Below, in pieces: positions 1 to 64,000 of a stretch of 64,000 nt of DNA. Source of the stretch: Rhodohalobacter sp. SW132 (GTDB lineage Bacteria; Bacteroidota; Rhodothermia; Balneolales; Balneolaceae). How positions within the stretch are numbered: the stretch's first letter is position 1; every line of letters begins with the position of its first letter. The position numbers were made by a program, and so were the translations under genes. The DNA lies in contig NZ_QUOK01000007.1 in assembly GCF_003390325.1 (NCBI RefSeq), positions 124,001-188,000 of the forward strand, given 5' to 3'. The notes beneath the pieces were generated by a model, which did no database searches, was not told the origin of the DNA, and was given only the letters and a program-made list of their open reading frames with translations.

Positions 1-1116
1 CTTATGAAAGGAGACTGCGGGGGGCCCAAAAGTGCTCAGCTTATCCTGAAGGATCCCACAGTGGACACCGCTGTACTCGAATGTGCCAGAGGTGGAATTT
101 TGCGTGCCGGACTCGGATTTGACAGGTGTGATGTTGCCGCAGTTACAAATGTTGCAGCCGACCACCTTGGTATGAAAGGAATTCAGACTCTCGATCAGAT
201 GGCAGACCTGAAATCGGTGGTGCCTGAAAGTGTACATCCGGGCGGACATGCCGTACTTAACGCCGATGATGACAGAGTATATGCAATGCGAAAAAAATTG
301 CAGTGTAAGCCGGTACTTTTCTCAATGCAGGATGACAGTATTCGATTGAAACGGCATCGCAAGGCTGGCGGGATATGTGCAGTATTGACTGACAAAACTG
401 TTGTTATCTGGGATGGACAGGATACTCATACCATTGAACATATTGAGAATATACCGCTTAGCTTTGATGGACGCGCCCTGTTCATGATCGAGAATATACT
501 TGCGGCTGTAGCAGTGGCTTATACACAAAAAATATCTCCCGCAGTGATAAGCAGATCATTGAGAAATTTTAAGCCATCACCGGAACAAACACCAGGCAGG
601 ATGAACCTGTTTCAATTTGAAGATTTCGATGTATTGGTGGATTACTGCCATAATCCTGCAGGCATGAATGCGATCAAAGAATTTATTGATAACTCTTCTT
701 ACCTCTATAAAACAGGCATCATTTGTGGTATCGGAGATCGAAGAGAAGAAGACAGTCTTGAGCTGGGTCATCTTGCAGCGGAGCTTTTTTGCAAAATCAT
801 TATACGGGAAGATTCTGATCTGAGAGGGAAAAATGCCGGTGAAACATCAGCAATAGTAAGACGTGGAATTGAAAAATCCTGCTATAATCCGCCAGTTGTA
901 AATATTGCAAATGAAAAGCAGGCACTCCTGTTTGCAATGGAAAATGCATTGCCGGGCACACTCGTCATGCTCAGTGTTGAACACATCGAAGAGGTGACCA
1001 GCCTGCTGAAAAAGATGCAGCTTCAGGAGAATGATAAACGGATTACCAAGCCGGTCAGAAAAGTTATTCAAATGAAAAAAGACCATCCTGCAGAGATGAA
1101 TATGCTGCAACAGTAA
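1..1116 (+). CDS. cphA: Cyanophycin synthetase, C-terminal part (cut by window edge)
   Basis: The reading frame is open at base 1, so only the last ~371 residues are visible. CphA builds the Asp-Arg polymer cyanophycin by ATP-dependent ligation. What is visible is its Mur-ligase-like half: a GDCGGPKSA segment at the start, then ETARGGILR-like (ECARGGILRAGLGFDRCD), TNVAADHLGMKGI, VLNADDD and, in the C-terminal subdomain, DYCHNPAGM and GIGDRREED. These are characteristic of CphA rather than of MurE. The ATP-grasp N-terminal half must lie to the left. The C-terminus ends in a Lys/Met-rich tail. No cyanophycinase is visible on this side. A hairpin follows the stop. Family assignment is firm; polymer production is inferred. 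Confidence 0.9.
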   Translation, partial: LMKGDCGGPKSAQLILKDPTVDTAVLECARGGILRAGLGFDRCDVAAVTNVAADHLGMKGIQTLDQMADLKSVVPESVHPGGHAVLNADDDRVYAMRKKLQCKPVLFSMQDDSIRLKRHRKAGGICAVLTDKTVVIWDGQDTHTIEHIENIPLSFDGRALFMIENILAAVAVAYTQKISPAVISRSLRNFKPSPEQTPGRMNLFQFEDFDVLVDYCHNPAGMNAIKEFIDNSSYLYKTGIICGIGDRREEDSLELGHLAAELFCKIIIREDSDLRGKNAGETSAIVRRGIEKSCYNPPVVNIANEKQALLFAMENALPGTLVMLSVEHIEEVTSLLKKMQLQENDKRITKPVRKVIQMKKDHPAEMNMLQQ

Positions 1117-1132
1117 AAAAACAAAACCCTCC

Positions 1133-1153
1133 AGGAGTTCAAAAAAAACTCCT
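1133..1153 (+). terminator. Hairpin after cphA
   Basis: Perfect 7-bp inverted repeat AGGAGTT/AACTCCT around an A-rich loop, 17 bases past the cphA stop. No good T-run follows, so termination strength is uncertain. Confidence 0.4.
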
Positions 1154-1177
1154 ATGAATCAGCGCCTGATTAATTTA

Positions 1178-1340
1178 AGTTTATGAGTTGAATTTGAGCA
1201 CCCGGTCTTTTTGACCCACCCCCGGCCCCTCCCTATGTCGCAAATACACTCCATATGGAGGGGAGCTCAATAAACCATTCATAGCCTGCTTAAGGTATTT
1301 AGGGTCTGTGAATTCAGATGATGCTTTTTAGACAGCCTCA
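1178..1340 (+). repeat. Dispersed repeat family B, copy 1
   Basis: A non-coding ~160-bp block with a core of CCCACCCCCGGCCCCTCC, then TATGTCGCAAATACACTCCA and GGAGGGGAGCTCAATAAACC. It recurs almost completely, reverse-complemented, at 17838-18003, and in part at 33605-33715 (reverse) and 43750-43850 (forward). CCCCTCC and GGAGGGG inside it can pair as a hairpin. No ORF is conserved between copies. It fills most of the 329-bp spacer between cphA and the histidine kinase. Confidence 0.8.
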
Positions 1341-1371
1341 GGTTTGGAAACATCTGAGTTTGTTGCAGCGG

Positions 1372-1414
1372 TAAAAAACAAAACCCTCTAAGACCTCAAA
1401 ATTCCCGGAGGGTT
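1372..1414 (-). terminator. Rho-independent-type terminator of the GAF histidine kinase
   Basis: On the minus strand AACCCTC pairs with GAGGGTT (1408-1414 and 1382-1388) and is followed by TTGTTTTTT, 32 bases downstream of the kinase stop codon. Confidence 0.55.
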
Positions 1415-1445
1415 GGTTCAAAATAATCCGCGTTCCGGAATTGTT

Positions 1446-2636
1446 CTACACGCGCGGCAGCGTAACTACGAAAGTACTGCCTTTTCCTACTTCAGATTGT
1501 ATATTAAGGCTTCCTTCTAAGGACTCAACGAGGTGATTAACCAGGGAGAGACCAAAACCATATCCGCATTCTCCAGACGTACCGTTCGTGGATTTTCCCG
1601 TTCCGCTGCGGATCTCTGCAAGTTGACTCTCGTCAATCCCAACTCCCGTATCCGACACGTTTATGTGCAGTTTTTTATTTTCCTCTTCTTTATCAAGCAA
1701 AATAGCAACCGTTACACGTCCATGTTCAGGCGTAAATTTGATGGCGTTAGAGATTAAATTACCGATAATCTGAAGTAGTTTATTTTTAACAAAAGGTACA
1801 TCCAGATTCTTATCCGAAATGTTTATCTCTAATTTCACACCCTTTGTCTGAGCCTGGGGTATGTAAAGCTGTTCCAATTTGTTTTTAAATGTCTTGAGGT
1901 TGAATTCATTTTGACCAGGCTGATTGTTTTCAGACGCCCCCAGGATTTCTTCAGCCAGCTCCATGATAGATTTTCCGCCCTTCCCGATCAGATCCATCAT
2001 CTCAAGGATATCATCAATTTTGTTCTCTCTGCCTTGCTCTTTTATGAGCTCAGACAAACCGATGATTCCTCCCAGAGGGCCCCGGATATCATGACTTACT
2101 TTTCGCTGGTTTTCCTTTAATTCTTCAATTCTATTCTGAAGAACATGAACCTTCTTTACATTCTCGAGGCGACTTACAATTTCGCTCGCAATAATTTTGA
2201 GCAGATTGATTTTCTCAGGAGTAAGATCTTTTTCGGCGGTATCCAGCACACAGAGGGCCCCGATATTATTTCCTTCTGTAGTTTTCAAAGGTAATCCAAA
2301 ATAGTACCTCAGATGCGGATCTCCCTGGACATATAATTTATCTTTTACCCGTTCATCTTTACTCAAATCCTTGATTTCCAGCTGATTACCATTCAGTATG
2401 GTATACTGGCACACTGAGTCTTCGCGCGGCATGCTGTCAATGTCCAGACCGTGTTCCGATACGGTCCACTGGGTATAGCTATCGATAATATTAACAAGGG
2501 AGATTTCCGTTCCGGCAATTCGGGCGGCCAGTTTATTGAGATCTTTGAAGTGATCATTCAGTGAAGAATAATCAAGATCATATTCTGACAGTTCAAGAAC
2601 ACGATTGAACTCTTTATCAAGCTTCGGTGATTCCAT
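1446..2636 (-). CDS. GAF-domain sensor histidine kinase (cytoplasmic)
   Basis: A 396-residue kinase without signal peptide or membrane segments, so it should sense an internal cue. Residues ~25-160 form a GAF domain of the type found in many Bacteroidota kinases (PREDSVCQYTI, YYFGLPL, GALCVLD). A short coiled coil leads to the H-box KVSHDIRGPLGG with phospho-acceptor His182. The catalytic domain has the N-box (NLISNAIKFTP), G1 (DTGVGID) and G2 (GYGFGLSLV). No receiver domain is fused and no response regulator gene is adjacent, so it is an orphan kinase. It runs convergent with cphA, with a terminator between them. Ligand and target cannot be read from the sequence. Confidence 0.88.
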   Translation of the reverse strand: MESPKLDKEFNRVLELSEYDLDYSSLNDHFKDLNKLAARIAGTEISLVNIIDSYTQWTVSEHGLDIDSMPREDSVCQYTILNGNQLEIKDLSKDERVKDKLYVQGDPHLRYYFGLPLKTTEGNNIGALCVLDTAEKDLTPEKINLLKIIASEIVSRLENVKKVHVLQNRIEELKENQRKVSHDIRGPLGGIIGLSELIKEQGRENKIDDILEMMDLIGKGGKSIMELAEEILGASENNQPGQNEFNLKTFKNKLEQLYIPQAQTKGVKLEINISDKNLDVPFVKNKLLQIIGNLISNAIKFTPEHGRVTVAILLDKEEENKKLHINVSDTGVGIDESQLAEIRSGTGKSTNGTSGECGYGFGLSLVNHLVESLEGSLNIQSEVGKGSTFVVTLPRV

Positions 2637-2845
2637 AGAGAAAGAGCAGGGTGATTCGGGGGAGTATGTAATGAGGTAATTGGTTTTTATCGTCTTATAT
2701 CGAAATAAGTTAAACCTGGTGAAGAACCATATGTGAAGGCTTTATGCCAGCGGATAAGTTATTCTTTACACATCCCTTATTGCGTATTGGAATACTTATC
2801 TATTAATTCCAGATACAAACCAACGATCCGAAACCAATTGAGAAG

Positions 2846-4081
2846 ATGATGAAAACAGGCCGAGCCATCTTTTGGGTGTTCATATCCAGTTTCGTGATAT
2901 TAATTTCTCTGGTCATTATCACACCCCGGGATTCTCTCGCCCAGGATTCAACTTCCGATGTCGGGAATTTTTACCCGTTCCTTGAAGCCTACAGCTCCGG
3001 CCATAGTAACAGCTTGTCTTTTCTTGAGAACGACCGTACCGATATAGAATCGTGGAGAACAGAAGCCCGGTCCAAACTCGATGAACTCCTCGCTTTCCAT
3101 CCGGATCATGCCCCCCTTGATCCTCAGGTTCTCGATTCCTCTAAACGCCAGGGTTATACGCAATATCGTGTACAATACAACCTGAATGCCCTGCAAAAAA
3201 CCGAGGCTTTCCTTTTGATCCCAGATAATCTTGAAGATCCTGCCCCGGCGGTGATTGCACTGCATGACCATGGCGGATTTTATTATTACGGCAAAGAGAA
3301 GCACAATCGGATTGATGATCAACCTGAAATTTTAGAGACCTATATCAATAATTTATATGATGGGCGGACCTATGCCGATGAGCTGGCCATGCGGGGTTTT
3401 GTGGTCCTCAGCCCGGATGCCTTCTATTTCGGATCTCAGCGGATTGATCCCGATAAAATCACACCGGAAAATACCTCAGGTTATTCCCGGAATACCCATG
3501 AAAATATCGACGAAAAAATTGATGCGTTCAACAATCTCGCAAGTAAACATGAGATCCCGATGCAGAAAACCATTTTAACTGCCGGCACTACCTGGCCGGG
3601 CATTATGCTGCAGGGCGATCGACGCGCGATCGACTTCCTGCTTTCACGATCCGAAGTTGATTCATCACGCATCGGAGTGATGGGCCTTTCTCTTGGCGGC
3701 CTGCGCACCACCTATCTTTTCGGAATGGATTCCCGAATAAAGGCGGGCGTCATTGCCGGTTTTTCCAGTTCCTACGAACAGATGCTGCGCCGCCATCTTC
3801 GTCACACCTGGATGATGTACGTTCCCCGGCAATATCAATTCCTGGATCTTCCAGATGTTGCCTCACTGAATGCCCCAAATCCACTTCTTATTTTGAATGC
3901 TGAGCGGGACCATCTTTTTCCTATGGAGGGAATGAAAGCTGCGGAAGAAAAACTGAGGCGAATTTATGCCAGAATGGGAGCTGATGAGCAATTTCAAACT
4001 AATTATTACGATCTGCCTCACTCCATGTCGATCCCTATGCAGGAGGATGCTTTTGACTGGCTGGAAAGGTGGCTAAAGTGA
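2846..4081 (+). CDS. Secreted alpha/beta-hydrolase (dienelactone hydrolase/acetylesterase-like)
   Basis: A 411-residue protein with an N-terminal hydrophobic export signal (residues ~8-33, ending near SLAQD), so it is periplasmic or secreted. The fold is an alpha/beta-hydrolase: oxyanion region ALHDHGGF, nucleophile elbow GLSLGG with Ser282, acid region NAERDHLFP and a C-terminal LPHSMS histidine. This resembles the dienelactone hydrolase/acetyl-xylan esterase-like families often attached to polysaccharide degradation. The next two genes on the same strand are a sugar-acid reductase and a Gfo/Idh dehydrogenase, so an ester-bearing carbohydrate is a plausible substrate; that is inference. The ~200-bp gap to the next gene carries a repeat remnant, so the three may not form one transcript. 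Confidence 0.75.
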   Translation: MMKTGRAIFWVFISSFVILISLVIITPRDSLAQDSTSDVGNFYPFLEAYSSGHSNSLSFLENDRTDIESWRTEARSKLDELLAFHPDHAPLDPQVLDSSKRQGYTQYRVQYNLNALQKTEAFLLIPDNLEDPAPAVIALHDHGGFYYYGKEKHNRIDDQPEILETYINNLYDGRTYADELAMRGFVVLSPDAFYFGSQRIDPDKITPENTSGYSRNTHENIDEKIDAFNNLASKHEIPMQKTILTAGTTWPGIMLQGDRRAIDFLLSRSEVDSSRIGVMGLSLGGLRTTYLFGMDSRIKAGVIAGFSSSYEQMLRRHLRHTWMMYVPRQYQFLDLPDVASLNAPNPLLILNAERDHLFPMEGMKAAEEKLRRIYARMGADEQFQTNYYDLPHSMSIPMQEDAFDWLERWLK

Positions 4082-4190
4082 GTTGGGGGTTAAGTTTTAA
4101 ATATTCAGTAAGTCGGGAATTTTCTAATGAGATGTCTTAAGCAAGAGTTTTTATCGCGGTTTTCATTTTACTGAAGAACATCCTCCTGTT

Positions 4191-4216
4191 TCCCCCTTTA
4201 TTAAGGGGGACTTTTA
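4191..4216. repeat. Remnant of dispersed repeat family A
   Basis: TCCCCCTTTA/TTAAGGGGGA palindrome followed by CTTTTAC, matching the 'agtccccctttgaaggggga' core of family A (8251, 17574, 43622). Confidence 0.45.
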
Positions 4217-4278
4217 CGAAACCATTTTTACGCTCGTGTTATTCAACGAACAGAATACTTTTCAACACAATATAATCC

Positions 4279-5301
4279 ATGAGTGATTTGAGAATACCGT
4301 ACCAAACTTTAATTGATACTTTCAGGGAGATTCTCCTGGAATACGCCTTCACCGCTGACCGCGCAGAGCTTTGTGCTACCCTGTTTGCCAAAGCCAGCCT
4401 TGACGGGGTAGCATCGCACGGGCTGAACCGGTTTCCATTTTTTTTGAACTATATACAGGAAGGTTATATCGATGTGAATGCAGAGCCGGAATGTACAGAT
4501 TCAATTGGATCGTTTGAACGCTGGGATGGCAACCTGGGTCCTGGCAATTTAAATGCTCATCATTGCATGGGCCGGGCCATTGAACTGGCAAAAGAATATG
4601 GAATGGGCTGCGTAGCGCTGAAAAACACCAACCACTGGATGCGTGGCGGCAACTTTGGCTGGCAGGCTGTGGATGAAGGATGCATAGGGATCTGTTTCAC
4701 AAACACGAAACCCAACATGCCCGCCTGGGGCGGCAGTGAACCTGTTCTCGGAAATAATCCGGTGGTGATTGCGGTGCCCAGGAAAAACGGACCTGTGGTG
4801 ATAGATATGGCGCTTGCCCAATTTTCCTATGGTAAAATGCATTCCTATAAAAACCGAGGTGAGCAGCTTCCATTCGATGGTGGGTTTGATGAAAACGGGA
4901 GTCTGACAAAGGATCCCGGAGAAATTATCGAAAAAGAATTGGCACTCCCGATCGGACTCTGGAAGGGAGCCGGTCTGTCCCTCGTACTGGATATGGTCGC
5001 CTCAGTATTATCTAATGGAAATGCCACCCATGATATCGGGCAGATGGAGGAAGAGCACGCCATATCCCAGCTGTTTCTCTGCTTTTATCCGCCGAAACTT
5101 GGTACTTCTCCCTTTTCGGATAAGAAACTTGACGCCATTATTGACAACCTGAAAGCCTCCTCCGTTTTCGGTGATTCTGATGTACGATATCCCGGCGAGG
5201 CCACCCTGGCCCGGCGCAGGGAAAACCTGGAACACGGAGTGCCGGTTGATAAAGATACCTGGGAGCACGTTCTTACTCTTGGGCCCAAACTTAACTCTTA
5301 A
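4279..5301 (+). CDS. dlgD: 2,3-diketo-L-gulonate reductase-like (Ldh_2/malate-lactate dehydrogenase family)
   Basis: A 340-residue NAD(P)H-dependent oxidoreductase of the Ldh_2 family. It aligns by eye along its length with E. coli YiaK/DlgD: VASHGLNRFP (catalytic His), ALKNTNHWMRGGNFGWQA, GICFTNT, FSYGKM, LPFDGGFDENGSLTKDPG, LPIGLWKGAGLSLVLDM. The NHWMRGG and PxDGGFDxxGxLTKxPG blocks are shared with DlgD rather than with malate or ureidoglycolate dehydrogenases. The enzyme would reduce a 2,3-diketo sugar acid in the cytoplasm. A secreted esterase lies upstream and a Gfo/Idh dehydrogenase downstream, which fits a sugar-acid pathway. No kinase, aldolase or transporter of a complete ulaA-G/yia-like route is nearby, so the exact substrate is uncertain. 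Confidence 0.82.
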   Translation: MSDLRIPYQTLIDTFREILLEYAFTADRAELCATLFAKASLDGVASHGLNRFPFFLNYIQEGYIDVNAEPECTDSIGSFERWDGNLGPGNLNAHHCMGRAIELAKEYGMGCVALKNTNHWMRGGNFGWQAVDEGCIGICFTNTKPNMPAWGGSEPVLGNNPVVIAVPRKNGPVVIDMALAQFSYGKMHSYKNRGEQLPFDGGFDENGSLTKDPGEIIEKELALPIGLWKGAGLSLVLDMVASVLSNGNATHDIGQMEEEHAISQLFLCFYPPKLGTSPFSDKKLDAIIDNLKASSVFGDSDVRYPGEATLARRRENLEHGVPVDKDTWEHVLTLGPKLNS

Positions 5302-5310
5302 GATTCTGCC

Positions 5311-5452
5311 GTAAACTTTGTGGGTCATGTAAAAGTCATCCAACGCCACGGCGTGGGATCTCCAATTCCTGCGAGGGATTGGACGAAAGCAACATGAGGG
5401 GATGCCGCATCGGAGTGCGGCATGACGATCATAAAATTTGACCCACAAGTCC
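5311..5452. repeat. MITE-like inverted-repeat element between dlgD and the Gfo/Idh gene
   Basis: The block is bounded by ACTTTGTGGGTCA near 5315 and TTTGACCCACAAGT near 5438, an inverted pair with GTGGGTCA/TGACCCAC perfect. It contains smaller palindromes such as CGCCACGGCG and GATGCCGCAT/GTGCGGCAT. It has no ORF. This looks like a short non-autonomous element inserted in the spacer; no second copy was found in this window. Confidence 0.5.
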
Positions 5453-5506
5453 CAAAGGAATGACTTTGTCGAATTCCAATAGAACCATTATTAACAACTC
5501 AATATC

Positions 5507-6499
5507 ATGAAAAGCTTTCCTGATTCAGAAGTCAGATGGGGTATTCTTGGAGCAGGGGATGTATGCGAAGTAAAAAGTGCTCCGGTCATGAATATAATCG
5601 AGCATTCAAAGCTGGTAGCTGTGATGCGCCGGACCGGGGAAAAAGCCAAAGATTATGCCGAACGTCATCAGGTTCCCAAATGGTATGATGATGCCGATAA
5701 GCTTCTAAATGATCCCGACATCAACGCTATCTACATCGCCACTCCGCCCGATGCTCACGAATATCTCGCCAAAAAAGCCTTTGCAGCAGGAAAGCCGGTG
5801 TATGTCGAAAAACCGATGGCACGGACATCCCTCGAATGCCGGTCGATGATCGCGGCATCCTCGCAGGCTGGCCTCCCGCTTTATGTGGCGTACTATCGCC
5901 GGGCTCTTCCCAACTTTCTCAAAATCAAAGCACTTGTCGATAAAGGAGTGATCGGCGACGTTCGCCTGGTCAACATTCAGCTCCACAAACCTGCAAATCC
6001 GGATTTAGTAGCAAAGACAGATAATGATTGGCGGGTAAAACCGGAAGTCGCCGGAGGCGGTTATTTTTACGATCTCGCATCCCATCAGCTCGATTTCCTT
6101 GACTTTCTTCTGGGGCCTATTGAAACAGCAACTGGGTTTGCCGGGAACCAGGCCGGTCTGTATGAAGCCAATGATATCGTAACCGGCAGCTTTCGTTTTG
6201 AAAATGGCGTGATGGGCACCGGAAGCTGGTGTTTTACGGCTTCGGATGCATCCTCTATTGATCAAACCATCATCACTGGAAATTTGGGACAAATCACCTA
6301 CCCGACTTTTGACGGATCCGACGTAGTTCTGGAGACTGATAAAAACGGCCGGGAAACGTTCGAGTTTGACCTCCCAAAACATATTCAGCAGCCCCTGATT
6401 CAATTGGTAGTGGATGATCTGCTTGGTATGGATGAATGCCCAAGTACTGGTGTGACCGGAGCACGGACCAACAATGTGATGGAACTCATAACCCGGTGA
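5507..6499 (+). CDS. Gfo/Idh/MocA family oxidoreductase
   Basis: A 330-residue cytoplasmic NAD(P)-dependent sugar dehydrogenase family member. The N-terminal Rossmann motif is WGILGAGDV (residues ~11-19), followed by IYIATPP and the family hallmark YVEKPMA with its catalytic lysine. The C-terminal half has GGGYFYDLASHQLDFLDFLLG, the usual substrate-side histidine segment. Length is normal. It follows dlgD on the same strand, with a 205-bp gap carrying an inverted-repeat element. It probably oxidises or reduces a sugar or sugar acid in the same pathway, but the family is too broad for a substrate call. Confidence 0.88.
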   Translation: MKSFPDSEVRWGILGAGDVCEVKSAPVMNIIEHSKLVAVMRRTGEKAKDYAERHQVPKWYDDADKLLNDPDINAIYIATPPDAHEYLAKKAFAAGKPVYVEKPMARTSLECRSMIAASSQAGLPLYVAYYRRALPNFLKIKALVDKGVIGDVRLVNIQLHKPANPDLVAKTDNDWRVKPEVAGGGYFYDLASHQLDFLDFLLGPIETATGFAGNQAGLYEANDIVTGSFRFENGVMGTGSWCFTASDASSIDQTIITGNLGQITYPTFDGSDVVLETDKNGRETFEFDLPKHIQQPLIQLVVDDLLGMDECPSTGVTGARTNNVMELITR

Positions 6500-6702
6500 A
6501 TGCAATTCTTTGGACAATTCCTGAATCCAAAAGTTTGACTAAAATTTCACACGAGTTGTGTCTTCACTATGGGTACTGGCCGCCTGCCTCTATTCTTATC
6601 GGACCATCAGAATTTACCATGTCATCAATGCTCTTGTGATTATCTGAATCGGGTCTGTTCACAAAAAGAGGTTAGAGCTCTAAGGAAAATTTTAATCTGA
6701 AT

Positions 6703-6735
6703 AAAAAAAAACGGACACCTTCAGGTGCCCGTTTT
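6703..6735. terminator. Bidirectional terminator between convergent genes
   Basis: AAAACGGACACCT/AGGTGCCCGTTTT forms a GC-rich hairpin with an A-tract on the left and a T-tract on the right. It could end both the Gfo/Idh transcript and the convergent DUF3494 gene. Confidence 0.65.
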
Positions 6736-6765
6736 ATGGTTACTATAGATTGCGTTATTACTCTC

Positions 6766-8106
6766 TTATCTGTTTGTTGATGTAGTTTGGCCGGCCATAC
6801 TTCTTGGTTCGGTTACAGTATTATCATCAAGGGTTATGGATGTTTGACTAAACATCCTTCCGTTCAGTTTTGCACCATTTTCAAGTTTGATATCATTTTT
6901 GGACAAAATGATCCCCTCAAATTGTGCATTCTTGCCGATGGTTACTTCACCTTCTACAAACCAAAAGACATTGTCTGCCCGGGCTCCGTCGGTTAAAGTA
7001 ATTACGATATTTTCATCTATCATAAGATCACTACCTACTTTGAAAAGCCATACATCCTCTTCACTGCCTGAAAGAGTCACATCATAATGAATATGGAGCG
7101 AGTCACTCCATTCATGGGTTCCGGAGGTCAACGTAGAATCCTGAAAACTTCCGTTCTTGTGGCTTGCAGTATCATTCCCATTCTGACTCGATGCATTATT
7201 GTAGGCAGACATCATATCTTCGATCGCTTCACTGACATCCTGAGATGTTGTGTCGCTTTGGTCTGATTGCCATACAATAACCTCGTCGGAAGTAGTCTGT
7301 CGTACTGAATCTGCAAAAGCTTTCTCTTCTTTTGTTTTCTCAGTTTCTGTTGTATCTGATACAGAACCTTCTCCGGTGCGTCCCGTTATCATTGATTCGG
7401 ATCCATTATGGATGTTTGTTTTTGCGAGAATTACAAACTGGCCGGCTTTACCAAGATCAATCATGGTTGTCGTACTTTTTTGTGTCGTATCTGCAGCGCT
7501 GTCCCTGTATTGGTTATTCTCCAAACCATATCTATCCGTATCAAGGGTGCTGTGTTGATTTTCGGTGTATGCCCAATCAGATGAACCATTCGTTGAAAAA
7601 CTCCAGTTATGTTCATTTTCCAGAGCAATATTCTCTGAATTTTTCACGCCGCTTGTTACGGTAAAAGTGTATTCGGCACCCTCTTTCAATTCTGTGTCAG
7701 GTTCGAAAACCGCAACGTTGCCAGAATAGCTGATGGTACCACTAACAGCGCCGTTATTTTGCTGCCAGTCTTTTTCAGAATCCTTTTTTTCTGATCTCTC
7801 TTTTATACGATCATCCATATTCTCGCCTTGATCTTTATTCATTGAATCTGCAGACGTTATATATAATTTTAATGTATTTTCGTTAATCGTTGTTTCATCC
7901 ATCTCGCTGCTGAATGTGATCTCAATAACACTACGCAGATCAACATTTTCCTCACCACCGGCGGGATTTGTTGATAGAATAACGGGTGATTCTGCCTCAG
8001 GGTTTACAATAGTGGTTGCATCCTGTGCAATACTGCCGGCAGTAAAACCGGTGAAGAGCAGAGTTGTAATGGCAATGCTTTTTAAAAACTGTTTATCTTT
8101 TCTCAT
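6766..8106 (-). CDS. Secreted Ig-like (Big_5) plus DUF3494 ice-binding-like protein
   Basis: Starting at the ATG at 8106 gives 446 residues with a clear signal peptide (positively charged start, hydrophobic stretch, TAGSIAQ). The frame is open 35 codons further upstream, but that extension would bury the signal. Residues ~40-175 resemble a bacterial Ig-like Big_5 domain (PAGGEENVDLRSVIEITFSS, WSFSTNG). The rest matches the DUF3494 ice-binding-like beta-helix: LGKAGQFVILAKTNIHNG, then VWLFKVGSDLMID, GARADNVFWFVEG, GAQFEG-like KNAQFEGIILSKNDI and GAKLNGRMFSQTSITLDDN. The two DUF3494 parts are separated by a long acidic, Ser/Thr-rich insert. The family includes true antifreeze proteins and plain adhesins; which this is cannot be told. 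Confidence 0.8.
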   Translation of the reverse strand: MRKDKQFLKSIAITTLLFTGFTAGSIAQDATTIVNPEAESPVILSTNPAGGEENVDLRSVIEITFSSEMDETTINENTLKLYITSADSMNKDQGENMDDRIKERSEKKDSEKDWQQNNGAVSGTISYSGNVAVFEPDTELKEGAEYTFTVTSGVKNSENIALENEHNWSFSTNGSSDWAYTENQHSTLDTDRYGLENNQYRDSAADTTQKSTTTMIDLGKAGQFVILAKTNIHNGSESMITGRTGEGSVSDTTETEKTKEEKAFADSVRQTTSDEVIVWQSDQSDTTSQDVSEAIEDMMSAYNNASSQNGNDTASHKNGSFQDSTLTSGTHEWSDSLHIHYDVTLSGSEEDVWLFKVGSDLMIDENIVITLTDGARADNVFWFVEGEVTIGKNAQFEGIILSKNDIKLENGAKLNGRMFSQTSITLDDNTVTEPRSMAGQTTSTNR

Positions 8107-8250
8107 GATTTTTTGTTTAAAGATTGGTGTAAGTACATATTTCAGCTTTAATATGCTTATAAAATTGCTGAGGGCTGTTACAGCATCCTTGCCATGAGTT
8201 GCAGATATCATTGAAGGGTTTTTGATCGAATTCCTCCTGTTTTAATCAAA

Positions 8251-8503
8251 ATGGTTTAATTCCCCGACCCTCTGGGTCGGAGAGGATAAAAGTCCCCCTT
8301 TGAAGGGGGAAGCGAACGGAGTGAGCAGGGGGATGACTTCCTGAGTGTGGAAGTGTGCATGGAGTTTCTTGTTGTGAAGCTCTGTAGGTCATCCCCCATT
8401 GCCCCCTTCGAAGGGGGACACTCCAGAATAAACTTCATATCGACCAGAAAGGTATGGGACCCAATTTGATACCTCGTGGGCTCTGCCTCGAGGTAGTTCA
8501 TTA
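8251..8503 (+). repeat. Dispersed repeat family A, copy 1
   Basis: Non-coding block running from TGGTTTAATTCCCCGACCC through AGTCCCCCTTTGAAGGGGGA to CTCGTGGGCTCTGC and AGGTAGTTCATT. Near-complete copies lie at 17574-17836 and 43622-43983. The two halves carry complementary GGGGGA/TCCCCC tracts and can fold on themselves. Long open frames across it on the minus strand are by-products of the repeat. The remaining spacer 8504-8783 shows nothing recognisable. Confidence 0.8.
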
Positions 8504-8783
8504 AAACTCCTTTCAAAATTATGTGGTGGAGATGTTTCATATATCTCAATCGGCACCTGTTGGCAGTAAATCCACATATAAGCTTCATTCTGGTGATAAT
8601 AATACGTTGATTTCTCCCGCACCTTTTCATTCAGGATCAAAATTTCATGACATGGCCTGTGATATATGTAAGACTTTGAAAATCACGCATAATGCATGTT
8701 AGTATCAATATTCACAAGTTTACATCTCAAAGACTATATAACCGTAATTGGTTATGGTATTGTAAAATTTGGATGGGGAAATC

Positions 8784-8987
8784 ATGAATGTGAAACAAAC
8801 ATTAGGCGGTTTAATGAGTGTCGCCGGATTTATCGGCGTCATATTTTTCGGATTTCAATACCTGGACGACTCAGAATCGTTTTCAATTCTGGGTGCAGAT
8901 GTTGCAGTTAGTACGGGTGATGTCGTTCCGATTCTGATATCACTCATTATCCTTATTGTGGGAGTCGTGATATATCGGTCTGAGTAG
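8784..8987 (+). CDS. Small two-helix membrane protein
   Basis: A 67-residue protein starting MNVKQTLGGLMSVAGFIG, with two hydrophobic helices (residues ~8-25 and ~45-63) joined by an acidic loop, ending in RSE. ATG 8784 is preferred over the longer start at 8769 because GGGGA stands about seven bases before it and the hydrophobic helix then begins at the usual distance. No family is recognised. It stands alone between repeat A and a small lysine-rich gene. Confidence 0.55.
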   Translation: MNVKQTLGGLMSVAGFIGVIFFGFQYLDDSESFSILGADVAVSTGDVVPILISLIILIVGVVIYRSE

Positions 8988-9244
8988 ATCCTGCTTGCAT
9001 TGGGGAGGGGGGAAATTTTCGGAAGCCGTTGGATTCAAGGGAATGTGTATCTGATGCAATGATGGTATGGGATAGGAGCGAAATAAATTATTATTAAGGT
9101 AGTTTGTATCCCGATACTTAAATGGCAGATCATATTTCGGGCTGACGTTAATTATATAACTCAAACCTTTTAGACTGTAACAAAATGCTATGGCTATTTC
9201 TATATTTTGGGTTGCAGTTTATCAGTAAACAAAACGGAGAAACC

Positions 9245-9367
9245 ATGGATAAGCAAGACAAAGACAAAAAAAAGAACAACAAAAGTGAGAAAAGACCTGT
9301 AAACAAAAACCCTCAGTTCAACCCGGAAAAAGATTCGGACAGTAAAGCCAAGAGCAAAAAAGGCTAA
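9245..9367 (+). CDS. Small lysine-rich hydrophilic protein
   Basis: Forty residues, almost entirely charged or polar (MDKQDKDKKKNNKSEK...), with a GGAG Shine-Dalgarno-like sequence just before the ATG. The frame extends upstream to 9185, but that part is hydrophobic and unrelated in composition, so the shorter start is chosen. No family recognised; composition is like that of small stress-associated or nucleic-acid-binding peptides. It could also be a chance ORF. Confidence 0.4.
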   Translation: MDKQDKDKKKNNKSEKRPVNKNPQFNPEKDSDSKAKSKKG

Positions 9368-9618
9368 ACCGAAGTTCTTACTTGTTCAAGCGGGCTTTTG
9401 AAAAGATCAGAAGCCTGCTTAAAGTAAGTAGTTAAATTTCGCTACTGATTCACTGAAAATCCCCCTCTCTTCATTTACGAACTCATCGTATAGATTAACC
9501 GGTTTTGTGACATGCCAATGCGGAAAAAATTATAGTCATTGGTTAAGACCGTCATAAATCTTTTGATGTCTATTTATGGTTAATATACCTTTTAAACTAC
9601 AATAATTGGTGATGCAGG

Positions 9619-9777
9619 TTAGTGCTTTGCAATGATCCATATTGCATGAATGATGCCGGGAATATAACCAAGAATTGTCAGCAGTATATTCAGCCAGAAA
9701 GCGCCGGTTAATCCAACTTCTAAAAATACCCCGAGTGGCGGCAGGATGATTGCAAAAATGATTTTTATAATATCCAT
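9619..9777 (-). CDS. Pmp3/YqaE (UPF0057) family membrane peptide
   Basis: A 52-residue proteolipid read on the minus strand, starting MDIIKIIFAIILPPLGVFLE and ending IWIIAKH. The family signature is plain: two transmembrane helices, ILPPLGVFLEVG in the first, and LNILLTILGYIPGIIHA in the second. These peptides are common in salt- or cold-stressed organisms, where they are thought to influence membrane potential. It stands alone, flanked by 250-700 bases without other genes. Confidence 0.92.
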   Translation of the reverse strand: MDIIKIIFAIILPPLGVFLEVGLTGAFWLNILLTILGYIPGIIHAIWIIAKH

Positions 9778-10484
9778 AGAAGTATTCTCTTGTTTTTAGT
9801 TGAAGCTTATTTTTAAGATAATATTTGACTTATTCAGCCCTTTTCATGACTGACATAAGTGTAAATATATCACAGAATTTGTCTATAAAAAATCAGATGA
9901 GTAAAAACAGTAAATTATATAACAAACGTCACTAAAATATATAATAACGGCTATAATTTATATTCTGCATATTCATCAAACATCACAGCAGGATATATCG
10001 GTCTTAGATCAGAGAAGGTTTTGAGATACCCAACTGTCGACCGGTTCAAAAAGAGTGCAGACGGGTAGTAATGCCCCGAAGGAATGCCTGCAGTACAAAT
10101 CACACTTAGAGGATTTTAAACATAAATCAGATTCTGATACTCCATACAGCCGGAAACTCATGGCTTCAAAAATGGTTAGGAGCAACAGATAGCATGAGGA
10201 TATAAAATTGCTGCTCACAAGTAGTTGCATATGCAATTCTGAGGGATATGCATTTGGGTTATTATTCAGTGCATATCACAAAAAAACTTTAGAAACGGGA
10301 ACACAACTATAGAGATGAGGTTTATTCAAATGGAGCATTATCAGGGTTACGGCTTTTCTGATTGTAATCAACACAGATAGCCGCAGACTGAGAAGTTAAA
10401 AATCAGTTGAATTAATAAACCTGATTCTAAGCATGATCTGAGTCAAAAAATTCAATTCAAATCACTCAAAGAGAAGTAAAAATT
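9778..10484. other. Spacer without recognisable genes
   Basis: About 700 AT-rich bases. The only longer frame (10009-10236, minus) has no family resemblance. No clear repeat or hairpin of note. Confidence 0.5.
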
Positions 10485-10670
10485 ATGAAAGAGATGAATA
10501 AAATACAGAATCAAATAGAGCATTATATACAGGGACAGTTAACAGAACAGGAAGTTGATGCATTATGGACTGAGTTTCTGGAAACACCGGAATTGTACGA
10601 CTATTATTTAACCGTTATTAATTTGCAGGCTTTATTTCAGGACAAAAGTCTGGCATATCACCATCCATGA
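10485..10670 (+). CDS. Small helical protein resembling the N-terminus of anti-sigma-type proteins
   Basis: Sixty-one residues, MKEMNKIQNQIEHYIQGQLT and on, with the pattern IxxYIxGQLTEQEVDALWTEFLETPELYDYYL. This looks like the short helical N-terminal module that begins many Bacteroidota/Balneolota anti-sigma or TPR membrane proteins, where it is followed by a transmembrane helix. Here the protein stops after that module. It is either a stand-alone small protein or a truncated remnant. AGAGAAG before the ATG is a possible ribosome site. No sigma factor is adjacent. Confidence 0.45.
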   Translation: MKEMNKIQNQIEHYIQGQLTEQEVDALWTEFLETPELYDYYLTVINLQALFQDKSLAYHHP

Positions 10671-11049
10671 TTCCTGAAGTATAGCAGGGATGAGCAGCAG
10701 ACGGTTATGCCCGGTCCAAAATTCCATCGGACCTATTCTGAACCTGAGACACTGTGATCCCCGGTGTAACGGAATGCATGAAATGGCGAGTGAAATACAT
10801 CAACTGTAAAAGTTATAATTGTTGGTGTCAATTGTATAACTATTTATCAAAAAATTGTTCATATATATTATAGATAATGAGTCATTATAACAGCTGTCCA
10901 AATATTTTAAATATTAACTCATAACTTTGATTTTGTTTATTCAGAAAGGATTTTTTTCAGGTTTAAAACCGGTCCTTTTCTTTTCTCTGTTATCGCAGAC
11001 AAACGCATATGAATACGCTGAGTCTCACAGAATTTTTTTTAATGTAAAT

Positions 11050-11083
11050 GCCTCTCGGACTCTACCCCGAGGTAGTTCATTCC
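11050..11083 (+). repeat. Fragment of dispersed repeat family A (3' end)
   Basis: CTCTACCCCGAGGTAGTTCA matches the last part of family A (compare 8481-8503, 17815-17836). The rest of the spacer 10671-11162 holds nothing recognised. Confidence 0.6.
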
Positions 11084-11162
11084 AGGCGACTCGATGTTTT
11101 TAGAATCTCATCTCATCAATGAGTGATCGGTATTACACGACATTTTAATTGAGGATATTTCC

Positions 11163-12242
11163 ATGAAAATTGAAACCGGTATCTTATCAGCTATAGGTAA
11201 TACACCTCTTGTGGTGCTGAATAAATTATATCCTGCCATCTCTTCCACACTGTATGCAAAACTTGAAATGCTGAACCCCGGCGGCAGCACAAAAGACCGA
11301 ACAGCTTTGCTGATGTTATCTAAAGCAATAGAGGAAGGTGAACTCGACTTTAACAGTACGGTAATTGAATCAAGTTCCGGCAATATGGCGATAGGTCTTG
11401 CACAGGTTTGTCGTTATCTGGATTTAAAACTTATCGTGGTGACAGATCCAAAAATTAACCGGCATACCGTAGATCTTCTCCAGGCTTATGGAGCCCAGAT
11501 CGAACGCGTAACAGAAGCCGATTCCAGCGGGAATTACCTGGAGAACAGGCTGGAGCGAGTCAGAGAGCTTCGGGACACCATACCGAACAGCTACTGGCCA
11601 AACCAGTATTCAAATGATCTGAACCCGGAAGCCCATTATCATACAATGAAAGAAATTGTAGACGACTGTCAGGAGCCGCCCGACTATCTCCTTGCGGCAA
11701 CAAGTACATGCGGTACAATCATGGGTTGTGCGAGCTATATTCAAGAACATAACCTGAAAACAAAAGTTGTGGCGGTGGATGCAGTGGGGAGCGTAATCTT
11801 TGGTAATTCCAAAGGAAACCGGCTGATTCCGGGCCACGGTGCAGGCAGGAAATCGGATTTGCTTGATGAATCCTATATCGACCATGTTTTTCACATGACA
11901 GATATCGATTGTGTTGTAGGCTGCCGGCGTTTATTGCAGCGCGAATCTATTCTGGCCGGGGGATCGGCCGGAGCTGTGGTTATGGCCGCTGAAAAATTGC
12001 AGTCATCAATTCCGGAGAATTCAAGCTGTGTACTGATCTTTTCAGATAGTGGTGAGCGTTATCTGGACACAATATATAATGATTCCTGGGTCAAAAGCAC
12101 GTTTGATAAGGCACGTAAGCGGGACAAAAAAGAGTCAGATAGAAACGGCATACCAGTCTCAACGCCTGTTATGGTAAAGAACACTGGTCTGATTGATGAT
12201 CGATGGCCAAATAAAAATGGCGGAGCAGAAGACCATTCGTAA
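11163..12242 (+). CDS. SbnA-like PLP-dependent beta-replacement enzyme (cysteine synthase fold)
   Basis: A 359-residue fold-type II PLP enzyme. IGNTPLV opens the domain; NPGGSTKDR carries the PLP lysine (Lys44); ESSSGNMAIGLA is the substrate loop; STCGTIMG the phosphate loop; AGGSAGA and FSDSGERYLDT close it. NPGGSTKDR, the length and the downstream PLP decarboxylase favour the SbnA type (N-(2-amino-2-carboxyethyl)-L-glutamate synthase, the first step to L-2,3-diaminopropionate) over housekeeping CysK, but CysK-like or other amino-acid beta-substitution chemistry is possible. There is no SbnB homologue; an FAD/NAD(P) protein follows and overlaps by 26 bases, so the two are probably translationally coupled. 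Confidence 0.75.
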   Translation: MKIETGILSAIGNTPLVVLNKLYPAISSTLYAKLEMLNPGGSTKDRTALLMLSKAIEEGELDFNSTVIESSSGNMAIGLAQVCRYLDLKLIVVTDPKINRHTVDLLQAYGAQIERVTEADSSGNYLENRLERVRELRDTIPNSYWPNQYSNDLNPEAHYHTMKEIVDDCQEPPDYLLAATSTCGTIMGCASYIQEHNLKTKVVAVDAVGSVIFGNSKGNRLIPGHGAGRKSDLLDESYIDHVFHMTDIDCVVGCRRLLQRESILAGGSAGAVVMAAEKLQSSIPENSSCVLIFSDSGERYLDTIYNDSWVKSTFDKARKRDKKESDRNGIPVSTPVMVKNTGLIDDRWPNKNGGAEDHS

Positions 12243-14109
12243 AGTAGCGATCATAGGGGGCGGACCAAAAGGAATCTATGGGTTTGAACGGCTTGCTGCG
12301 TGGCTAAAGGTCTGTCCGCCATCGGAAAAAATCGAAATTCATATATTTAACAGATCAGATTCATTTGGGGCAGGAGAAAACTACAGGACTGACCAGCCTT
12401 CGTATCTTCTCATGAATAACCCGGTGGGAGATGTTAATATGTGGAGTGAAGAAAAACCTCTTCCTGTGGTTCAAAATCCGCTTTCCTTACCGGAATGGTT
12501 GTGCCGATTTGCGGGGATGAATATTTCAAATAACGATTACGCAACCCGTGCCATGGCCGGCCGGTACCTTTCTCATGGATTTAATGAAATCGCATCCAGC
12601 CTTCCGGAAAATGTGGAGGGCAAATATATTGTTGGTGAGGTTGTTGATATCTACAAAAACACCGGAAAATATTCCCTCAGCCTAAAAGCTATAGATGATA
12701 AGAAGTACCGCCATCAGGCAGATCGATATGATCACGTTTTGCTGGCCACGGGTCACCCGAAGCACAGCAATAAAAAACAGTCTCGTCTTTTTAAATCGTT
12801 TGCTGATAATCATCAAAAAGCCGGATTCATTCCATTTGTCTACCCCGCCGAAACGGTTTTTTCTGATGTTCCTCCGAATTGCACCGTTGGGATAAAAGGG
12901 ATAGGCCTCACATTTGTGGATGCAGTTCTTGCACTTACTGAAGGTAAAGGCGGCCGGTTTTCCAGAGATGAGATATCGGGCAGGTTAACCTATATTCGCT
13001 CAGGTGACGAACCAAAGGTGATCTATCCCTTTTCCAGGAGTGGGCTCCCGATGATTCCCCGCAAATCTGTCACGATTAAGAATAACGAGCTGAAGTATTT
13101 CACAAGATCTGCCCTGCAGAAATTTGAGCCCGGTAAAAAATTGAATTTTGAAGAACAGATCTGGCCGCTTCTGAAGCAGGATATGATCTATGCGTATTAT
13201 CACATAGCATTGAAGAATAGCGGATATACGGAAGGGTTATCCGGCTGTGAAAGTTTTGAGGAGATTGAACGATATATAGAAGAGTTTCATAAAAAAAATC
13301 CTTCTGAGTTACGATTTGATCCCAATACGTTTTTAGATCCTTTCCATGCATCGGAAATTCAGAAGGGCAAATCCCACCATCAATTTATAGAAGCTTTATA
13401 TAGTGAATACCTACAGGAAGCCAGGAAAGGAGAGCTGAGGAGTCCGCTTGCTGCAGTGACGGCTGTCTGGAGAAAAGCTTCTTCGCTGTTTTGTGAACTG
13501 TATTCTTTTGGCGGACTCACTCCGGAATCTCAACAATCTTTTGACCATTTAATTCGAGGTAAACTGAATCGCGTTACTTTTGGACCGCCGGTTGAAAATG
13601 CTGAAAAGTTGTATTCGCTTATGGAGTCGGGAATTTTGAATTTTGATGCAGCAAGAAATCCGGACCTTGTTTTAGATAAAGAAAGCGGTTCATATATACT
13701 CCAGTCCAGACCGAACAATACCGGCTATCCCGTTCATTTCCTCGTCGATGCACGTATTCCAAAAGTTACACTGGCTGATAATCCCGGCCCTCTGTTCCGG
13801 AATTTAATAAACCGCGGATTGATCAGCCTTTACGAAAACAGTTCTGGCAATGAAGCCTACCGGCCGGGAGCGGTCAATATATCCCGCCAGGGATTTGTGA
13901 TCGATAAAAATGGAACCGTCAATCGAAGAATTGCTGTTACGGGTACTCCCACGGAGGGAATCACATTTGATAACGATACTCTTTCAAGGGATCGGAACAA
14001 TTTTGTTGATGGCTGGGCTGAATATATTAGCAGGGAATATGCGAATATAGCGTCAATGGTGAACCTTCCATACCAGTCATCGGATGAGTCTTCCATGAAT
14101 CATTTATAA
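12217..14109 (+). CDS. FAD/NAD(P)-binding protein of the NAD_binding_9 type
   Basis: About 630 residues. The N-terminus has KVAIIGGGPKGIYGFERL, the dinucleotide site of the FAD-NAD(P)-binding family (PF13454-like), followed by SFGAGENYRTDQPSYLLMNN and LLATGHP, then GIGLTFVDAVLALTEGKGG. Such proteins sit beside PLP enzymes in many secondary-metabolite clusters; their chemistry is mostly unproven. ATG 12217 is preferred over TTG 12193/ATG 12196 because it puts the nucleotide-binding strand ~10 residues from the start. It overlaps the SbnA-like gene and precedes a PLP decarboxylase. It may replace SbnB as the redox enzyme of the pathway. Its last codons lie in copy A of a tandem duplication. Confidence 0.7.
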   Translation: MAEQKTIRKVAIIGGGPKGIYGFERLAAWLKVCPPSEKIEIHIFNRSDSFGAGENYRTDQPSYLLMNNPVGDVNMWSEEKPLPVVQNPLSLPEWLCRFAGMNISNNDYATRAMAGRYLSHGFNEIASSLPENVEGKYIVGEVVDIYKNTGKYSLSLKAIDDKKYRHQADRYDHVLLATGHPKHSNKKQSRLFKSFADNHQKAGFIPFVYPAETVFSDVPPNCTVGIKGIGLTFVDAVLALTEGKGGRFSRDEISGRLTYIRSGDEPKVIYPFSRSGLPMIPRKSVTIKNNELKYFTRSALQKFEPGKKLNFEEQIWPLLKQDMIYAYYHIALKNSGYTEGLSGCESFEEIERYIEEFHKKNPSELRFDPNTFLDPFHASEIQKGKSHHQFIEALYSEYLQEARKGELRSPLAAVTAVWRKASSLFCELYSFGGLTPESQQSFDHLIRGKLNRVTFGPPVENAEKLYSLMESGILNFDAARNPDLVLDKESGSYILQSRPNNTGYPVHFLVDARIPKVTLADNPGPLFRNLINRGLISLYENSSGNEAYRPGAVNISRQGFVIDKNGTVNRRIAVTGTPTEGITFDNDTLSRDRNNFVDGWAEYISREYANIASMVNLPYQSSDESSMNHL

Positions 14110-14311
14110 ATCCAGCGCGACTCGATTCTTCGAGAAACTCATCCGATGACTAAACACCAAAACCAACCTGAACAGTATGCATATTGATCAAAATTGAGTC
14201 ATCGGATGAGTCATTTATGAATCACAAATTGATCCAGCACGACTCGATTCTTCGTAAAACTCATCCGATGACTTCGAAGACTAAACACTAAAACCATACC
14301 TGAACAGTATG
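14075..14311 (+). repeat. Imperfect tandem duplication of the gene junction with internal 15-bp inverted repeats
   Basis: AGTCATCGGATGAGT (14075-14089) pairs perfectly with ACTCATCCGATGACT (14137-14151), and the same pair recurs at 14197-14211 and 14259-14273. Between and after the arms both copies share CGACTCGATTCTTCG, CTAAACAC and CCTGAACAGTATGCA. Copy A holds the end of the FAD gene and a false start at 14177 (six codons, then stop); copy B holds the true start of the next gene at 14309. The unit is ~122-132 bp. Confidence 0.85.
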
Positions 14312-15742
14312 CAAACGGATAAAAATTCACATATGTATCCCCCCTTAACGCCCATTACAGATTCATGGATGAAAAATGTTTTTTCGAATCTTCCATTCCT
14401 CGAAGATCTGTTCAAGGAATATGGATCGCCAATAAACATTCTTCATACAGGGCCGTTTCAAAAAAATTATGAGCAATTTTCACAGGTTTTCGAGAAGCAT
14501 AAGTTGTCTCACACCATCTTTTTTGCAAGGAAAGCCAACCGGTGCAAGGTGTTTGTAAAGGAAGCAAACCGCCTTGGGTTCGGAGTGGATACAGCGAGTT
14601 ATCTTGAATTAAAACAGTGCCTGGAGATGGGGGTTGAAAAGCTTGTACTGACGGCAGCGGTTAAAGATGAGAAGCTGGTGCATCTGGCGCTTCAGCATGA
14701 TGTACTGATAATTCTGGATAACGAAGACGAATGCCGCCTGGTAAACAGGATTGCGGGTGAACTCGGTAAAACTGCCAAAATTGGAATTCGGATCAGCGGC
14801 TTTCGCTACAACGGAGAAAAACTCTACAGCAGATTTGGGTTCGATATAGATTATGCCTCGGAGTTCATAAAATACCATCTGGGAGAAGGGAATGTGCATG
14901 AGAATCTTCGGTTTGATGGTTTTCATTTTCATCTTGATGGGTATTCGACAGAGCAACGGAGTGAAGCTCTGTTACAAACGATACACCTTGCCGACCGGCT
15001 TCTGGATCACGAAATCGAAACATCATTTATCGATATGGGCGGGGGGATTTTAATAAACTATCTCTCTTCAGAATCTGAATGGGAGACGTTCTGGAGTGAG
15101 CTCAAAAAGGCGGTCAGGGGTGATCGGTCACCGGTTACATTCGGCAATAACGGTCTGGGATATGAACTCATCAACGGAGAGCTGCGTGGAGAACCAGATG
15201 TTTATCCCTATTACAACGAAAATTCAAAAGTAAATTTTCTTGACGATATATTATCCTACCGGAACAAAACTGGAGAAACTCCGGCCGATCTGTTGCGCGA
15301 AAGAGGAATTGAGATAAGGATAGAGCCAGGAAGGTCGCTGCTGGATCAAACCGGGTTCACGATGGCAAAAGTGATCCATCGAAAAAAAGATTCGAGGGGA
15401 AACTGGCTGATCGGTCTTGAAATGAATCGAAGCCAGCTCAGCAGCTCAAGCGCAGATTTTCTGCTTGATCCCGTGTTCATTCAAGCAAATAACGATGACA
15501 GAGAAAAGAAAGCAACCCCGGTTTATTTTACCGGGGGCTATTGCCTGGAACAGGACATTATCCTGAAGCGAAAAATTGTTCTGCCTTGTCTGCCTGAGCC
15601 AGGCGATATTGTCTGTTTTCCCAACACGGCAGGATATTTGATGCATTTTTACGAAACCCGGTCTCATCTATATGACTTCACAACCAACGTGGTGATCGAT
15701 GAAATATCAGAAGTGCCGGAGGTGCACCATGAAAAATTTTAA
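14309..15742 (+). CDS. Y4yA-family PLP-dependent decarboxylase (fold type III)
   Basis: A 477-residue member of the alanine racemase/ornithine-diaminopimelate decarboxylase fold. FFARKANRC carries the PLP lysine (Lys75); GFGVDTASYLEL, LTAAVKD and ILDNEDE are typical of the Y4yA branch rather than LysA. GFHFHLDGYS, FIDMGGG, IRIEPGRSLLDQTG, GGYCLEQD (the cross-subunit Cys) and NTAGYLMHF complete the active site. It would decarboxylate an amino-acid intermediate in the cytoplasm, by analogy with SbnH in staphyloferrin B synthesis. No NRPS-independent siderophore synthetase (IucA/IucC) is visible nearby, so the product is unknown. The start is fixed by the duplicated junction upstream. Confidence 0.8.
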   Translation: MQTDKNSHMYPPLTPITDSWMKNVFSNLPFLEDLFKEYGSPINILHTGPFQKNYEQFSQVFEKHKLSHTIFFARKANRCKVFVKEANRLGFGVDTASYLELKQCLEMGVEKLVLTAAVKDEKLVHLALQHDVLIILDNEDECRLVNRIAGELGKTAKIGIRISGFRYNGEKLYSRFGFDIDYASEFIKYHLGEGNVHENLRFDGFHFHLDGYSTEQRSEALLQTIHLADRLLDHEIETSFIDMGGGILINYLSSESEWETFWSELKKAVRGDRSPVTFGNNGLGYELINGELRGEPDVYPYYNENSKVNFLDDILSYRNKTGETPADLLRERGIEIRIEPGRSLLDQTGFTMAKVIHRKKDSRGNWLIGLEMNRSQLSSSSADFLLDPVFIQANNDDREKKATPVYFTGGYCLEQDIILKRKIVLPCLPEPGDIVCFPNTAGYLMHFYETRSHLYDFTTNVVIDEISEVPEVHHEKF

Positions 15743-15751
15743 GCTGATTTT

Positions 15752-15784
15752 AACCCTCCAAGAGTTTTAAACTCTTGGAGGGTT
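15752..15784. terminator. Perfect 16-bp-stem palindrome after the PLP decarboxylase
   Basis: AACCCTCCAAGAGTTT and AAACTCTTGGAGGGTT are separated by one base. It begins 9 bases after the stop. No T-run follows, so it may stabilise the 3' end or attenuate read-through into the antiporter instead of terminating fully. Confidence 0.55.
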
Positions 15785-15838
15785 CAACATATATCATGAA
15801 TAGCCTGGTCTGTTTTAAACGATTACAAATCACCGGTT

Positions 15839-17092
15839 TTGGAAAACTCCTATCCTGTTTTTTTTGAATTTGATTTCTATGTGGTACAGTTGCTTGTATT
15901 AGCATCCGTCGTGCTTTTGATACTGATCGTAGCGCCGCGTATAGAATCAAAAAAATATATTACCACACCTATCTTTTTTTTATTGCTGGGGATTCTGCTT
16001 TTTCTGCTGCCAATTCCATGGGAGTTGCCCGAACTGAATGATGAGCCGGTAATTTTAAAACGAATTACAGAATTTGGAGTGATTGTCGCGCTTGTCTCAG
16101 CCGGGCTAAAAATTAACGAACCTTTCTCTTGGAAAACCTGGGGCCCCAGTTCACGATTACTCCTGGTTACCATGCCTCTGACGATTGCTGCGACAGCTTT
16201 TTTGGGATGGTGGGGGGCGGGTCTGGTCCCTGCATCGGCAATCCTGTTGGGTGCCGTTCTCGCACCTACTGACCCGGTTCTTGCAAATGATGTTCAAACG
16301 TCCGATCCGGGATCACCCGATGATTCATCCGTGCGCTTAACATTAACAACGGAAGCTGGTTTAAATGATGGTCTCGCTTTTCCTTTCACCAATCTCGCAA
16401 TTGCTGTTGCTGTTCTTGGCCTTGCACCCTCGGCATGGATTGCTGACTGGCTTCTTATAGATGTGTTCTATAAAATTATTGTCGGTGGAATTGTAGGAGT
16501 CGTTTGCGGTAAAATTTTAGGGTTCTTACTCTTCAACATACCGAAAAATAAAAACTTAAAAATAGCTGATAATGTATTTGCGATTGCCCTTGTGCTTTTT
16601 CCTTATGCGGCAGCGGAATTGGTGTCATCATACGGATTTATTGCGGTATTTGTATCTGCGTGTATCTTTCGCCAGAAAAGGCCAGAGCATGATTACCAAA
16701 GCAGGGTACACCAATTTTCGGTAACAATGGAGAGTTTGATGGAAGGAATACTGATGCTCATTATTGGAGGGTATCTTGTATTTGGAGTATTGGACTCCTT
16801 AACCTTTCCCATGATTGCAGTCAGTTTTGCGATCCTATTTTTAGTGCGGCCAATCAGTGGTTTAATCGCATTTATAGGAAGTGATCTGCCGAAACATAAA
16901 AAGTGGGTAATCTCATTTTTTGGAATAAGAGGTATAGGTTCTTTGTACTATCTCTCTTATGGAATCTATATGGCTGATTTTCCTCAGTCTGATGAACTAT
17001 GGGCGATTACTATTTTTATTGTGGCTGTCTCTGTTATGATCCATGGGGTTTCTGCTAAACCGATCATGGAACGATTTTCAAAAAAAGAATAG
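15839..17092 (+). CDS. Cation:proton antiporter (CPA1/NhaP type)
   Basis: About 417 residues with 11-13 hydrophobic segments. The conserved ion site is visible: GAVLAPTDPVLANDVQ and, after it, LTTEAGLNDGLAFPF, the TD and ND pairs of the CPA family. GIRGIGSLYYLSYG near the C-terminus matches the RG(I/A)xGSLYYL segment of these antiporters. The start is TTG at 15839; no in-frame ATG stands nearer the first helix. It follows the PLP-enzyme cluster on the same strand after a strong palindrome. It most likely serves Na+/H+ homeostasis in a saline habitat; a role in exporting the cluster's product is only a guess. Confidence 0.85.
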   Translation: MENSYPVFFEFDFYVVQLLVLASVVLLILIVAPRIESKKYITTPIFFLLLGILLFLLPIPWELPELNDEPVILKRITEFGVIVALVSAGLKINEPFSWKTWGPSSRLLLVTMPLTIAATAFLGWWGAGLVPASAILLGAVLAPTDPVLANDVQTSDPGSPDDSSVRLTLTTEAGLNDGLAFPFTNLAIAVAVLGLAPSAWIADWLLIDVFYKIIVGGIVGVVCGKILGFLLFNIPKNKNLKIADNVFAIALVLFPYAAAELVSSYGFIAVFVSACIFRQKRPEHDYQSRVHQFSVTMESLMEGILMLIIGGYLVFGVLDSLTFPMIAVSFAILFLVRPISGLIAFIGSDLPKHKKWVISFFGIRGIGSLYYLSYGIYMADFPQSDELWAITIFIVAVSVMIHGVSAKPIMERFSKKE

Positions 17093-17276
17093 GTAAATAA
17101 AATCTGTTAGCAGGTGTTGTAATTACTAAAACAATTGTGAAAATCAGGGCCGTGAGATAACCAGAATTCATGCAAACAAATAAATAGAATACACTGTTTA
17201 TAAAATGGGTAGCTCATGGAACTCTGAAGATCCCGGGAAGTTAGAATTGAAACGTAAATTCAAAATAAATATCACC

Positions 17277-17519
17277 ATGAATGACGAAACCGTAAAAAAA
17301 ATAGTCATAACCAGTGCAACGGTCATTGTTGGATATACACTAAGGCAATTGGCTCAAAAGAAATGGAAAGATGTATATGATGAAGAACCACCCGCATCTC
17401 ATACATCTGAAGAGATAAACTGGAAAAAGGTTATCATTTGGAGCCTGATAACCGGAACAGTAATTAGCACTGCTGAACTGGCTACCAAAAGATATCTGAC
17501 CCTTAAGCTGGATGTCTGA
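17277..17519 (+). CDS. DUF4235-like small membrane protein
   Basis: Eighty residues from ATG 17277 (open upstream to 17205). A hydrophobic helix (KIVITSATVIVGYTLRQLA), an acidic loop with KDVYDEEPP, then a second helix (VIIWSLITGTVISTAELATKR). This order and the ...W..V..W....G......ELATKR pattern resemble DUF4235 proteins. Function unknown. It stands alone between the antiporter and a repeat-filled spacer. Confidence 0.6.
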   Translation: MNDETVKKIVITSATVIVGYTLRQLAQKKWKDVYDEEPPASHTSEEINWKKVIIWSLITGTVISTAELATKRYLTLKLDV

Positions 17520-17573
17520 AATTGCAGGGAAGAGGGCAGTCACTTGAGACTTCCCAATACTGATTTTAATCCA

Positions 17574-17836
17574 AAGTGGTTTAATTCAAAGTGGTTTAAT
17601 TCCCAGCCCCTCTGGGTCGGAAAAGATAAAAGTCCCCCTTTGAAGGGGGAAGCGAACGGAGAGAGCTGGGGGATGATTTTCTAAGTTCAGAATGGTCCAA
17701 TTCTTGGTTTTGATCCACAACCAATCATCCTCCATACCCCTTCGAAGGGGGACACTTCAAAATAAACTCGATATTGGCCAAAAAGTTATGGATCCTAAGT
17801 TGATACCTCGTGGGCTCTGCCCCGAGATAGTTCATT
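17574..17836 (+). repeat. Dispersed repeat family A, copy 2
   Basis: Begins with AAAGTGGTTTAATTC present twice in tandem (17574 and 17589), then TCTGGGTCGG, AGTCCCCCTTTGAAGGGGGA, CCTTCGAAGGGGGACACTTC, CCTCGTGGGCTCTGC and GAGATAGTTCATTT. It matches copy 1 throughout, in the same orientation. Confidence 0.85.
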
Positions 17837-17837
17837 T

Positions 17838-18003
17838 ACGGGGTTGTCCAAAAAGCATGAACTGAATTCTCAGAACCGAAATACCTTAAACATGCTATGA
17901 ATGGTTTATTGAGCTCCCCTCCATATGGAGTGTATTTGCGACATAGGGAGGGGCCGGGGGTGGGTTAAAAAGAGCGGGTACTCAAATTCAACTCATAAAC
18001 GTA
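17838..18003 (-). repeat. Dispersed repeat family B, copy 2
   Basis: Reverse complement of the block at 1178-1340 over ~160 bases with few differences, directly abutting family A copy 2. The remaining spacer to 18267 is AT-rich and shows no gene; it probably carries the promoter of the YtxH-like gene. Confidence 0.85.
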
Positions 18004-18267
18004 ACAGGTTTAAGATACCGGGCACAATGATAGTCAGACAAATGAGCCAGGGTAATACTGACTAAAATTCCTGTTTTTGGCAGTTCTCCAAAGCATGAAA
18101 TTTTATTACATGAATTAATGTTATATCGTATCTTATAATAAGTATTGAATGTTTCAATTCATTCATAAAATATTTAGAACCGAGGAGGATGGGTACGTAG
18201 TTGTTTTAAGGAACAATTAATAGAAGTATAAATATAAATCACTGAATTTTAACATAAATCAAAAGCC

Positions 18268-18687
18268 ATGGCGATGCTCGATAAGAAAGAAATTCAAAAT
18301 TTTATCCGTCAGTTCAATAAGAAAAATGATTCAATGCAAACCGAGAAGCTTATTCTGGTTGCTATTTCAAGTGCTGTAGGAGGAGCACTTCTTGGTATAT
18401 TGTTTGCTCCCGATAAGGGGAAAAACACCAGGAAACAATTAGCCAAAAAAAGGGATGAATATCTCGAGGAGATCATTAAAAATACCGAAGAGCTGAGTCA
18501 GCAGCTGAAGAATAATACGGAGTCAATTCTGGGAAAATCTAAGAAGACTCTTCAGGATTTAAAACAGGATGTAGAAGATTATTCTGAATTATCCTATCAG
18601 GAACTGTATGATCTTGCAAAAGAGCTTAAGGTTAATGGATATTCTCAAATGAATAAATCCGAACTGATACAGGCGTTGAAAGATTAA
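18268..18687 (+). CDS. YtxH-like protein with C-terminal Rho-N/SAP-like motif
   Basis: A 139-residue protein. Residues ~27-50 form the glycine-rich transmembrane helix typical of YtxH (ILVAISSAVGGALLGILFAP), followed by DKGKNTRKQLAKK and a long charged coiled coil. The last ~35 residues (YQELYDLAKELKVNGYSQMNKSELIQAL) look like the helix-extended-helix of Rho N-terminal/SAP modules, which bind nucleic acid. YtxH proteins are general-stress membrane proteins of unknown mechanism. The added C-terminal module suggests a membrane-tethered nucleic-acid or protein contact; inference only. Confidence 0.72.
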   Translation: MAMLDKKEIQNFIRQFNKKNDSMQTEKLILVAISSAVGGALLGILFAPDKGKNTRKQLAKKRDEYLEEIIKNTEELSQQLKNNTESILGKSKKTLQDLKQDVEDYSELSYQELYDLAKELKVNGYSQMNKSELIQALKD

Positions 18688-19130
18688 CAGCTTGGTAATT
18701 AAAATATAGTCCCTTACTTCCCTGAGAGATTAACTTCGGGGAGAAGGGGCTCCATTTTTGAACACGCAGCAGCGACAGGTGATCCGCGGGTTAACGGAGA
18801 GCAGGAGGGTTGCCCATCTTATCCGGGGTATGGTTAAAAACACGATCTTAAGACACTATATGATTATCTCCGGTAAAATACGATAAGTTTATATTTACAG
18901 GTACCAACTACCCTGAATGCGATTAATAATATATTTCATTTATTCGGTATCAAGCCTCTCCTAAAAAGGAGATCATTTTTTGAACGCGAGGCGAAATTTA
19001 GTTGAATGTTTATCAGTTTTTTCAGATTGGATGGACATCCCCCTTCCCGAAGGGATCTCTTTGGGACAATCCCTCTTTTCTATAGGCTGTGAGAAAATAA
19101 ATCAACAAGCATTAAAAAAACTCCTTCTAT

Positions 19131-19225
19131 TTGGCCACGATGACACGAAGAATCACGAAGGATAGTAATTTGATTTTGTTATACTTCGTGTACCCTCGTG
19201 GCTTTGCGTCTTCGTGGTAAAAATA
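19131..19225. repeat. Inverted-repeat element with CCACGAxGACACGAAG arms
   Basis: GGCCACGATGACACGAAGAA and ATCACGAAGGATA on the left mirror CTTCGTG and GCGTCTTCGTGG on the right, around an AT-rich middle. Elements with CCACGAAGACACGAAG arms are widespread in bacterial genomes. It lies inside a decayed family A-like copy (CATCCCCCTTCCCGAAGGGA at ~19036 to CTCGAAGGGGGACTTTTTT at ~19273). The spacer 18688-19343 has no convincing gene. Confidence 0.65.
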
Positions 19226-19343
19226 AATGACCGATATCTTTGAATAAGTATTGGAATTGCAATTGATTTTCCTCACACTTTCTCGAAGGGGGACTTTTTT
19301 CTCATTTTTTACAAGATGGCAGTGACTTGAGATTTCAATATCT

Positions 19344-19904
19344 CTACAGATCTTCCAGGTTTTTTGAGCGCATATCTTTGAGTTCTTTGAAGTAGGTGGG
19401 AGTAAGTCCCGTCACTTTTTTGAACTGATTCGATAAATGAGCGACACTGCTATAATGTAGTTTATGGGCTATTTCAGTAAGAGTAAGTTCATCATAGATC
19501 AGCAGTTCTTTAACTTTTTCCATCTTGTGCAGAATAATGTATTGCTGAATGGTCATTCCTTTTACTTCCGAAAAGGTGTTGGAGAGGTAGGTATAGTCGT
19601 AATCCAGCTTCTCGCTGATATAATCTGAATCATTTACTTTTGGCACCTCCTCAGAGTAGTGTATCATTTCAACAATCACGGCTTTAATCTTTTCAACCAG
19701 GATGTTCTTTTTATCATCCAGTAACTCAAGCCCCGATTTCTTCAGGTTTTTGTTAAAAATTTTTAGCTGCTCCTCGGTAATTTCCTCCTTGATTTCAACC
19801 ATGCCAAGATCAACAGAAATACTGGTTAGCCCAAGCTTTTCCAGCTCGCTCTTCACCAGCATCTTACAGCGCAAACTAACCATATACTTAATATATAGTT
19901 TCAT
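19344..19904 (-). CDS. AraC-family regulator with HMA-like N-terminus (paralogue 1)
   Basis: A 186-residue protein. Residues 1-62 have the beta-alpha-beta-beta-alpha-beta pattern of a heavy-metal-associated domain (MKLYIKYMVSLRCKMLVKSE, ELEKLGLTSISVDLGMVEI, KKSGLELLDD). The C-terminal ~100 residues form a double helix-turn-helix of the AraC type: YDYTYLSNTFSEVKGMTIQQ and LTEIAHKLHYSSVAHLSNQFKKVTG. Related Bacteroidota proteins carry CxxC at the metal loop; here the loop reads SLRC (Ser10, Cys13), so one ligand is lost. A close paralogue with the same change lies at 35801-36361 in opposite orientation. No metal transporter is adjacent. Ligand and targets unknown. Confidence 0.82.
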   Translation of the reverse strand: MKLYIKYMVSLRCKMLVKSELEKLGLTSISVDLGMVEIKEEITEEQLKIFNKNLKKSGLELLDDKKNILVEKIKAVIVEMIHYSEEVPKVNDSDYISEKLDYDYTYLSNTFSEVKGMTIQQYIILHKMEKVKELLIYDELTLTEIAHKLHYSSVAHLSNQFKKVTGLTPTYFKELKDMRSKNLEDL

Positions 19905-20672
19905 GTTATACCCATTGCCTGAATTCAGCTTTCATTTTATATGATGTCAATCGTAATGTATACTTAAGCTTGATTGACTTAATTATATCATAATCATTTA
20001 AAATGAATATTGTGAATGATTTTGCACTATTGATTATTTAAGGTAGCCAATCTCATACCACTGCACTTATTGATTTAAATGATAAGGTTACATATATCAC
20101 AGTTTTTAAGTGATTGGAATTTATTCAGTTTTAAACGTCTGCATCAAACCATAATACGCATTCTCTGTAGTTAGTGCTATTACATCTCAAACTCGTGATT
20201 GCGGTTTGGTGATCAAAAAACGGCTGTTAAGTATACATCCCGTAGTTTTTCTGAAGTCCGCTCTATCATAATAAACACGATGTACGGCTCATTCGTTGTT
20301 GTATAAAAAGCTCGTCAATTATCGCCTCCCCAATACATTCTATAATTAGTCTGACCGGATCGTGAAATCCTCCAAAATGGATGCCGAAACCACTGCTATG
20401 TACTGCAATGATGTGTGAGCGGTTATTCATCGCCCATCGAGTTAGAAATAAACAGATAAACGAGCACAGAAGTCTGTTCGGCAATTTCTAAAGGAAACTG
20501 GAATCACATCATACATAGTGAAGTAATTAATTTAAAGTATAAAAATATTTCACGGTTAAGGTGATTTTGAGAAGAGGCTGGTAAGTCGTTTTAGACTGTC
20601 TGATGCTTTATATTCCAATGGAGGGTACAGCACCAAATCTATTTTTTATAAGAAAATAAAGAAGGTAAAAGC
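19905..20672. other. Long AT-rich spacer between divergent genes
   Basis: 768 bases separating the AraC-HMA gene and the acetyltransferase gene. It must carry both promoters. The only longer frame (20266-20484, minus) resembles nothing known. Confidence 0.5.
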
Positions 20673-21347
20673 TTGAACGAGAATAAATCTGAAAAAAAGC
20701 CTGAAAAATTGAAAGGCCCAAACCCAAATGATAAAGAGCCCATGAAGGGGTTCCCACAAGTGGGATATCTGAAAAATTATATTTCGTCCGAAAATATCAT
20801 AGTGGGTGATTACACTTATTATGATGATCCTGAAGGCCCGGAACGGTTTGAGAAAAATGTTCTGTATCACTTTCCGTTTATTGGCGACAAGTTGATTATT
20901 GGAAAGTTCTGTGCCATCGCCAAAGATGTAACATTTATCATGAATGGAGCCAATCATAAGGTTTCAGGATTTTCCACGTATCCGTTTCAAATATTTGGTA
21001 ACGGGTGGGAAAAAGTTTTGCCAAAAGAGGGAGAACTTCCATTTAAAGGCGATACCGTAATTGGGCATGATGTCTGGATCGGCTACGATGCCACATTAAT
21101 GCCTGGAGTTAAAATTGGAAGCGGGGCTATTGTCGCCAGTAAATCTGTAGTTACCAGAGATGTGCCGCCATATAGCATTGCAGGAGGTAATCCTGCCAAT
21201 ATTATTAAATACCGGTTTGATGAAGGCACAATCAAAGAACTCCTGGAAATTGCCTGGTGGAATTGGAGTGCAAATAAAATTACGGAAAATCTTGAGGAAA
21301 TAGTTGGCCATGACCTGGCTTCACTACGTCGTGTAAGTGACAAGTAA
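20673..21347 (+). CDS. Vat/CatB-type hexapeptide acetyltransferase
   Basis: A 224-residue left-handed beta-helix acetyltransferase of the xenobiotic type. KNYISSENIIVGDYTYYDDP, YHFPFIGDKLIIGKFCAIA, MNGANHKVSGFSTYPF (with the catalytic His of the family), IGHDVWIGYDATLMPGVKIG, IVASKSVVTRDVPPYSIAGG and NPA are shared with streptogramin A (Vat) and type B chloramphenicol (CatB) acetyltransferases. The start is TTG 20673 with GAAGG eight bases before it. It runs convergent with the RND operon. Chromosomal homologues in environmental bacteria need not confer resistance. Confidence 0.85.
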   Translation: MNENKSEKKPEKLKGPNPNDKEPMKGFPQVGYLKNYISSENIIVGDYTYYDDPEGPERFEKNVLYHFPFIGDKLIIGKFCAIAKDVTFIMNGANHKVSGFSTYPFQIFGNGWEKVLPKEGELPFKGDTVIGHDVWIGYDATLMPGVKIGSGAIVASKSVVTRDVPPYSIAGGNPANIIKYRFDEGTIKELLEIAWWNWSANKITENLEEIVGHDLASLRRVSDK

Positions 21348-21402
21348 CAAAGAGGATGTTGTGAATTAATTTATGTTTGGTTGTTTAGAAGAAAGGATTA
21401 GA

Positions 21403-21431
21403 CATACCGCCCCCATTACCAGGGCGGTATG
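21403..21431. terminator. Hairpin between the acetyltransferase and the RND operon
   Basis: CATACCGCCC/GGGCGGTATG, a perfect 10-bp stem around CCATTACCA, midway between two convergent stop codons. Confidence 0.6.
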
Positions 21432-21459
21432 TATCTGATATCATCACAGACTTTTTTGG

Positions 21460-24400
21460 TTAATCACCAGCCACAATCCTCTCTTCCGTTGTAAACCACA
21501 GAAACAGCACCGGTACAATTAAAAGTGTGAGTGCTGTGGAGGTTATCATTCCGCCGATGATGGTCCACCCGAGCGGTGACCAGAGGCTGGTACCGGAAAG
21601 CGTAAGCGGCAACAGTCCTGCAATGGTAGTTGTGGTGGTTAGGATGATCGGCGTGAATCGGGTCTCCGCCGCTTCCGTTATCGATTCAAGCACCGATTTT
21701 CCGTCACGCAAAAGCTGATTGGCATAATCCACCAGAATAATAGAGTTGTTGACCACGATCCCGATCAGGCTGACAAATCCCACAAATGCAAAGAAGGAGA
21801 ACGACCAACCGGTGATAAACAGGGCGAGAAACGACCCTGTAATGGCCATTGGAATGGCCGAGAAAATGATCAGCGGCTGCAGGAATGACCGAAACTGAAG
21901 CACAAGAACCGCAAAAATTCCAAATAGTGCTACGAAGACCAGTATGGTCATATCGCCAAAAGTTTCATGCTGTGAGGCGTATTCACCGGCTACGTAGTAA
22001 CTGTACCCATCCGGCCAGTCTATTTCGTTGAGCCCGGCTATGATCTCCTCCGTAATGGCCGCAACCCGATCCTGATTGGTCACATTGGACGAGACGGTGG
22101 TACCCCGCTGCAGATTGTAGTGAATAAAGCTGTTGGTCGCCGAACCAAACCGGATGTCGGCAACCTGATTCAGAGGGATTTGTTCTCCATACTGATTGGT
22201 TAGATAGATCTTGTCGAAATCACTTACCGCAGTCTGCTCGTCAAGGGCCAGCCGGACCATAATAGGATACTCCTTGCCATCACTCATGATCGCTTTATCG
22301 GCCGGGAAACCTGACATGGCCGCACGAATCGTTCTGTCAGCCGAGGCGATGGAAAGCCCCGCCAGGCTTGCTTTCTCCCGGTTGATATCCACGTTAATAT
22401 TGGTTCGGTTCAGCGCCATGGGATTGTTTACATCAATCGTGCCCCCGGTATTACGTATCAGGTCTTCCACTTTCAGGGAAAGATCTTTAAGGATATCGAG
22501 CCGTTCACCAAGGATACGAATCTCGACCGGAGCATAGAATGGTGGTCCGTTCGTAAGCTCACTGAAGGAAATCCGCGCGCCGGGGTATCGGGCAAACGAT
22601 TCTCGAAAATTGCGGAGGGTGGAATAAAATCGTTCCTGGTCCCACTCTTCAAAATTGACCAGAATCTGGCCGTGGTTGCTCTTGAAGGATTCCGGGAACC
22701 TGTTGTAATAGATCTGGGGATTACCGTGCCCGATGTTTGACGTATAGTTCTTAACAAATTCGGTTTCATCAAGTACGCCCTCCACAAACCGGACGGCCCG
22801 ATCGGTTTCCTCAACATTTGTTCCATGAGGAAGATCGACCTCAATCAATAAAACAGGTTTATCTGCTGTTGGGAAAAAGCTGACCCCGATATAGGGGAAC
22901 AACATCAGGCTTCCCAGAAACAAAATAACTGCGGATGAAAAAACGAACCCTTTATATTTTAAAGCTATATCAAGAGCGGGTCGGTAATACCGGGAAATGA
23001 GGTGCCGGATAAACCGATCCACCCAGCTCTCTTTCGCTTCAGGTGAATCGCTCATCAGGCGTGTGGCAAGCAGCGGGATGAAGGTTAGTGCCAAAATCAG
23101 CGAGAGTATCAAAACAATAATAACCGTGACCGGCAACGATCTCAGAAACTCTCCCGGTCCACTTTGCATCATCGCGAGGGGTGCAAATACCAGGACGGTG
23201 GTGAGCGTGGCACTGATGATAGCATACCCCACTTCGGAAGTGCCTTTTACGGCGGCATCTATCAGGGTGTGTCCTTTTTTGCGGAAACGAACGATGTTTT
23301 CAACCACTACAATGCCGTTATCCACCAACAGGCCAAGGGCGATAACCAGGGCGGCAATGGATATCTGCTGCAGGCCATATCCAATAAAGTTGAGTACTCC
23401 AATTCCCGCAATCATGGCAATGGGAATGACCGCACCGGTGATCAATGCCGACCGGAAACCGAGAAAAAGGAAGATGATCACAGCCACCAGCACAATTCCC
23501 TGCAGGAGGTTCAGGAAAAAATCGTTGATGCGTCCCTCCACGGCAGAGGCCTGCTCAAATACCACTTCAAGAGACATGTCGGACGGGATGGCAGCCTGAA
23601 GTTCTTCAAGCTGGCCGAAGATACTGTTGGTTATCTGAATCAGGTTTTTACTCGATTCGCGTTTGATGTTGATGTACACCGTCCGCTGATCCATGAATCG
23701 TGCAATCCAGCGGATATCTTCATGCGCGTAAAAGACATCGGCAATGTCATCGAGGTACACTACGTGGCTGGCTCCCGAAGCAACCGGGATCTGCCTGATC
23801 TCATCCAGGCTCTTCAAGCTGCCGCTGGTCTGTATCCCAAACGTTCCGCTGCCGATGTTCAGATTACCTCCCGGAATGTTCATGTTCTGATCGGTGAGAG
23901 CGTGGAGTATCATATCCAGGGAGACGTTCTGAGCCGCCATGCGCTGGAAGTCTGCCGCCACCCGGATTTCTTCTTCCGGATTGGCTTCGATATCCACATT
24001 GCGAACTCCATCGATTCGCTTAAGCCGATGTTCCAGCATCTCGGCCGTGGCATTCAGCTCCCGGTAGCTTGCCGTTTCCGATACCAGTGCAAATTGTATG
24101 ATATTCGTGAGGGCTTCCGGCCTGAACTGTTCAATATCCAGGCTGAAGATGCCGTCGGGCAGCTGATTACGGATGCCGTTTACTTCCCGGGTGATTTCAT
24201 CCAGCTTTCGTATCCTGTCGATTCCGAACCCGGCTTCAACTTCGAACACAGCCAGACCTTCTTCAATTGTGGTCAGAATTTCAGTGAGGTCGTCGATTTC
24301 ATCAAGAGCATCCTCAATCGGTTTCACGACCAGCTCCTGCATATCCTCGGGACTTGTGCCGGGGTAAACGACTGAAATGGTGTAAAAAGGCAGCGCCATA

Positions 24401-24516
24401 TCCGGATCTTCCGTGCGCGGCATGGTGAATAGCGCAAAAAGCCCCACCACAAATGCCATTACGACCAGAATCAGAATAAACCGGTAATTTTTGATCGAAA
24501 ATTCAGGCAGCTGCAT
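21460..24516 (-). CDS. RND efflux transporter, inner-membrane permease
   Basis: A 1018-residue AcrB/MMPL-type permease, full length, with two halves each having one N-terminal helix, a large periplasmic loop and further helices. Recognisable segments: FSIKNYRFILILVVMAF at the start, PRTEDPDMALP, YPGTSPEDMQELVV, GFRSALITGAVIPIAMIAG, LVIALGLLVDNGIVVVENI in TM4, and FVGFVSLIGIVVNNSIILVDY in the second half. In AcrB TM4 has two Asp (LLVDDA); here the second is Asn (LVDNG), as in some other RND branches. It is the last gene of the TetR-TolC-MFP-RND operon and overlaps the MFP stop in TGATG, so it is translationally coupled. Substrate unknown. Confidence 0.93.
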   Translation of the reverse strand: MQLPEFSIKNYRFILILVVMAFVVGLFALFTMPRTEDPDMALPFYTISVVYPGTSPEDMQELVVKPIEDALDEIDDLTEILTTIEEGLAVFEVEAGFGIDRIRKLDEITREVNGIRNQLPDGIFSLDIEQFRPEALTNIIQFALVSETASYRELNATAEMLEHRLKRIDGVRNVDIEANPEEEIRVAADFQRMAAQNVSLDMILHALTDQNMNIPGGNLNIGSGTFGIQTSGSLKSLDEIRQIPVASGASHVVYLDDIADVFYAHEDIRWIARFMDQRTVYINIKRESSKNLIQITNSIFGQLEELQAAIPSDMSLEVVFEQASAVEGRINDFFLNLLQGIVLVAVIIFLFLGFRSALITGAVIPIAMIAGIGVLNFIGYGLQQISIAALVIALGLLVDNGIVVVENIVRFRKKGHTLIDAAVKGTSEVGYAIISATLTTVLVFAPLAMMQSGPGEFLRSLPVTVIIVLILSLILALTFIPLLATRLMSDSPEAKESWVDRFIRHLISRYYRPALDIALKYKGFVFSSAVILFLGSLMLFPYIGVSFFPTADKPVLLIEVDLPHGTNVEETDRAVRFVEGVLDETEFVKNYTSNIGHGNPQIYYNRFPESFKSNHGQILVNFEEWDQERFYSTLRNFRESFARYPGARISFSELTNGPPFYAPVEIRILGERLDILKDLSLKVEDLIRNTGGTIDVNNPMALNRTNINVDINREKASLAGLSIASADRTIRAAMSGFPADKAIMSDGKEYPIMVRLALDEQTAVSDFDKIYLTNQYGEQIPLNQVADIRFGSATNSFIHYNLQRGTTVSSNVTNQDRVAAITEEIIAGLNEIDWPDGYSYYVAGEYASQHETFGDMTILVFVALFGIFAVLVLQFRSFLQPLIIFSAIPMAITGSFLALFITGWSFSFFAFVGFVSLIGIVVNNSIILVDYANQLLRDGKSVLESITEAAETRFTPIILTTTTTIAGLLPLTLSGTSLWSPLGWTIIGGMITSTALTLLIVPVLFLWFTTEERIVAGD

Positions 24517-25601
24517 CAGTATCCCTCAACGGCAAGAGTGATGGGAGAGCCCGGACGAAGATAGGCAGCTCCGCGTGTAATTACGTTTGAATGATCGGGC
24601 AGATCCTCCACGGCCACAGCAAAATAGCTGTTCCCAATGTGAACCGGCTTTACCCGGACCCTGACGGCAGACTCCAACTCTGAATCCGGCACATAGATAT
24701 AAACGTATTCGTTTTCAGCTTCTACAAGAGCATCAATGGGTATGGTGATATAGGGTTGCTGCGAAGATGGATAGATTATTGCTTTGGCGACAAACCCGTT
24801 GCGGAGCTCCTGTGCCGGATCATTCAGCGTGATCTCAATAGTGAATACACCGGTACGCTGATTTGCGGCCGCTGCAATCCGGGTTACATGTCCGGTAAAC
24901 GAACGACCCGGCAACGCATCAAAATGGACCTGTGCGGAATCTCCATGCTGAAGGCGGGTGATATTTCTATCGGATACGCCTGCTTTCAATACTGTGGAGT
25001 GACTGCCGTTTTCTCCCAATCGAAATATGGGCTCACCGGGCCCTACTTGCTCGTTCACTTCGGTGTATTTAGCAAGCAGACGTCCGTTTGTCGGAGCAGT
25101 GATCACAGAGCGCTCCTGATTAAACAGGGCGATGTCCAGCTCAGCCCTGGCGTTTTCCAGTGCGGTTTTGAGATCGTCAACCTGTTCGAGAGTGGCCGCG
25201 TTGTCCTGATAGAGATTTTGGATTCGATTAAGATCACGGCGATATTTCTCATACATGTTCCGCGCCCGGACGACCTGCGCGTCTATTTCTGTCCGATCCA
25301 GCGTGGCCAGCAGATCTCCTTTTTTTACCTCATCGCCTTCATCAAAAAGAAGCTCATCAATAAAACCGCCGGTTCTGAAAGAGAGATCAAACTCTGAAGC
25401 CGAAGAAAGTTTCCCTGATATATATATGGGTATCGGTTCTGTTGAGGTTTTTAGTGATTGGATCTGAACATATTCCGGGGACGGAGCCGATTCGGTATCC
25501 CGGCTTTCACCCGTGCTGCAAGAGATCATTAGCAGCGGCAAAAAGACAAGCAGCCATGCCGGAATACTATTTTTGTGGATGGGTTGATTAAAAGGAATCA
25601 T
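24516..25601 (-). CDS. RND periplasmic adaptor (membrane fusion lipoprotein)
   Basis: A 361-residue HlyD/AcrA-type adaptor. The N-terminus is a lipoprotein signal ending LLMISC (Cys28). Then come the beta-barrel/lipoyl half (LSSASEFDLSFRTGGFIDEL, EGDEVKKGDLLATLDRTE), an alpha-hairpin (residues ~115-160), the second lipoyl half (SVITAPTNGRLLAKYTEVNEQVGPGEPIFRLG) and the beta-barrel/membrane-proximal domains. It links the RND pump to the TolC-like channel across the periplasm. It lies 18 bases after the tolC-like stop and overlaps the pump gene. Confidence 0.92.
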   Translation of the reverse strand: MIPFNQPIHKNSIPAWLLVFLPLLMISCSTGESRDTESAPSPEYVQIQSLKTSTEPIPIYISGKLSSASEFDLSFRTGGFIDELLFDEGDEVKKGDLLATLDRTEIDAQVVRARNMYEKYRRDLNRIQNLYQDNAATLEQVDDLKTALENARAELDIALFNQERSVITAPTNGRLLAKYTEVNEQVGPGEPIFRLGENGSHSTVLKAGVSDRNITRLQHGDSAQVHFDALPGRSFTGHVTRIAAAANQRTGVFTIEITLNDPAQELRNGFVAKAIIYPSSQQPYITIPIDALVEAENEYVYIYVPDSELESAVRVRVKPVHIGNSYFAVAVEDLPDHSNVITRGAAYLRPGSPITLAVEGY

Positions 25602-25619
25602 TCTTTTCTGAGGTAAATG

Positions 25620-27008
25620 TTAATTGTTAGTAAATGATCTGCCGGTTTCCCGTTCCAGGTCGGCTTCTTTTGATTTCAGATCGTAGCGGGCTATGGCAAC
25701 CTGCAGCCGTGCACGGGTGTAATTGTCCTGCGCTCTCAGGTACTGCACGAGAAGCACGCGGTTTTCTTCGTACTTTCGCCGTGTGATTTCAAAACCCGCT
25801 TCTGCGGCTTCGAGTCCAGATTCTGCGGCTTCTAATTTTGTCTCAGCCGCACTCCACGCGTGCCAGGCATCCATCACCCTGAGCCTTATTTGCTGTTCAA
25901 GCTCCGTGAATTGGTTATCCAGTTTTCTTAGCTCAATGTGAGATTGTTGTATCCGCTCACGGTTCCGAAATCCCTCAAATAGCGACCACCGCAAACCGAA
26001 CTGTACAGACCAATACTGCTGATCGGAATTGAATTTATACTGCGTGCCCTGATACCCGTAATCACCAACCACAAACAGGTCAGGAAGGGTATTGGCGCGA
26101 TTGAGTTTCAAGTGGTTTTCCGTTGCCCGGATTCCATGGCTGATCTGATCAAACTCCGGACGGCTCATCAGGGCTTCCTCTTGAAGTGCGGGGATATCCT
26201 GATAACCGGCGGCACGTGCCAGGTAGCTATCATCTTGCCGGATGGGTGTATCCAGGTTCCTGTTGAGCAAGAAATTGAAATAAGTACGGGCGGCAGACTG
26301 CTGCCTTCGGGCTTCAGCGATACGTCCTTCTACATCCGCCAGTTCGTATTCGGCGGTAAGCACAGCATCCGGGGTTTCCATTCCATTGCGTACCATCGAT
26401 TCGGTGGTTCGAATGAGTTCATTAAACAGTTCCCGATTCGTTTCGTGGATGGCCAGCAGGTCTGTCGCCTTGAAATAGTTCAGGTAACTTACTTTGATCT
26501 CGCGGGTCAGTTCATCAACCATAACCTGCCGGCGGGCTTCCTGCTCGGAAACGAGATTTTGCTGAGCCCTGTAGCTGTAATATAGATCGGTATTAAACAG
26601 GGGCTGAACGATGCGCAGCCGGGTATCATGAAAGTCATTTGGCAATAACTGCTCACTAACATTGGACAGATTGGCGGGGAAGCGCTGTTCGCCGGTAAGT
26701 TCATTCAGAGTGTGATGGACCGGATTGAACAAGTCTCCGGTGGGGATATCCACTGTTCTGCCCCCATCCGAAAATGTATAAGATGACTCAAACGAGATTT
26801 CAGGCAGGAAACGGCCGCGGGCTGACCTGAGTTCCGATCGGCTTATTTCCCCGTCGAATGCATCATTGAGCAGTTGCAGGTTGCTTTCAACCCCTATCTG
26901 AACATAATTATCTATGATAGAAGGGGAGGACTGGTTCTGGGCGGATATCACAACCGGCAACCACAAAAGCAGCAGAAAAAAAATCGGGTATTTATACATG
27001 GTAAACAC
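25620..27008 (-). CDS. TolC-family outer-membrane efflux protein
   Basis: A 462-residue outer-membrane factor with a cleavable signal (YPIFFLLLLWLPVVISAQ). The two tandem halves of the OEP family are visible as long amphipathic helices: ARGRFLPEISFESSYTFSDG and NTLPDLFVVGDYGYQG each open a beta/alpha repeat, and QIRLRVMDAWHAWSAAETKL and YLRAQDNYTRARLQVAIARY are the second pair of helices. It is the channel of the tripartite pump encoded by the next two genes, and follows tetR by 42 bases. Confidence 0.92.
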   Translation of the reverse strand: MFTMYKYPIFFLLLLWLPVVISAQNQSSPSIIDNYVQIGVESNLQLLNDAFDGEISRSELRSARGRFLPEISFESSYTFSDGGRTVDIPTGDLFNPVHHTLNELTGEQRFPANLSNVSEQLLPNDFHDTRLRIVQPLFNTDLYYSYRAQQNLVSEQEARRQVMVDELTREIKVSYLNYFKATDLLAIHETNRELFNELIRTTESMVRNGMETPDAVLTAEYELADVEGRIAEARRQQSAARTYFNFLLNRNLDTPIRQDDSYLARAAGYQDIPALQEEALMSRPEFDQISHGIRATENHLKLNRANTLPDLFVVGDYGYQGTQYKFNSDQQYWSVQFGLRWSLFEGFRNRERIQQSHIELRKLDNQFTELEQQIRLRVMDAWHAWSAAETKLEAAESGLEAAEAGFEITRRKYEENRVLLVQYLRAQDNYTRARLQVAIARYDLKSKEADLERETGRSFTNN

Positions 27009-27050
27009 TATTTATATTATGAACACTGTTCATTTACTGGGAAATTTTTT

Positions 27051-27662
27051 TTATTGACTGTCAAGCATATGATTAAAAGAGGCCAGGGCGTCGAAAAGAA
27101 GTTGTTCCTGATCGGCAACTTCATACATATCAAGCCGGTTCTTGAGATGTAGTGCAATAATACCGTGAACCTGGGCCCAGACCATCAGGGAGAGATGCAT
27201 GGGATCCTGATCTTTGAAATGGCCCAGCTGCTGGCACTCAAGAATGGCATTCAGGTGAAAATCATGGCAATTCAGTCCATTCTTCCATTCCCTGTCATCT
27301 CCCAGAAAGTCGATGGGGTCCGGCATAATAAACATGAGTTCGTAATAGGAGGGATAATCGAGGGCAAATTTGATATAGGACTCACCTATCTTTTTGAGCC
27401 GCACCAGTGGATTTTCGATATTTGAAACACTATTCTGGTACTCATGGAACAATTTGAAACCCGTTTCACTGATTTCAAACATCAATTCATCCTTATCCTT
27501 AAAATAACGATAGATGGTACCGGGGCTATAATCAATAGCGTCAGCAATCGCCCGGATGCTGGTTTTTTCGTAACCCTTTGTCCGGAACAATTCAGCAGCC
27601 GTACTCAGAATCAAATCCCTGAGTTCCTGTTTTTCCCGTTCTTTTCTTTCTTGTATCGTCAT
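27051..27662 (-). CDS. TetR-family repressor of the efflux operon
   Basis: A 203-residue TetR regulator. Residues ~12-60 are the DNA-binding domain (LILSTAAELFRTKGYEKTSI, RAIADAIDYSPGTIYRYFKDKDEL). The C-terminal ligand domain is all-helical with a TetR_C-like segment (SYIKFALDYPSYYELMFIMP). It is the first gene of the four-gene operon and so should autoregulate together with tolC, the adaptor and the pump. Imperfect palindromes with GAACAGTGTTC-like arms (ACACTATTTATATTATGAACACTGTTCATT near 27006-27033, and GAACGGTGTT...GAACGCTGTTCATT near 27682-27713) may be its operators. Confidence 0.9.
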   Translation of the reverse strand: MTIQERKEREKQELRDLILSTAAELFRTKGYEKTSIRAIADAIDYSPGTIYRYFKDKDELMFEISETGFKLFHEYQNSVSNIENPLVRLKKIGESYIKFALDYPSYYELMFIMPDPIDFLGDDREWKNGLNCHDFHLNAILECQQLGHFKDQDPMHLSLMVWAQVHGIIALHLKNRLDMYEVADQEQLLFDALASFNHMLDSQ

Positions 27663-27681
27663 TTTGTAATGTGATAAGAGT

Positions 27682-27713
27682 GAACGGTGTTATGATACTG
27701 AACGCTGTTCATT
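27682..27713. promoter_or_regulatory. Putative TetR operator upstream of tetR
   Basis: GAACGGTGTT and GAACGCTGTTCATT stand just before the tetR start; a matching GAACACTGTTCATT lies in the tetR-tolC gap at 27020-27033. The shared 'GAACrCTGTTCATT' is palindromic at its core (GAAC...GTTC). This fits operator sites at both possible promoters of the operon. Not proven. Confidence 0.5.
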
Positions 27714-27990
27714 AAAGCAATGGGCTTCTGAAATTTTCTAAAATCCAAGCACCTTACATGACGAATGAGAATTTCAAACATGATTTATCAGGATTAAATA
27801 ACACTGTGCGAGGTTCACTGTTTGGGGTTTATTCGATTGGTCTCAAACTGTTTTTTGCAGCGCGGGAATGGGGATTCGGAAGCCCCAGGCTGTTGCCCCA
27901 CATTTAAACCATGTCTTTATTTAACTTTTCCACGACTCACTCCGCGATTTAGGAGTCACGGAATAGTCCCGGTAAATACCCGCGTTTGCG

Positions 27991-28064
27991 AATAACAAAG
28001 AATTCAAATATTCTGCGACAGATAAAACGACAGCGGTGTTGTTGTGGAATTAGATGTTATGTGT
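27991..28064 (+). repeat. attC-like imperfect palindrome upstream of the HEPN-like gene
   Basis: The left end reads ATAACA-AAG-AATTC and the right end GGAATT-AGA-TGTTAT. These pair as 6 bp, a 3-base mismatch, then 5 bp, with ~40 bases between, the R-spacer-L layout of integron attC sites. The outer boxes GTTATGT/ACATAAC differ from the GTTRRRY/RYYYAAC consensus at one position. TGTTATGTGT (28055-28064) is repeated inverted at 29035-29044 after the gene. The rest of 27663-28080 shows nothing else. Confidence 0.45.
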
Positions 28065-28080
28065 ATTAACTTAAAATCTC

Positions 28081-29025
28081 ATGGTGGAAACAGAAGAAGC
28101 AGTTCAAGAAATTCATGATTTAGCAAGTAGTGTTCGCAAACACATCAATACACATCGTTACCAAAGTATTTTAATCGAGGAGTCTGGTTATTGGGATCAA
28201 ATTTGTAGTTCACTTGATGTTATTGATGACACATTACTGACTATCGAATCTTATCTAAAGACAGATTTTCCTGATGATTCAGGTGTAAAATATTTATTTA
28301 TATATGGCATATTGCAGGCTCTCTTTTTACAACAAGATGCATTAAGTCACTTATCGGAGTCTTTTGAAGTAGATTACGAGATAAGTGATAACCTGAAAAA
28401 AGTTAGGGAAATTAGAAATGCAGCAATAGGGCACCCTACCAAGCTAAATCGAAAAGGAGAAACATATCATTATCACCTTTCAAGACCATCGCTTAATAAA
28501 GATAGTTTTAAATTACTCCAGTATAGTCAATCTGATTCCGTGAGGTTTTTAAATGTTGATATTAATTTGACTATCAAAGATCAGCTTAATGAAGTAGTAA
28601 AAAAATATTCTTCAATCGTAGAGAAACTTATTCTGATGGATAAAGAGCACAAGGAAAAACATCGAAATAATAAACTTCAAGATATATTTCATTCAGGATT
28701 GGGGTATAGTTTTCAAAAAATTGCATCTGGAATTGAAGCTCATACTGATGGGGATAAAGACTGGGGCTATCGTAATCTGGAAATTGTTATTGACGTATTT
28801 AAAGAGTTCAAAGAAGAACTTATAGAACGGAATGAGCTTAATAACTATATCGAATATGAATTAAATGAATATTTCCATGCGCTAAATAAATTAGAAGAAT
28901 ATTTTAATGGTGAAACTAAGTGGATGGAAAAACCTGATGCCCATATTTATCACGAATATATTTTCCGCAAGCATGATCATTTTGTTTCAGTAGCCAAAGA
29001 AATTGATGAAGCATATTTAGAATAG
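28081..29025 (+). CDS. Uncharacterised helical protein with HEPN-like RX5H motif
   Basis: A 314-residue, nearly all-helical soluble protein that I cannot place in a named family. Residues ~36-125 look like a HEPN-type bundle ending in KVREIRNAAIGHP, with Arg112 and His118 giving the R-X(4-6)-H motif of HEPN ribonucleases found in toxin and abortive-infection systems. The C-terminal half is a charged coiled-coil region. The gene is visibly more AT-rich than the efflux genes before it. It stands alone, between an attC-like palindrome and an inverted copy of that palindrome's end, as in a mobile gene cassette. No antitoxin-like partner is seen. Function is inferred only from the motif. Confidence 0.6.
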   Translation: MVETEEAVQEIHDLASSVRKHINTHRYQSILIEESGYWDQICSSLDVIDDTLLTIESYLKTDFPDDSGVKYLFIYGILQALFLQQDALSHLSESFEVDYEISDNLKKVREIRNAAIGHPTKLNRKGETYHYHLSRPSLNKDSFKLLQYSQSDSVRFLNVDINLTIKDQLNEVVKKYSSIVEKLILMDKEHKEKHRNNKLQDIFHSGLGYSFQKIASGIEAHTDGDKDWGYRNLEIVIDVFKEFKEELIERNELNNYIEYELNEYFHALNKLEEYFNGETKWMEKPDAHIYHEYIFRKHDHFVSVAKEIDEAYLE

Positions 29026-29034
29026 CGTCTTTAC

Positions 29035-29044
29035 ACACATAACA
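29035..29044. repeat. Inverted copy of the cassette end (ACACATAACA)
   Basis: Ten bases after the HEPN-like stop codon, exact reverse complement of 28055-28064, continuing AAGTAAAGCC. It could be the start of a truncated attC. The following spacer to 29435 shows no gene. Confidence 0.45.
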
Positions 29045-29435
29045 AGTAAAGCCAGGGAACGAAGCTTGCCGAGCTCCATGCCGGTGTTGGACTAGCCCGG
29101 TGAAGAAGCTACATATCGCGTCTATTTGCAATTTGAATAACTCAGGGAATGGGCAGCTGAGCACGTTTCAGAAGAGCCTCTCTTTTTCCAATGCCTGGAT
29201 CTGCTTCAATCATCTCTTCTGAGGAGGTATGATATGCCCCGCCGCTTAACCACCAAACCTTTAAAAATCGAACTGAGGTTTTGAACACCAGAACCCTGGA
29301 TCAGCCAATTATCTCTCTCTTAAAAAACCTGAAGTAACTTCCGGATAAGCTTCGACGTATGAAGCCTAATGAATTTGACCGGTTCTTCGCAATTTCATCG
29401 GTCACTGTAATGTGTAAAATGAAAAGTATTGAAAA

Positions 29436-30029
29436 GTGAAATACAATGAATTAAGAGCTTCTTTTGAAAACATTATCTCTCTGAATGAAGATGAATGGAA
29501 TCATATTGAAAGTAGATTCAAATTTAAACATGTACCTGCGAAGACCTATCTGACATCCCTCGGTGAAATTGAAAGAGAGGCCTATTTTATAATTCAGGGT
29601 ATTGTCAGGCTTTTCTGCCTCAATCCAAAAAAGGAAGACATAACTATATTTCTGTTTAAGGAGAACTACTTTGCAAGCAGTTACCACAGTTTTATCACGC
29701 AAACTCCGAGTAGTCAGGCGTTGGAAACACTGGAGGATACAACCCTGCTGAGCATTAATAAGAAAGCATTAGATGAACTCTATCGCCTTGTGCCAAAAAT
29801 GAATCTTATCACCCGGGTTATAGCCGATCAACGTTTTATTAACTCCCAGGCCATCTTCACCTCTCAAATCATGCTCACGGCTGAAGAGCGCTACCTTCAA
29901 TTCGAAAAGAACCACGGAGACTTGTTGCTTCGGGTGCCGCATCATATCATCGCCTCTTTTTTAGGGATCACTCCAGTTTCCATGAGCAGAATCAGGAAGC
30001 GGCTCATCAAAAAGCGGGTTATTTCTTAA
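29436..30029 (+). CDS. Crp/Fnr-family regulator (cyclic-nucleotide-binding fold)
   Basis: A 197-residue one-component regulator. Residues ~30-115 form the cNMP-binding beta-roll (GEIEREAYFIIQGIVRLFCL, EDTTLLSINKKALDELYRLV), without the RS pair of true cAMP binders. The C-terminus carries a winged helix: HHIIASFLGITPVSMSRIRKRL. This is the short Crp-like type common in Bacteroidota. The start is GTG 29436. It precedes a frameshifted outer-membrane-type gene by 75 bases and may regulate it. Confidence 0.82.
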   Translation: MKYNELRASFENIISLNEDEWNHIESRFKFKHVPAKTYLTSLGEIEREAYFIIQGIVRLFCLNPKKEDITIFLFKENYFASSYHSFITQTPSSQALETLEDTTLLSINKKALDELYRLVPKMNLITRVIADQRFINSQAIFTSQIMLTAEERYLQFEKNHGDLLLRVPHHIIASFLGITPVSMSRIRKRLIKKRVIS

Positions 30030-30104
30030 CATAAGTTAATGGTGCAAAGGCTTTTTCACAGTAAATTTTTTCAGAATTGAAACAGACACAAAAAAATTTA
30101 CCTG

Positions 30105-30660
30105 ATGAAGAAAATTTCTATTGCCTTACTTATAATTTTGATTTCTGTAGCATATTATTCAGAAACACATGCTCAATCGCCGGGGGAACGCGGATTTGAC
30201 ATCGACATAGACCCAATTGCTTTTGCATTAAACGGGTTTTCGATTCATGGAGGTTATGTAACCGGTGCTTACCGTTTTGATCTGGGAATTTTCGGGTTGG
30301 ATTTACCCGAATGGGTGCATGGAAATGAAGATTTCGATTCTTCGTTTATTGGTGCCGGCTGGAAAGTGGACCGATTTTTCAAAGGATATGCGGATGGTTT
30401 TTTTTGCCGGGGTTGATGGAGGAGTTACACAGTTACGTGTGACGCATACCACGACCGGCAATGAAAAAGACCGCCTGCAGTATATGCTTGGAGTCCGCAC
30501 AGGCTATCGCTGGAGTACAGGACTTGGGAATCTTTTTGTAACTCCCTGGATTGGTTTTGGATATGTTTTAAACGCCGATGACATCGAAATAGATGGGGAT
30601 ATGTATGAGTCGTCAGCTTTTACACCGTTTCCCACAATTCATGTGGGGTGGAAATTTTGA
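30105..30660 (+). pseudogene. Outer-membrane beta-barrel-like protein broken by a T8 frameshift
   Basis: The first frame (30105-30416) starts with a signal peptide (IALLIILISVAYYSETHAQ) and reads to GYADGFFCRG before a stop. The second frame, from ~30398 to 30660, continues naturally as FFAGVDGGVTQLRV, QYMLGVRTGYRWSTGLGNLF, TPWIGFGYVL and HVGWKF, alternating strands ending in aromatic Phe. Seven T residues at 30398-30405 would keep one frame; there are eight. The joined product would be ~185 residues. It may be a real inactivating mutation, a slippage-controlled gene or a sequencing error. Confidence 0.8.
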
Positions 30661-30679
30661 TACAGCAGAATTCAAAATA

Positions 30680-30961
30680 ATGGAAAGAAGAAAGCAGGAT
30701 TTTATTGAAAATGAGGTAACCCGTCTTTTGGTTGAAGAGGATGTTCAATGCCTGATTTTTCGCACTTCTCTTCAAAACCGAGATGATGTAGAAAAAATAT
30801 CTACTACTCTGGATAACCTGGAAGGCTTATCTGACTGGCATGTAGATCTTGATGATTGGGAAAAAGTCCTGCGTATTGTGTGCACGGGATTATCAGCAGA
30901 AAGTATCATTAAAACTCTTTTTAGGAAGGGGTTTATAGCTGAAGAAATACCGACAAATTAA
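30680..30961 (+). CDS. HMA-like (ferredoxin fold) small protein without metal cysteines
   Basis: Ninety-three residues from ATG 30680 (frame open upstream into the previous gene). The region DVQCLIFRTSLQNRDDVEKI, LEGLSDWHVDLDDWEKVLRI and IKTLFRKGFIAEEIP follows the beta-alpha-beta-beta-alpha-beta order of heavy-metal-associated domains. It lacks the CxxC loop; the only cysteines are isolated. Similar short proteins occur in Flavobacteriia. It begins 19 bases after the frameshifted barrel gene. Function unknown. Confidence 0.6.
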   Translation: MERRKQDFIENEVTRLLVEEDVQCLIFRTSLQNRDDVEKISTTLDNLEGLSDWHVDLDDWEKVLRIVCTGLSAESIIKTLFRKGFIAEEIPTN

Positions 30962-30992
30962 AAAGTGATTTAGGAATCTATCTGGCGGTGAA

Positions 30993-31250
30993 ATGAATGC
31001 CAGGACAACCGGAATAAAGGAATTCCGAAAACTTGCCGAACAGGCTAAGGAGCTATTTTCATCCCGAAAACAGACTATTATCTCATATGTGGCTAAGAAG
31101 GATAAAACGATTATTCAAATAGATTACGAAGGCATTTTGGCAGCTGATTTACCGAATGGCATGAAGGCAGGTGAGGCAATTAAACTAAAAGGAGAGTCAG
31201 AATTTGAGTTTAAAGATGGAAAAATTTCATCGATAACGGACAGGAGTTGA
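30993..31250 (+). CDS. SnoaL/NTF2-like protein, apparently lacking its N-terminal half
   Basis: Eighty-five residues. IKEFRKLAEQAKELFSSRKQ, IQIDYEGILAADLPNGMKAG and LKGESEFEFKDGKISSITD match the last ~80 residues of NTF2-like proteins, which are normally 120-140 long. The first helices and the usual residues of the cavity entrance are missing. An in-frame extension upstream does not supply them. Either a short variant or a truncated remnant; it lies in a row of partial genes. Confidence 0.6.
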   Translation: MNARTTGIKEFRKLAEQAKELFSSRKQTIISYVAKKDKTIIQIDYEGILAADLPNGMKAGEAIKLKGESEFEFKDGKISSITDRS

Positions 31251-31352
31251 ATGGCAAAGTTCTGTTCATGTTATGACGATTTTGGAATATGTATAGCACT
31301 TGAGGGCAAGGCAATTCAAGGCGAAAATGAAATTTTTAAATGGGACGAATAA
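31251..31352 (+). CDS. Possible tiny Cys-containing peptide
   Basis: A 33-codon frame (MAKFCSCYDDFGICIALEGK...) starts directly after the preceding TGA, with CAGGAG six bases upstream. Resembles no known family; it could be a chance ORF. Confidence 0.22.
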   Translation: MAKFCSCYDDFGICIALEGKAIQGENEIFKWDE

Positions 31353-31442
31353 CCCAAACTGCATATGGGAAATGTGGTAAGCCTGTAATGGAGATACAGA
31401 TATTAAGAGTCGCTTATAAATTTCAGTTATTAAAAAAAGGCA

Positions 31443-31973
31443 ATGGATATTAAGATACGACAAGAAAAACCGGCTGATTATGAAGCCGTTTTTAAATTAA
31501 TCAAAAAAGCATTCAAGAAAGTAGAAATGAGCGATCACAAGGAGCAATTCCTTGTTCAGCTATTAAGAAACTCAACTTCATTTGTACCCGAATTATCGTT
31601 AATTGCTGAATATGAAAATGAAATTATTGGCCATATTCTATTAACTAAAATTACTATAAAGAATGACCAAACTGAGTTTAATTCTTTGGCCCTTGCACCT
31701 GTGACGGTTCTACCAAAATATCAAAAAAAAGGTATAGGTGGAATGTTGATTGAACAAGCACATAAAAAAGCAATTGAGTTAGGTTTTAAGTCAGTTATTT
31801 TGCTTGGACACGCTGACTATTATCCGCGATTTGGATATAAAAAGGCAAGCAGGTTTGGAGTCCAATTACCTTTTGATGTACCTGATGAATACTGTATGGC
31901 GATTGAATTGACTACTGGCGGACTACACGAAGTAAATGGAATAGTAGAATACCCAAAGGAATTTAATGGATAA
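31443..31973 (+). CDS. GNAT-family N-acetyltransferase (YhbS-like)
   Basis: A 176-residue acetyltransferase. The start IRQEKPADYEAVFKLIKKAF is the usual GNAT helix; ALAPVTVLPKYQKKGIGGML contains the acetyl-CoA pyrophosphate loop (Q/R-x-x-G-x-G/A); then ILLGHADYYPRFGYKKAS, typical of the YhbS group. The gene is AT-rich compared with the RND operon. It stands alone among decayed genes. Substrate unknown. Confidence 0.85.
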   Translation: MDIKIRQEKPADYEAVFKLIKKAFKKVEMSDHKEQFLVQLLRNSTSFVPELSLIAEYENEIIGHILLTKITIKNDQTEFNSLALAPVTVLPKYQKKGIGGMLIEQAHKKAIELGFKSVILLGHADYYPRFGYKKASRFGVQLPFDVPDEYCMAIELTTGGLHEVNGIVEYPKEFNG

Positions 31974-32129
31974 AACAACCTGCTCAATAAAAATCGAATC
32001 AACGGGTGATGCAGACGCAGTTGTGGCTTTTTTGGTTGGTTCATTCAGGTTTTCCGCTTTGATTAAGCTCATAATTCCCGCACCCATTATGCGCTGAGCC
32101 GATATATCAAATCATAAATAAAGGAACAC

Positions 32130-32396
32130 ATGTCAGAAAAGATAAAAAAATCAACTTATTGGATTTCCACAATCTGGTTAGCATTAGGAATAGCGGCAGG
32201 ACGGGGGCAGTAACTGCCGCAAATAGGCGGATAGGATGAAATTATGAGTCAATTGGGATATCCGGTCTATATATTATCCATCCTTGGTGTGATGACACGA
32301 CACGGATGTTGGTATATGCTATCGAGAGAACATATCCTCATTACGACTGCAACAAATTTTGTACTTGTCCTATCTATAAAATTCCTTAGTCATAAA
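32130..32396 (+). pseudogene. Decayed DoxX-like membrane protein gene
   Basis: ATG 32130, preceded by AAGGA, opens MSEKIKKSTYWISTIWLALG, the typical first helix of DoxX-like proteins, but stops after 28 codons at 32213. Further on, another frame gives KLMSQLGYPVYILSILGV, the DoxX-like second segment, and then breaks again; a third piece ends near 32396. The expected middle helices are missing. Several deletions or shifts are needed, so this is a true relic. The rest of 31974-32654 shows nothing else. Confidence 0.7.
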
Positions 32397-32654
32397 TAAA
32401 TGACCAAAATTATTCGTCAACCCGGTTCACAACAGAAAGAAGGGGTAAAGTCTACTGTATTTGAACAAACGAGACTTTATTATCAAAAATTTGGAGAATC
32501 GAGGGTAAATCAAAATAAACAGGTAAATAGCTGCTAAAGAATAGCCTCTGAATTCGCGGAACATACAGTTAATAATGATGTTAGATTCATATACTTATAC
32601 AATAAAGTAACAAGAGCAGAAAGTTATAATTTAGATTAGAAAACGTATAAACAA

Positions 32655-33521
32655 ATGGATAAAGAAAAGTTAAAAGAAGAGGAACTTCCAAAACAGTCAC
32701 AGGATCAACCGGGTAAGGAGTCGGAGATGAATCCTGAACCGGAAATCATTCGCGATTCTTATAAAGGAAGTGATAAGCTTAAAGATAAAGTAGCTTTGAT
32801 TACCGGCGGAGACTCCGGTATCGGGCGTGCAGTTGCCGTTCACTTTGCCCGGGAAGGCGCAAACGTTGCAATCATATATCTTGAGGAGGATGAAGATGCC
32901 GAGTTAACCTGTGATATGGTTGAAGAAGAAGGGACTGAGTGCCTGATTCTTCGGGGTGATATCCGCAACAAAGAGTTTTGCAAATCATGTGTGGATGATG
33001 TTATCAACAGGTTCGGAACCTTAAATATTCTCGTAAACAATGCCGGTGAGCAGCATGTTCGGCAGGGAATCCAGGAAATCAATATGGATGATGTTGAGCG
33101 AACCTTTCAGACGAATATCATTTCGATGTTTTACCTCACTCAGAATGCATCAAAGCACATGAAAAAAGGCGACTCAATCATTAACACGACAAGTGTTGTG
33201 GCTTACCAGGGCAGAGAATATTTAATTGATTATGGAGCTACAAAAGGTGCGATTGTATCTTTTACACGATCATTAAGTGATGATCTGGCGCCAGATGGGA
33301 TCCGTGTAAATGCTGTTGCTCCGGGACCTATCTGGACCCCGCTGATTCCGGCAACGTTTGATGAAGAGCATGTGGCTGAATTCGGGAAATCCACATCGAT
33401 AGGACGACCTGGACAACCTTCTGAAGTGGCTCCTGCATATGTCTTCCTGGCATCTGATGATGCTTCTTACATTTCAGCCCAGGTCATTCATGTGAACGGG
33501 GGAGAAGCTGTGGGAGGATGA
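32655..33521 (+). CDS. SDR-family oxidoreductase (general-stress YghA/YdaD type)
   Basis: A 288-residue short-chain dehydrogenase with the ~45-residue hydrophilic N-terminal extension of the YghA/YdaD stress group. ALITGGDSGIGRAVAVHFAR is the NADP/NAD site, NNAGEQH the NNAG motif, NTTSVVAYQGREYLIDYGAT followed by KGA the Ser-Tyr-Lys catalytic set, and VAPGPIWTPLIPATF the typical C-terminal loop. It lies alone upstream of a repeat copy, near PRC-barrel genes, which fits a stress regulon. Substrate unknown. Confidence 0.88.
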   Translation: MDKEKLKEEELPKQSQDQPGKESEMNPEPEIIRDSYKGSDKLKDKVALITGGDSGIGRAVAVHFAREGANVAIIYLEEDEDAELTCDMVEEEGTECLILRGDIRNKEFCKSCVDDVINRFGTLNILVNNAGEQHVRQGIQEINMDDVERTFQTNIISMFYLTQNASKHMKKGDSIINTTSVVAYQGREYLIDYGATKGAIVSFTRSLSDDLAPDGIRVNAVAPGPIWTPLIPATFDEEHVAEFGKSTSIGRPGQPSEVAPAYVFLASDDASYISAQVIHVNGGEAVGG

Positions 33522-33604
33522 TCTAAGTTAGAAGCCTGGGATTAGTTCTTAGCCAGTCCAATAAGCATAAACAGAATTCATAAAACCTAAATATCTTAGA
33601 TAAA

Positions 33605-33715
33605 CTGTAAATAATTCTATTTAGCCCCCTCCATATGGAGTGAATTTGCGACATAGGGAGGGGACGGGGGTGGGTCAAAATACCAGATGATCTGAATCTG
33701 AACTCAGGTTTTATA
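33605..33715 (-). repeat. Dispersed repeat family B, copy 3 (diverged)
   Basis: CCCCCTCCATATGGAGTGAATTTGCGACATAGGGAGGGGACGGGGGTGGGTCA-type core (33622-33678), reverse orientation relative to copy 1. Both flanks are more diverged than in copy 2. Confidence 0.75.
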
Positions 33716-33779
33716 GGCAATAATTTATAGGTATTTACTATTTGAATAGCCTTAAATATACGGAAATGTCATCTGTCCC

Positions 33780-34175
33780 TTAGCAACCCGCCTCTTCCTC
33801 TTGAGGCACCGTAAAATCAGTTAGTTCATAAATAAGCGGTTCATGATCAAATGGCTGGGGACATTTGTCAACTGAAATTCTTTTCGAGCGTACTAACATT
33901 TCTTTTGTAATTCTGGCTGTCAGCTGGGTATCGGAACTTGTCATTTCTGACATGTCAAATAAATCAGCATACGCCGGAACAGCGAAATATTTAATGGAAG
34001 TATCATCAAATAATTCACTTCCCAAAATGATATACTCCGGATTCTTTTGACTATCGGTACTTTCATCCACTCTTAATACGCCAGCAACAAAACCGATTCT
34101 TTCACCGTCATTGCTGAGTACTGCTACACCGGTTTTGTCATGTATCTTCTTTATTTCTTCTTGTGTTAGTTTCAT
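33780..34175 (-). CDS. PRC-barrel-like protein
   Basis: A 131-residue soluble protein. The stretch KTGVAVLSNDGERIGFVAGV, PEYIILGSELFDDTSIKYFAVPAYADLF resembles a PRC-barrel (beta-rich domain of photosystem, ribosome-maturation and stress proteins). The C-terminus ends EEEAGC. Related but divergent PRC genes occur at 34486, 45121 and 47705. It is divergent from the SDR/next PRC gene, with 310 bases of AT-rich promoter DNA between it and 34486. Confidence 0.55.
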   Translation of the reverse strand: MKLTQEEIKKIHDKTGVAVLSNDGERIGFVAGVLRVDESTDSQKNPEYIILGSELFDDTSIKYFAVPAYADLFDMSEMTSSDTQLTARITKEMLVRSKRISVDKCPQPFDHEPLIYELTDFTVPQEEEAGC

Positions 34176-34485
34176 AGTTTTCTCTTAAAAATAATTGAAT
34201 TATGAAGTTCTTTAATTTCACTTCAATCAAATGATGAAATATTGTAAACTTGTATATTATATTTTAGTTCCTTGAAAATTTACTTGCCCAATTATCCTGC
34301 TATTTAAATAGAAATAATGGAATCCTTTTCATGTACTATGTAGTAAATTTTATTACGAATTAAATGTGATTTATGCTATTTAGATTATGCTTTTTTGTGG
34401 TCATATTTAACGAGAGAATCAAGAAGTCATACAATTGAGATAAAAGAAAAAATCGTACTATCAAACTATTAAACAAATCAACATC

Positions 34486-34845
34486 ATGAATACAAGAACC
34501 TTATCTTCTTCCACCATAACCGGACAAAAAGTATATAACCTGAAGGGAGAAAACATTGGTGACATTAAAGACCTGATGATAAATCCCGCAAAAGCAAATG
34601 TAGAATACGCAGTACTTGAATTTGGAGGTTTTCTGGGTATTGGCAGTAAATATTTTGCTATACCGCTTGAAGCCCTTCAATTTTCCGAAAAAGAAGAGAA
34701 AATCATGCTGGATGTAAACAAAGAAAAGCTGGAAAATGCTCCGAGCTTTGATAAAGATAACTGGCCATCAAGCGCCGATCCTGAATTTGTAAATTCAGTG
34801 TATACTCATTACGGTTATGAAAAACGCCATAGCTCAGCTTTATAA
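34486..34845 (+). CDS. PRC-barrel domain protein
   Basis: A 119-residue protein. TITGQKVYNLKGENIGDIKD, VEYAVLEFGGFLGIGSKYFAIP and LDVNKEKLENAPSFDKDNWP are the standard PRC-barrel pattern of Bacteroidota/alphaproteobacterial stress proteins. It closely resembles the protein at 47705-48091, which shares the KDLxI, KYxxxPLxA and NAPxFDxDNW blocks. A hairpin at 34953 follows. Function of these stand-alone barrels is unknown; they often respond to osmotic or general stress. Confidence 0.85.
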   Translation: MNTRTLSSSTITGQKVYNLKGENIGDIKDLMINPAKANVEYAVLEFGGFLGIGSKYFAIPLEALQFSEKEEKIMLDVNKEKLENAPSFDKDNWPSSADPEFVNSVYTHYGYEKRHSSAL

Positions 34846-34952
34846 AAAAGCATCAGGAACCTGTTCATTTTTTTAATCTATAATGAAATGAGCGGCTGAC
34901 CTAAATTGAATGTTCGATTCAGGTCATGAGTGGGTATCCCTTACTTCTGGAG

Positions 34953-34983
34953 GGCTTTGCAAAATCCCTGGTTCTGCAAAGCC
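34953..34983 (+). terminator. Hairpin after the PRC gene
   Basis: GGCTTTGCA/TGCAAAGCC, perfect 9-bp stem, followed by TCTTCTGCTT. About 110 bases past the stop. Confidence 0.45.
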
Positions 34984-35800
34984 TCTTCTGCTTGATATGC
35001 ATTTTGAGTCAATTAAAATGGTATCAAAAAAAAAGTATGGGATATTCACTTTATTAGTTCACCGTGTATGTGTGAAATCAGTCATTATCAGATTATTAAC
35101 TGAGTATATAAAACTATTTTTTAAGATGAGTTATAAAAAAATGATGTCTCAAATATTATTATTGGAGCATTCTGATTTCAGTATAGTTCAATCCGGTAAA
35201 TGGGCACTTGAAGAACTGAACCTGAATAGCAGGGATACGAGTATGGACAGGCAAAGTATGGATAACGAACATACGTTAAATCATACGATTTCTGGTGAGC
35301 TGAATAAACCGGATGAACAATAGCTGGTTCATTTGTTGCCGTTGAATTTTAGACCTATATGATTCCCGATTGTCCTGATTCCATTCATAATAATGAAGGC
35401 AGGTAAATTTAATTACTCACATAAGTTTATGGGTTGCCAGGTACAGCCTGCCCGGACAGGTTTAATCGTACCATGAGATTTTGAAGTATTCGTAATGATG
35501 AAAGTAAGGAAGAGTCCGGTAAACGTGGATATCCCTTGCAAGCCATACAGAGAGGGATAAGATTCGACGAAGATCAGTAAATATCCCAATACTGTTGATG
35601 TAAATAATTTTACTGACAGCCAGCTGAAAGCGCTTTTAGAGTAGTACATCATTCCATGCGTACGCAGTGAGGATTTAACCGACCGATGGCAATCAGTAAA
35701 CAGGCAAACGAAAGGGGATTCTGGCGGAGCATCACCGTCTATTTTAAAAACAATTGACTCATTTTTCTGAAAAAAATGAGTTTAAGTAAAAGGGGGGATT
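34984..35800. other. Spacer with only weak reading frames
   Basis: A plus frame (34910-35323) and a minus frame (35413-35652, two weak hydrophobic stretches) have no recognisable family and uneven composition; both look like chance or decayed sequence. AGGGGGGATT directly precedes the next start. Confidence 0.4.
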
Positions 35801-36361
35801 ATGAAACTATATATCAAACATATGGTTAGTTTGCGCTGCAAGCTTTTTGTTCAGAAGGAGCTTGAAAAGCTTGGACTGACCTGCTTTACAGTTAATCTTG
35901 GCATGGTTGAAATCGAGGAAGAGATTTCCGATGAAATGCTTGAGATATTCAACAATAACCTGAAGAAATCAGGACTGGAAATACTTTATAGTAAAAAAAG
36001 GATTCTGGTTGAAAAGATTAAAACCGTGATTGTTGAAATGATACATCACTCTAATGAAGTGCCAAAAATGAATGATTCAGATTATATCAGCCAAAAATTA
36101 GGGTATGATTATACTTATCTGTCTCACACATTTTCGGAAGCAAAAGGAATGACCATTCAGCAATACATCATTTTGCACAGGATTGAAAAAGTAAAGGAGA
36201 TGTTGATGTATAATGAGCTCACTCTTACTGAAATTGCTTATAAACTACATTACAGTAGTGTAGCTCATCTATCGTACCAGTTCAAGAAAGTGACGGATCT
36301 TACTCCAACCTATTATAAAGAAATGAAAGAGGTGCGCGAAAATAATATTGAAGAATTGTAA
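35801..36361 (+). CDS. AraC-family regulator with HMA-like N-terminus (paralogue 2)
   Basis: A 186-residue protein of exactly the same length as the one at 19344-19904 and similar along its whole sequence. The N-terminal HMA-like domain starts MKLYIKHMVSLRCKLFVQKE; the metal loop again reads SLRC, so the missing first cysteine predates the duplication or is selected. The AraC half has YDYTYLSHTFSEAKGMTIQQ and LTEIAYKLHYSSVAHLSYQF. A strong AGGGGGG sits before the ATG. The two copies point away from each other around ~16 kb. Targets unknown. Confidence 0.82.
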   Translation: MKLYIKHMVSLRCKLFVQKELEKLGLTCFTVNLGMVEIEEEISDEMLEIFNNNLKKSGLEILYSKKRILVEKIKTVIVEMIHHSNEVPKMNDSDYISQKLGYDYTYLSHTFSEAKGMTIQQYIILHRIEKVKEMLMYNELTLTEIAYKLHYSSVAHLSYQFKKVTDLTPTYYKEMKEVRENNIEEL

Positions 36362-36432
36362 GCGAATGGTAGAGTGCCGATCGGCAGAAAACCTGGATCA
36401 GGGAAGCTTTATTATACCCGCACGTTCGCTTC

Positions 36433-36801
36433 CTATATATAACATTTTAAAAGCGTATCTGATAGTATTTCTTTATTAATTGGCTTCTGTAAGATACCCC
36501 TGTTATGGGTTTGTTTGATGCGATCCTGGTATTTTGAAACATCCAGTCCGGAAATATAAATTACTGGTTTATACCATAACTTTAACATCTCTTTTGCCGC
36601 TTCAACACCATCCTTTTCCCCGTTTAGTTGGATGTCCATTAGAATCAGATCAGGGTGTCGGGAGGTATACATTCTGATAGCTTTTTCGGCAGTATCAGCA
36701 ATGCCGATAGGTGAATGACCTAAATTTTGCAGCATATTTTGAATACTAAATGCTTGCACTTTATCATCCTCCACTATTAAAACTCTCAATTGAATAAACA
36801 T
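36433..36801 (-). CDS. Single-domain response regulator (CheY-like)
   Basis: A 122-residue receiver domain and nothing else. LRVLIVEDDKVQ gives the acidic pocket, PDLILMDIQLNG the phospho-acceptor Asp56, VIYISGLD the Ser/Thr switch and GILQKPIN the conserved lysine. No output domain. It could take phosphate from an orphan kinase such as the GAF kinase at 1446 or the large kinase at 38679; nothing in the sequence decides this. Confidence 0.9.
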   Translation of the reverse strand: MFIQLRVLIVEDDKVQAFSIQNMLQNLGHSPIGIADTAEKAIRMYTSRHPDLILMDIQLNGEKDGVEAAKEMLKLWYKPVIYISGLDVSKYQDRIKQTHNRGILQKPINKEILSDTLLKCYI

Positions 36802-36920
36802 CGTTATTGAACTAAAGTGATTCGTGAATTGAAACTACATCAAAAAAATAATTTTAAGTATTTTATTTTATAATTGAAAAATGCTGAGCAGAATGCCCGG
36901 GTTAAGAACCAAATTAAGTT

Positions 36921-36954
36921 AAAAAAAGCGCAAACCTATTATTGGCCTGCGCTT
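36921..36954 (-). terminator. Rho-independent terminator of the coiled-coil lipoprotein gene
   Basis: AAGCGCA/TGCGCTT stem; on the minus strand it is followed by a run of seven T. Confidence 0.65.
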
Positions 36955-37056
36955 CTTTTTCCCCTTGATATCTTGCCTGAATACGAATGCTATTCAGGAA
37001 TGTGTGGCCTTCTTCCGAACAAATTAAACTCTATTTTTCAATTTTAAACGGTTAAC

Positions 37057-37521
37057 TCAATTACCATTACCGTCGATCTCCCGAATTCTGTTATCCCAAT
37101 CGTTCAAATTTGTGGTTACTCTTTCTTTCAGTCTTTCAATATTAACTTTAACCCCACTCCAGGTACTTGAAGAAGAATCCTCAAGATCCTCAATCGCATT
37201 ATCTATTTCGGAACGATGTTGTCTCATATTTTCTCGTATTGACTCAAGTTCTTCAACTGACTCTTCATCAGCTTCTTCAATTTTAGAATCCACCTCTTCA
37301 CTTTTTCTGTCAAGTTCTTCTCTCAATTTTTCCAGATCTGATACTAATTCCTGCCGTTCATTTTCAAAGGCCTCACTCCGATCATCCTCATACATGGGTG
37401 AGTCTTCATTTTCAACTAAAGTACCCTGATTATCTCTGGTATCGCCACACTGTATAAAGACAAATAATGCTGCTATTAAAAAAAGGATAATACTACTTGT
37501 TTTTTTAATTATGTGGTTCAT
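37057..37521 (-). CDS. Predicted coiled-coil lipoprotein
   Basis: A 154-residue protein with an N-terminal signal ending LFVFIQC, a probable lipobox with unusual Gln at -1 (Cys25). The rest is acidic and strongly helical: ELVSDLEKLREELDRKSEEV and EELESIRENMRQHRSEIDNA make a long coiled coil, followed by WSGVKVNIERLKERVTTNLN. Small envelope lipoproteins of this shape are common in Bacteroidota; no named family. A terminator follows. Confidence 0.65.
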   Translation of the reverse strand: MNHIIKKTSSIILFLIAALFVFIQCGDTRDNQGTLVENEDSPMYEDDRSEAFENERQELVSDLEKLREELDRKSEEVDSKIEEADEESVEELESIRENMRQHRSEIDNAIEDLEDSSSSTWSGVKVNIERLKERVTTNLNDWDNRIREIDGNGN

Positions 37522-38678
37522 GATTAGTTCTTGTTTAATATTTTTGTTGAATAAAGTTTCCGGACGTGCTCATATATTTGATTTCGGCAGGCCGTTCATT
37601 TTTACTTAACCACTCCTATCCTGAATGAAATATATTAGTAAATCTTACTTGTATGATAGAAAATTTGTCCCATCTAATGTGTAGCGGAAATATATTTTTT
37701 GATGTAACAATTTTTACCATACGGATGTCGAAAGAATGAAATGTTAGCTTCTATTTGAGTACGACGGGGCAGGAGGAGGGACGATCATTTTTTGAGCAAA
37801 GGGTGGTAAAACGGATCTTCCACTTCGATCGTGTAGCATAGTTTCACGGTAATTCTGCGAAGAAACAGGATGCATACTGCAATTGCCAAAACATCAACAG
37901 AAATATGAATCTTTTTACGAATAAAATCATCATTCGTGGAATATTAGTTTTTGATTTATTTGTAGAAAGGATAAGGTTGTCTACGGCAAAAACTGTCTGC
38001 ATGAAGGGGGGTGGAATTTTTGTTTAATAACCCGGCAGATTATTTAAATCTGCCGGGTATATCAGCGCTCTCTTTACTCATAAGCGTCCTCAAATTATCA
38101 TCTCTAAGACAACCAAAATGAGGAAACTATATATCGTTATGAGTGTACTTTACTACATCACCGGCAATAAAATACAGATTGATTATATAAATCTATGTGG
38201 CAGAATATATTACATTTATGTAATAGAAATTACGTCCTTAAACTGTGGATTGTTCACTATAGCGCAACTTCCACAAAATGGGGATGTAGGGCTACAAAGT
38301 ACGTTTCAATTAAAACAGTAGATCGTATATAAAATGAATGGCATTCACCTTTTCAGGAATGTAACCAGCCCCGTTTCGGGGCGGCATATCCGTAGCCCCA
38401 GCCCCAGAGGTTCACAAGGTGAATCTCTGGGGTACAAGGAGGCCGATTTTTATAGAAGCACCGTAGTTAGCGGCATCATTAGAACTCTGAATTCAATCTC
38501 AGTCATAAAATCCAAAGGGACCGAAAATGACATCCGAAGGCGGGTTGGGTTGGAGGGCAGAACAAGAAGCGTTTCTGGTAACTAAAATAATGGATGTGGC
38601 ACTACAGAGCGTTGTTTAAAGAGTTTTGAGATAGTGGATATACAGCAGCAGATTAACCGAAATCATTTTAAACAGGTA
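37522..38678. other. Gene-poor spacer with two hairpin elements
   Basis: Over 1.1 kb without a convincing gene. Contains a terminator-like palindrome (CCCGGCAGATT/AATCTGCCGGG, 38031-38056) and a GC-rich element at 38366-38433. The frames 38118-38321 and 38334-38585 have no family resemblance and the second overlaps the element. Confidence 0.5.
38366..38433. repeat. GC-rich double hairpin
   Basis: GCCCCGTTTCGGGGC followed by CCCCAGAGGTTCAC/GTGAATCTCTGGGG (one mismatch). Stands out against the AT-rich surroundings; only one copy in this window. Confidence 0.5.
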
Positions 38679-41600
38679 CTATTCTTTTGCTTCAACCCGT
38701 CTCAAATTTTTCATCGGCATCTTACATGTAACCACAGTTCCAGATGCACCTTCATCAGAGTAATTGGAAATATTAAATGTACCTCCTAATAAATCCATTC
38801 GATGTTTCATGATTCGAAGACCTTTTCCCTTGTTGTTGTTTTTGTCTTTCAGGCTAATACCATCATCTTTAATCTGAAGAATAAAATGGTCGTCTTCTCT
38901 GTAGACGGATACAACAATCGTCTCTGCTTTCCCATGGATCGCGGCATTCTTACATGCTTCCTGTACAATGTGATAGAGATGGGTTGCCGCTTCTCGATTT
39001 TTTATTCTATCAAGAATCTGATTGTTTGCCTTTAGTTTGCAATTGGCACTATACAGCTTACTTGTCTGGGTCATTAGAAATCTGAAAGTACGTTCCACTC
39101 CTTCATTTTCAATGTCCACCGGAATAATCCAATGGGTCATGTCCCGAATACTATTTATACACATATCCAGCATTTTATTAAACTGCTTCACCTCTTCTGA
39201 AAGATCAATTTTGTGATCGGCAGTTTTTAGCCGGATATCATCAACCAGAATTTTAATGGTTGCAAGTAATTGCCCTAAATTATCATGCAAATACCCGCCT
39301 AACTCCCATCGATCATGAACGCTGTTGGTAATTATTTCCCTTTGAAGCTGCTCGCTTCGCTCTATCTCGTTTTGTAATCGGGTATTTGACTCTTCCAGCT
39401 TTTCACGATTTTTATGCTGTTCAATTGTTCGGCCAAGTATATTCGCAACCACCTGTATATAGTGAAGCTCTTGTTTGGTGAATTCTCGTTTTTCTTCGGT
39501 ATAGGCAGCAAAAACCCCATACACACTATTCGACCCTCTAATGGAAATGTGGACACTGCTGCAGACTTCACTTTCTGCTAAAAAAGGAGAGACCCTGAAC
39601 CTATTTTCTTTCTGATAATCCAGGACTGTTACGGGTTCTTTAGCATTGAGGCTATAACCAAGATCCCATGTCTCATCATTTTCCAACTCTGTATCCTGGC
39701 AGCCGCACCCTAAATCATTTGCAACTTTAAACGAATCATTCTGCTCGTCATACTCCATGATAGCTGCACATTTTAAATTCAAAATGGCACAGCTTTGCTG
39801 AAGAGCCCGATGCATCACGTTATCCAGGTCATCATGTTCCAGCACGTAAACGCCAAGGGTTGCCAGTGATTCCTGTAAACTTTTATCTCTGACGATATCC
39901 CTGGCTTCTTTCAGCTCTGTAAATTCCTCAAACGAGAGAACAGCCCCTTCCATGTTATCTTTGAAAGAACAATACGGACGTATCTTCATCATGAACCACC
40001 GCCCGTCTTTTGTGGTTACGGTTTTTTTAATTTTATTACCATTATGCTGGACCTTTTCGATATCAGAAAGGAGTGTGTCATAATCCAGTGAATGGGTAAT
40101 ATGCTGTAATGGTCTCTTTTTATCAGTATCAATAAGATTGAAAATACCTGTTGCTGCAGGGGTAAAACGCTGAATGCATAAGTCACGGTCCACGAAAATA
40201 ATCCCTATTTCGGTGGCTTCTATAAGATTTTCCAGATCGCTGTGGGCATAGTGCAGCTCTTCAACCTTACTTTCAAGCTGGTCGTTTACGGTTTTTAATT
40301 CCTCGTTTACTGATTGCAGTTCTTCTTTACTGGTTTCCAGCTCTTCTGTAGTAGACTGTAATTCCTCATTCATCGACTGAAGCTCTTCGTTCGAAGCCTT
40401 TAGTTCCTCGATGGATGCCTCATACTCCTCCACCGATAACCGAAGTTGCTGCCGTGTATATTCCAGTTCGTTCTCGAGGGATAAAATAATTTCCGGAGCC
40501 TCATCAGTAGCTTCCGGTTTAGATATTTTTCCTTTTTTCCTATCGGTTTCAGGATCTTCAGCAATTTCTTTGAATACCACATGAATAAGGCCTGTGGGAA
40601 AATTCTTTTCAGTAAAAATCCGGGCAATCAATACCAGTTTATCGGTGCCCTCTTTAGTACTGATTCTTCTTTCAACAGATTTTGAATCACTGTTTTTTAA
40701 TTGGTGTAAAATATTCCGCAGATCCTGCCGGATACCAGGTTTCACCATATCCAGGATATTTCGGCTCGGTTCACCGCCCGAATATTCAAGGAATTTTTTG
40801 ATGCCATCCGTGGAGTGAATTACATCAAAATCTTTAGTAATGAGCACGCTTTCCGGTGCATAAAGCCCGGCCAGCAGGCTCCAGTGCACTTTTTCGATGT
40901 TATCTTTCTTTTTTGCAGTGGCTCTTTTATAGTTGGTGCCTACTTCCGTTTTATATAGCAGGGGCATTACGGGAAGAGAATTCCGGGATTGGATTTGGGC
41001 TTTCTTTTGATAGATTCGATAGTTTTTAGTGACAGGGTTGAATAATGCGTCCCCACTGATTCCGGTATCGGAAGTTCCCAAAAAAAGCCAGCCGTTCTCT
41101 CGCAGTGCGTAATGAAACAGATTAAATACTTCCGACTGCAGGTCCTGGTTCAGGTAAATCAAAAGATTCCGGCAGCTAATCAAATCCAGTTTCGAAAACG
41201 GTGGATTTCGAAGAACGTCATGAGTGGCAAAGAGTACCATTTGCCTTATCTCATCATTTATGATATACCCATCCTGGTTCTTTTTAAAAAAGCGGCGCAG
41301 CCTTTCAGGACTGATGTCATTTACAATGGATTTGGGATATCGGCCTGCCCGCCCTTCATAAAGTGCTTCCCTGTCTACATCGGTGGCAAAAATTTCAATC
41401 GTTGAATGATAGTCAAGCTCTGATGCGTGCTCATACAGAAGAATCGCCAGGGAATAGGCTTCTTCGCCGGTGGCACACCCCGGCACCCAAACCCGTATGG
41501 GGGTATTTTCATCTTTTCCTTCAAATAACGCAGGGATGGTTTCATTCGCGAGCGCTTTAAATGCCTCGGAATCTCGAAAAAATTGGGTGACACTGATCAA

Positions 41601-42419
41601 CAGGTCTTTATATAGCTCGTCTATTTCATCGGGGTTTTTATCTATATAAGCCAGGTACTCTGCCAGATTTTTTGATCGGGTTACCCGTAAACGACGACCG
41701 ATTCTTCTTAAGACTGATGGGCGGCGATAGTTACTAAAATCATGGTCATTTCTGCTTTGAATACGATCCAGAATTTTAGCGAGTGCATTATCTTCATCTT
41801 CAATTTCTGATAATATCGATTCCGTGAGACCCTGAAAGTATTGTTTCAGCTCATCTGCCATATCTTTAACAGGCAAAACTTTATCGACTGCGCCTGTTTT
41901 AATGGCGTTTAATGGCATGGAGGAATGCTGAGCTTCTTTGGGATCCTGAGCAATCGTAATACCACCATGTTCTTTTATGATTTTCATGCCGGTAATACCA
42001 TCACTTCCTGAACCGGAAAAAAGTATACCTGCCGCATACATGTGTTTCATTTTTGCGAGGGTGCGAAACAGATGATCAATACTGGCTATACCATGCTCTT
42101 TCTTTGGATCAGACAATTCAAGCTGATTATCTTCTACCGATAACAACTTGCTGGGGGGAATCACATAGATTTGATTTCTCCGGAGGTTCGTCTTTTCATA
42201 AACCTGAGTGACCTTCAATTCTGTTTCTCTCTGAAGTATTTCACTAAGGTTGCTCTCTTTGTCAGGAGTGAGGTGCTGTACCACGATAAATGCCATGTCG
42301 GTTTCTGCAGGTAAAGATCTGAAAAATTCCTGAAGCGGTTTCAGTCCTCCTGCTGAAGCTCCAAGTCCTACGACAAGAAAATGTTCATCATTGTGATATT
42401 TATTCGTATTTGTTGACAT
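38679..42419 (-). CDS. CheB-CheR-PAS-GAF-histidine kinase fusion
   Basis: A 1246-residue cytoplasmic fusion (ATG 42419; TTG 42437 is possible). Domains in order: CheB methylesterase (GLGASAGG with Ser22, VVQHLTPD, SGSGSDG) without a receiver; CheR methyltransferase (RRRLRVTRSKNL, VTQFFRD, VPGCATGEEAYSLA, FATDVD, LISCRNLLIY); a ~70-residue coiled coil of repeated ELQS/EELE units; PAS (IIFVDRDLCIQRFTPAA); GAF (LGVYVLEHDD to IEQHKN); HisKA_3 (GGYLHDNLGQLLATIK) and HATPase (HIVQEACKNAAIHG, KGLRIMKHRM). The NarX-type kinase end matches the divergent NarL-type regulator at 42912, probably its partner. No chemotaxis receptor is near, so the methylation domains probably regulate kinase output. Confidence 0.92.
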   Translation of the reverse strand: MSTNTNKYHNDEHFLVVGLGASAGGLKPLQEFFRSLPAETDMAFIVVQHLTPDKESNLSEILQRETELKVTQVYEKTNLRRNQIYVIPPSKLLSVEDNQLELSDPKKEHGIASIDHLFRTLAKMKHMYAAGILFSGSGSDGITGMKIIKEHGGITIAQDPKEAQHSSMPLNAIKTGAVDKVLPVKDMADELKQYFQGLTESILSEIEDEDNALAKILDRIQSRNDHDFSNYRRPSVLRRIGRRLRVTRSKNLAEYLAYIDKNPDEIDELYKDLLISVTQFFRDSEAFKALANETIPALFEGKDENTPIRVWVPGCATGEEAYSLAILLYEHASELDYHSTIEIFATDVDREALYEGRAGRYPKSIVNDISPERLRRFFKKNQDGYIINDEIRQMVLFATHDVLRNPPFSKLDLISCRNLLIYLNQDLQSEVFNLFHYALRENGWLFLGTSDTGISGDALFNPVTKNYRIYQKKAQIQSRNSLPVMPLLYKTEVGTNYKRATAKKKDNIEKVHWSLLAGLYAPESVLITKDFDVIHSTDGIKKFLEYSGGEPSRNILDMVKPGIRQDLRNILHQLKNSDSKSVERRISTKEGTDKLVLIARIFTEKNFPTGLIHVVFKEIAEDPETDRKKGKISKPEATDEAPEIILSLENELEYTRQQLRLSVEEYEASIEELKASNEELQSMNEELQSTTEELETSKEELQSVNEELKTVNDQLESKVEELHYAHSDLENLIEATEIGIIFVDRDLCIQRFTPAATGIFNLIDTDKKRPLQHITHSLDYDTLLSDIEKVQHNGNKIKKTVTTKDGRWFMMKIRPYCSFKDNMEGAVLSFEEFTELKEARDIVRDKSLQESLATLGVYVLEHDDLDNVMHRALQQSCAILNLKCAAIMEYDEQNDSFKVANDLGCGCQDTELENDETWDLGYSLNAKEPVTVLDYQKENRFRVSPFLAESEVCSSVHISIRGSNSVYGVFAAYTEEKREFTKQELHYIQVVANILGRTIEQHKNREKLEESNTRLQNEIERSEQLQREIITNSVHDRWELGGYLHDNLGQLLATIKILVDDIRLKTADHKIDLSEEVKQFNKMLDMCINSIRDMTHWIIPVDIENEGVERTFRFLMTQTSKLYSANCKLKANNQILDRIKNREAATHLYHIVQEACKNAAIHGKAETIVVSVYREDDHFILQIKDDGISLKDKNNNKGKGLRIMKHRMDLLGGTFNISNYSDEGASGTVVTCKMPMKNLRRVEAKE

Positions 42420-42911
42420 ATAAAATTGAAGAAACAATTTTAATTAGTTAATGTACAAGAAGTTACCAAATAAAGTGGGTGAAACAATAGTTATATCATA
42501 TTTCATAATGTTATATGATGGCTATTTAAAATCTGGGATTTTGTCATAGTTCAAGACCATAGTGAAATCGAAACCGGGGCGTATGTAAGATAGATGAAGA
42601 TTTTGATTTCAGGCGCCGGGCAAGGAGGTACCATGCAGTGATAGTCCCAGAATGTGACAAAGGCACGGTTTTGAAAAGTCTTCTATTATATATCTTTTCT
42701 TGAAATCATATGTATTATATAGGATATTAAACTATGTATATTAGGGTATATTTTCAGGTATAAAGATATTATTTGTGATATTTTTAGTCGAACCCAAACT
42801 GAATAAATTATAACTGACTTCTGACTAAAAAGGATGTCAGGAATAAAAGTAATAATAAATACAAATTGGATATCAATGCTATAAATAAAATATTAAAAAT
42901 GAGAGTGAATA
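42420..42911. promoter_or_regulatory. Divergent promoter region between kinase and regulator
   Basis: About 490 very AT-rich bases between the two divergent two-component genes; both promoters must lie here. No operator-like palindrome stands out. Confidence 0.4.
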
Positions 42912-43544
42912 ATGATCAAAATAGCTATAGCCGATGATCATCCCCTGATGCTGGAAGGGGTGAAAAATGTTTTAAGCAGGGAAATGGAGGCCCATGTCAC
43001 TGGAGAAGCCAACAACTGTAATCAAGTTTTTGAAATGCTAAATGCGGAGCTTCCGGATATTCTCATTCTCGATTTTACAATGCCGGGTAAAAGCGGTCTT
43101 GACATGTTGAAGGACATTAAAAATTTATATCCAGAACTTCCAATTCTTATTCTGAGTATTCATCCGCCTGAACGTTTTGCCGTTCGCTGCATTAAATCCG
43201 GTGCGGATGGATATTTGTGTAAGTCTGTTATTTCTGATGAATTAAATAAGGCCGTTAGACAAATCATCAAAGAAAATCGAAAATATATAAGTCCGGAAGT
43301 AGGAGAGCTTCTTGCCTTAAAAGCTTGTAGCAAAGATGATTGTTTGCATGAATTACTTTCCGATCGCGAATTTGAAATACTCTGCATGATAGCAGGAGGT
43401 ATGAGTGTACAGAAAATTGCTAAAAAACTTTCATTAAGTACGAATACAATTCATACGTATCGTTACCGGATCAAGGATAAACTTGAAGTATCTTCAAATG
43501 TGGATATGGCAAAATATGCGTTTCAGCATGGTTTAATAAACTAA
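42912..43544 (+). CDS. NarL/FixJ-type response regulator
   Basis: A 210-residue regulator. The receiver domain has IAIADDHPLMLEGV, Asp54 in PDILILDFTMPG, ILSIHPP and YLCKSV. A linker leads to a LuxR-type helix-turn-helix: LLSDREFEILCMIAGGMSVQ, KIAKKLSLSTNTIHTYRYRI. It is divergent from a kinase with a HisKA_3 domain, the usual partner type for NarL regulators, so the two are taken as a pair. Targets unknown. Confidence 0.93.
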   Translation: MIKIAIADDHPLMLEGVKNVLSREMEAHVTGEANNCNQVFEMLNAELPDILILDFTMPGKSGLDMLKDIKNLYPELPILILSIHPPERFAVRCIKSGADGYLCKSVISDELNKAVRQIIKENRKYISPEVGELLALKACSKDDCLHELLSDREFEILCMIAGGMSVQKIAKKLSLSTNTIHTYRYRIKDKLEVSSNVDMAKYAFQHGLIN

Positions 43545-43621
43545 ATGGAGTGGGCTTTGTATTGCAGTCCGTCTGCACGATGTTTTTGCGGGCTGACGGA
43601 TTGAGGGCTCCTTTTAATCGT

Positions 43622-43983
43622 AAGTGGTTTAATTCCCCGACCCTCTCTGGGTCGGAAAGGATGAAATTTCCCTTTGAGAGGCTGTGAGGAAATTGTTTTC
43701 CAAAGAAAATGCACTTAAATAAAGTAAGATTTCTGCCATTTTCTCAACTCCCAGACTTTCTGACCCACCCCCGTCCCCTCCCTATCGCGCCCTAACGGGA
43801 CGTGATAGGGAGGGGAGCTTCAATACAAGCTTTCATACCTTAAAAAATAATGAATGCCTACAATTGAGAGGGTAAATTCTCACAGCCTCTCGAAGGGGGA
43901 CACTTCAGAATAAACCCCATATTGACCAAAAAATTATGGATTCTAAGTTGATATCTCGTGGGCTCTGCCCCGAGGTTGTTCAT
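43622..43983 (+). repeat. Dispersed repeat family A, copy 3, interrupted by family B sequence
   Basis: The family A start (GTGGTTTAATTCCCCGACCC) and end (CTCGTGGGCTCTGCCCCGAG, GTTCATTA) are present, but the middle is replaced by ~210 bases bounded by GAGAGGCTGTGAG (43676-43688) and its exact reverse complement CTCACAGCCTCTC (~43879-43891). Inside lies family B copy 4 (GACCCACCCCCGTCCCCTCC, ~43750-43850), with the Family B middle changed to CGCGCCCTAACGGGACGTGA. The rest of the spacer to 44215 has no gene. Confidence 0.8.
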
Positions 43984-44215
43984 TATGGGTGTTTCAGAGC
44001 CTTCTATTGAAATTATTGCAATAAATGATCTGTTAACAATTTACAGGAGTTACCAATAGAGGATTCTGGAATGTTCTCTCAGCTATACTTTTTGTAGCAA
44101 TTATCTTACATGTTAATCATACATCACGCTATATAAATTGAATCATATCATAAATAAATTGCGAGTGGAAAGAAGAGATGAGTAAATATCAAAAAAATCA
44201 AATCGATAGTTAATC

Positions 44216-44563
44216 ATGGACATTCACAATGAACTTTTAGAATCATTAGAGAACTGTGTTAAAGCGTGTAATTATTGTGCAGCATCCTGTCTTGATGAAG
44301 AAAATGTTCAGCCAATGACCGATTGCATAAAATTGGATCTTGATTGTGCAGATTCGTGCCATTTGGCTTTAAAGTTATTGGTGAGAAACATCACCCCTGC
44401 TGTTTCGATAATAGAATTTTGTAAAGAAATCTGTGCAGAATGCGCCGCAGAGTGTGAAAAACATGATCATGATCATTGTCAGCAGTGTGCCAAAGCATGC
44501 AGACGTTGTGAAGATCAATGTAACAAATACCTGGATCGTATAGCGAATGCTGACACAGTTTAA
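44216..44563 (+). CDS. Cys-rich four-helix copper-binding protein (DUF326/Csp-like)
   Basis: A 115-residue protein with about 18 cysteines set in helical repeats: CVKACNYCAASCLDEENVQP, CIKLDLDCADSCHLA, CKEICAECAAECEKHDHDHC, CQQCAKACRRCEDQCNKYL. This is the pattern of the DUF326/Csp four-helix bundle family; characterised copper storage proteins hold many Cu(I) ions on such cysteines. No Tat signal, so a cytoplasmic type. The HDHDH stretch adds possible ligands. It heads a run of stress genes (DUF892, PRC). Copper binding is from family knowledge. Confidence 0.9.
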   Translation: MDIHNELLESLENCVKACNYCAASCLDEENVQPMTDCIKLDLDCADSCHLALKLLVRNITPAVSIIEFCKEICAECAAECEKHDHDHCQQCAKACRRCEDQCNKYLDRIANADTV

Positions 44564-44620
44564 TTGTATCTACACTACTTCAGAAATAAAAACTCAAATC
44601 AAGTAAAATCAGATAATATC

Positions 44621-45118
44621 ATGGGAAAATTAAAAAACTTAGAAGATCTGTTTCATCATCATTTGAAAGATGTATACAGTGCAGAGAAACAGCTGATAAA
44701 GGCATTGCCTAAAATGATCAAAAATTCATCCAACAAGGACCTTAAAAAAGCATTTGAAGAGCACCTTGAGGAGACAAAAGAGCATAAAAAGCGTTTGGAT
44801 GAAATTGGTAAAGAACTTGGGATAGAGATGACCGGTGAAACTTGTGAAGCAATGAAAGGGCTCATTAAAGAAGCTGAGGAATTCATCAAAGAAAATCCTG
44901 ACCTGGATGTTAAAGATGCCGGTATTATTGCTGACGCGCAGCGTGTTGAGCATTATGAAATATCTGCTTACGGAACGCTTGTAACCTATGCTAAAGGTGT
45001 AGGCAATAAGGATGCAGCCAAGAAACTGCAAAAAACTCTTGATGAAGAATCAGCGGCAGATAAAAAACTGACTAAACTTGCCAAAAAAAGTATCAATCCG
45101 ACTGCAAAAAGTGCCTGA
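44621..45118 (+). CDS. DUF892 (YciE/YciF-like) ferritin-fold protein
   Basis: A 165-residue four-helix protein from ATG 44621. LEDLFHHHLKDVYSAEKQLI, FEEHLEETKEHKKRLDEIGK, CEAMKGLIKEAEEFI, and IADAQRVEHYEISAYGTLVTYAKGVG-like segments are the DUF892 signature, with the conserved Glu/His positions of a di-metal site (E-x6-E, H-x2-E). Such proteins are induced by osmotic and general stress. It sits between the Csp-like gene and a PRC gene that starts 2 bases after its stop, so the three likely share a transcript. Confidence 0.92.
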   Translation: MGKLKNLEDLFHHHLKDVYSAEKQLIKALPKMIKNSSNKDLKKAFEEHLEETKEHKKRLDEIGKELGIEMTGETCEAMKGLIKEAEEFIKENPDLDVKDAGIIADAQRVEHYEISAYGTLVTYAKGVGNKDAAKKLQKTLDEESAADKKLTKLAKKSINPTAKSA

Positions 45119-45120
45119 TT

Positions 45121-45591
45121 ATGTCATTTGCATTAACCACAGATATAGTGCTTCAATCGATAGGGAAGCGGGTGAACGATTTCCGGCGAAAGACATTGGG
45201 CGAAGTTGTAGAAATTATCCGCAACCCTGAACATGATGCGATTGAATATATCGTCTTAAAAATCAATGATCTATTAGGGCAGGAAGTTCGATTTTTTGCT
45301 ATCCCGGTTTCGTTATCCATCATAAAAATTTCGAAAAGGGGGGAAATTACTTTATTAGCGAATAAAGAAGATCTGCATCTGGCGTGTGCGACCACTCCCG
45401 GAAGGGGCCAACAGCCCAATCATCATTTGAACCCGTTGATATTTGAGCTTATTAACTATAGCAAACCGGAACAAACGAGCAGAGAAAACACAAATAAGCC
45501 GGGCATATTGAACGGTGGTAAGCAGAGCATAAAAAATGCACAACACAAAAAGTTCGAGGAAGAATCGCCCGAAAATTCCGGTAAAAATTAA
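45121..45591 (+). CDS. PRC-barrel protein with disordered tail
   Basis: A 156-residue protein. RVNDFRRKTLGEVVEIIRNP, AIEYIVLKINDLLGQEVRFF and AIPVSLSIIKI form the barrel; the last ~50 residues (QTSRENTNKPGILNGGKQSI...) are polar and probably unstructured. It follows the DUF892 gene by 2 bases, suggesting coupling. It differs from the other PRC proteins in the window in its C-terminal half. Confidence 0.8.
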   Translation: MSFALTTDIVLQSIGKRVNDFRRKTLGEVVEIIRNPEHDAIEYIVLKINDLLGQEVRFFAIPVSLSIIKISKRGEITLLANKEDLHLACATTPGRGQQPNHHLNPLIFELINYSKPEQTSRENTNKPGILNGGKQSIKNAQHKKFEEESPENSGKN

Positions 45592-45706
45592 AACGTGTTT
45601 AAGAACTTCTTTATCACGCTGATAATGTGGGGTACGATATTTTTGTGTCGAAACATCAGGGGATGATTCCCGGAAATCCAATTCAATTCAGAAAAGAAAA
45701 AAATTC

Positions 45707-45898
45707 ATGTATCAATCAAATAATGATTCATATTGGGATCACAATAAGATCCAGACAAGTGAGAAGGAAACTGACAACGCTGAGAAAGAAATATTACGTC
45801 TTGGAGCTAACGATCAAAAGAAAATATTTTGGATTCAACAGAGACTAAACGTCTCAAGAGAGGAGGCGCTGAGAATTTATCATAATTCATTGCTCTGA
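45707..45898 (+). CDS. Small DUF3606-like protein
   Basis: Sixty-three residues starting MYQSNNDSYWDHNKIQTSEK. The second half, NDQKKIFWIQQRLNVSREEA, LRIYHNS, matches the short DUF3606-like motif (W-x3-LxVSxEEL). Small basic stress-related proteins of this kind are common near PRC and DUF892 genes. Function unknown. Confidence 0.6.
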   Translation: MYQSNNDSYWDHNKIQTSEKETDNAEKEILRLGANDQKKIFWIQQRLNVSREEALRIYHNSLL

Positions 45899-45988
45899 TT
45901 CGGTTCATTGACTTTCGCCATCAAACTTCCAACGCCGCGGCAGGGTAAGAGATATATAAAGCCATGGTCAAACCTATCTGGCCGGAGA

Positions 45989-46096
45989 TCAAAAAAACCG
46001 CATCCCAAATAGGATGCAAATCAATATAAACACGATAGTCACCACATCGGCTAAACGGCGTATAATCTTGTGCAGCAGCTTTCGTTGTTTTTCCAT
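45989..46096 (-). CDS. Possible small single-helix membrane protein
   Basis: A 35-codon minus-strand frame, MEKQRKLLHKIIRRLADVVT then a hydrophobic helix (IVFILICILFGMRFF). The basic amphipathic start and C-terminal helix look genuine, and the frame stays open upstream for ~20 polar codons up to the MITE-like element, which may have cut off its start or promoter. A plus frame over the same bases is not convincing. Confidence 0.33.
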   Translation of the reverse strand: MEKQRKLLHKIIRRLADVVTIVFILICILFGMRFF

Positions 46097-46162
46097 TTCA
46101 TTCGTTGCTTTGGTTAATAATTGTTCTTCAGCGTTTAAACCTGAGTTTGATTCTGAAATTGA

Positions 46163-46329
46163 GTTAAAAAGTGGCGGACACGGTCAAAAAAGGCGTCATA
46201 CCGCACTTGTTACGGTATCTCCTATCCCTAATACAGGCAGGAGATACCGGATCAAAGTCCGGTATGACAGTACTGATGATAAATTCCTTGTTATACGCCC
46301 TTTTTGCCCCGTGTCCGCCACTTTTTAAC
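46163..46329. mobile_element. MITE-like element with perfect 21-bp terminal inverted repeats
   Basis: 46163-46183 (starting GTTAAAAAGTGGCGG, ending GACACGG) is the exact reverse complement of 46309-46329; pairing continues imperfectly inward through AAAAAAGGCGT/ACGCCCTTTTT. Inner palindrome GGTATCTCCT/AGGAGATACC. Length 167 bp, no coding capacity. It sits between the small minus-strand frame and the ferric-reductase-like gene. No transposase gene with matching ends is in the window. Confidence 0.75.
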
Positions 46330-46359
46330 ATATAAGACATTTATAACCGAACTCAGGTT

Positions 46360-47670
46360 TTAAACAATTTGAAAACGCTCCATATATATTCGTTTCCATT
46401 TGATATTTAAATCATAGAGGGCAATGCCTGCGATATCCATCATGGGTTCGGGGCCACAAAGGTAATACATAAACTCATTCGGCATATCGGGCAAATATTT
46501 TTCAATGAGATCTTTACTTACCAGCCCGGACTCACCGTCCCATCCATCGGGAGGTTCTTCCAGCACATGTATTACATTCAAGTCAATACTCTTACTTAAC
46601 TCTTCGAGTTCATTTTTGAATGTGACATCCTTCCACTCCTTATTTGCGTAAATCAGTATCGCTTTTCGCGGGTCGTTATCTTCCCGCATGGTTCGGAGCA
46701 TGCTCATGGCTGGTGTGATTCCGATCCCACCCATTATTAAAAAAAGATGGCTGTCGTCTTTAGGTGTAAACGACCCGAATGGCCCTTCCAGCCATACCTT
46801 GGTACCGGGTTTTATATCTTTCCAGGTTGATGTGAAATCACCATCATCAGTAGCGGTAAATTTGATTTCTGGTTCGCGGGGACTTGAAGAAAAAGTAAAT
46901 GGATGCTGCTGAAGAGAAAAAGGGGTCGGACCAATTGTGATCCAGGCAAACTGACCCGGCAGGTAGTCCATTTTCTCGTGGCCAACCGGTTTGATTGAAA
47001 GTGTCCAGCAGTTTCCAACCTCTTCTTTTACATCGGTAATGGTGTAGGGCCTGTTTTTGTTTTGCCAGGGCCTTACAAGACGTGTATGGATAGTAAGGTA
47101 CATCGCCGGGACCATTACAGCGGCAATCGCTATCTTCTTCCAGAGAGGTTCCAGGTAATGCGATACCTGCATAGCATGAACAACCCCTATAAAAACGATG
47201 GCTATTGCTAAAACTCCGTGTATAAGTCTCCAGTGCTCATATTGAAGCTTAAATGTAATTCGCCAAATGCTTGTTACAGTGATCAACAGAATTGCAACGG
47301 TTACAAAACTAAGAGCCATTGCGCGCATAAAATTTACGGTTGGATCGAAATACGCGAGAAATTCTGGTTGTGCCAAGATTAGTATCACCGGATGAGCCAT
47401 CACAAGAAAAAAGGCTGTAATGCCGATTTCCCGATGAAAATTTATGATATTATCCTTTCCAAACCTTGGCGCTATCCATTTAAAACGACCGGAATAGAGG
47501 AACTGCAGGGCAAACAACGAAAGTCCAACAAAACCGAGCGCCACCCCGAACTCAATCCAAAATGACCGGAATTCCGGTATTTCTCCTGCGACTGCAATTC
47601 CCATCGGAATAAGGCCGAGAAGAATATAGATGAATAGCCAAAAAAATCCGTTTTTGAGGGAATATCTCAT
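46360..47670 (-). CDS. Ferric-reductase-like transmembrane flavoprotein
   Basis: A 436-residue membrane oxidoreductase from ATG 47670 (the longer frame would overlap the PRC gene upstream). Residues ~1-215 contain six hydrophobic helices with heme-type histidines (NFHREIGITAFFLVMAHP, LQYEHWRLIHGVLAIAIVFI, GVVHAMQVSHYLE), as in ferric reductase/NADPH-oxidase-like domains. Then an FAD domain (YLPGQFAWITIG, QQHPFTFSSSP) and an NAD(P) domain (LIMGGIGITPAMSMLR, YLCGPEPMM). It would pass electrons from NAD(P)H via FAD and haem across the membrane. The acceptor (ferric iron, other) is not known. It follows a PRC gene by 34 bases. Confidence 0.87.
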   Translation of the reverse strand: MRYSLKNGFFWLFIYILLGLIPMGIAVAGEIPEFRSFWIEFGVALGFVGLSLFALQFLYSGRFKWIAPRFGKDNIINFHREIGITAFFLVMAHPVILILAQPEFLAYFDPTVNFMRAMALSFVTVAILLITVTSIWRITFKLQYEHWRLIHGVLAIAIVFIGVVHAMQVSHYLEPLWKKIAIAAVMVPAMYLTIHTRLVRPWQNKNRPYTITDVKEEVGNCWTLSIKPVGHEKMDYLPGQFAWITIGPTPFSLQQHPFTFSSSPREPEIKFTATDDGDFTSTWKDIKPGTKVWLEGPFGSFTPKDDSHLFLIMGGIGITPAMSMLRTMREDNDPRKAILIYANKEWKDVTFKNELEELSKSIDLNVIHVLEEPPDGWDGESGLVSKDLIEKYLPDMPNEFMYYLCGPEPMMDIAGIALYDLNIKWKRIYMERFQIV

Positions 47671-47704
47671 GATTGTAATTTTTCTTGTGAGTCGTGCGAG
47701 GTAA

Positions 47705-48091
47705 TCAAATCCTATTTTGTGAACTGGATAATTGAGGATTTTCCAATTCAAAAAAATCATATACCGATTGGACAAACTTTGAATCTAATGCTTGCTTCCA
47801 GTTATCTGTATCAAACCCCGGCGCATTTTTTAGCTCATTTTTACTGATATCAAGAGTAATGATCAACTCATCTTTCATGGTTTTTTCTTGCAGAGCAAAT
47901 CCGAAAGCCGCCAGAGGAACTACATGGTACTTTTTACTTTCTCCAAAATTAAAACCAGAAGAGATAAGCGCTAACACAGTGCCATCTTTTTGAAAAATGA
48001 TTAGATCTTTAATAGTTCCAATTTGTTTACCCTGATCATTTAGAATGTTGTGCCCGATGATAGTCGATGCTTTTAATTGATTTTTATTCAA
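47705..48091 (-). CDS. PRC-barrel domain protein
   Basis: A 128-residue barrel protein: STIIGHNILNDQGKQIGTIK, YHVVPLAAFGFALQE and NELKNAPGFDTDNWKQALDS. It shares the last block with the protein at 34486, so the two are close paralogues. It lies just upstream of the ferric-reductase-like gene on the same strand, with which it may be co-transcribed. Confidence 0.85.
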   Translation of the reverse strand: MNKNQLKASTIIGHNILNDQGKQIGTIKDLIIFQKDGTVLALISSGFNFGESKKYHVVPLAAFGFALQEKTMKDELIITLDISKNELKNAPGFDTDNWKQALDSKFVQSVYDFFELENPQLSSSQNRI

Positions 48092-48350
48092 GGTACGATA
48101 TGATTTAGGAGTGTTTAAGAGTAATTATACTCTAAAGTATCATTATATATGACAATGTAAATCGTAAATTATACGGATATCTTGTAGTTCTTTCTGTTAC
48201 ATTTATATATAAGAGAAAAAATATATAAGAGAAAAGTTTAGCAGATCCAGTAAGGCTGTTGTAATATTAGAAGGCTTTGTAATGCCCATCTGCCGGCTGC
48301 CTGCGGTGCAAAGCTCTCAATCATTCGCCAATTACAAAACAATCAAAATT

Positions 48351-48887
48351 ATGGATTACTCCTGGATCACTACTACATGGACGGCAATAATAATGGTCAT
48401 TATATCTTCAATAGGAATATATATTGCTATCATTTTATTTACCCGGCTTTCAGGGCTCCGGTCATTTTCAAAAATGTCCAGTTTTGATTTTGCAATGACT
48501 GTTGCTGTGGGTTCACTCTTTGCTTCAACAATTTTAGCTAAAGATCCGCCTCTCATCCAATCAGTAATTGCATTGGGAGCATTATTTGGATTACAAATCA
48601 TTGTTGCAAAACTACGGGGGATATCTCCGTTAATGTCTAAGATTGTAGATAATCAGCCTACGTTATTAATGAAGGGTTCTCAAATGTTAGAGGAAAATTT
48701 AAAATCCACAAAAGTCACCACCGATGATGTCAGAGCCAAGTTAAGGGAAGCAAATGTAACGGATTTAAACCAGGTAAAAGCTGTGATTTTAGAAACGACA
48801 GGAGACATATCGGTGCTCCATAGTACGGATACTTCACAAAAACTTGATGATTTTTTATTGACGGATGTAAAGGGATGGAATGTGTAA
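48351..48887 (+). CDS. DUF421/YetF-like membrane protein
   Basis: A 178-residue protein from ATG 48351. Three N-terminal helices (AIIMVIISSIGIYIAIILFT, FDFAMTVAVGSLFASTILAK, SVIALGALFGLQIIVAKLRG) precede a cytoplasmic DUF421-type domain (QPTLLMKGSQMLEENLKSTK, VTTDDVRAKLREANVTDLNQ, VKAVILETTGDISVL). The G-S-x-x-A segment after RSFSKMSSFDF is characteristic. Family role unclear, perhaps in stress or spore membranes elsewhere. It stands alone. Confidence 0.88.
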   Translation: MDYSWITTTWTAIIMVIISSIGIYIAIILFTRLSGLRSFSKMSSFDFAMTVAVGSLFASTILAKDPPLIQSVIALGALFGLQIIVAKLRGISPLMSKIVDNQPTLLMKGSQMLEENLKSTKVTTDDVRAKLREANVTDLNQVKAVILETTGDISVLHSTDTSQKLDDFLLTDVKGWNV

Positions 48888-49082
48888 TCAGTAGCTTTAA
48901 AATGATGCACATGATTTCGTTTCAACACTTGAAACGTGACGTTGTTTGAGGGAAGAACGTCATTTCAGAGAAATACACACATTCAAACGGAACAATACTT
49001 GGGCTATCCATGCCACGGATGCAGGTTTGAAACTTTGAGGAAGTGATTGATGAGAAACCCAAACGTCTAATCTATTTTTAGT

Positions 49083-49529
49083 ATGAACTTTATTCTGATC
49101 ATTCTGCTGAGTGCCTTTATCGCTACCACACTGATGACCATAGTCAGTTACTGCATGTCTTATATGTTTGGAAATCAATTTAAAGAACCGGTACTGCTAA
49201 ATACATTATTGAGAAATTCGACCTGGATCAGTGAAGATTCTGTCAATAGTGCCGCTGGCTGGCTCATGCACTACGCGGTAGGAATTGGCTTTGTAGTGAT
49301 TTACTATCTACTATGGAATTTTGGCGGGCTTTCACCAACATATTTTAATGGAGGTTTACTGGGTTTAATCAGTGGAGTTTTCGGGGTAAGCGTTTGGTGG
49401 ATAATTTTTAAAATTCACCGAAACCCTCCATCTATAAATCGAAGTGGTTTTTTTCTTCATCTAATCATAGTACACATCATTTTTGGTGTAGGAGCAACTG
49501 CGGGGTATCTGCTATTAAGTTCTAACTGA
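49083..49529 (+). CDS. Four-helix membrane protein of unknown function
   Basis: A 148-residue protein with about four hydrophobic helices (FILIILLSAFIATTLMTIVS; AVGIGFVVIYYLLW; LGLISGVFGVSVWWIIFKI; LHLIIVHIIFGVGATAGYLL). A conserved-looking mid-part, NSAAGWLMHYAVGIGF and GGLLGLISGV, resembles small DUF2938/DUF6789-like proteins, but I cannot name the family with certainty. Alone between YetF-like and AI-2E genes. Confidence 0.65.
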   Translation: MNFILIILLSAFIATTLMTIVSYCMSYMFGNQFKEPVLLNTLLRNSTWISEDSVNSAAGWLMHYAVGIGFVVIYYLLWNFGGLSPTYFNGGLLGLISGVFGVSVWWIIFKIHRNPPSINRSGFFLHLIIVHIIFGVGATAGYLLLSSN

Positions 49530-49701
49530 AGTCCATATATCGATCCGGATCCTGACTGTTTTTTGCAGGGCAGTACAACAAATGAATTTTAGCACCGGCA
49601 ATTTTGACTTTGGCAGGGATATGAGAAAGCTATTTCAATCTAAACCGATCCATATCTTCCTTTTTAAAGCGGATCTATTGGGTTGGGCCGCAATGGGCAT
49701 T

Positions 49702-50718
49702 TTAATTACCTAACACCGTACCCAGCGGTTGGATTTTACCGGAGTGGTTAGAGATAATTTTGATAGTGGCAAAGATAGGAACAAACAAGATCATCCCTGC
49801 TACACCCCAAATAATTCCTCCCAATAATACCGCAACGATTACCGATAGTGCATTCAATTCTACTTCCTTGCCGATAAGGTATGGTTCCAAAACGTAGCTT
49901 TCTATCAGCTGAATGATAATTACACAAATTGTAAAGAATAGTATTTGATAAAAGTCATTAAAGAAAATAAGTGCAAACGTTATCGGTAAAATTCCACTTA
50001 TTAACGGGCCTATATATGGAATGATGGTGACTAAAGCTGCAAAAAGAGTAAGAAGCAGGGCATATGGGAGCCCAAAGATTAAAAAGGTAATGTAGTACAT
50101 AATGGCAAGTGAAAGCATAACCTGTAATCTGCCCCACAAATAATGAAAAACGACCTTACTGATTTTACTTAATGCATCTTTGGCATTTTCTTCTTCACTC
50201 CCCGGGGAATACATGCTAATTATGAAGGTCATTAACTTGCCGCGATATAACAGAAACAAGAATGTGTACACAAAGACCAATAGAAATTGAAATGTAACTT
50301 CAAGAATATTGCCAATAAATCCTGCAATTCTTGTTTCTATGACCTCCCATAAAGTATCTATTCCTGCAACATTATGTTGAGACTCACCAGTTGCATCGGC
50401 AACTTCCTTTTGAAGATATTCTATACCCGATCGTATCTCTTCTTCAATAGAAGGAAGCTCCTCTGCAAATTCATTTATCTGAAGGAAAAACAGGAAAAAA
50501 AAGATGCCTGAAATGATGAAAAGGGTAAACGTGCTGACCAATGATGACAGCACTCTGTTGAACTTATGCTTCTCCAGAAAATTTGAGAAGGGGACGATGA
50601 GCATGGCCAAAAATATCCCAAAAGCGAGAGGGATTAAAAATGAGGCTAAATAATACATAAACAGCAAAACGGCTGCTAAAAAAATAAGTAAGCGATTGGC
50701 TTTGTTTAAAAATCTCAT
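49702..50718 (-). CDS. AI-2E/TqsA-family transporter
   Basis: A 338-residue membrane protein from ATG 50718 (AGAGGG just upstream; TTG 50751 would add 11 residues). Eight hydrophobic segments with the family marks: PLAFGIFLAMLIVPFSNFLEK, FHYLWGRLQVMLSLAIMYYI, LTLFAALVTIIPYIGPLISG and LEPYLIGKEVELNALSVIVA. This is the AI-2E/PerM family; members differ in substrate, some acting as Na+/H+ antiporters. Given the saline signs here, ion transport is as plausible as autoinducer export. Confidence 0.9.
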   Translation of the reverse strand: MRFLNKANRLLIFLAAVLLFMYYLASFLIPLAFGIFLAMLIVPFSNFLEKHKFNRVLSSLVSTFTLFIISGIFFFLFFLQINEFAEELPSIEEEIRSGIEYLQKEVADATGESQHNVAGIDTLWEVIETRIAGFIGNILEVTFQFLLVFVYTFLFLLYRGKLMTFIISMYSPGSEEENAKDALSKISKVVFHYLWGRLQVMLSLAIMYYITFLIFGLPYALLLTLFAALVTIIPYIGPLISGILPITFALIFFNDFYQILFFTICVIIIQLIESYVLEPYLIGKEVELNALSVIVAVLLGGIIWGVAGMILFVPIFATIKIISNHSGKIQPLGTVLGN

Positions 50719-51169
50719 GCCCTCTAAATTATTGAACTTTCTCTTGCTCAAGTTAATATAGGTTACAGGATTGGTTTTTTATAACCCGAGTTCAAGTATT
50801 ATTACCCGGTAAAACGGAAGAAAAACTCTGCATAAGCCTGGCAGTAAAAAGGCATGCCTTCACTATCATTAGTCAAAAAATCAAAAGGCTTAGGGCATAA
50901 AACTATCAAAGTGACTGAGCGGTACCTGAAAAAATTTGATTCTGATGGTCTTGATTCAAAATGGATAGTTTGTTTAGTGGATGAAATATAGTTCAGGGAG
51001 CATGATGGGTGGAGTAGAGCAACTTTCAGATTTATGGATTTGATGTTTAGAGGGCATTTTTTTAAGAGTTTAGTAAAGAATATTTTCGTATTTGCTATTA
51101 ATAATAAATCCATATTACTTAATACTTAATGTCTGCCAGCTACTCAATTTATCATTATCTGATTCCGGA

Positions 51170-51766
51170 ATGTATGATCTGAGCGATACAATTTTACTTC
51201 AAAAAATTCGAATTGGGTGTGAAAAAGCGTTCAGAGAAGTGTACGATCGCTATCACGTGCAAATGTTCTATATTGCCAAAAAGTATATTAAGGATACAAC
51301 TTTGGCCGAGGATGTAGTGCAGGATGTTTTTGTTAAACTTTGGGAAAAAAAGCACAAACTGGATCATGTTCAATCCCTTAAAGGATATCTTTTTACCATG
51401 GTCAGGAACCATGTTCTGAATATGATACGGGACAGGAAAAGTGACCTCATATCCATATCCGGTGTATCAGAAAAAAAGCTTCCAGCACACAACCTCACTG
51501 AAGAAAATCTACAGTATAGTGAATATGAAACTATCCTTAAGAGAGGTATAAGCGAACTATCCGACCGAAAAAGAGAAGTATTCGAACTGCGGACAAAAAG
51601 AGGGCTTACCAATGCGGAGGTAGCAGAATTATTACAAATTCACGTCCGAACTGTAAAAACACATTACTATAACAGTTCAAAATTTATTCGTACTTATCTT
51701 AAAAATCATGCGGGTATTCTGACTTTTCTGATAGTGTGTCTTCAGGCAATTTTCTTGAAAAGTTAG
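51170..51766 (+). CDS. ECF RNA polymerase sigma factor
   Basis: A 198-residue ECF sigma factor from ATG 51170 (preceded by CCGGA). Region 2 is visible in AFREVYDRYHVQMFYIAKKY, LAEDVVQDVFVKLWEK and SLKGYLFTMVRNHVLNMIRD; region 4 in LSDRKREVFELRTKRGLTNA and EVAELLQIHVRTVKTHYYNS. It ends in a hydrophobic C-terminal segment (ILTFLIVCLQAIFL), seen in some Bacteroidota FecI-like factors. The FecR gene follows, then SusC/SusD, so it should transcribe the SusC/D operon when the transducer is loaded. Confidence 0.93.
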   Translation: MYDLSDTILLQKIRIGCEKAFREVYDRYHVQMFYIAKKYIKDTTLAEDVVQDVFVKLWEKKHKLDHVQSLKGYLFTMVRNHVLNMIRDRKSDLISISGVSEKKLPAHNLTEENLQYSEYETILKRGISELSDRKREVFELRTKRGLTNAEVAELLQIHVRTVKTHYYNSSKFIRTYLKNHAGILTFLIVCLQAIFLKS

Positions 51767-52029
51767 CAAGTAGTAACTCTCCTCTTTTTTTGTCAGGTTT
51801 AAAAAATGGTAATGACAACCTTAGCTATTTGAACCATAGTTTTCTAATCACCTATCTACAGATTCCCACTTCTTTAAAGGTGATATGTAGATGTTTCAAT
51901 CTACAAATGAACGGTACTGTTTCATCCTGATAAGCATATCCTGCAAATTTTTCCTTGCAAAACAATAGATAAAAGATAGCCTGAGATTGGAGTGGAAGTG
52001 TTTTTAAAAAAAAACAATTTTTTCTCTAA

Positions 52030-52044
52030 TACTTTTGCACTTCT
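52030..52044 (+). promoter_or_regulatory. Putative Bacteroidota-type -7 box before fecR
   Basis: TACTTTTG at 52030-52037 fits the TAnnTTTG -7 consensus used by the main sigma factor of Bacteroidota. It stands ~38 bases before the fecR start, in the 308-bp spacer after the sigma gene, so fecR may have its own promoter. No clear -33 box. Confidence 0.35.
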
Positions 52045-52074
52045 ATTGTGTCTCACTAATAGCAGCATGAAAGC

Positions 52075-53112
52075 ATGGAATTGAAAAGTATTCAGATGAG
52101 CAAAAAATTAGCAGAAAAATTTCTTAACAATCAAACAACTCCGGCTGAAAACGAAGTCGTTCTGGAGTGGTTTGAAACCACAGAAGGACAAAAATTTCTA
52201 CTTGAAAGTATTGAGCATGACAAGGGGTATATGGATAAAAAGGACCTCCGGTCAACAGTTTCTGATCTTGATTCAGAAAAACTTTACAGTTCTATTCAGG
52301 AGGAAATCAGGAGTAAGAAGAAAATATTTTCTCTCAAAAGCACTGACTGGCTGGGCTATTCAATGAAAGCAGCAGCAGCAGTTTTGGTGATTATTACTGC
52401 CACCTTATTCACTATAATTCTTGAAAGTAACAAAACAGATCAAGTCGCAGAGCGTGAGCCTGTAATTTTCCAAACAGAGCAAGATCAGCATAGGGAGATT
52501 ACGCTGGGTGATGGATCTGTAGTTCGGCTTAATGAAAACTCTGAAATAGTAATTTCAGAAGATTTTTTGGACGAGAAACGTGAAATAACACTGACCGGTG
52601 AAGCCTACTTCGATATTGTTCATAAACCTGAGTCGCCATTCATTATTCAAGCTAACCAATCTTCTATTGAGGTATTGGGTACCTCTTTTAATGTAAGGTC
52701 CATTTCAGGTCAGGATAATGTACAAGTTGTGGTAGAAGAAGGTAAGGTTTCTTTCTCCGCAAAAGAGGAGGGGTATAATGAGCGACCGTCAGTAATATTA
52801 TCAAAGGGTCAGTATGGTTATATGGATCTAAATGAGGGTTCCATTCAAGTAGATGAGGTAGCTATAGATAATTATTTCGCGTGGAAAAGCGGGCGGTTTG
52901 TCTTTGATGATTTAACACTTCAGCAGGTATGTACTCAATTGAACCGGCTTTATGAACTTGAGTGTGGATTTGAAGGTCAGGAGTCACGAAATCTTAGCCT
53001 TACAGCTAACTTCTCAAATGAATCTCTGGATAAAACATTATCCGTTATTGCTCTTACACTGAATCTTGAATATGAGAGAAATAATAATCAGGTAAAGTGG
53101 ATTGACAAATGA
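52075..53112 (+). CDS. FecR-family anti-sigma factor
   Basis: A 345-residue inner-membrane protein. A cytoplasmic N-terminal helical domain (LAEKFLNNQTTPAENEVVLE, WFETTEGQKFL), a single helix at ~98-116 (AAAAVLVIITATLFTIILE), then the periplasmic FecR domain (REITLGDGSVVRLNENSEIV, EITLTGEAYFDIVHKPESPF, VEVLGTSFNVRSI-like) and the C-terminal DUF4974-type domain (FVFDDLTLQQVCTQLNRLYE). It holds the sigma factor of the gene before it until the SusC STN domain signals through the periplasm. Confidence 0.93.
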   Translation: MELKSIQMSKKLAEKFLNNQTTPAENEVVLEWFETTEGQKFLLESIEHDKGYMDKKDLRSTVSDLDSEKLYSSIQEEIRSKKKIFSLKSTDWLGYSMKAAAAVLVIITATLFTIILESNKTDQVAEREPVIFQTEQDQHREITLGDGSVVRLNENSEIVISEDFLDEKREITLTGEAYFDIVHKPESPFIIQANQSSIEVLGTSFNVRSISGQDNVQVVVEEGKVSFSAKEEGYNERPSVILSKGQYGYMDLNEGSIQVDEVAIDNYFAWKSGRFVFDDLTLQQVCTQLNRLYELECGFEGQESRNLSLTANFSNESLDKTLSVIALTLNLEYERNNNQVKWIDK

Positions 53113-53168
53113 ACGATTTAGGAGCAATTACTTAGTAGTAAACTCAATAACCATAAATTTCAAAAATT

Positions 53169-56100
53169 ATGTCGCATAAAACAAAGTTTCGGAAGCGGTT
53201 CCATGCTAATGTACTATTGCATGTGGGAATTCTCATACTTCTTACTGGTTTTGTGACAGTATTAAGTCAGAATACTAAAGATGATTCACAATTAGCTGAT
53301 TTAATTACACTCAAACACGAGTCTGATGATAATCTGCTTTCAATTCAATTCTCAAATGTCACTATCCAGGATGGATTAGAAATTTTGGCTGATAAAATCA
53401 ATGTAGGATTCTCCTATAACCCGGATGATTTGCCAAATAAGAGAGTGAGTTTTAGTATGGTAAATGTGCCCGGACTTGAAGTTATCTATAGACTTCTGGA
53501 AGGAACAAACCTTGAACCTGTTCTTCCTCCTACGAAAGATGTTATTATACTGAGGAAAAAAGAGGCTAAGATTGAGTTTGATGTAGTTCAAGAAACTATT
53601 ACAGGCACAGTGGTTGATGCATCAACGGGGGAGGCGCTTCCGGGAGTGAATATTTTAATAGAGGGGACTGGGACTGGAACAACGACCAATGTTGAGGGAG
53701 AATTTGAACTGAGTGTTCCAGATATGGATGTGAATTTGGTTTTTTCTTACATCGGGTATGTCTCACAGGTTATATCTCTCGAAGATCGTACTCATATAGA
53801 GGTCGCGCTTAGAATGGATGTAATATCTGCTGATGAACTTGTAGTAGTTGGATATGGTGTTCAAAGACGTAGTGATTTAACCGGCTCGGTCGCATCTGTT
53901 TCATCAGAACGAATTGAAAATATGCCATATCAAAATATTAGTCAGGTATTGCAGGGTACAGTGCCGGGTGTAATGGTTCGTAATACATCTGCAGGATCGG
54001 ATCCTGGATCTTCTATAATGGTTCGCGGAAGAAATTCAATTACTGCAGATAATTCTCCACTTATTGTTGTGGATGGGGTGCCATATGAAGGAAGTTTCAG
54101 GGATATCAATACAAATGATGTGGAATCTATCGAGGTACTAAGAGATGCCTCCGCAGCAGCAATTTATGGAGCACGCGGTTCAAATGGGGTTATATTAATT
54201 ACAACAAAGGGAGGGACTGAAGGGGCAACAACTTTCTCATACAGAGGGAATTTTTCTGTTCAAAACTACGCAAACTTACCGGATCTGATGGATGGAGAGC
54301 AATTTTATCAATATAAAATGGAGCGTTTTCCTGGAGCTATGACTAACTCTGAACGTCAGATCTATGAAAGTGGTGATTGGGTAGACTGGCTTGATTTAGG
54401 AACCAGAACCGGCATAAGTAACGAGCATGATATAGCGGTATCTGGTGGTTCCGAAACAACTACATTTTATTTAAGTGGGAATATACTTGATGTAAAGGGC
54501 ATTATTCTGAATGATAATTACTCCAGACTTTCTGGTAGAGTTAATTTAGATACACGAGTGACAGATTGGTTGTCGTTTGGCACGAGAACACAGATTTCTT
54601 ATGGAGACCGCTCAGGTGAATCCCCTGAATTGTCGGGCGGCCGGGGGTTATTTCGACAAAATCCATTAACATCACCCATTGATGAAGATGGCAACTATAC
54701 CGTATATCCATGGAGTGACGACACCTATTTTGGAAATCCATTGGCGAATACAACATTCGATAACATCAACAAGTACACTCAATTAGTTACTAATAATTTT
54801 GCACAGTTAAACTTTCCATTTTTAGATGGCTTAAGTTACAGATTAAATACTGGTGTACGGTTAAGAAATAGCGAATATGCTAACTATAAAGCACGAAATA
54901 CAAGGGAAGGTTTGCAGAGTGGTGGTGAGGCAGAACTGAATGCCAATAGAAATTTTAACATAACATTAGAGAATATTGCAAACTATCTGCATGATATTGG
55001 TGATCACAGTATTGGAGTAACCGCTGTTTTTAGTTTTGAAGACAATCAATACAGGGCTGAGTCTACAGAAGCTATTGACTTTCCAAATGACATAATATCG
55101 TGGCATGCACTTGAGCAGGCTGGTTATAGCGTGCAAAATACTTCGGTAAGTGATAGCTACATGATTTCCCAAATGCTTCGATTAAATTATGTATATGACA
55201 GTAGATATATGATCACATTGACTGGGAGAAGAGATGGGTATTCAGGGTTTGGTGACGATAATAAATGGGGCCTTTTCCCGTCAATCGCTTTGGGGTGGAA
55301 CTTACATAATGAAAGCTTTTTCCCAATGGCAGATCTGTTCAGCGAATTTAAACCAAGGGTTTCACTTGGTGTAAATGGCAATCATGCAGTGAGTCCATAT
55401 CAATCTTTGTCCAGATTATCAGAACAAAATATGATGTATGGCTCAGCACCAGCACCAGGTTACTCACCTAGTTCTCTTGCGAACGAAAACCTGGGATGGG
55501 AAACGTCAAGAACTCTGAATATAGGATTAGATTTAGGTTTGTTTAATGACAGGATTACCAGTGATATAAATTACTATTACACAAATACATACGATCTCCT
55601 ATTGCAACGTACCATTTCCTCAGTACATGGAATTACATCCATCCTTCAAAATATTGGTGAAACCAAAAATACCGGGCTTGAAATGGCTCTTACTTCACGA
55701 AATATCGTTTCCCCAAACTTTATGTGGACCACTTCGGGAAATCTTTCATTTAACAGAAATGAAATTGTGGATCTTTATGGAGATGGGAGAGATGATATAG
55801 CAAACTCATGGTTTATAGGCCATCCAATAAATGTAAATTTTGATTATGTAGTTGATGGTGTTTGGCAGCTGGATGAGGCCGATGAAGCTGCAGAATGGGG
55901 TAGTCAACCCGGTTTCGTAAAATTACGAGATGTAAATGGGGATGGTCAGTTAGGTCCGGATGATCGGCAAATTATCGGCCAGCAGGATCCTAAGTTCATG
56001 TGGGGTATTAACAATACATTTAATGTAAATAATTTTGAATTGAATGTATTTATTCATGGAGTCCATGGAGTTACAAGATATAATACGTGGCTGTCTGACG

Positions 56101-56447
56101 ATACATGGGCTGATGTAAGAATCAATACAACGAATAAAAATTGGTGGACTCCGGATAATCCAACTAATGAATGGATTAAAAATGATTTAGTGGCTGATTA
56201 TATGTCCGGTATTCAGGCAAGCTGGTACGAAGATGCAAGTTTCATACGGCTAAAAGATGTAACCCTATCATATAATGTACCGCAAAATACGCTGAATCAA
56301 ATAGGATTCAACCGATTGCGCTTGTTTATAACGGGAACCAACCTATATACATTTACCAAGTGGAGTGGCCTCGATCCGGAACTTACCGGGTATGCCAGTT
56401 ATCCTTTGGAGAGAGAATTTGTACTCGGTATCAGTCTTGGCCTGTAA
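53169..56447 (+). CDS. SusC/RagA-family TonB-dependent transporter with STN signalling domain
   Basis: A 1092-residue outer-membrane receptor. Order: signal (LLHVGILILLTGFVTVLSQ, ~15-34); STN domain (~55-130: SIQFSNVTIQDGLEILADK, SMVNVPGLEVIYRLLEGTNL), which contacts FecR; carboxypeptidase-regulatory-like domain (~143-220: TGTVVDASTGEALPGVNILI); plug (VVVGYGVQRRSDLTGSVASV, AAAIYGARGSNGVILITTKG); and a 22-strand barrel ending FVLGISLGL. The STN domain plus the sigma/FecR pair just upstream makes this a regulated receptor. SusD follows 29 bases later. The phosphatase downstream suggests a phosphorylated ligand; the ligand itself is unknown. Confidence 0.95.
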   Translation: MSHKTKFRKRFHANVLLHVGILILLTGFVTVLSQNTKDDSQLADLITLKHESDDNLLSIQFSNVTIQDGLEILADKINVGFSYNPDDLPNKRVSFSMVNVPGLEVIYRLLEGTNLEPVLPPTKDVIILRKKEAKIEFDVVQETITGTVVDASTGEALPGVNILIEGTGTGTTTNVEGEFELSVPDMDVNLVFSYIGYVSQVISLEDRTHIEVALRMDVISADELVVVGYGVQRRSDLTGSVASVSSERIENMPYQNISQVLQGTVPGVMVRNTSAGSDPGSSIMVRGRNSITADNSPLIVVDGVPYEGSFRDINTNDVESIEVLRDASAAAIYGARGSNGVILITTKGGTEGATTFSYRGNFSVQNYANLPDLMDGEQFYQYKMERFPGAMTNSERQIYESGDWVDWLDLGTRTGISNEHDIAVSGGSETTTFYLSGNILDVKGIILNDNYSRLSGRVNLDTRVTDWLSFGTRTQISYGDRSGESPELSGGRGLFRQNPLTSPIDEDGNYTVYPWSDDTYFGNPLANTTFDNINKYTQLVTNNFAQLNFPFLDGLSYRLNTGVRLRNSEYANYKARNTREGLQSGGEAELNANRNFNITLENIANYLHDIGDHSIGVTAVFSFEDNQYRAESTEAIDFPNDIISWHALEQAGYSVQNTSVSDSYMISQMLRLNYVYDSRYMITLTGRRDGYSGFGDDNKWGLFPSIALGWNLHNESFFPMADLFSEFKPRVSLGVNGNHAVSPYQSLSRLSEQNMMYGSAPAPGYSPSSLANENLGWETSRTLNIGLDLGLFNDRITSDINYYYTNTYDLLLQRTISSVHGITSILQNIGETKNTGLEMALTSRNIVSPNFMWTTSGNLSFNRNEIVDLYGDGRDDIANSWFIGHPINVNFDYVVDGVWQLDEADEAAEWGSQPGFVKLRDVNGDGQLGPDDRQIIGQQDPKFMWGINNTFNVNNFELNVFIHGVHGVTRYNTWLSDDTWADVRINTTNKNWWTPDNPTNEWIKNDLVADYMSGIQASWYEDASFIRLKDVTLSYNVPQNTLNQIGFNRLRLFITGTNLYTFTKWSGLDPELTGYASYPLEREFVLGISLGL

Positions 56448-56476
56448 AATTAATTCAAAAAATTAAGTTTAACTTT

Positions 56477-58162
56477 ATGAAATATTCAACAAACTCCCCG
56501 ACACTTTTATTAGTTGTTCTTATTTCAGTTTTGGCTGTTAGCTGCGACCTGTTTGATGCAAGCAACCTAGATGAAACTCCTCCACATTTAATGACCGGCG
56601 AAACCATGTATACCGACTATAGTGGATTTCAGGCTGGCTTAAACGGACTATATCATTTGGCACGTACAGAACGCTCAGTATCAACCTGGAGCCACATGAT
56701 GACAGGTTCCATGTTTATGCTTGGAACAGATAATCAAGCAACAAATCAATTTAATCCTGGTTTTTATTTAATAGCTCAACATTGGGGTGATCATAACAAT
56801 GCCTCCCACGAAGAAATAGAATTTGCATTCAGCTGGCTATATCAAATGGTAAATAGTGCAAATACAATTATACAATATGCTGAACGCGATGATATTGAAA
56901 TTGACTGGAGTGGAGGCAGCTTCAGCGCTGATGAGAATAAAAATATTATACTTGCAGAGGCACATGCTCTAAGGGCATGGGCTTACCGGCATTTGACATT
57001 CGGGTGGGGCGATGTCCCTTTGGCGCTGGAACCCTCAAGCGGAGCTACCATCCGTACTGATTGGACCCGAACACCTGTGAATGAAGTTCGAGAACAAATA
57101 GTGGCTGATTTAGAATTCGCTGAACAGTATATACCTGTAGAACCAATAAATCCGGGGCGATTAACCAAAGGAGCCGTTCAGCATTACCTTGCAGAAATGG
57201 CACTTGTAAATGATGATCCGGAAACAGCATTGACATGGGCTGACGCTGTAATAAATAACTCTGCGTACCAACTAATCACTGAAAGGTATGGTGTAAGAGC
57301 TAATCAGCCAGGTGTGCCCTTTATGGATATGCACTATGATGGTAATACAAATCGAGATGAAGGTAATACTGAATCACTTTGGACTTTCCAATATGGATAC
57401 GATATGACCGGAGCAGGTGAGGGAATTTCACGACGATATCATTTAACTAGGTATTGGAATATCTCAATTGATGGGGTAAACCCTTTTCAAATTACGCATG
57501 AAAGAGGCGGGCAAGGTTACGGAAGAGGATCCATAACGAAGTTTGCACTTGAGTTATATGAACAGCAGGACGATCGATTTTCAGAACATGCTATGAGAAC
57601 ATTTTTTGTTCTTAAAGATGCCGAAGCAAATGCTCCTTTTGCGGCAGATAGATTACCTCCAGGATATGCTTATGGTGATACCGTACGTCTTGATTGGAGT
57701 GAAGATATTTCTCCAACAAACAGGACAACTCCAAATTGGCCATATTCCAGAAAACCCGAAGGTGCAAATCCGGGGAATGTATTGAGTGTGAATAACCATA
57801 ATGATGTCTACCTGCGATTAGCTGACACATATATGTTGAAAGCCGAAGCACAATATTTACTTGGGAATGAAGCAGGTGCAGCCGAAACGATAAATGTAAT
57901 CAGAAGAAGATCGAATGCAAGTGAAATTACCGCATCTGATGTTGACATAGATTTCATTTTAGATGAACGGTCACGGGAACTATTTTTAGAAGAACACAGA
58001 AGATGGACCTTATTGAGAACAGGGAAACTGGTTGAAAGAACCAGGGCTTACAATAACAATGGCGGCCAATTTATCACAGAAAGAGATGAATTATTTCCAA
58101 TTCCACAATCTGTTATAGACACAAATTTAGGTGAAGACTTTCCTCAAAATCCTGGATTTTAA
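56477..58162 (+). CDS. SusD/RagB-family surface lipoprotein
   Basis: A 561-residue lipoprotein from ATG 56477, with a signal ending ISVLAVSC (Cys23). The SusD fold shows in AHALRAWAYRHLTFGWGDVP (TPR-like helix), DLEFAEQYIPVEP, TKGAVQHYLAEMAL, YLRLADTYMLKAEAQYLLGN and LDERSRELFLEEHRRWTLLR. It caps the SusC pore and binds the substrate. The frame is open upstream across the end of susC, but only the ATG at 56477 gives a signal peptide. A terminator-like hairpin lies 29 bases after its stop. Confidence 0.94.
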   Translation: MKYSTNSPTLLLVVLISVLAVSCDLFDASNLDETPPHLMTGETMYTDYSGFQAGLNGLYHLARTERSVSTWSHMMTGSMFMLGTDNQATNQFNPGFYLIAQHWGDHNNASHEEIEFAFSWLYQMVNSANTIIQYAERDDIEIDWSGGSFSADENKNIILAEAHALRAWAYRHLTFGWGDVPLALEPSSGATIRTDWTRTPVNEVREQIVADLEFAEQYIPVEPINPGRLTKGAVQHYLAEMALVNDDPETALTWADAVINNSAYQLITERYGVRANQPGVPFMDMHYDGNTNRDEGNTESLWTFQYGYDMTGAGEGISRRYHLTRYWNISIDGVNPFQITHERGGQGYGRGSITKFALELYEQQDDRFSEHAMRTFFVLKDAEANAPFAADRLPPGYAYGDTVRLDWSEDISPTNRTTPNWPYSRKPEGANPGNVLSVNNHNDVYLRLADTYMLKAEAQYLLGNEAGAAETINVIRRRSNASEITASDVDIDFILDERSRELFLEEHRRWTLLRTGKLVERTRAYNNNGGQFITERDELFPIPQSVIDTNLGEDFPQNPGF

Positions 58163-58190
58163 TACTACCCCTTATTTAATCCAATACATT

Positions 58191-58229
58191 ATAAAGCAGG
58201 ATTAAGATATTGACTTATTCCTGCTTTAT
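58191..58229 (+). terminator. Hairpin between susD and the phosphatase gene
   Basis: ATAAAGCAGGA/TCCTGCTTTAT, perfect 11-bp stem, followed by TTTAC. It may lower read-through from susCD into the phosphatase, which starts 22 bases later. Confidence 0.6.
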
Positions 58230-58250
58230 TTACATTAAAACCAAATACAC

Positions 58251-59654
58251 ATGAGTAATAAGCAAACCAGACGCGAATTTTTTAAAGTCGGCGCCTTATC
58301 AACCCTGTTAGTTGGATCAGGAATTGCCTTCGCCGGTGGATGTGATGTCATTCGCCAAAGAGGGAAAACCAAAAATGTGATCTTTTTGGTCTCAGATGGA
58401 ATGAGTGCCGGTACCTTGCAAATGGCTGATACCTACCTGCGCCGCGCCGAAGGCCGGCCCTCTGCATGGATCCGTCTGCTTGAAGAAAATGTGGTAAAAC
58501 GCGGGTTGATGGATATGGCATCGGCCGACCGGATTGTAACGGATTCGGCTGCGGCCGCTGCCTCCTGGGGATGCGGCCACCGGGTAAATAACGGTGCGCT
58601 AAACATTGGTCCGGACGGCACCCATCATGATCCGATTCTGCCGATTTTTCGGGATGCAGGCAAAGCCACTGGCCTGGTTACAACCACCGAAATCACCCAT
58701 GCAACTCCCGCGGGTTTTGCTGCCAACGTGGAGCATCGAAGCCAGGGCGAAGACATCGCTGTTCAATATTACGAGCGCGGGATAGACTTGCTGCTTGGCG
58801 GTGCCCACAATCATCTTTCCGGTGAAACACGTGATGATGGCCGCGACCTCTACACTGAATTCGAAAACGCCGGGTACAACATCTCCCGCAATAAAAGTGA
58901 ACTGATGAACGGCAATTCCACCGAGGGTAAACAACTCGGAATTTTTGCAAACGGACACCTGCCCTATACCCTTGATCAGGTAAACACACCTGACCTGATT
59001 GAAAGTGTGCCAACTCTTGCTGAAATGACCGATGTTGCCATTCAGAATCTTTCAGGAAACTCCAATGGGTTTATACTGCAGGTGGAAGGCGGTCGGGTGG
59101 ATCATGCGGCTCATGGAAACGATGTTGGTGGAATGTTGTTCGACCAGATTGCCTTCGACGACGCCATTGAGGTTGCAATGAACTTTGCGCAGGAACGCGA
59201 CGATACCATGGTGATTATCACAACCGACCATGGCAACGCCAACCCTGGGTTTAGCAGTGCACCCGATTCGCAGTTTGATAATCTCCAGAAGTTTCGGCAC
59301 TCCAACTCCTGGATAGGAAGGGAACTGAATGAAAACAGTACTGTTTCCGAAATTCGTGAGCGAATTGAGTATGCCACTGGTTATGAAGCACCGCGCGAGG
59401 TAGCCGAAGATTTCCTGGCCTCGATGAAAGGGGAGTTTCGGGCTACCTATGGCAGAATGAGCGGACAATCGGCAGTACTGGGACAGGTGATTGCCAATTA
59501 CACCGATGTAAACTGGGTGGGCGGTTCCCATACGGCTGATTATGTGGAACTGGCTTCATTCGGCCCAGGCAGTGAAGCACTCAATGGGTTTGTGATCAAT
59601 ACCCAATTATTCGATGTAATTACCCAGGCGGCAGGTGTTCTGGAACCGGCTTGA
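58251..59654 (+). CDS. Alkaline phosphatase (PhoA superfamily), Tat-exported
   Basis: A 467-residue phosphatase. The N-terminus has a twin-arginine motif (TRREFFK) and a hydrophobic stretch ending AFAGGC, so it is Tat-exported and perhaps lipidated at Cys31. Catalytic set: NVIFLVSDGMS (metal Asp49), VTDSAAAAASWGCG (nucleophile Ser99), EGGRVDHAAHGND, TTDHGNA and GGSHTAD (metal His/Asp). It belongs to the classical PF00245 family, secreted to release phosphate from organic esters. Its place right after a sigma/FecR/SusC/SusD set suggests that the set handles a phosphorylated substrate; a separate promoter is possible because of the hairpin. Confidence 0.93.
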   Translation: MSNKQTRREFFKVGALSTLLVGSGIAFAGGCDVIRQRGKTKNVIFLVSDGMSAGTLQMADTYLRRAEGRPSAWIRLLEENVVKRGLMDMASADRIVTDSAAAAASWGCGHRVNNGALNIGPDGTHHDPILPIFRDAGKATGLVTTTEITHATPAGFAANVEHRSQGEDIAVQYYERGIDLLLGGAHNHLSGETRDDGRDLYTEFENAGYNISRNKSELMNGNSTEGKQLGIFANGHLPYTLDQVNTPDLIESVPTLAEMTDVAIQNLSGNSNGFILQVEGGRVDHAAHGNDVGGMLFDQIAFDDAIEVAMNFAQERDDTMVIITTDHGNANPGFSSAPDSQFDNLQKFRHSNSWIGRELNENSTVSEIRERIEYATGYEAPREVAEDFLASMKGEFRATYGRMSGQSAVLGQVIANYTDVNWVGGSHTADYVELASFGPGSEALNGFVINTQLFDVITQAAGVLEPA

Positions 59655-59841
59655 TATTATTAACCTGTTTTGAACGATGAAATTTTGCTTCCATCTGAGG
59701 AAGTGTTCGTATCCAAGGGAATAAAGTGCAGTTGGTAGTTATCCACATACCCACATTTACAATCCGTTTTAAAATGTTATGATCGGGCATTAAGTTGATT
59801 ATCCAATATATATGCCATTATTAAACCAATATGGGTTACAC

Positions 59842-59880
59842 ACTTGGTGGGGCAACCACCAGTTTTTCTTTTTTCTTTTT
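59842..59880 (+). terminator. Terminator downstream of the phosphatase gene
   Basis: CTTGGTGG/CCACCAG hairpin followed by TTTTTCTTTTTTCTTTTTTC. It lies ~190 bases after the stop; the spacer 59655-60154 has no gene. Confidence 0.6.
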
Positions 59881-60154
59881 TCTTCTTCACTCTAATTTCG
59901 GCCACAGCTTTTTACCTGTCAACACCTTTAATTTTTACTATTGTTGGCGGGTATGATGATTAAGCTCGAATTCTACTCAATTGAATTATCGTCTGGTTTA
60001 CGTAAAAAAATTGATGTAACTGGTATACGGTGAACAGATAATGTCGGAAAACGTTTTTGATTCAGATGAAATTTACGTACCCATATAGGGTTTAAAATTA
60101 ATGAATATACTTAGCATGAGTAGCAGGCAATTATTATCCAGTTCTCTCATCTTC

Positions 60155-60633
60155 CTAATAAGTAAAAAGAAAGTGCATCTGTTGCAGCGCCAAGTAGAAA
60201 TCCTGCCATCCAGGTTTATATCTGGGTTTGCCTATCATGTCCATTGATTCTGTACGAGTCCGCTCAGTAAGCCATTTCCAGTCAAGCATCAGCGGATGTT
60301 CAACATACCAATCAGACCGATTTTCTACAACATCCTGCAAGCAGGACCGTGGGACCTTCCAGGCAAATGCTACATTCTTTACTTGCGGGGAAGTGAGGCT
60401 TAATTCCCGTTCATCTGGGTTAAAATGAATTACGAATTCATCAAGAACAATATCAGGGTCTTTATCATAAATGATAGTATGAAAATTTGATTCATCCCAA
60501 GCCATCCGGTTTAATCGTTTTGCCTGCTGATACCAAAAATTATTGACATTTTCCGTATGGCAAGGTTGCATATTTTCAAATAGTCATTCATCAAATCTTT
60601 CAGGGCTATTTCAAGTTTGCCTTCAATTTCCAT
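60155..60633 (-). pseudogene. Uncharacterised protein with a single-base frameshift near its start
   Basis: A strong AGAGGAGA lies before ATG 60633, which opens MEIEGKLEIALKDLMNDYL. After 20 codons the reading must move to the frame that continues ENMQPCHTENVNNFWYQQAK, LNRMAWDESNFHTIIYDKDP and WKVPRSCLQDVVENRSDWYV to its stop at 60155. The two starts are 62 bases apart, so one base seems to be missing around 60572-60582. The joined product would be ~158 residues, hydrophilic, Trp-rich. I do not recognise the family. It may be a real mutation or a sequence error. Confidence 0.6.
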
Positions 60634-61162
60634 AATGTCTCCTCTATGTTCAAGTTTTTATATGCGTTAATAAAACTATTAACTGCAACTGATCTGAATA
60701 GTTACAACCTATATTCAAAATTTCAGGTTCATTAAACCACCTGAAACTGGAGAGAATTCTGATTTCATCAGTCTTCAAATACCAGATCCAAAGAATTGCA
60801 GAAAATAAAGTAAGTCATTGAGATAAATTTTCTGGGTACCGAGCCAAATACTGTATAAATTTTTAAAATGGACTGAAACAAGTTCAAGTTATTGCCAAGT
60901 ATCTCGGGCTAATAGACGATTCTGCCATATCACATTACTCTTCATATTACACTACAATAGTCAAGCTGAGCAAGAAACCATTGAATATTAAATCAAGTGA
61001 AAATTATACAGGAAAACAGGTGCATATTATTTTTTATAAAACTGAAAATTTTCACCTATACTGCTGATTAATGAAAAGGATGTTAGCGAGGTTAAAATGA
61101 TGGATTCCACAATTTCATACAGGGAATTATCAATAATTTATAAGTGATCAATAAATTGAACT
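60634..61162. other. AT-rich spacer
   Basis: About 530 bases between the frameshifted gene and the cupin gene, divergent in orientation. No repeat, hairpin or ORF of note; must carry promoters for both sides. Confidence 0.45.
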
Positions 61163-61579
61163 ATGGCAAAAAAAGAAGGTCAATTTTTTACAAAGGAAAA
61201 AACAAAAGTGGAAACCCTTGAGCGGGGAATTCATCACTGGTTTTCACGGCCTGATATTACGGAAAGTGACGACCTGATCGTAGTTAAGGTGGATCTGGAA
61301 CCGGGCGGCGGGCATCCGTTTCATATTCACCCTACAATGGATGAAGTAATTTATATTATTTCCGGACAAGCCGAACAGTGGCTGGAAAAAGATGTTAAGA
61401 ACCTGGGTCCGGGTGAAGCGGTCTATATCCCAAAAAAAATGGTACATGCCACGTTTAACAGCGGGAAGGAAGCGCTTTCTTTTTTGGCGATCCTGTCACC
61501 TGCAGCAGATCTTGAGGGATCAATGGTATATGTTGATAAGGAGGAACCCTGGAAGAGTTTAAAGAAATCGGCTAATTAG
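61163..61579 (+). CDS. Single-domain cupin protein
   Basis: A 138-residue cupin. Motif 1 is GGGHPFHIHPTMDEVIYIIS (His/His/Glu metal set, with GHPFHIHPTMDE), motif 2 is GPGEAVYIPKKMVHATFNSG. It probably binds a metal and a small ligand; the family covers isomerases, dioxygenases and sensors. It lies 55 bases before the UPF0261 gene and probably starts a three-gene operon. Confidence 0.88.
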   Translation: MAKKEGQFFTKEKTKVETLERGIHHWFSRPDITESDDLIVVKVDLEPGGGHPFHIHPTMDEVIYIISGQAEQWLEKDVKNLGPGEAVYIPKKMVHATFNSGKEALSFLAILSPAADLEGSMVYVDKEEPWKSLKKSAN

Positions 61580-61634
61580 TTTTGAATATCACAAGCTCTG
61601 AAGAAAATTTAAAAATCAGAAAGTCACATTACTT

Positions 61635-62858
61635 TTGAAAAAAACCATTCTTCTTATTGGCTCTTTTGATACGAAAGGAGAAGAATTTGTATTTGTTCGG
61701 GATTTGATCGAAACCCGCGGTGTAAGCACATTGTTGCTCGATACCAGTGTGCTGGATGAACCATTATTCACTCCGGACATCACAGCAGGGCAAGTTGCCC
61801 GGGCAGGCGGCAGCAGCCTTACGCAGCTGCGGAAAGAAGCTGATCGTGGCAAAGCTGTTGATGTGATGATGGCAGGGGTGCAAAATCTGGTGCCCGGGTT
61901 ATACGAAGATGGACGTTTTGATGGAGTGTTAAGTCTTGGCGGAGGTACCGGTACTCATGTTGCTACAGCAGCGATGAGAACACTGCCGGCAGGTGTCCCG
62001 AAGCTGATGGTATCAACGCAAGCATCCTCTGATTTAAGCTCATTTGTAGGTGTGAAAGATATTACCATGATGTACTCTATTGTGGATATTGCCGGGCTGA
62101 ACTTATTATCCCGGAGAATCCTGGGGAATGCCGCAGGTGCAATCTGTGGAATGGTGGAACAGCAAATACCGGCAGTTGAAGAAAAACCTATGATTGCCGC
62201 TACAATGTTTGGTGTAACCACTCCCTGTGTGACAAATGTTCGAAAAAAACTTGAAGAATCAGGTTTTGAGGTAGTGGTTTTTCATGCTACAGGCAGTGGG
62301 GGCCGGGCAATGGAGGCTCTTATCCGTGATGGATATTTTGTTGGAGTGGCTGATCTTACTACGACGGAATGGTGCGATGAAGTTGCGGGTGGAGTTTTAT
62401 CAGCCGGCCCGGATCGCCTTGAAGCAGCTGCTGAAACCGGAATACCGCAGGTCGTTTCTTGTGGTGCGCTGGATATGGTTAATTTTCATGCCATGGATTC
62501 GGTACCAAAAAAATTCAAAAAAAGGAATTTGTACAAGCATAATCCAACCGTAACTTTGATGCGAACTTCTCCGGATGAATGTGCAAAAATCGGGAAAAGG
62601 ATTGCTGAAAAACTAAACCAGGCAAAAGGACCGGTTGTATTAATGCTTCCTTTAAAGGGAATAAGCAGCCTTGATCAAAAAGGCAAACCGTTTTTTGATC
62701 CGGAAGCCAACAAATCACTATTCGATTCTCTTCGCAAACACATACATTCATCAGTACGCCTGCTCGAACTGGATCTGCACATCAACGACACTGCATTTGC
62801 AGAAAAAGCGGGTGACGTATTAACAGAAATGTTGAAAAATAACGATAGACAGAAATAA
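61635..62858 (+). CDS. UPF0261/Tm-1-like ATP-binding protein
   Basis: A 407-residue protein. KTILLIGSFDTKGEEFVFVR opens it (TTG start, since no ATG fits); then DGVLSLGGGTGTHVATAAMR, PKLMVSTQASSDLSSFVGVK, MIAATMFGVTTPCVTNVRKK, EVVVFHATGSGGRAMEALIR and TEWCDEVAGGVLSAGPDRLE, all family hallmarks. The same domain is the N-terminal half of the tomato virus-resistance protein Tm-1, where it binds ATP. In bacteria the family is uncharacterised. The next gene encodes the other half of Tm-1. Confidence 0.9.
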   Translation: MKKTILLIGSFDTKGEEFVFVRDLIETRGVSTLLLDTSVLDEPLFTPDITAGQVARAGGSSLTQLRKEADRGKAVDVMMAGVQNLVPGLYEDGRFDGVLSLGGGTGTHVATAAMRTLPAGVPKLMVSTQASSDLSSFVGVKDITMMYSIVDIAGLNLLSRRILGNAAGAICGMVEQQIPAVEEKPMIAATMFGVTTPCVTNVRKKLEESGFEVVVFHATGSGGRAMEALIRDGYFVGVADLTTTEWCDEVAGGVLSAGPDRLEAAAETGIPQVVSCGALDMVNFHAMDSVPKKFKKRNLYKHNPTVTLMRTSPDECAKIGKRIAEKLNQAKGPVVLMLPLKGISSLDQKGKPFFDPEANKSLFDSLRKHIHSSVRLLELDLHINDTAFAEKAGDVLTEMLKNNDRQK

Positions 62859-62914
62859 CGACTGATAAAGCATCAGTACCAAAAATTTAAACCAATAATC
62901 CGAAAAACAGAATT

Positions 62915-63757
62915 ATGCCATTTATACCATACAAAGAATGTCTACAGCGACTGAATGAGCAAGTTAAACAAAACAAGCCGATTATAGGAGCAGGAGCCGG
63001 GACAGGAATTTCTGCAAAGTTTGCTGAAAAAGGGGGAGTGGATATCATCATTATTTATAACTCCGGACGATATCGAATGGCTGGAAGGGGAAGTGCGGCC
63101 GGAATTCTGGCCTACGGGGATGCGAATGAAATTGTGGTGGATATGGCCCGGGAAGTACTACCGGTGGTAAAGGATACACCCGTCCTTGCCGGAGTTTGCG
63201 GAACTGACCCTTTCAGGCTGATGCCTGTTTTTTTGAAGCAACTGAAGAAGATGGGATTTGATGGAGTACAAAATTTTCCAACGGTTGGTGTCATTGATGG
63301 AAATTTCCGTCAGATTTTGGAAGAGACGGGAATGAGTTTTGATTTAGAAGTGGAAATGATCCGCCAGGCCCATGAGCTTGAAATGCTGACGTGTCCGTAC
63401 GCCTTTGACGTTGAACAGGCTGAAAAAATGACCCATGCCGGAGCGGATGTCCTGGTCACCCATATGAATACCACGGTAAAGGGATCCATTGGGGTGAGTG
63501 AAGGCGTAGCCCCCACGCTCGAGGAAGCAGCCGAACGAATCCAGGCGATGCACGATGCGGCCAAAGCGATCCGGGATGATATTATCGTTCTGTGTCACGG
63601 AGGCCCGATTGCCGAACCCGAGGATGCTCAGTACATCTTTGAGCATACGGAAGGTGTTGCAGGCTTTTTCGGTGCTTCAAGCGTGGAACGGCTGGCCACC
63701 GAACGTGCTATCGAGGCACAGGCAAGGTCATTTAAAGATTTAACTATAAATTTATAA
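62915..63757 (+). CDS. Phosphoenolpyruvate hydrolase-like TIM-barrel protein
   Basis: A 280-residue TIM barrel. [100 protein letters not shown] and [15 protein letters not shown] are the marks of the PEP hydrolase-like/isocitrate-lyase-like family. It is the second half of Tm-1-type proteins. It starts 56 bases after the UPF0261 gene; together with the cupin the genes form an operon with an unknown, probably carbon-acid, substrate. Confidence 0.9.
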
Positions 63758-63813
63758 CCCTGCATCAGTTCCCTGATCCATTGGGATAAATGATAGTCAC
63801 AAACAGCACATCT

Positions 63814-64000
63814 ATGAAATCACCGTCACCATATACAAGTCTGGCTTGCATGCTTCTGCTTCTTTCAGGAGTAATCATTACATCATGTGATTCATCCGCT
63901 CAGGAGGCGGATACTCATGAGAGAGAGCAGCGTCTTCAAATCCTTTTTCTGGGAGATGATGGCGGGCACGAACCCAGTGTACGGTTGCGCGACATTGCCA
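63814..64000 (+). CDS. ThuA-like lipoprotein, N-terminus (cut by window edge)
   Basis: From ATG 63814 (63790 also possible) the frame reads a lipoprotein signal ending GVIITSC, a short acidic linker, and LQILFLGDDGGHEPSVRLRD up to the edge. ILFLGDxGxHxP at the start of the mature protein resembles the ThuA-like domain that opens large PVC-type haem (CxxCH) proteins in related bacteria. The call rests on only ~25 residues. It follows the PEP-hydrolase-like gene by 56 bases. Confidence 0.55.
   Translation, partial: MKSPSPYTSLACMLLLLSGVIITSCDSSAQEADTHEREQRLQILFLGDDGGHEPSVRLRDIA

Follow-up and report, generated by a model that had tools for sequence, protein, structure and literature searches.

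A recurrent SbnA-FAD protein-Y4yA gene trio that may form a cassette for an N-oxygenated amino-acid derivative

Three consecutive genes of Rhodohalobacter sp. SW132 encode an SbnA-type pyridoxal phosphate (PLP) fold-II beta-replacement enzyme, an FAD/NAD(P) protein, and a Y4yA-type PLP fold-III decarboxylase, and the same trio recurs in distant genomes. We see about an even chance that it is a self-contained three-enzyme biosynthetic cassette in which an amino-acid adduct would be formed, N-oxygenated, and decarboxylated. This succession is the simplest reading of gene content, gene order, co-inheritance, a gene fusion, and residue conservation, all of which we observed directly and from which the reactions are predicted.

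The trio spans positions 11163-15742 on the + strand of the window, by which we mean the whole 64,000-nucleotide stretch analyzed (contig NZ_QUOK01000007.1, 124001-188000, from a 5.08-Mb draft assembly); a genome scan found the closest named relatives in the Balneolaceae. The SbnA-type gene (11163..12242, + strand; 359 amino acids) overlaps at its 3′ end with the gene of the FAD/NAD(P) protein, a predicted amine N-oxygenase (12217..14109, + strand; 630 amino acids from the ATG at 12217). The reading frame of the latter opens at a TTG at 12193, the ATG being the likelier start, and the overlap is 26 to 50 nucleotides, depending on the start. The Y4yA-type gene (14309..15742, + strand; 477 amino acids) follows after a gap of 199 bp that is absent from relatives and is explained by copies of a 77-nt palindrome-ended dispersed repeat, the first of which (14075..14151) provides the 3′-terminal codons of the FAD gene and the second of which (14197..14273) lies in the gap. 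The repeat has 15-nt perfect inverted ends (AGTCATCGGATGAGT/ACTCATCCGATGACT), shows a tandem duplication of 131 to 132 bp of flanking bases, and has 11 exact-arm matches in the genome plus more diverged ones; it looks like a small nonautonomous mobile or REP-like element. A hairpin with 19-nt arms that are 95% complementary (15749..15787), many similar copies of which occur genome-wide in both orientations, lies 3′ of the decarboxylase gene. No RNA elements were found in the region 8000-20000, and a promoter and terminator scan gave signals no more frequent than in shuffled sequence.

In three Balneolaceae genomes a cyanophycin locus, with genes for an isoaspartyl-peptidase-like asparaginase, a cyanophycinase-like S51 peptidase, and cyanophycin synthetase, lies near the cassette: at 1-1116 of the window and in the 14 kb upstream (L069 10085-15116), at 13409-21824 of locus L021, and at 4504-9241 of locus L039. 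In L039 the synthetase gene immediately precedes the FAD gene; in L021 it appears interrupted by another open reading frame.

Searching 84,980 species genomes with the FAD protein alignment yielded 21 loci, 19 of them readable (L039 and L041, at a contig edge or truncated, were left out). The SbnA-type, FAD, and Y4yA-type genes are present in identical order on one strand in 16 of the 19. Carriers within the Balneolota and Bacteroidota are Balneolaceae, Fulvivirga, Anditalea, Litoribacter, Mongoliibacter, Pleomorphovibrio, Flavilitoribacter, Membranihabitans, Sphingobacterium, and Rhinopithecimicrobium; the trio is also present in one Chloroflexota (Chloroflexi) metagenome-assembled genome and, besides these genome loci, on plasmids of Sulfitobacter pontiacus and on Tsukamurella pTpau01. 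Neighboring genes of the trio in most cases overlap or are only a few bases apart, some of the overlaps being upper limits as starts were set at the longest reading frame. In Gracilimonas mengyeensis, in two copies of the locus that appear to come from one genome, the SbnA-type and FAD proteins form a single 952-amino-acid reading frame that has both a PALP and a PF13454 domain. Over 19 loci, the pairwise distances of the three proteins are correlated (r of 0.90, 0.90, and 0.92, with none of 5,000 permutations as high), to which the kinship of the organisms contributes in part. Because the trio recurs in distant genomes, its linkage is not due to chance. The cassette is nonetheless rare: among 394 genomes sampled from the phylum, 11 have the FAD protein, some of them in distant forms. 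In the FAD protein tree the Chloroflexi copy stands beside the Balneolaceae copies, which suggests that the cassette was transferred as a unit. Hence, the clustering of three enzymes on one strand with the first two overlapping, as given in the preliminary description of the locus, is borne out by reading frames, protein families, and recurrence, and the genes are linked in related genomes.

Apart from a luciferase-like monooxygenase and background synteny among Sphingobacteriaceae, and from widespread families such as the short-chain dehydrogenases, no further gene family was found to recur across the loci. Five Sphingobacteriaceae loci have the monooxygenase gene, of the MsnO8 type, close to the FAD gene, whether SbnA-type and Y4yA-type genes are present or not: upstream of the cassette in L035, L038, and L040 and upstream of a lone FAD gene in L036 and L037. 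The CPA1 antiporter gene that follows the trio in the window (15839-17092; Na_H_Exchanger, 119 bits) was considered as a fourth member and rejected, as its family does not recur in three or more loci; the preliminary description had included the antiporter in the span of the cluster. Locus L041 matches a genome of the same genus (L015). Its SbnA-type gene is intact, but a 23-residue start of the FAD protein runs into a Y4yA fragment, by which we judge this cassette to be decayed or misassembled. Two AraC-type regulator genes of the window (19344-19904 and 35801-36361, 186 amino acids each) are similar to each other, and both match one gene near the SbnA-type gene of L041 (87% and 74%).

The SbnA-type protein has a PALP domain and scores 417 bits with the TIGR03945 model (PLP_SbnA_fam; cut-off, 350); the Gracilimonas fusion reaches 420, the Sulfitobacter protein 359, and the Tsukamurella protein 344, just under the cut-off. 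Its nearest solved structure is Staphylococcus aureus SbnA (5D84; E-value, 2.6e-83), in which Arg132, Tyr152, and Ser185 are the O-phosphoserine residues (PMC12414870). These three and the PLP-binding Lys47 are conserved in every cassette homologue aligned. Ser185 is replaced by Gly in cystathionine lyase (CBL) and in L019 and L020, SbnA relatives on Agrobacterium and Mycobacterium plasmids. A tree places the cassette proteins and SbnA apart from the genome's own CysK/CBS-type enzymes, with moderate support (90/70). Judged by family model, residues, and this tree position, the enzyme is not a housekeeping CysK, and its earlier description as SbnA-like therefore stands.

The Y4yA-type protein matches Orn_Arg_deC_N (PF02784) with 71 bits, while its score with the diaminopimelate (DAP) decarboxylase model TIGR01048 (115 bits) is below the cut-off of 298. 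DAP decarboxylases rank first in a profile search among the structures listed, and plasmid relatives carry the annotation Y4yA family. The predicted structure has a pLDDT of 85.5. Lys75, HFH 206-208, GGG 244-246, EPGR 339-342, and Cys412 are invariant across 17 cassette homologues, and because the PLP lysine, these motifs, and the cysteine are all retained, the protein should be an active decarboxylase. The families of both PLP enzymes include CysK and LysA, respectively, and two paralogues of these from ordinary cysteine and lysine metabolism could in principle be chance neighbors. We find this scarcely credible in view of the SbnA model and residues, the tree position apart from the genome's CysK/CBS-type enzymes, the linkage across phyla, and the genome's only other decarboxylase-type match, a weak one on contig C5, separate from the Y4yA-type protein. 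Housekeeping functions as CysK and LysA were rejected on these family models, residues, tree, and second decarboxylase-type match.

What does the FAD protein contribute? Enzymes of this family of the nitrosuccinate-synthase type oxygenate amines. The window protein contains a PF13454 (NAD_binding_9) domain (97 bits), and the one relative with a solved structure is the aspartate N-hydroxylase of Streptomyces (8CP2/8CP5; E-value of 5e-38 with the single sequence and 6.3e-74 with the profile). The alignment to 8CP2 is nearly full length with conserved FAD and NADP Rossmann motifs, identity to characterized enzymes is about 25 to 30%, and the AlphaFold2 model has a pLDDT of 88.8. Aspartate N-hydroxylase makes nitrosuccinate, and its active-site residues have been named (PMC10404684). 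We mapped this active site onto the 20 FAD homologues of our alignment A2. The catalytic Asn62 and Arg266 (8CP2 numbering) are kept in all 20 and Arg409 is kept in 19, and Trp51 is replaced by Tyr or Phe. The aspartate ligands Arg13 (replaced by Lys), Asn413, and Arg416 (Asn in a few homologues) are replaced in all 20, and Arg276 is replaced in 18; the window protein has Lys, Asn, Ser, and Cys at Arg13, Arg276, Asn413, and Arg416, respectively. By alignment spacing only, Arg591 of the window protein would align with Arg577 of 8CP2. Because the catalytic Asn and two Arg residues are kept and most residues of the aspartate chamber are changed, we regard the FAD protein as a probable N-oxygenase whose substrate is not aspartate.

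The full-length homology, the FAD and NADP domains, and Asn62 are also what would be expected of a nitrosuccinate or 3-nitropropionate synthase like FzmM or CreE, which would make the trio a nitrite or nitro pathway. We consider this very unlikely, because the window protein does not have the aspartate chamber, the cassette homologues carry other residues in place of Arg13, Asn413, and Arg416, which most noncassette relatives keep, and no CreD-type lyase recurs with the cassette. The RxxRNxxR-type helix is likewise kept in most FAD relatives from other plasmid clusters, and the A2 homologues form a separate clade (support, 95/97); outside it, the Sulfitobacter and Tsukamurella proteins form long branches of unsure placement. 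A nitrosuccinate synthase proper was rejected on the mostly nonconserved aspartate pocket.

Within the flanks examined, the FAD homologues of L022, L036, and L037 have no SbnA-type and Y4yA-type partners, nor do the more distant ones of L056 and L058 within flanks of a few kilobases; therefore, the FAD protein may also act on something else. The Balneolaceae homologue at L022 976-2829 (identical to L011) has 52% identity and a convergent cytochrome-P450-like gene beside it. Some noncassette relatives adjoin nitronate monooxygenase or PEP-mutase-like genes. FAD homologues on a Staphylococcus epidermidis plasmid (L063) and a Streptomyces plasmid (L065), thus in two phyla, are in look-alike clusters that share genes for an isochorismatase, a TauD-type dioxygenase, a cupin, LeuC/LeuD, and an aminotransferase.

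In staphyloferrin B synthesis, SbnA and SbnB provide L-2,3-diaminopropionate, with SbnH as a further enzyme. The absence of SbnB and of an IucA/IucC synthetase, reported earlier for the neighborhood, holds for the whole 5.08-Mb assembly. The sole OCD/mu-crystallin protein of the genome scores 102 bits with the SbnB model TIGR03944 (cut-off, 327) and passes the pyrroline-2-carboxylate reductase model with 364 bits (cut-off, 322); its gene adjoins proline-racemase-like and aldehyde-dehydrogenase-like genes, and this only candidate for an SbnB elsewhere in the genome was rejected as a pyrroline-2-carboxylate reductase. The host genome lacks the synthetase that marks an NIS siderophore cluster, and the families that recur around the cassette include no synthetase, receptor, or exporter, so that the metallophore role suggested at first is not supported. 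The preliminary description had also put the FAD gene in the place of SbnB, and its fixed position directly 3′ of the SbnA-type gene, even to the point of fusion, agrees with this.

SbnA produces an amino-acid adduct of aminoacrylate. By analogy, the SbnA-type enzyme would join O-phosphoserine and an amino acid (glutamate or another) into an adduct. The FAD protein, as an NAD(P)H- and O2-dependent amine N-oxygenase with an altered pocket, would then oxygenate the adduct nitrogen, a step we base on homology, linkage, and the natural fusion. Because their genes are fused and overlapping, we would say that the two steps are coupled, with the product of SbnA indicated by the fusion as the substrate of the FAD protein. 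In the least certain step, a second oxidation would give a nitrone, hydrolysis of which would yield a keto acid and N3-hydroxy-diaminopropionate. That nitrone hydrolysis takes the place of SbnB is a guess; SbnB would not be needed because, in this proposal, the hydrolysis releases N3-hydroxy-diaminopropionate. Finally, the Y4yA-type enzyme would, judging by its motifs, remove an alpha-carboxyl group to give a small diamine that bears a hydroxylamine, or a similar N-oxygenated compound. The SbnB-independent oxidative route in full, from SbnA adduct through nitrone to N3-hydroxy-diaminopropionate and keto acid and by decarboxylation to a hydroxylamine-bearing diamine, we put forward as a tentative possibility; it would make the trio a widespread source of an N-oxygenated building block of a type so far undescribed.

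It is rather unlikely, in our estimate, that the FAD protein is instead a flavin oxidase or dehydrogenase that replaces SbnB and converts N-(amino-carboxyethyl)glutamate via an imine to diaminopropionate and 2-oxoglutarate with no N-O bond formed, the Y4yA-type enzyme then making ethylenediamine or a decarboxylated conjugate. The position of the FAD gene at the place of SbnB, its fusion to SbnA, and the absence of SbnB from the genome would fit, as would an Agrobacterium SbnB-like protein that sits with Y4yA and a cysteine-synthase relative; however, its nearest characterized relatives oxygenate nitrogen and have an NADP domain that the FAD protein conserves, and the Asn that is catalytic in the N-hydroxylase does not vary among the homologues of the FAD protein.

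The order of the first two steps could also be reversed: the FAD protein would N-oxygenate a free amino acid, the SbnA-type enzyme would add this N-O nucleophile to the aminoacrylate from phosphoserine, and the Y4yA-type enzyme would decarboxylate the conjugate. DcsD, which adds hydroxyurea in D-cycloserine synthesis, offers a parallel, SbnA-type enzymes tolerate nucleophiles in principle, and a fusion would channel either way. Moreover, the substrates of characterized relatives of the FAD protein are free amino acids or aminophosphonates (PMC10404684). We nevertheless hold the reversed order to be unlikely, since the aspartate pocket is mostly not conserved and gene order and translational overlap, a weak pointer, put SbnA first.

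We thus return to adduct formation, N-oxygenation, and decarboxylation. Because the FAD protein is related to amine N-oxygenases like nitrosuccinate synthase, we expect the product to carry an N-oxygenated group, probably as a hydroxylamine-type diamine or amino acid. This sharpens the diaminopropionate-type product or diamine suggested at first, as plain diaminopropionate or a plain diamine is probably not what is made. If our reading is true, a minimal cassette present in five bacterial phyla would turn phosphoserine into an N-oxygenated amino-acid derivative by means of only three soluble enzymes, the nitrosuccinate-synthase family would gain a new substrate and the unassigned Y4yA decarboxylases a product, and the Gracilimonas fusion would offer a single protein for examining whether beta-replacement is coupled to N-oxygenation.

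In open-licence papers we found no description of the SbnA-FAD protein-Y4yA trio. It resembles the SbnA-SbnB/SbnH system in combining, in one operon, an SbnA-type first enzyme carrying the O-phosphoserine triad with a fold-III PLP decarboxylase; it differs in that the genome has neither SbnB nor IucA/IucC, an FAD N-oxygenase-like protein is present instead, and the decarboxylase is by profile nearest to DAP decarboxylases among the structures listed. The FAD protein shares homology, Rossmann motifs, the catalytic Asn, and equivalents of Arg266 and Arg409 with the nitrosuccinate synthases (FzmM, CreE, 8CP2) and PcxL, whereas Arg13, Asn413, Arg416, and mostly Arg276 are changed and a CreD-type lyase partner is missing. 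The L-alanosine pathway likewise combines a diaminopropionate route with N-oxidation, and N3-hydroxy-diaminopropionate is a proposed intermediate in it (PMC11705231); there, however, the N-hydroxylating enzyme is taken to be a flavoprotein resembling acyl-CoA dehydrogenases, the nitrite may come from CreE/CreD homologues, and the account consulted describes no Y4yA partner. Finally, clusters in Rhizobiaceae such as Agrobacterium vitis also have Y4yA and an SbnA-related enzyme in one operon, but with an SbnB-like protein in place of the FAD protein and a cysteine-synthase relative that lacks Tyr152 and Ser185.
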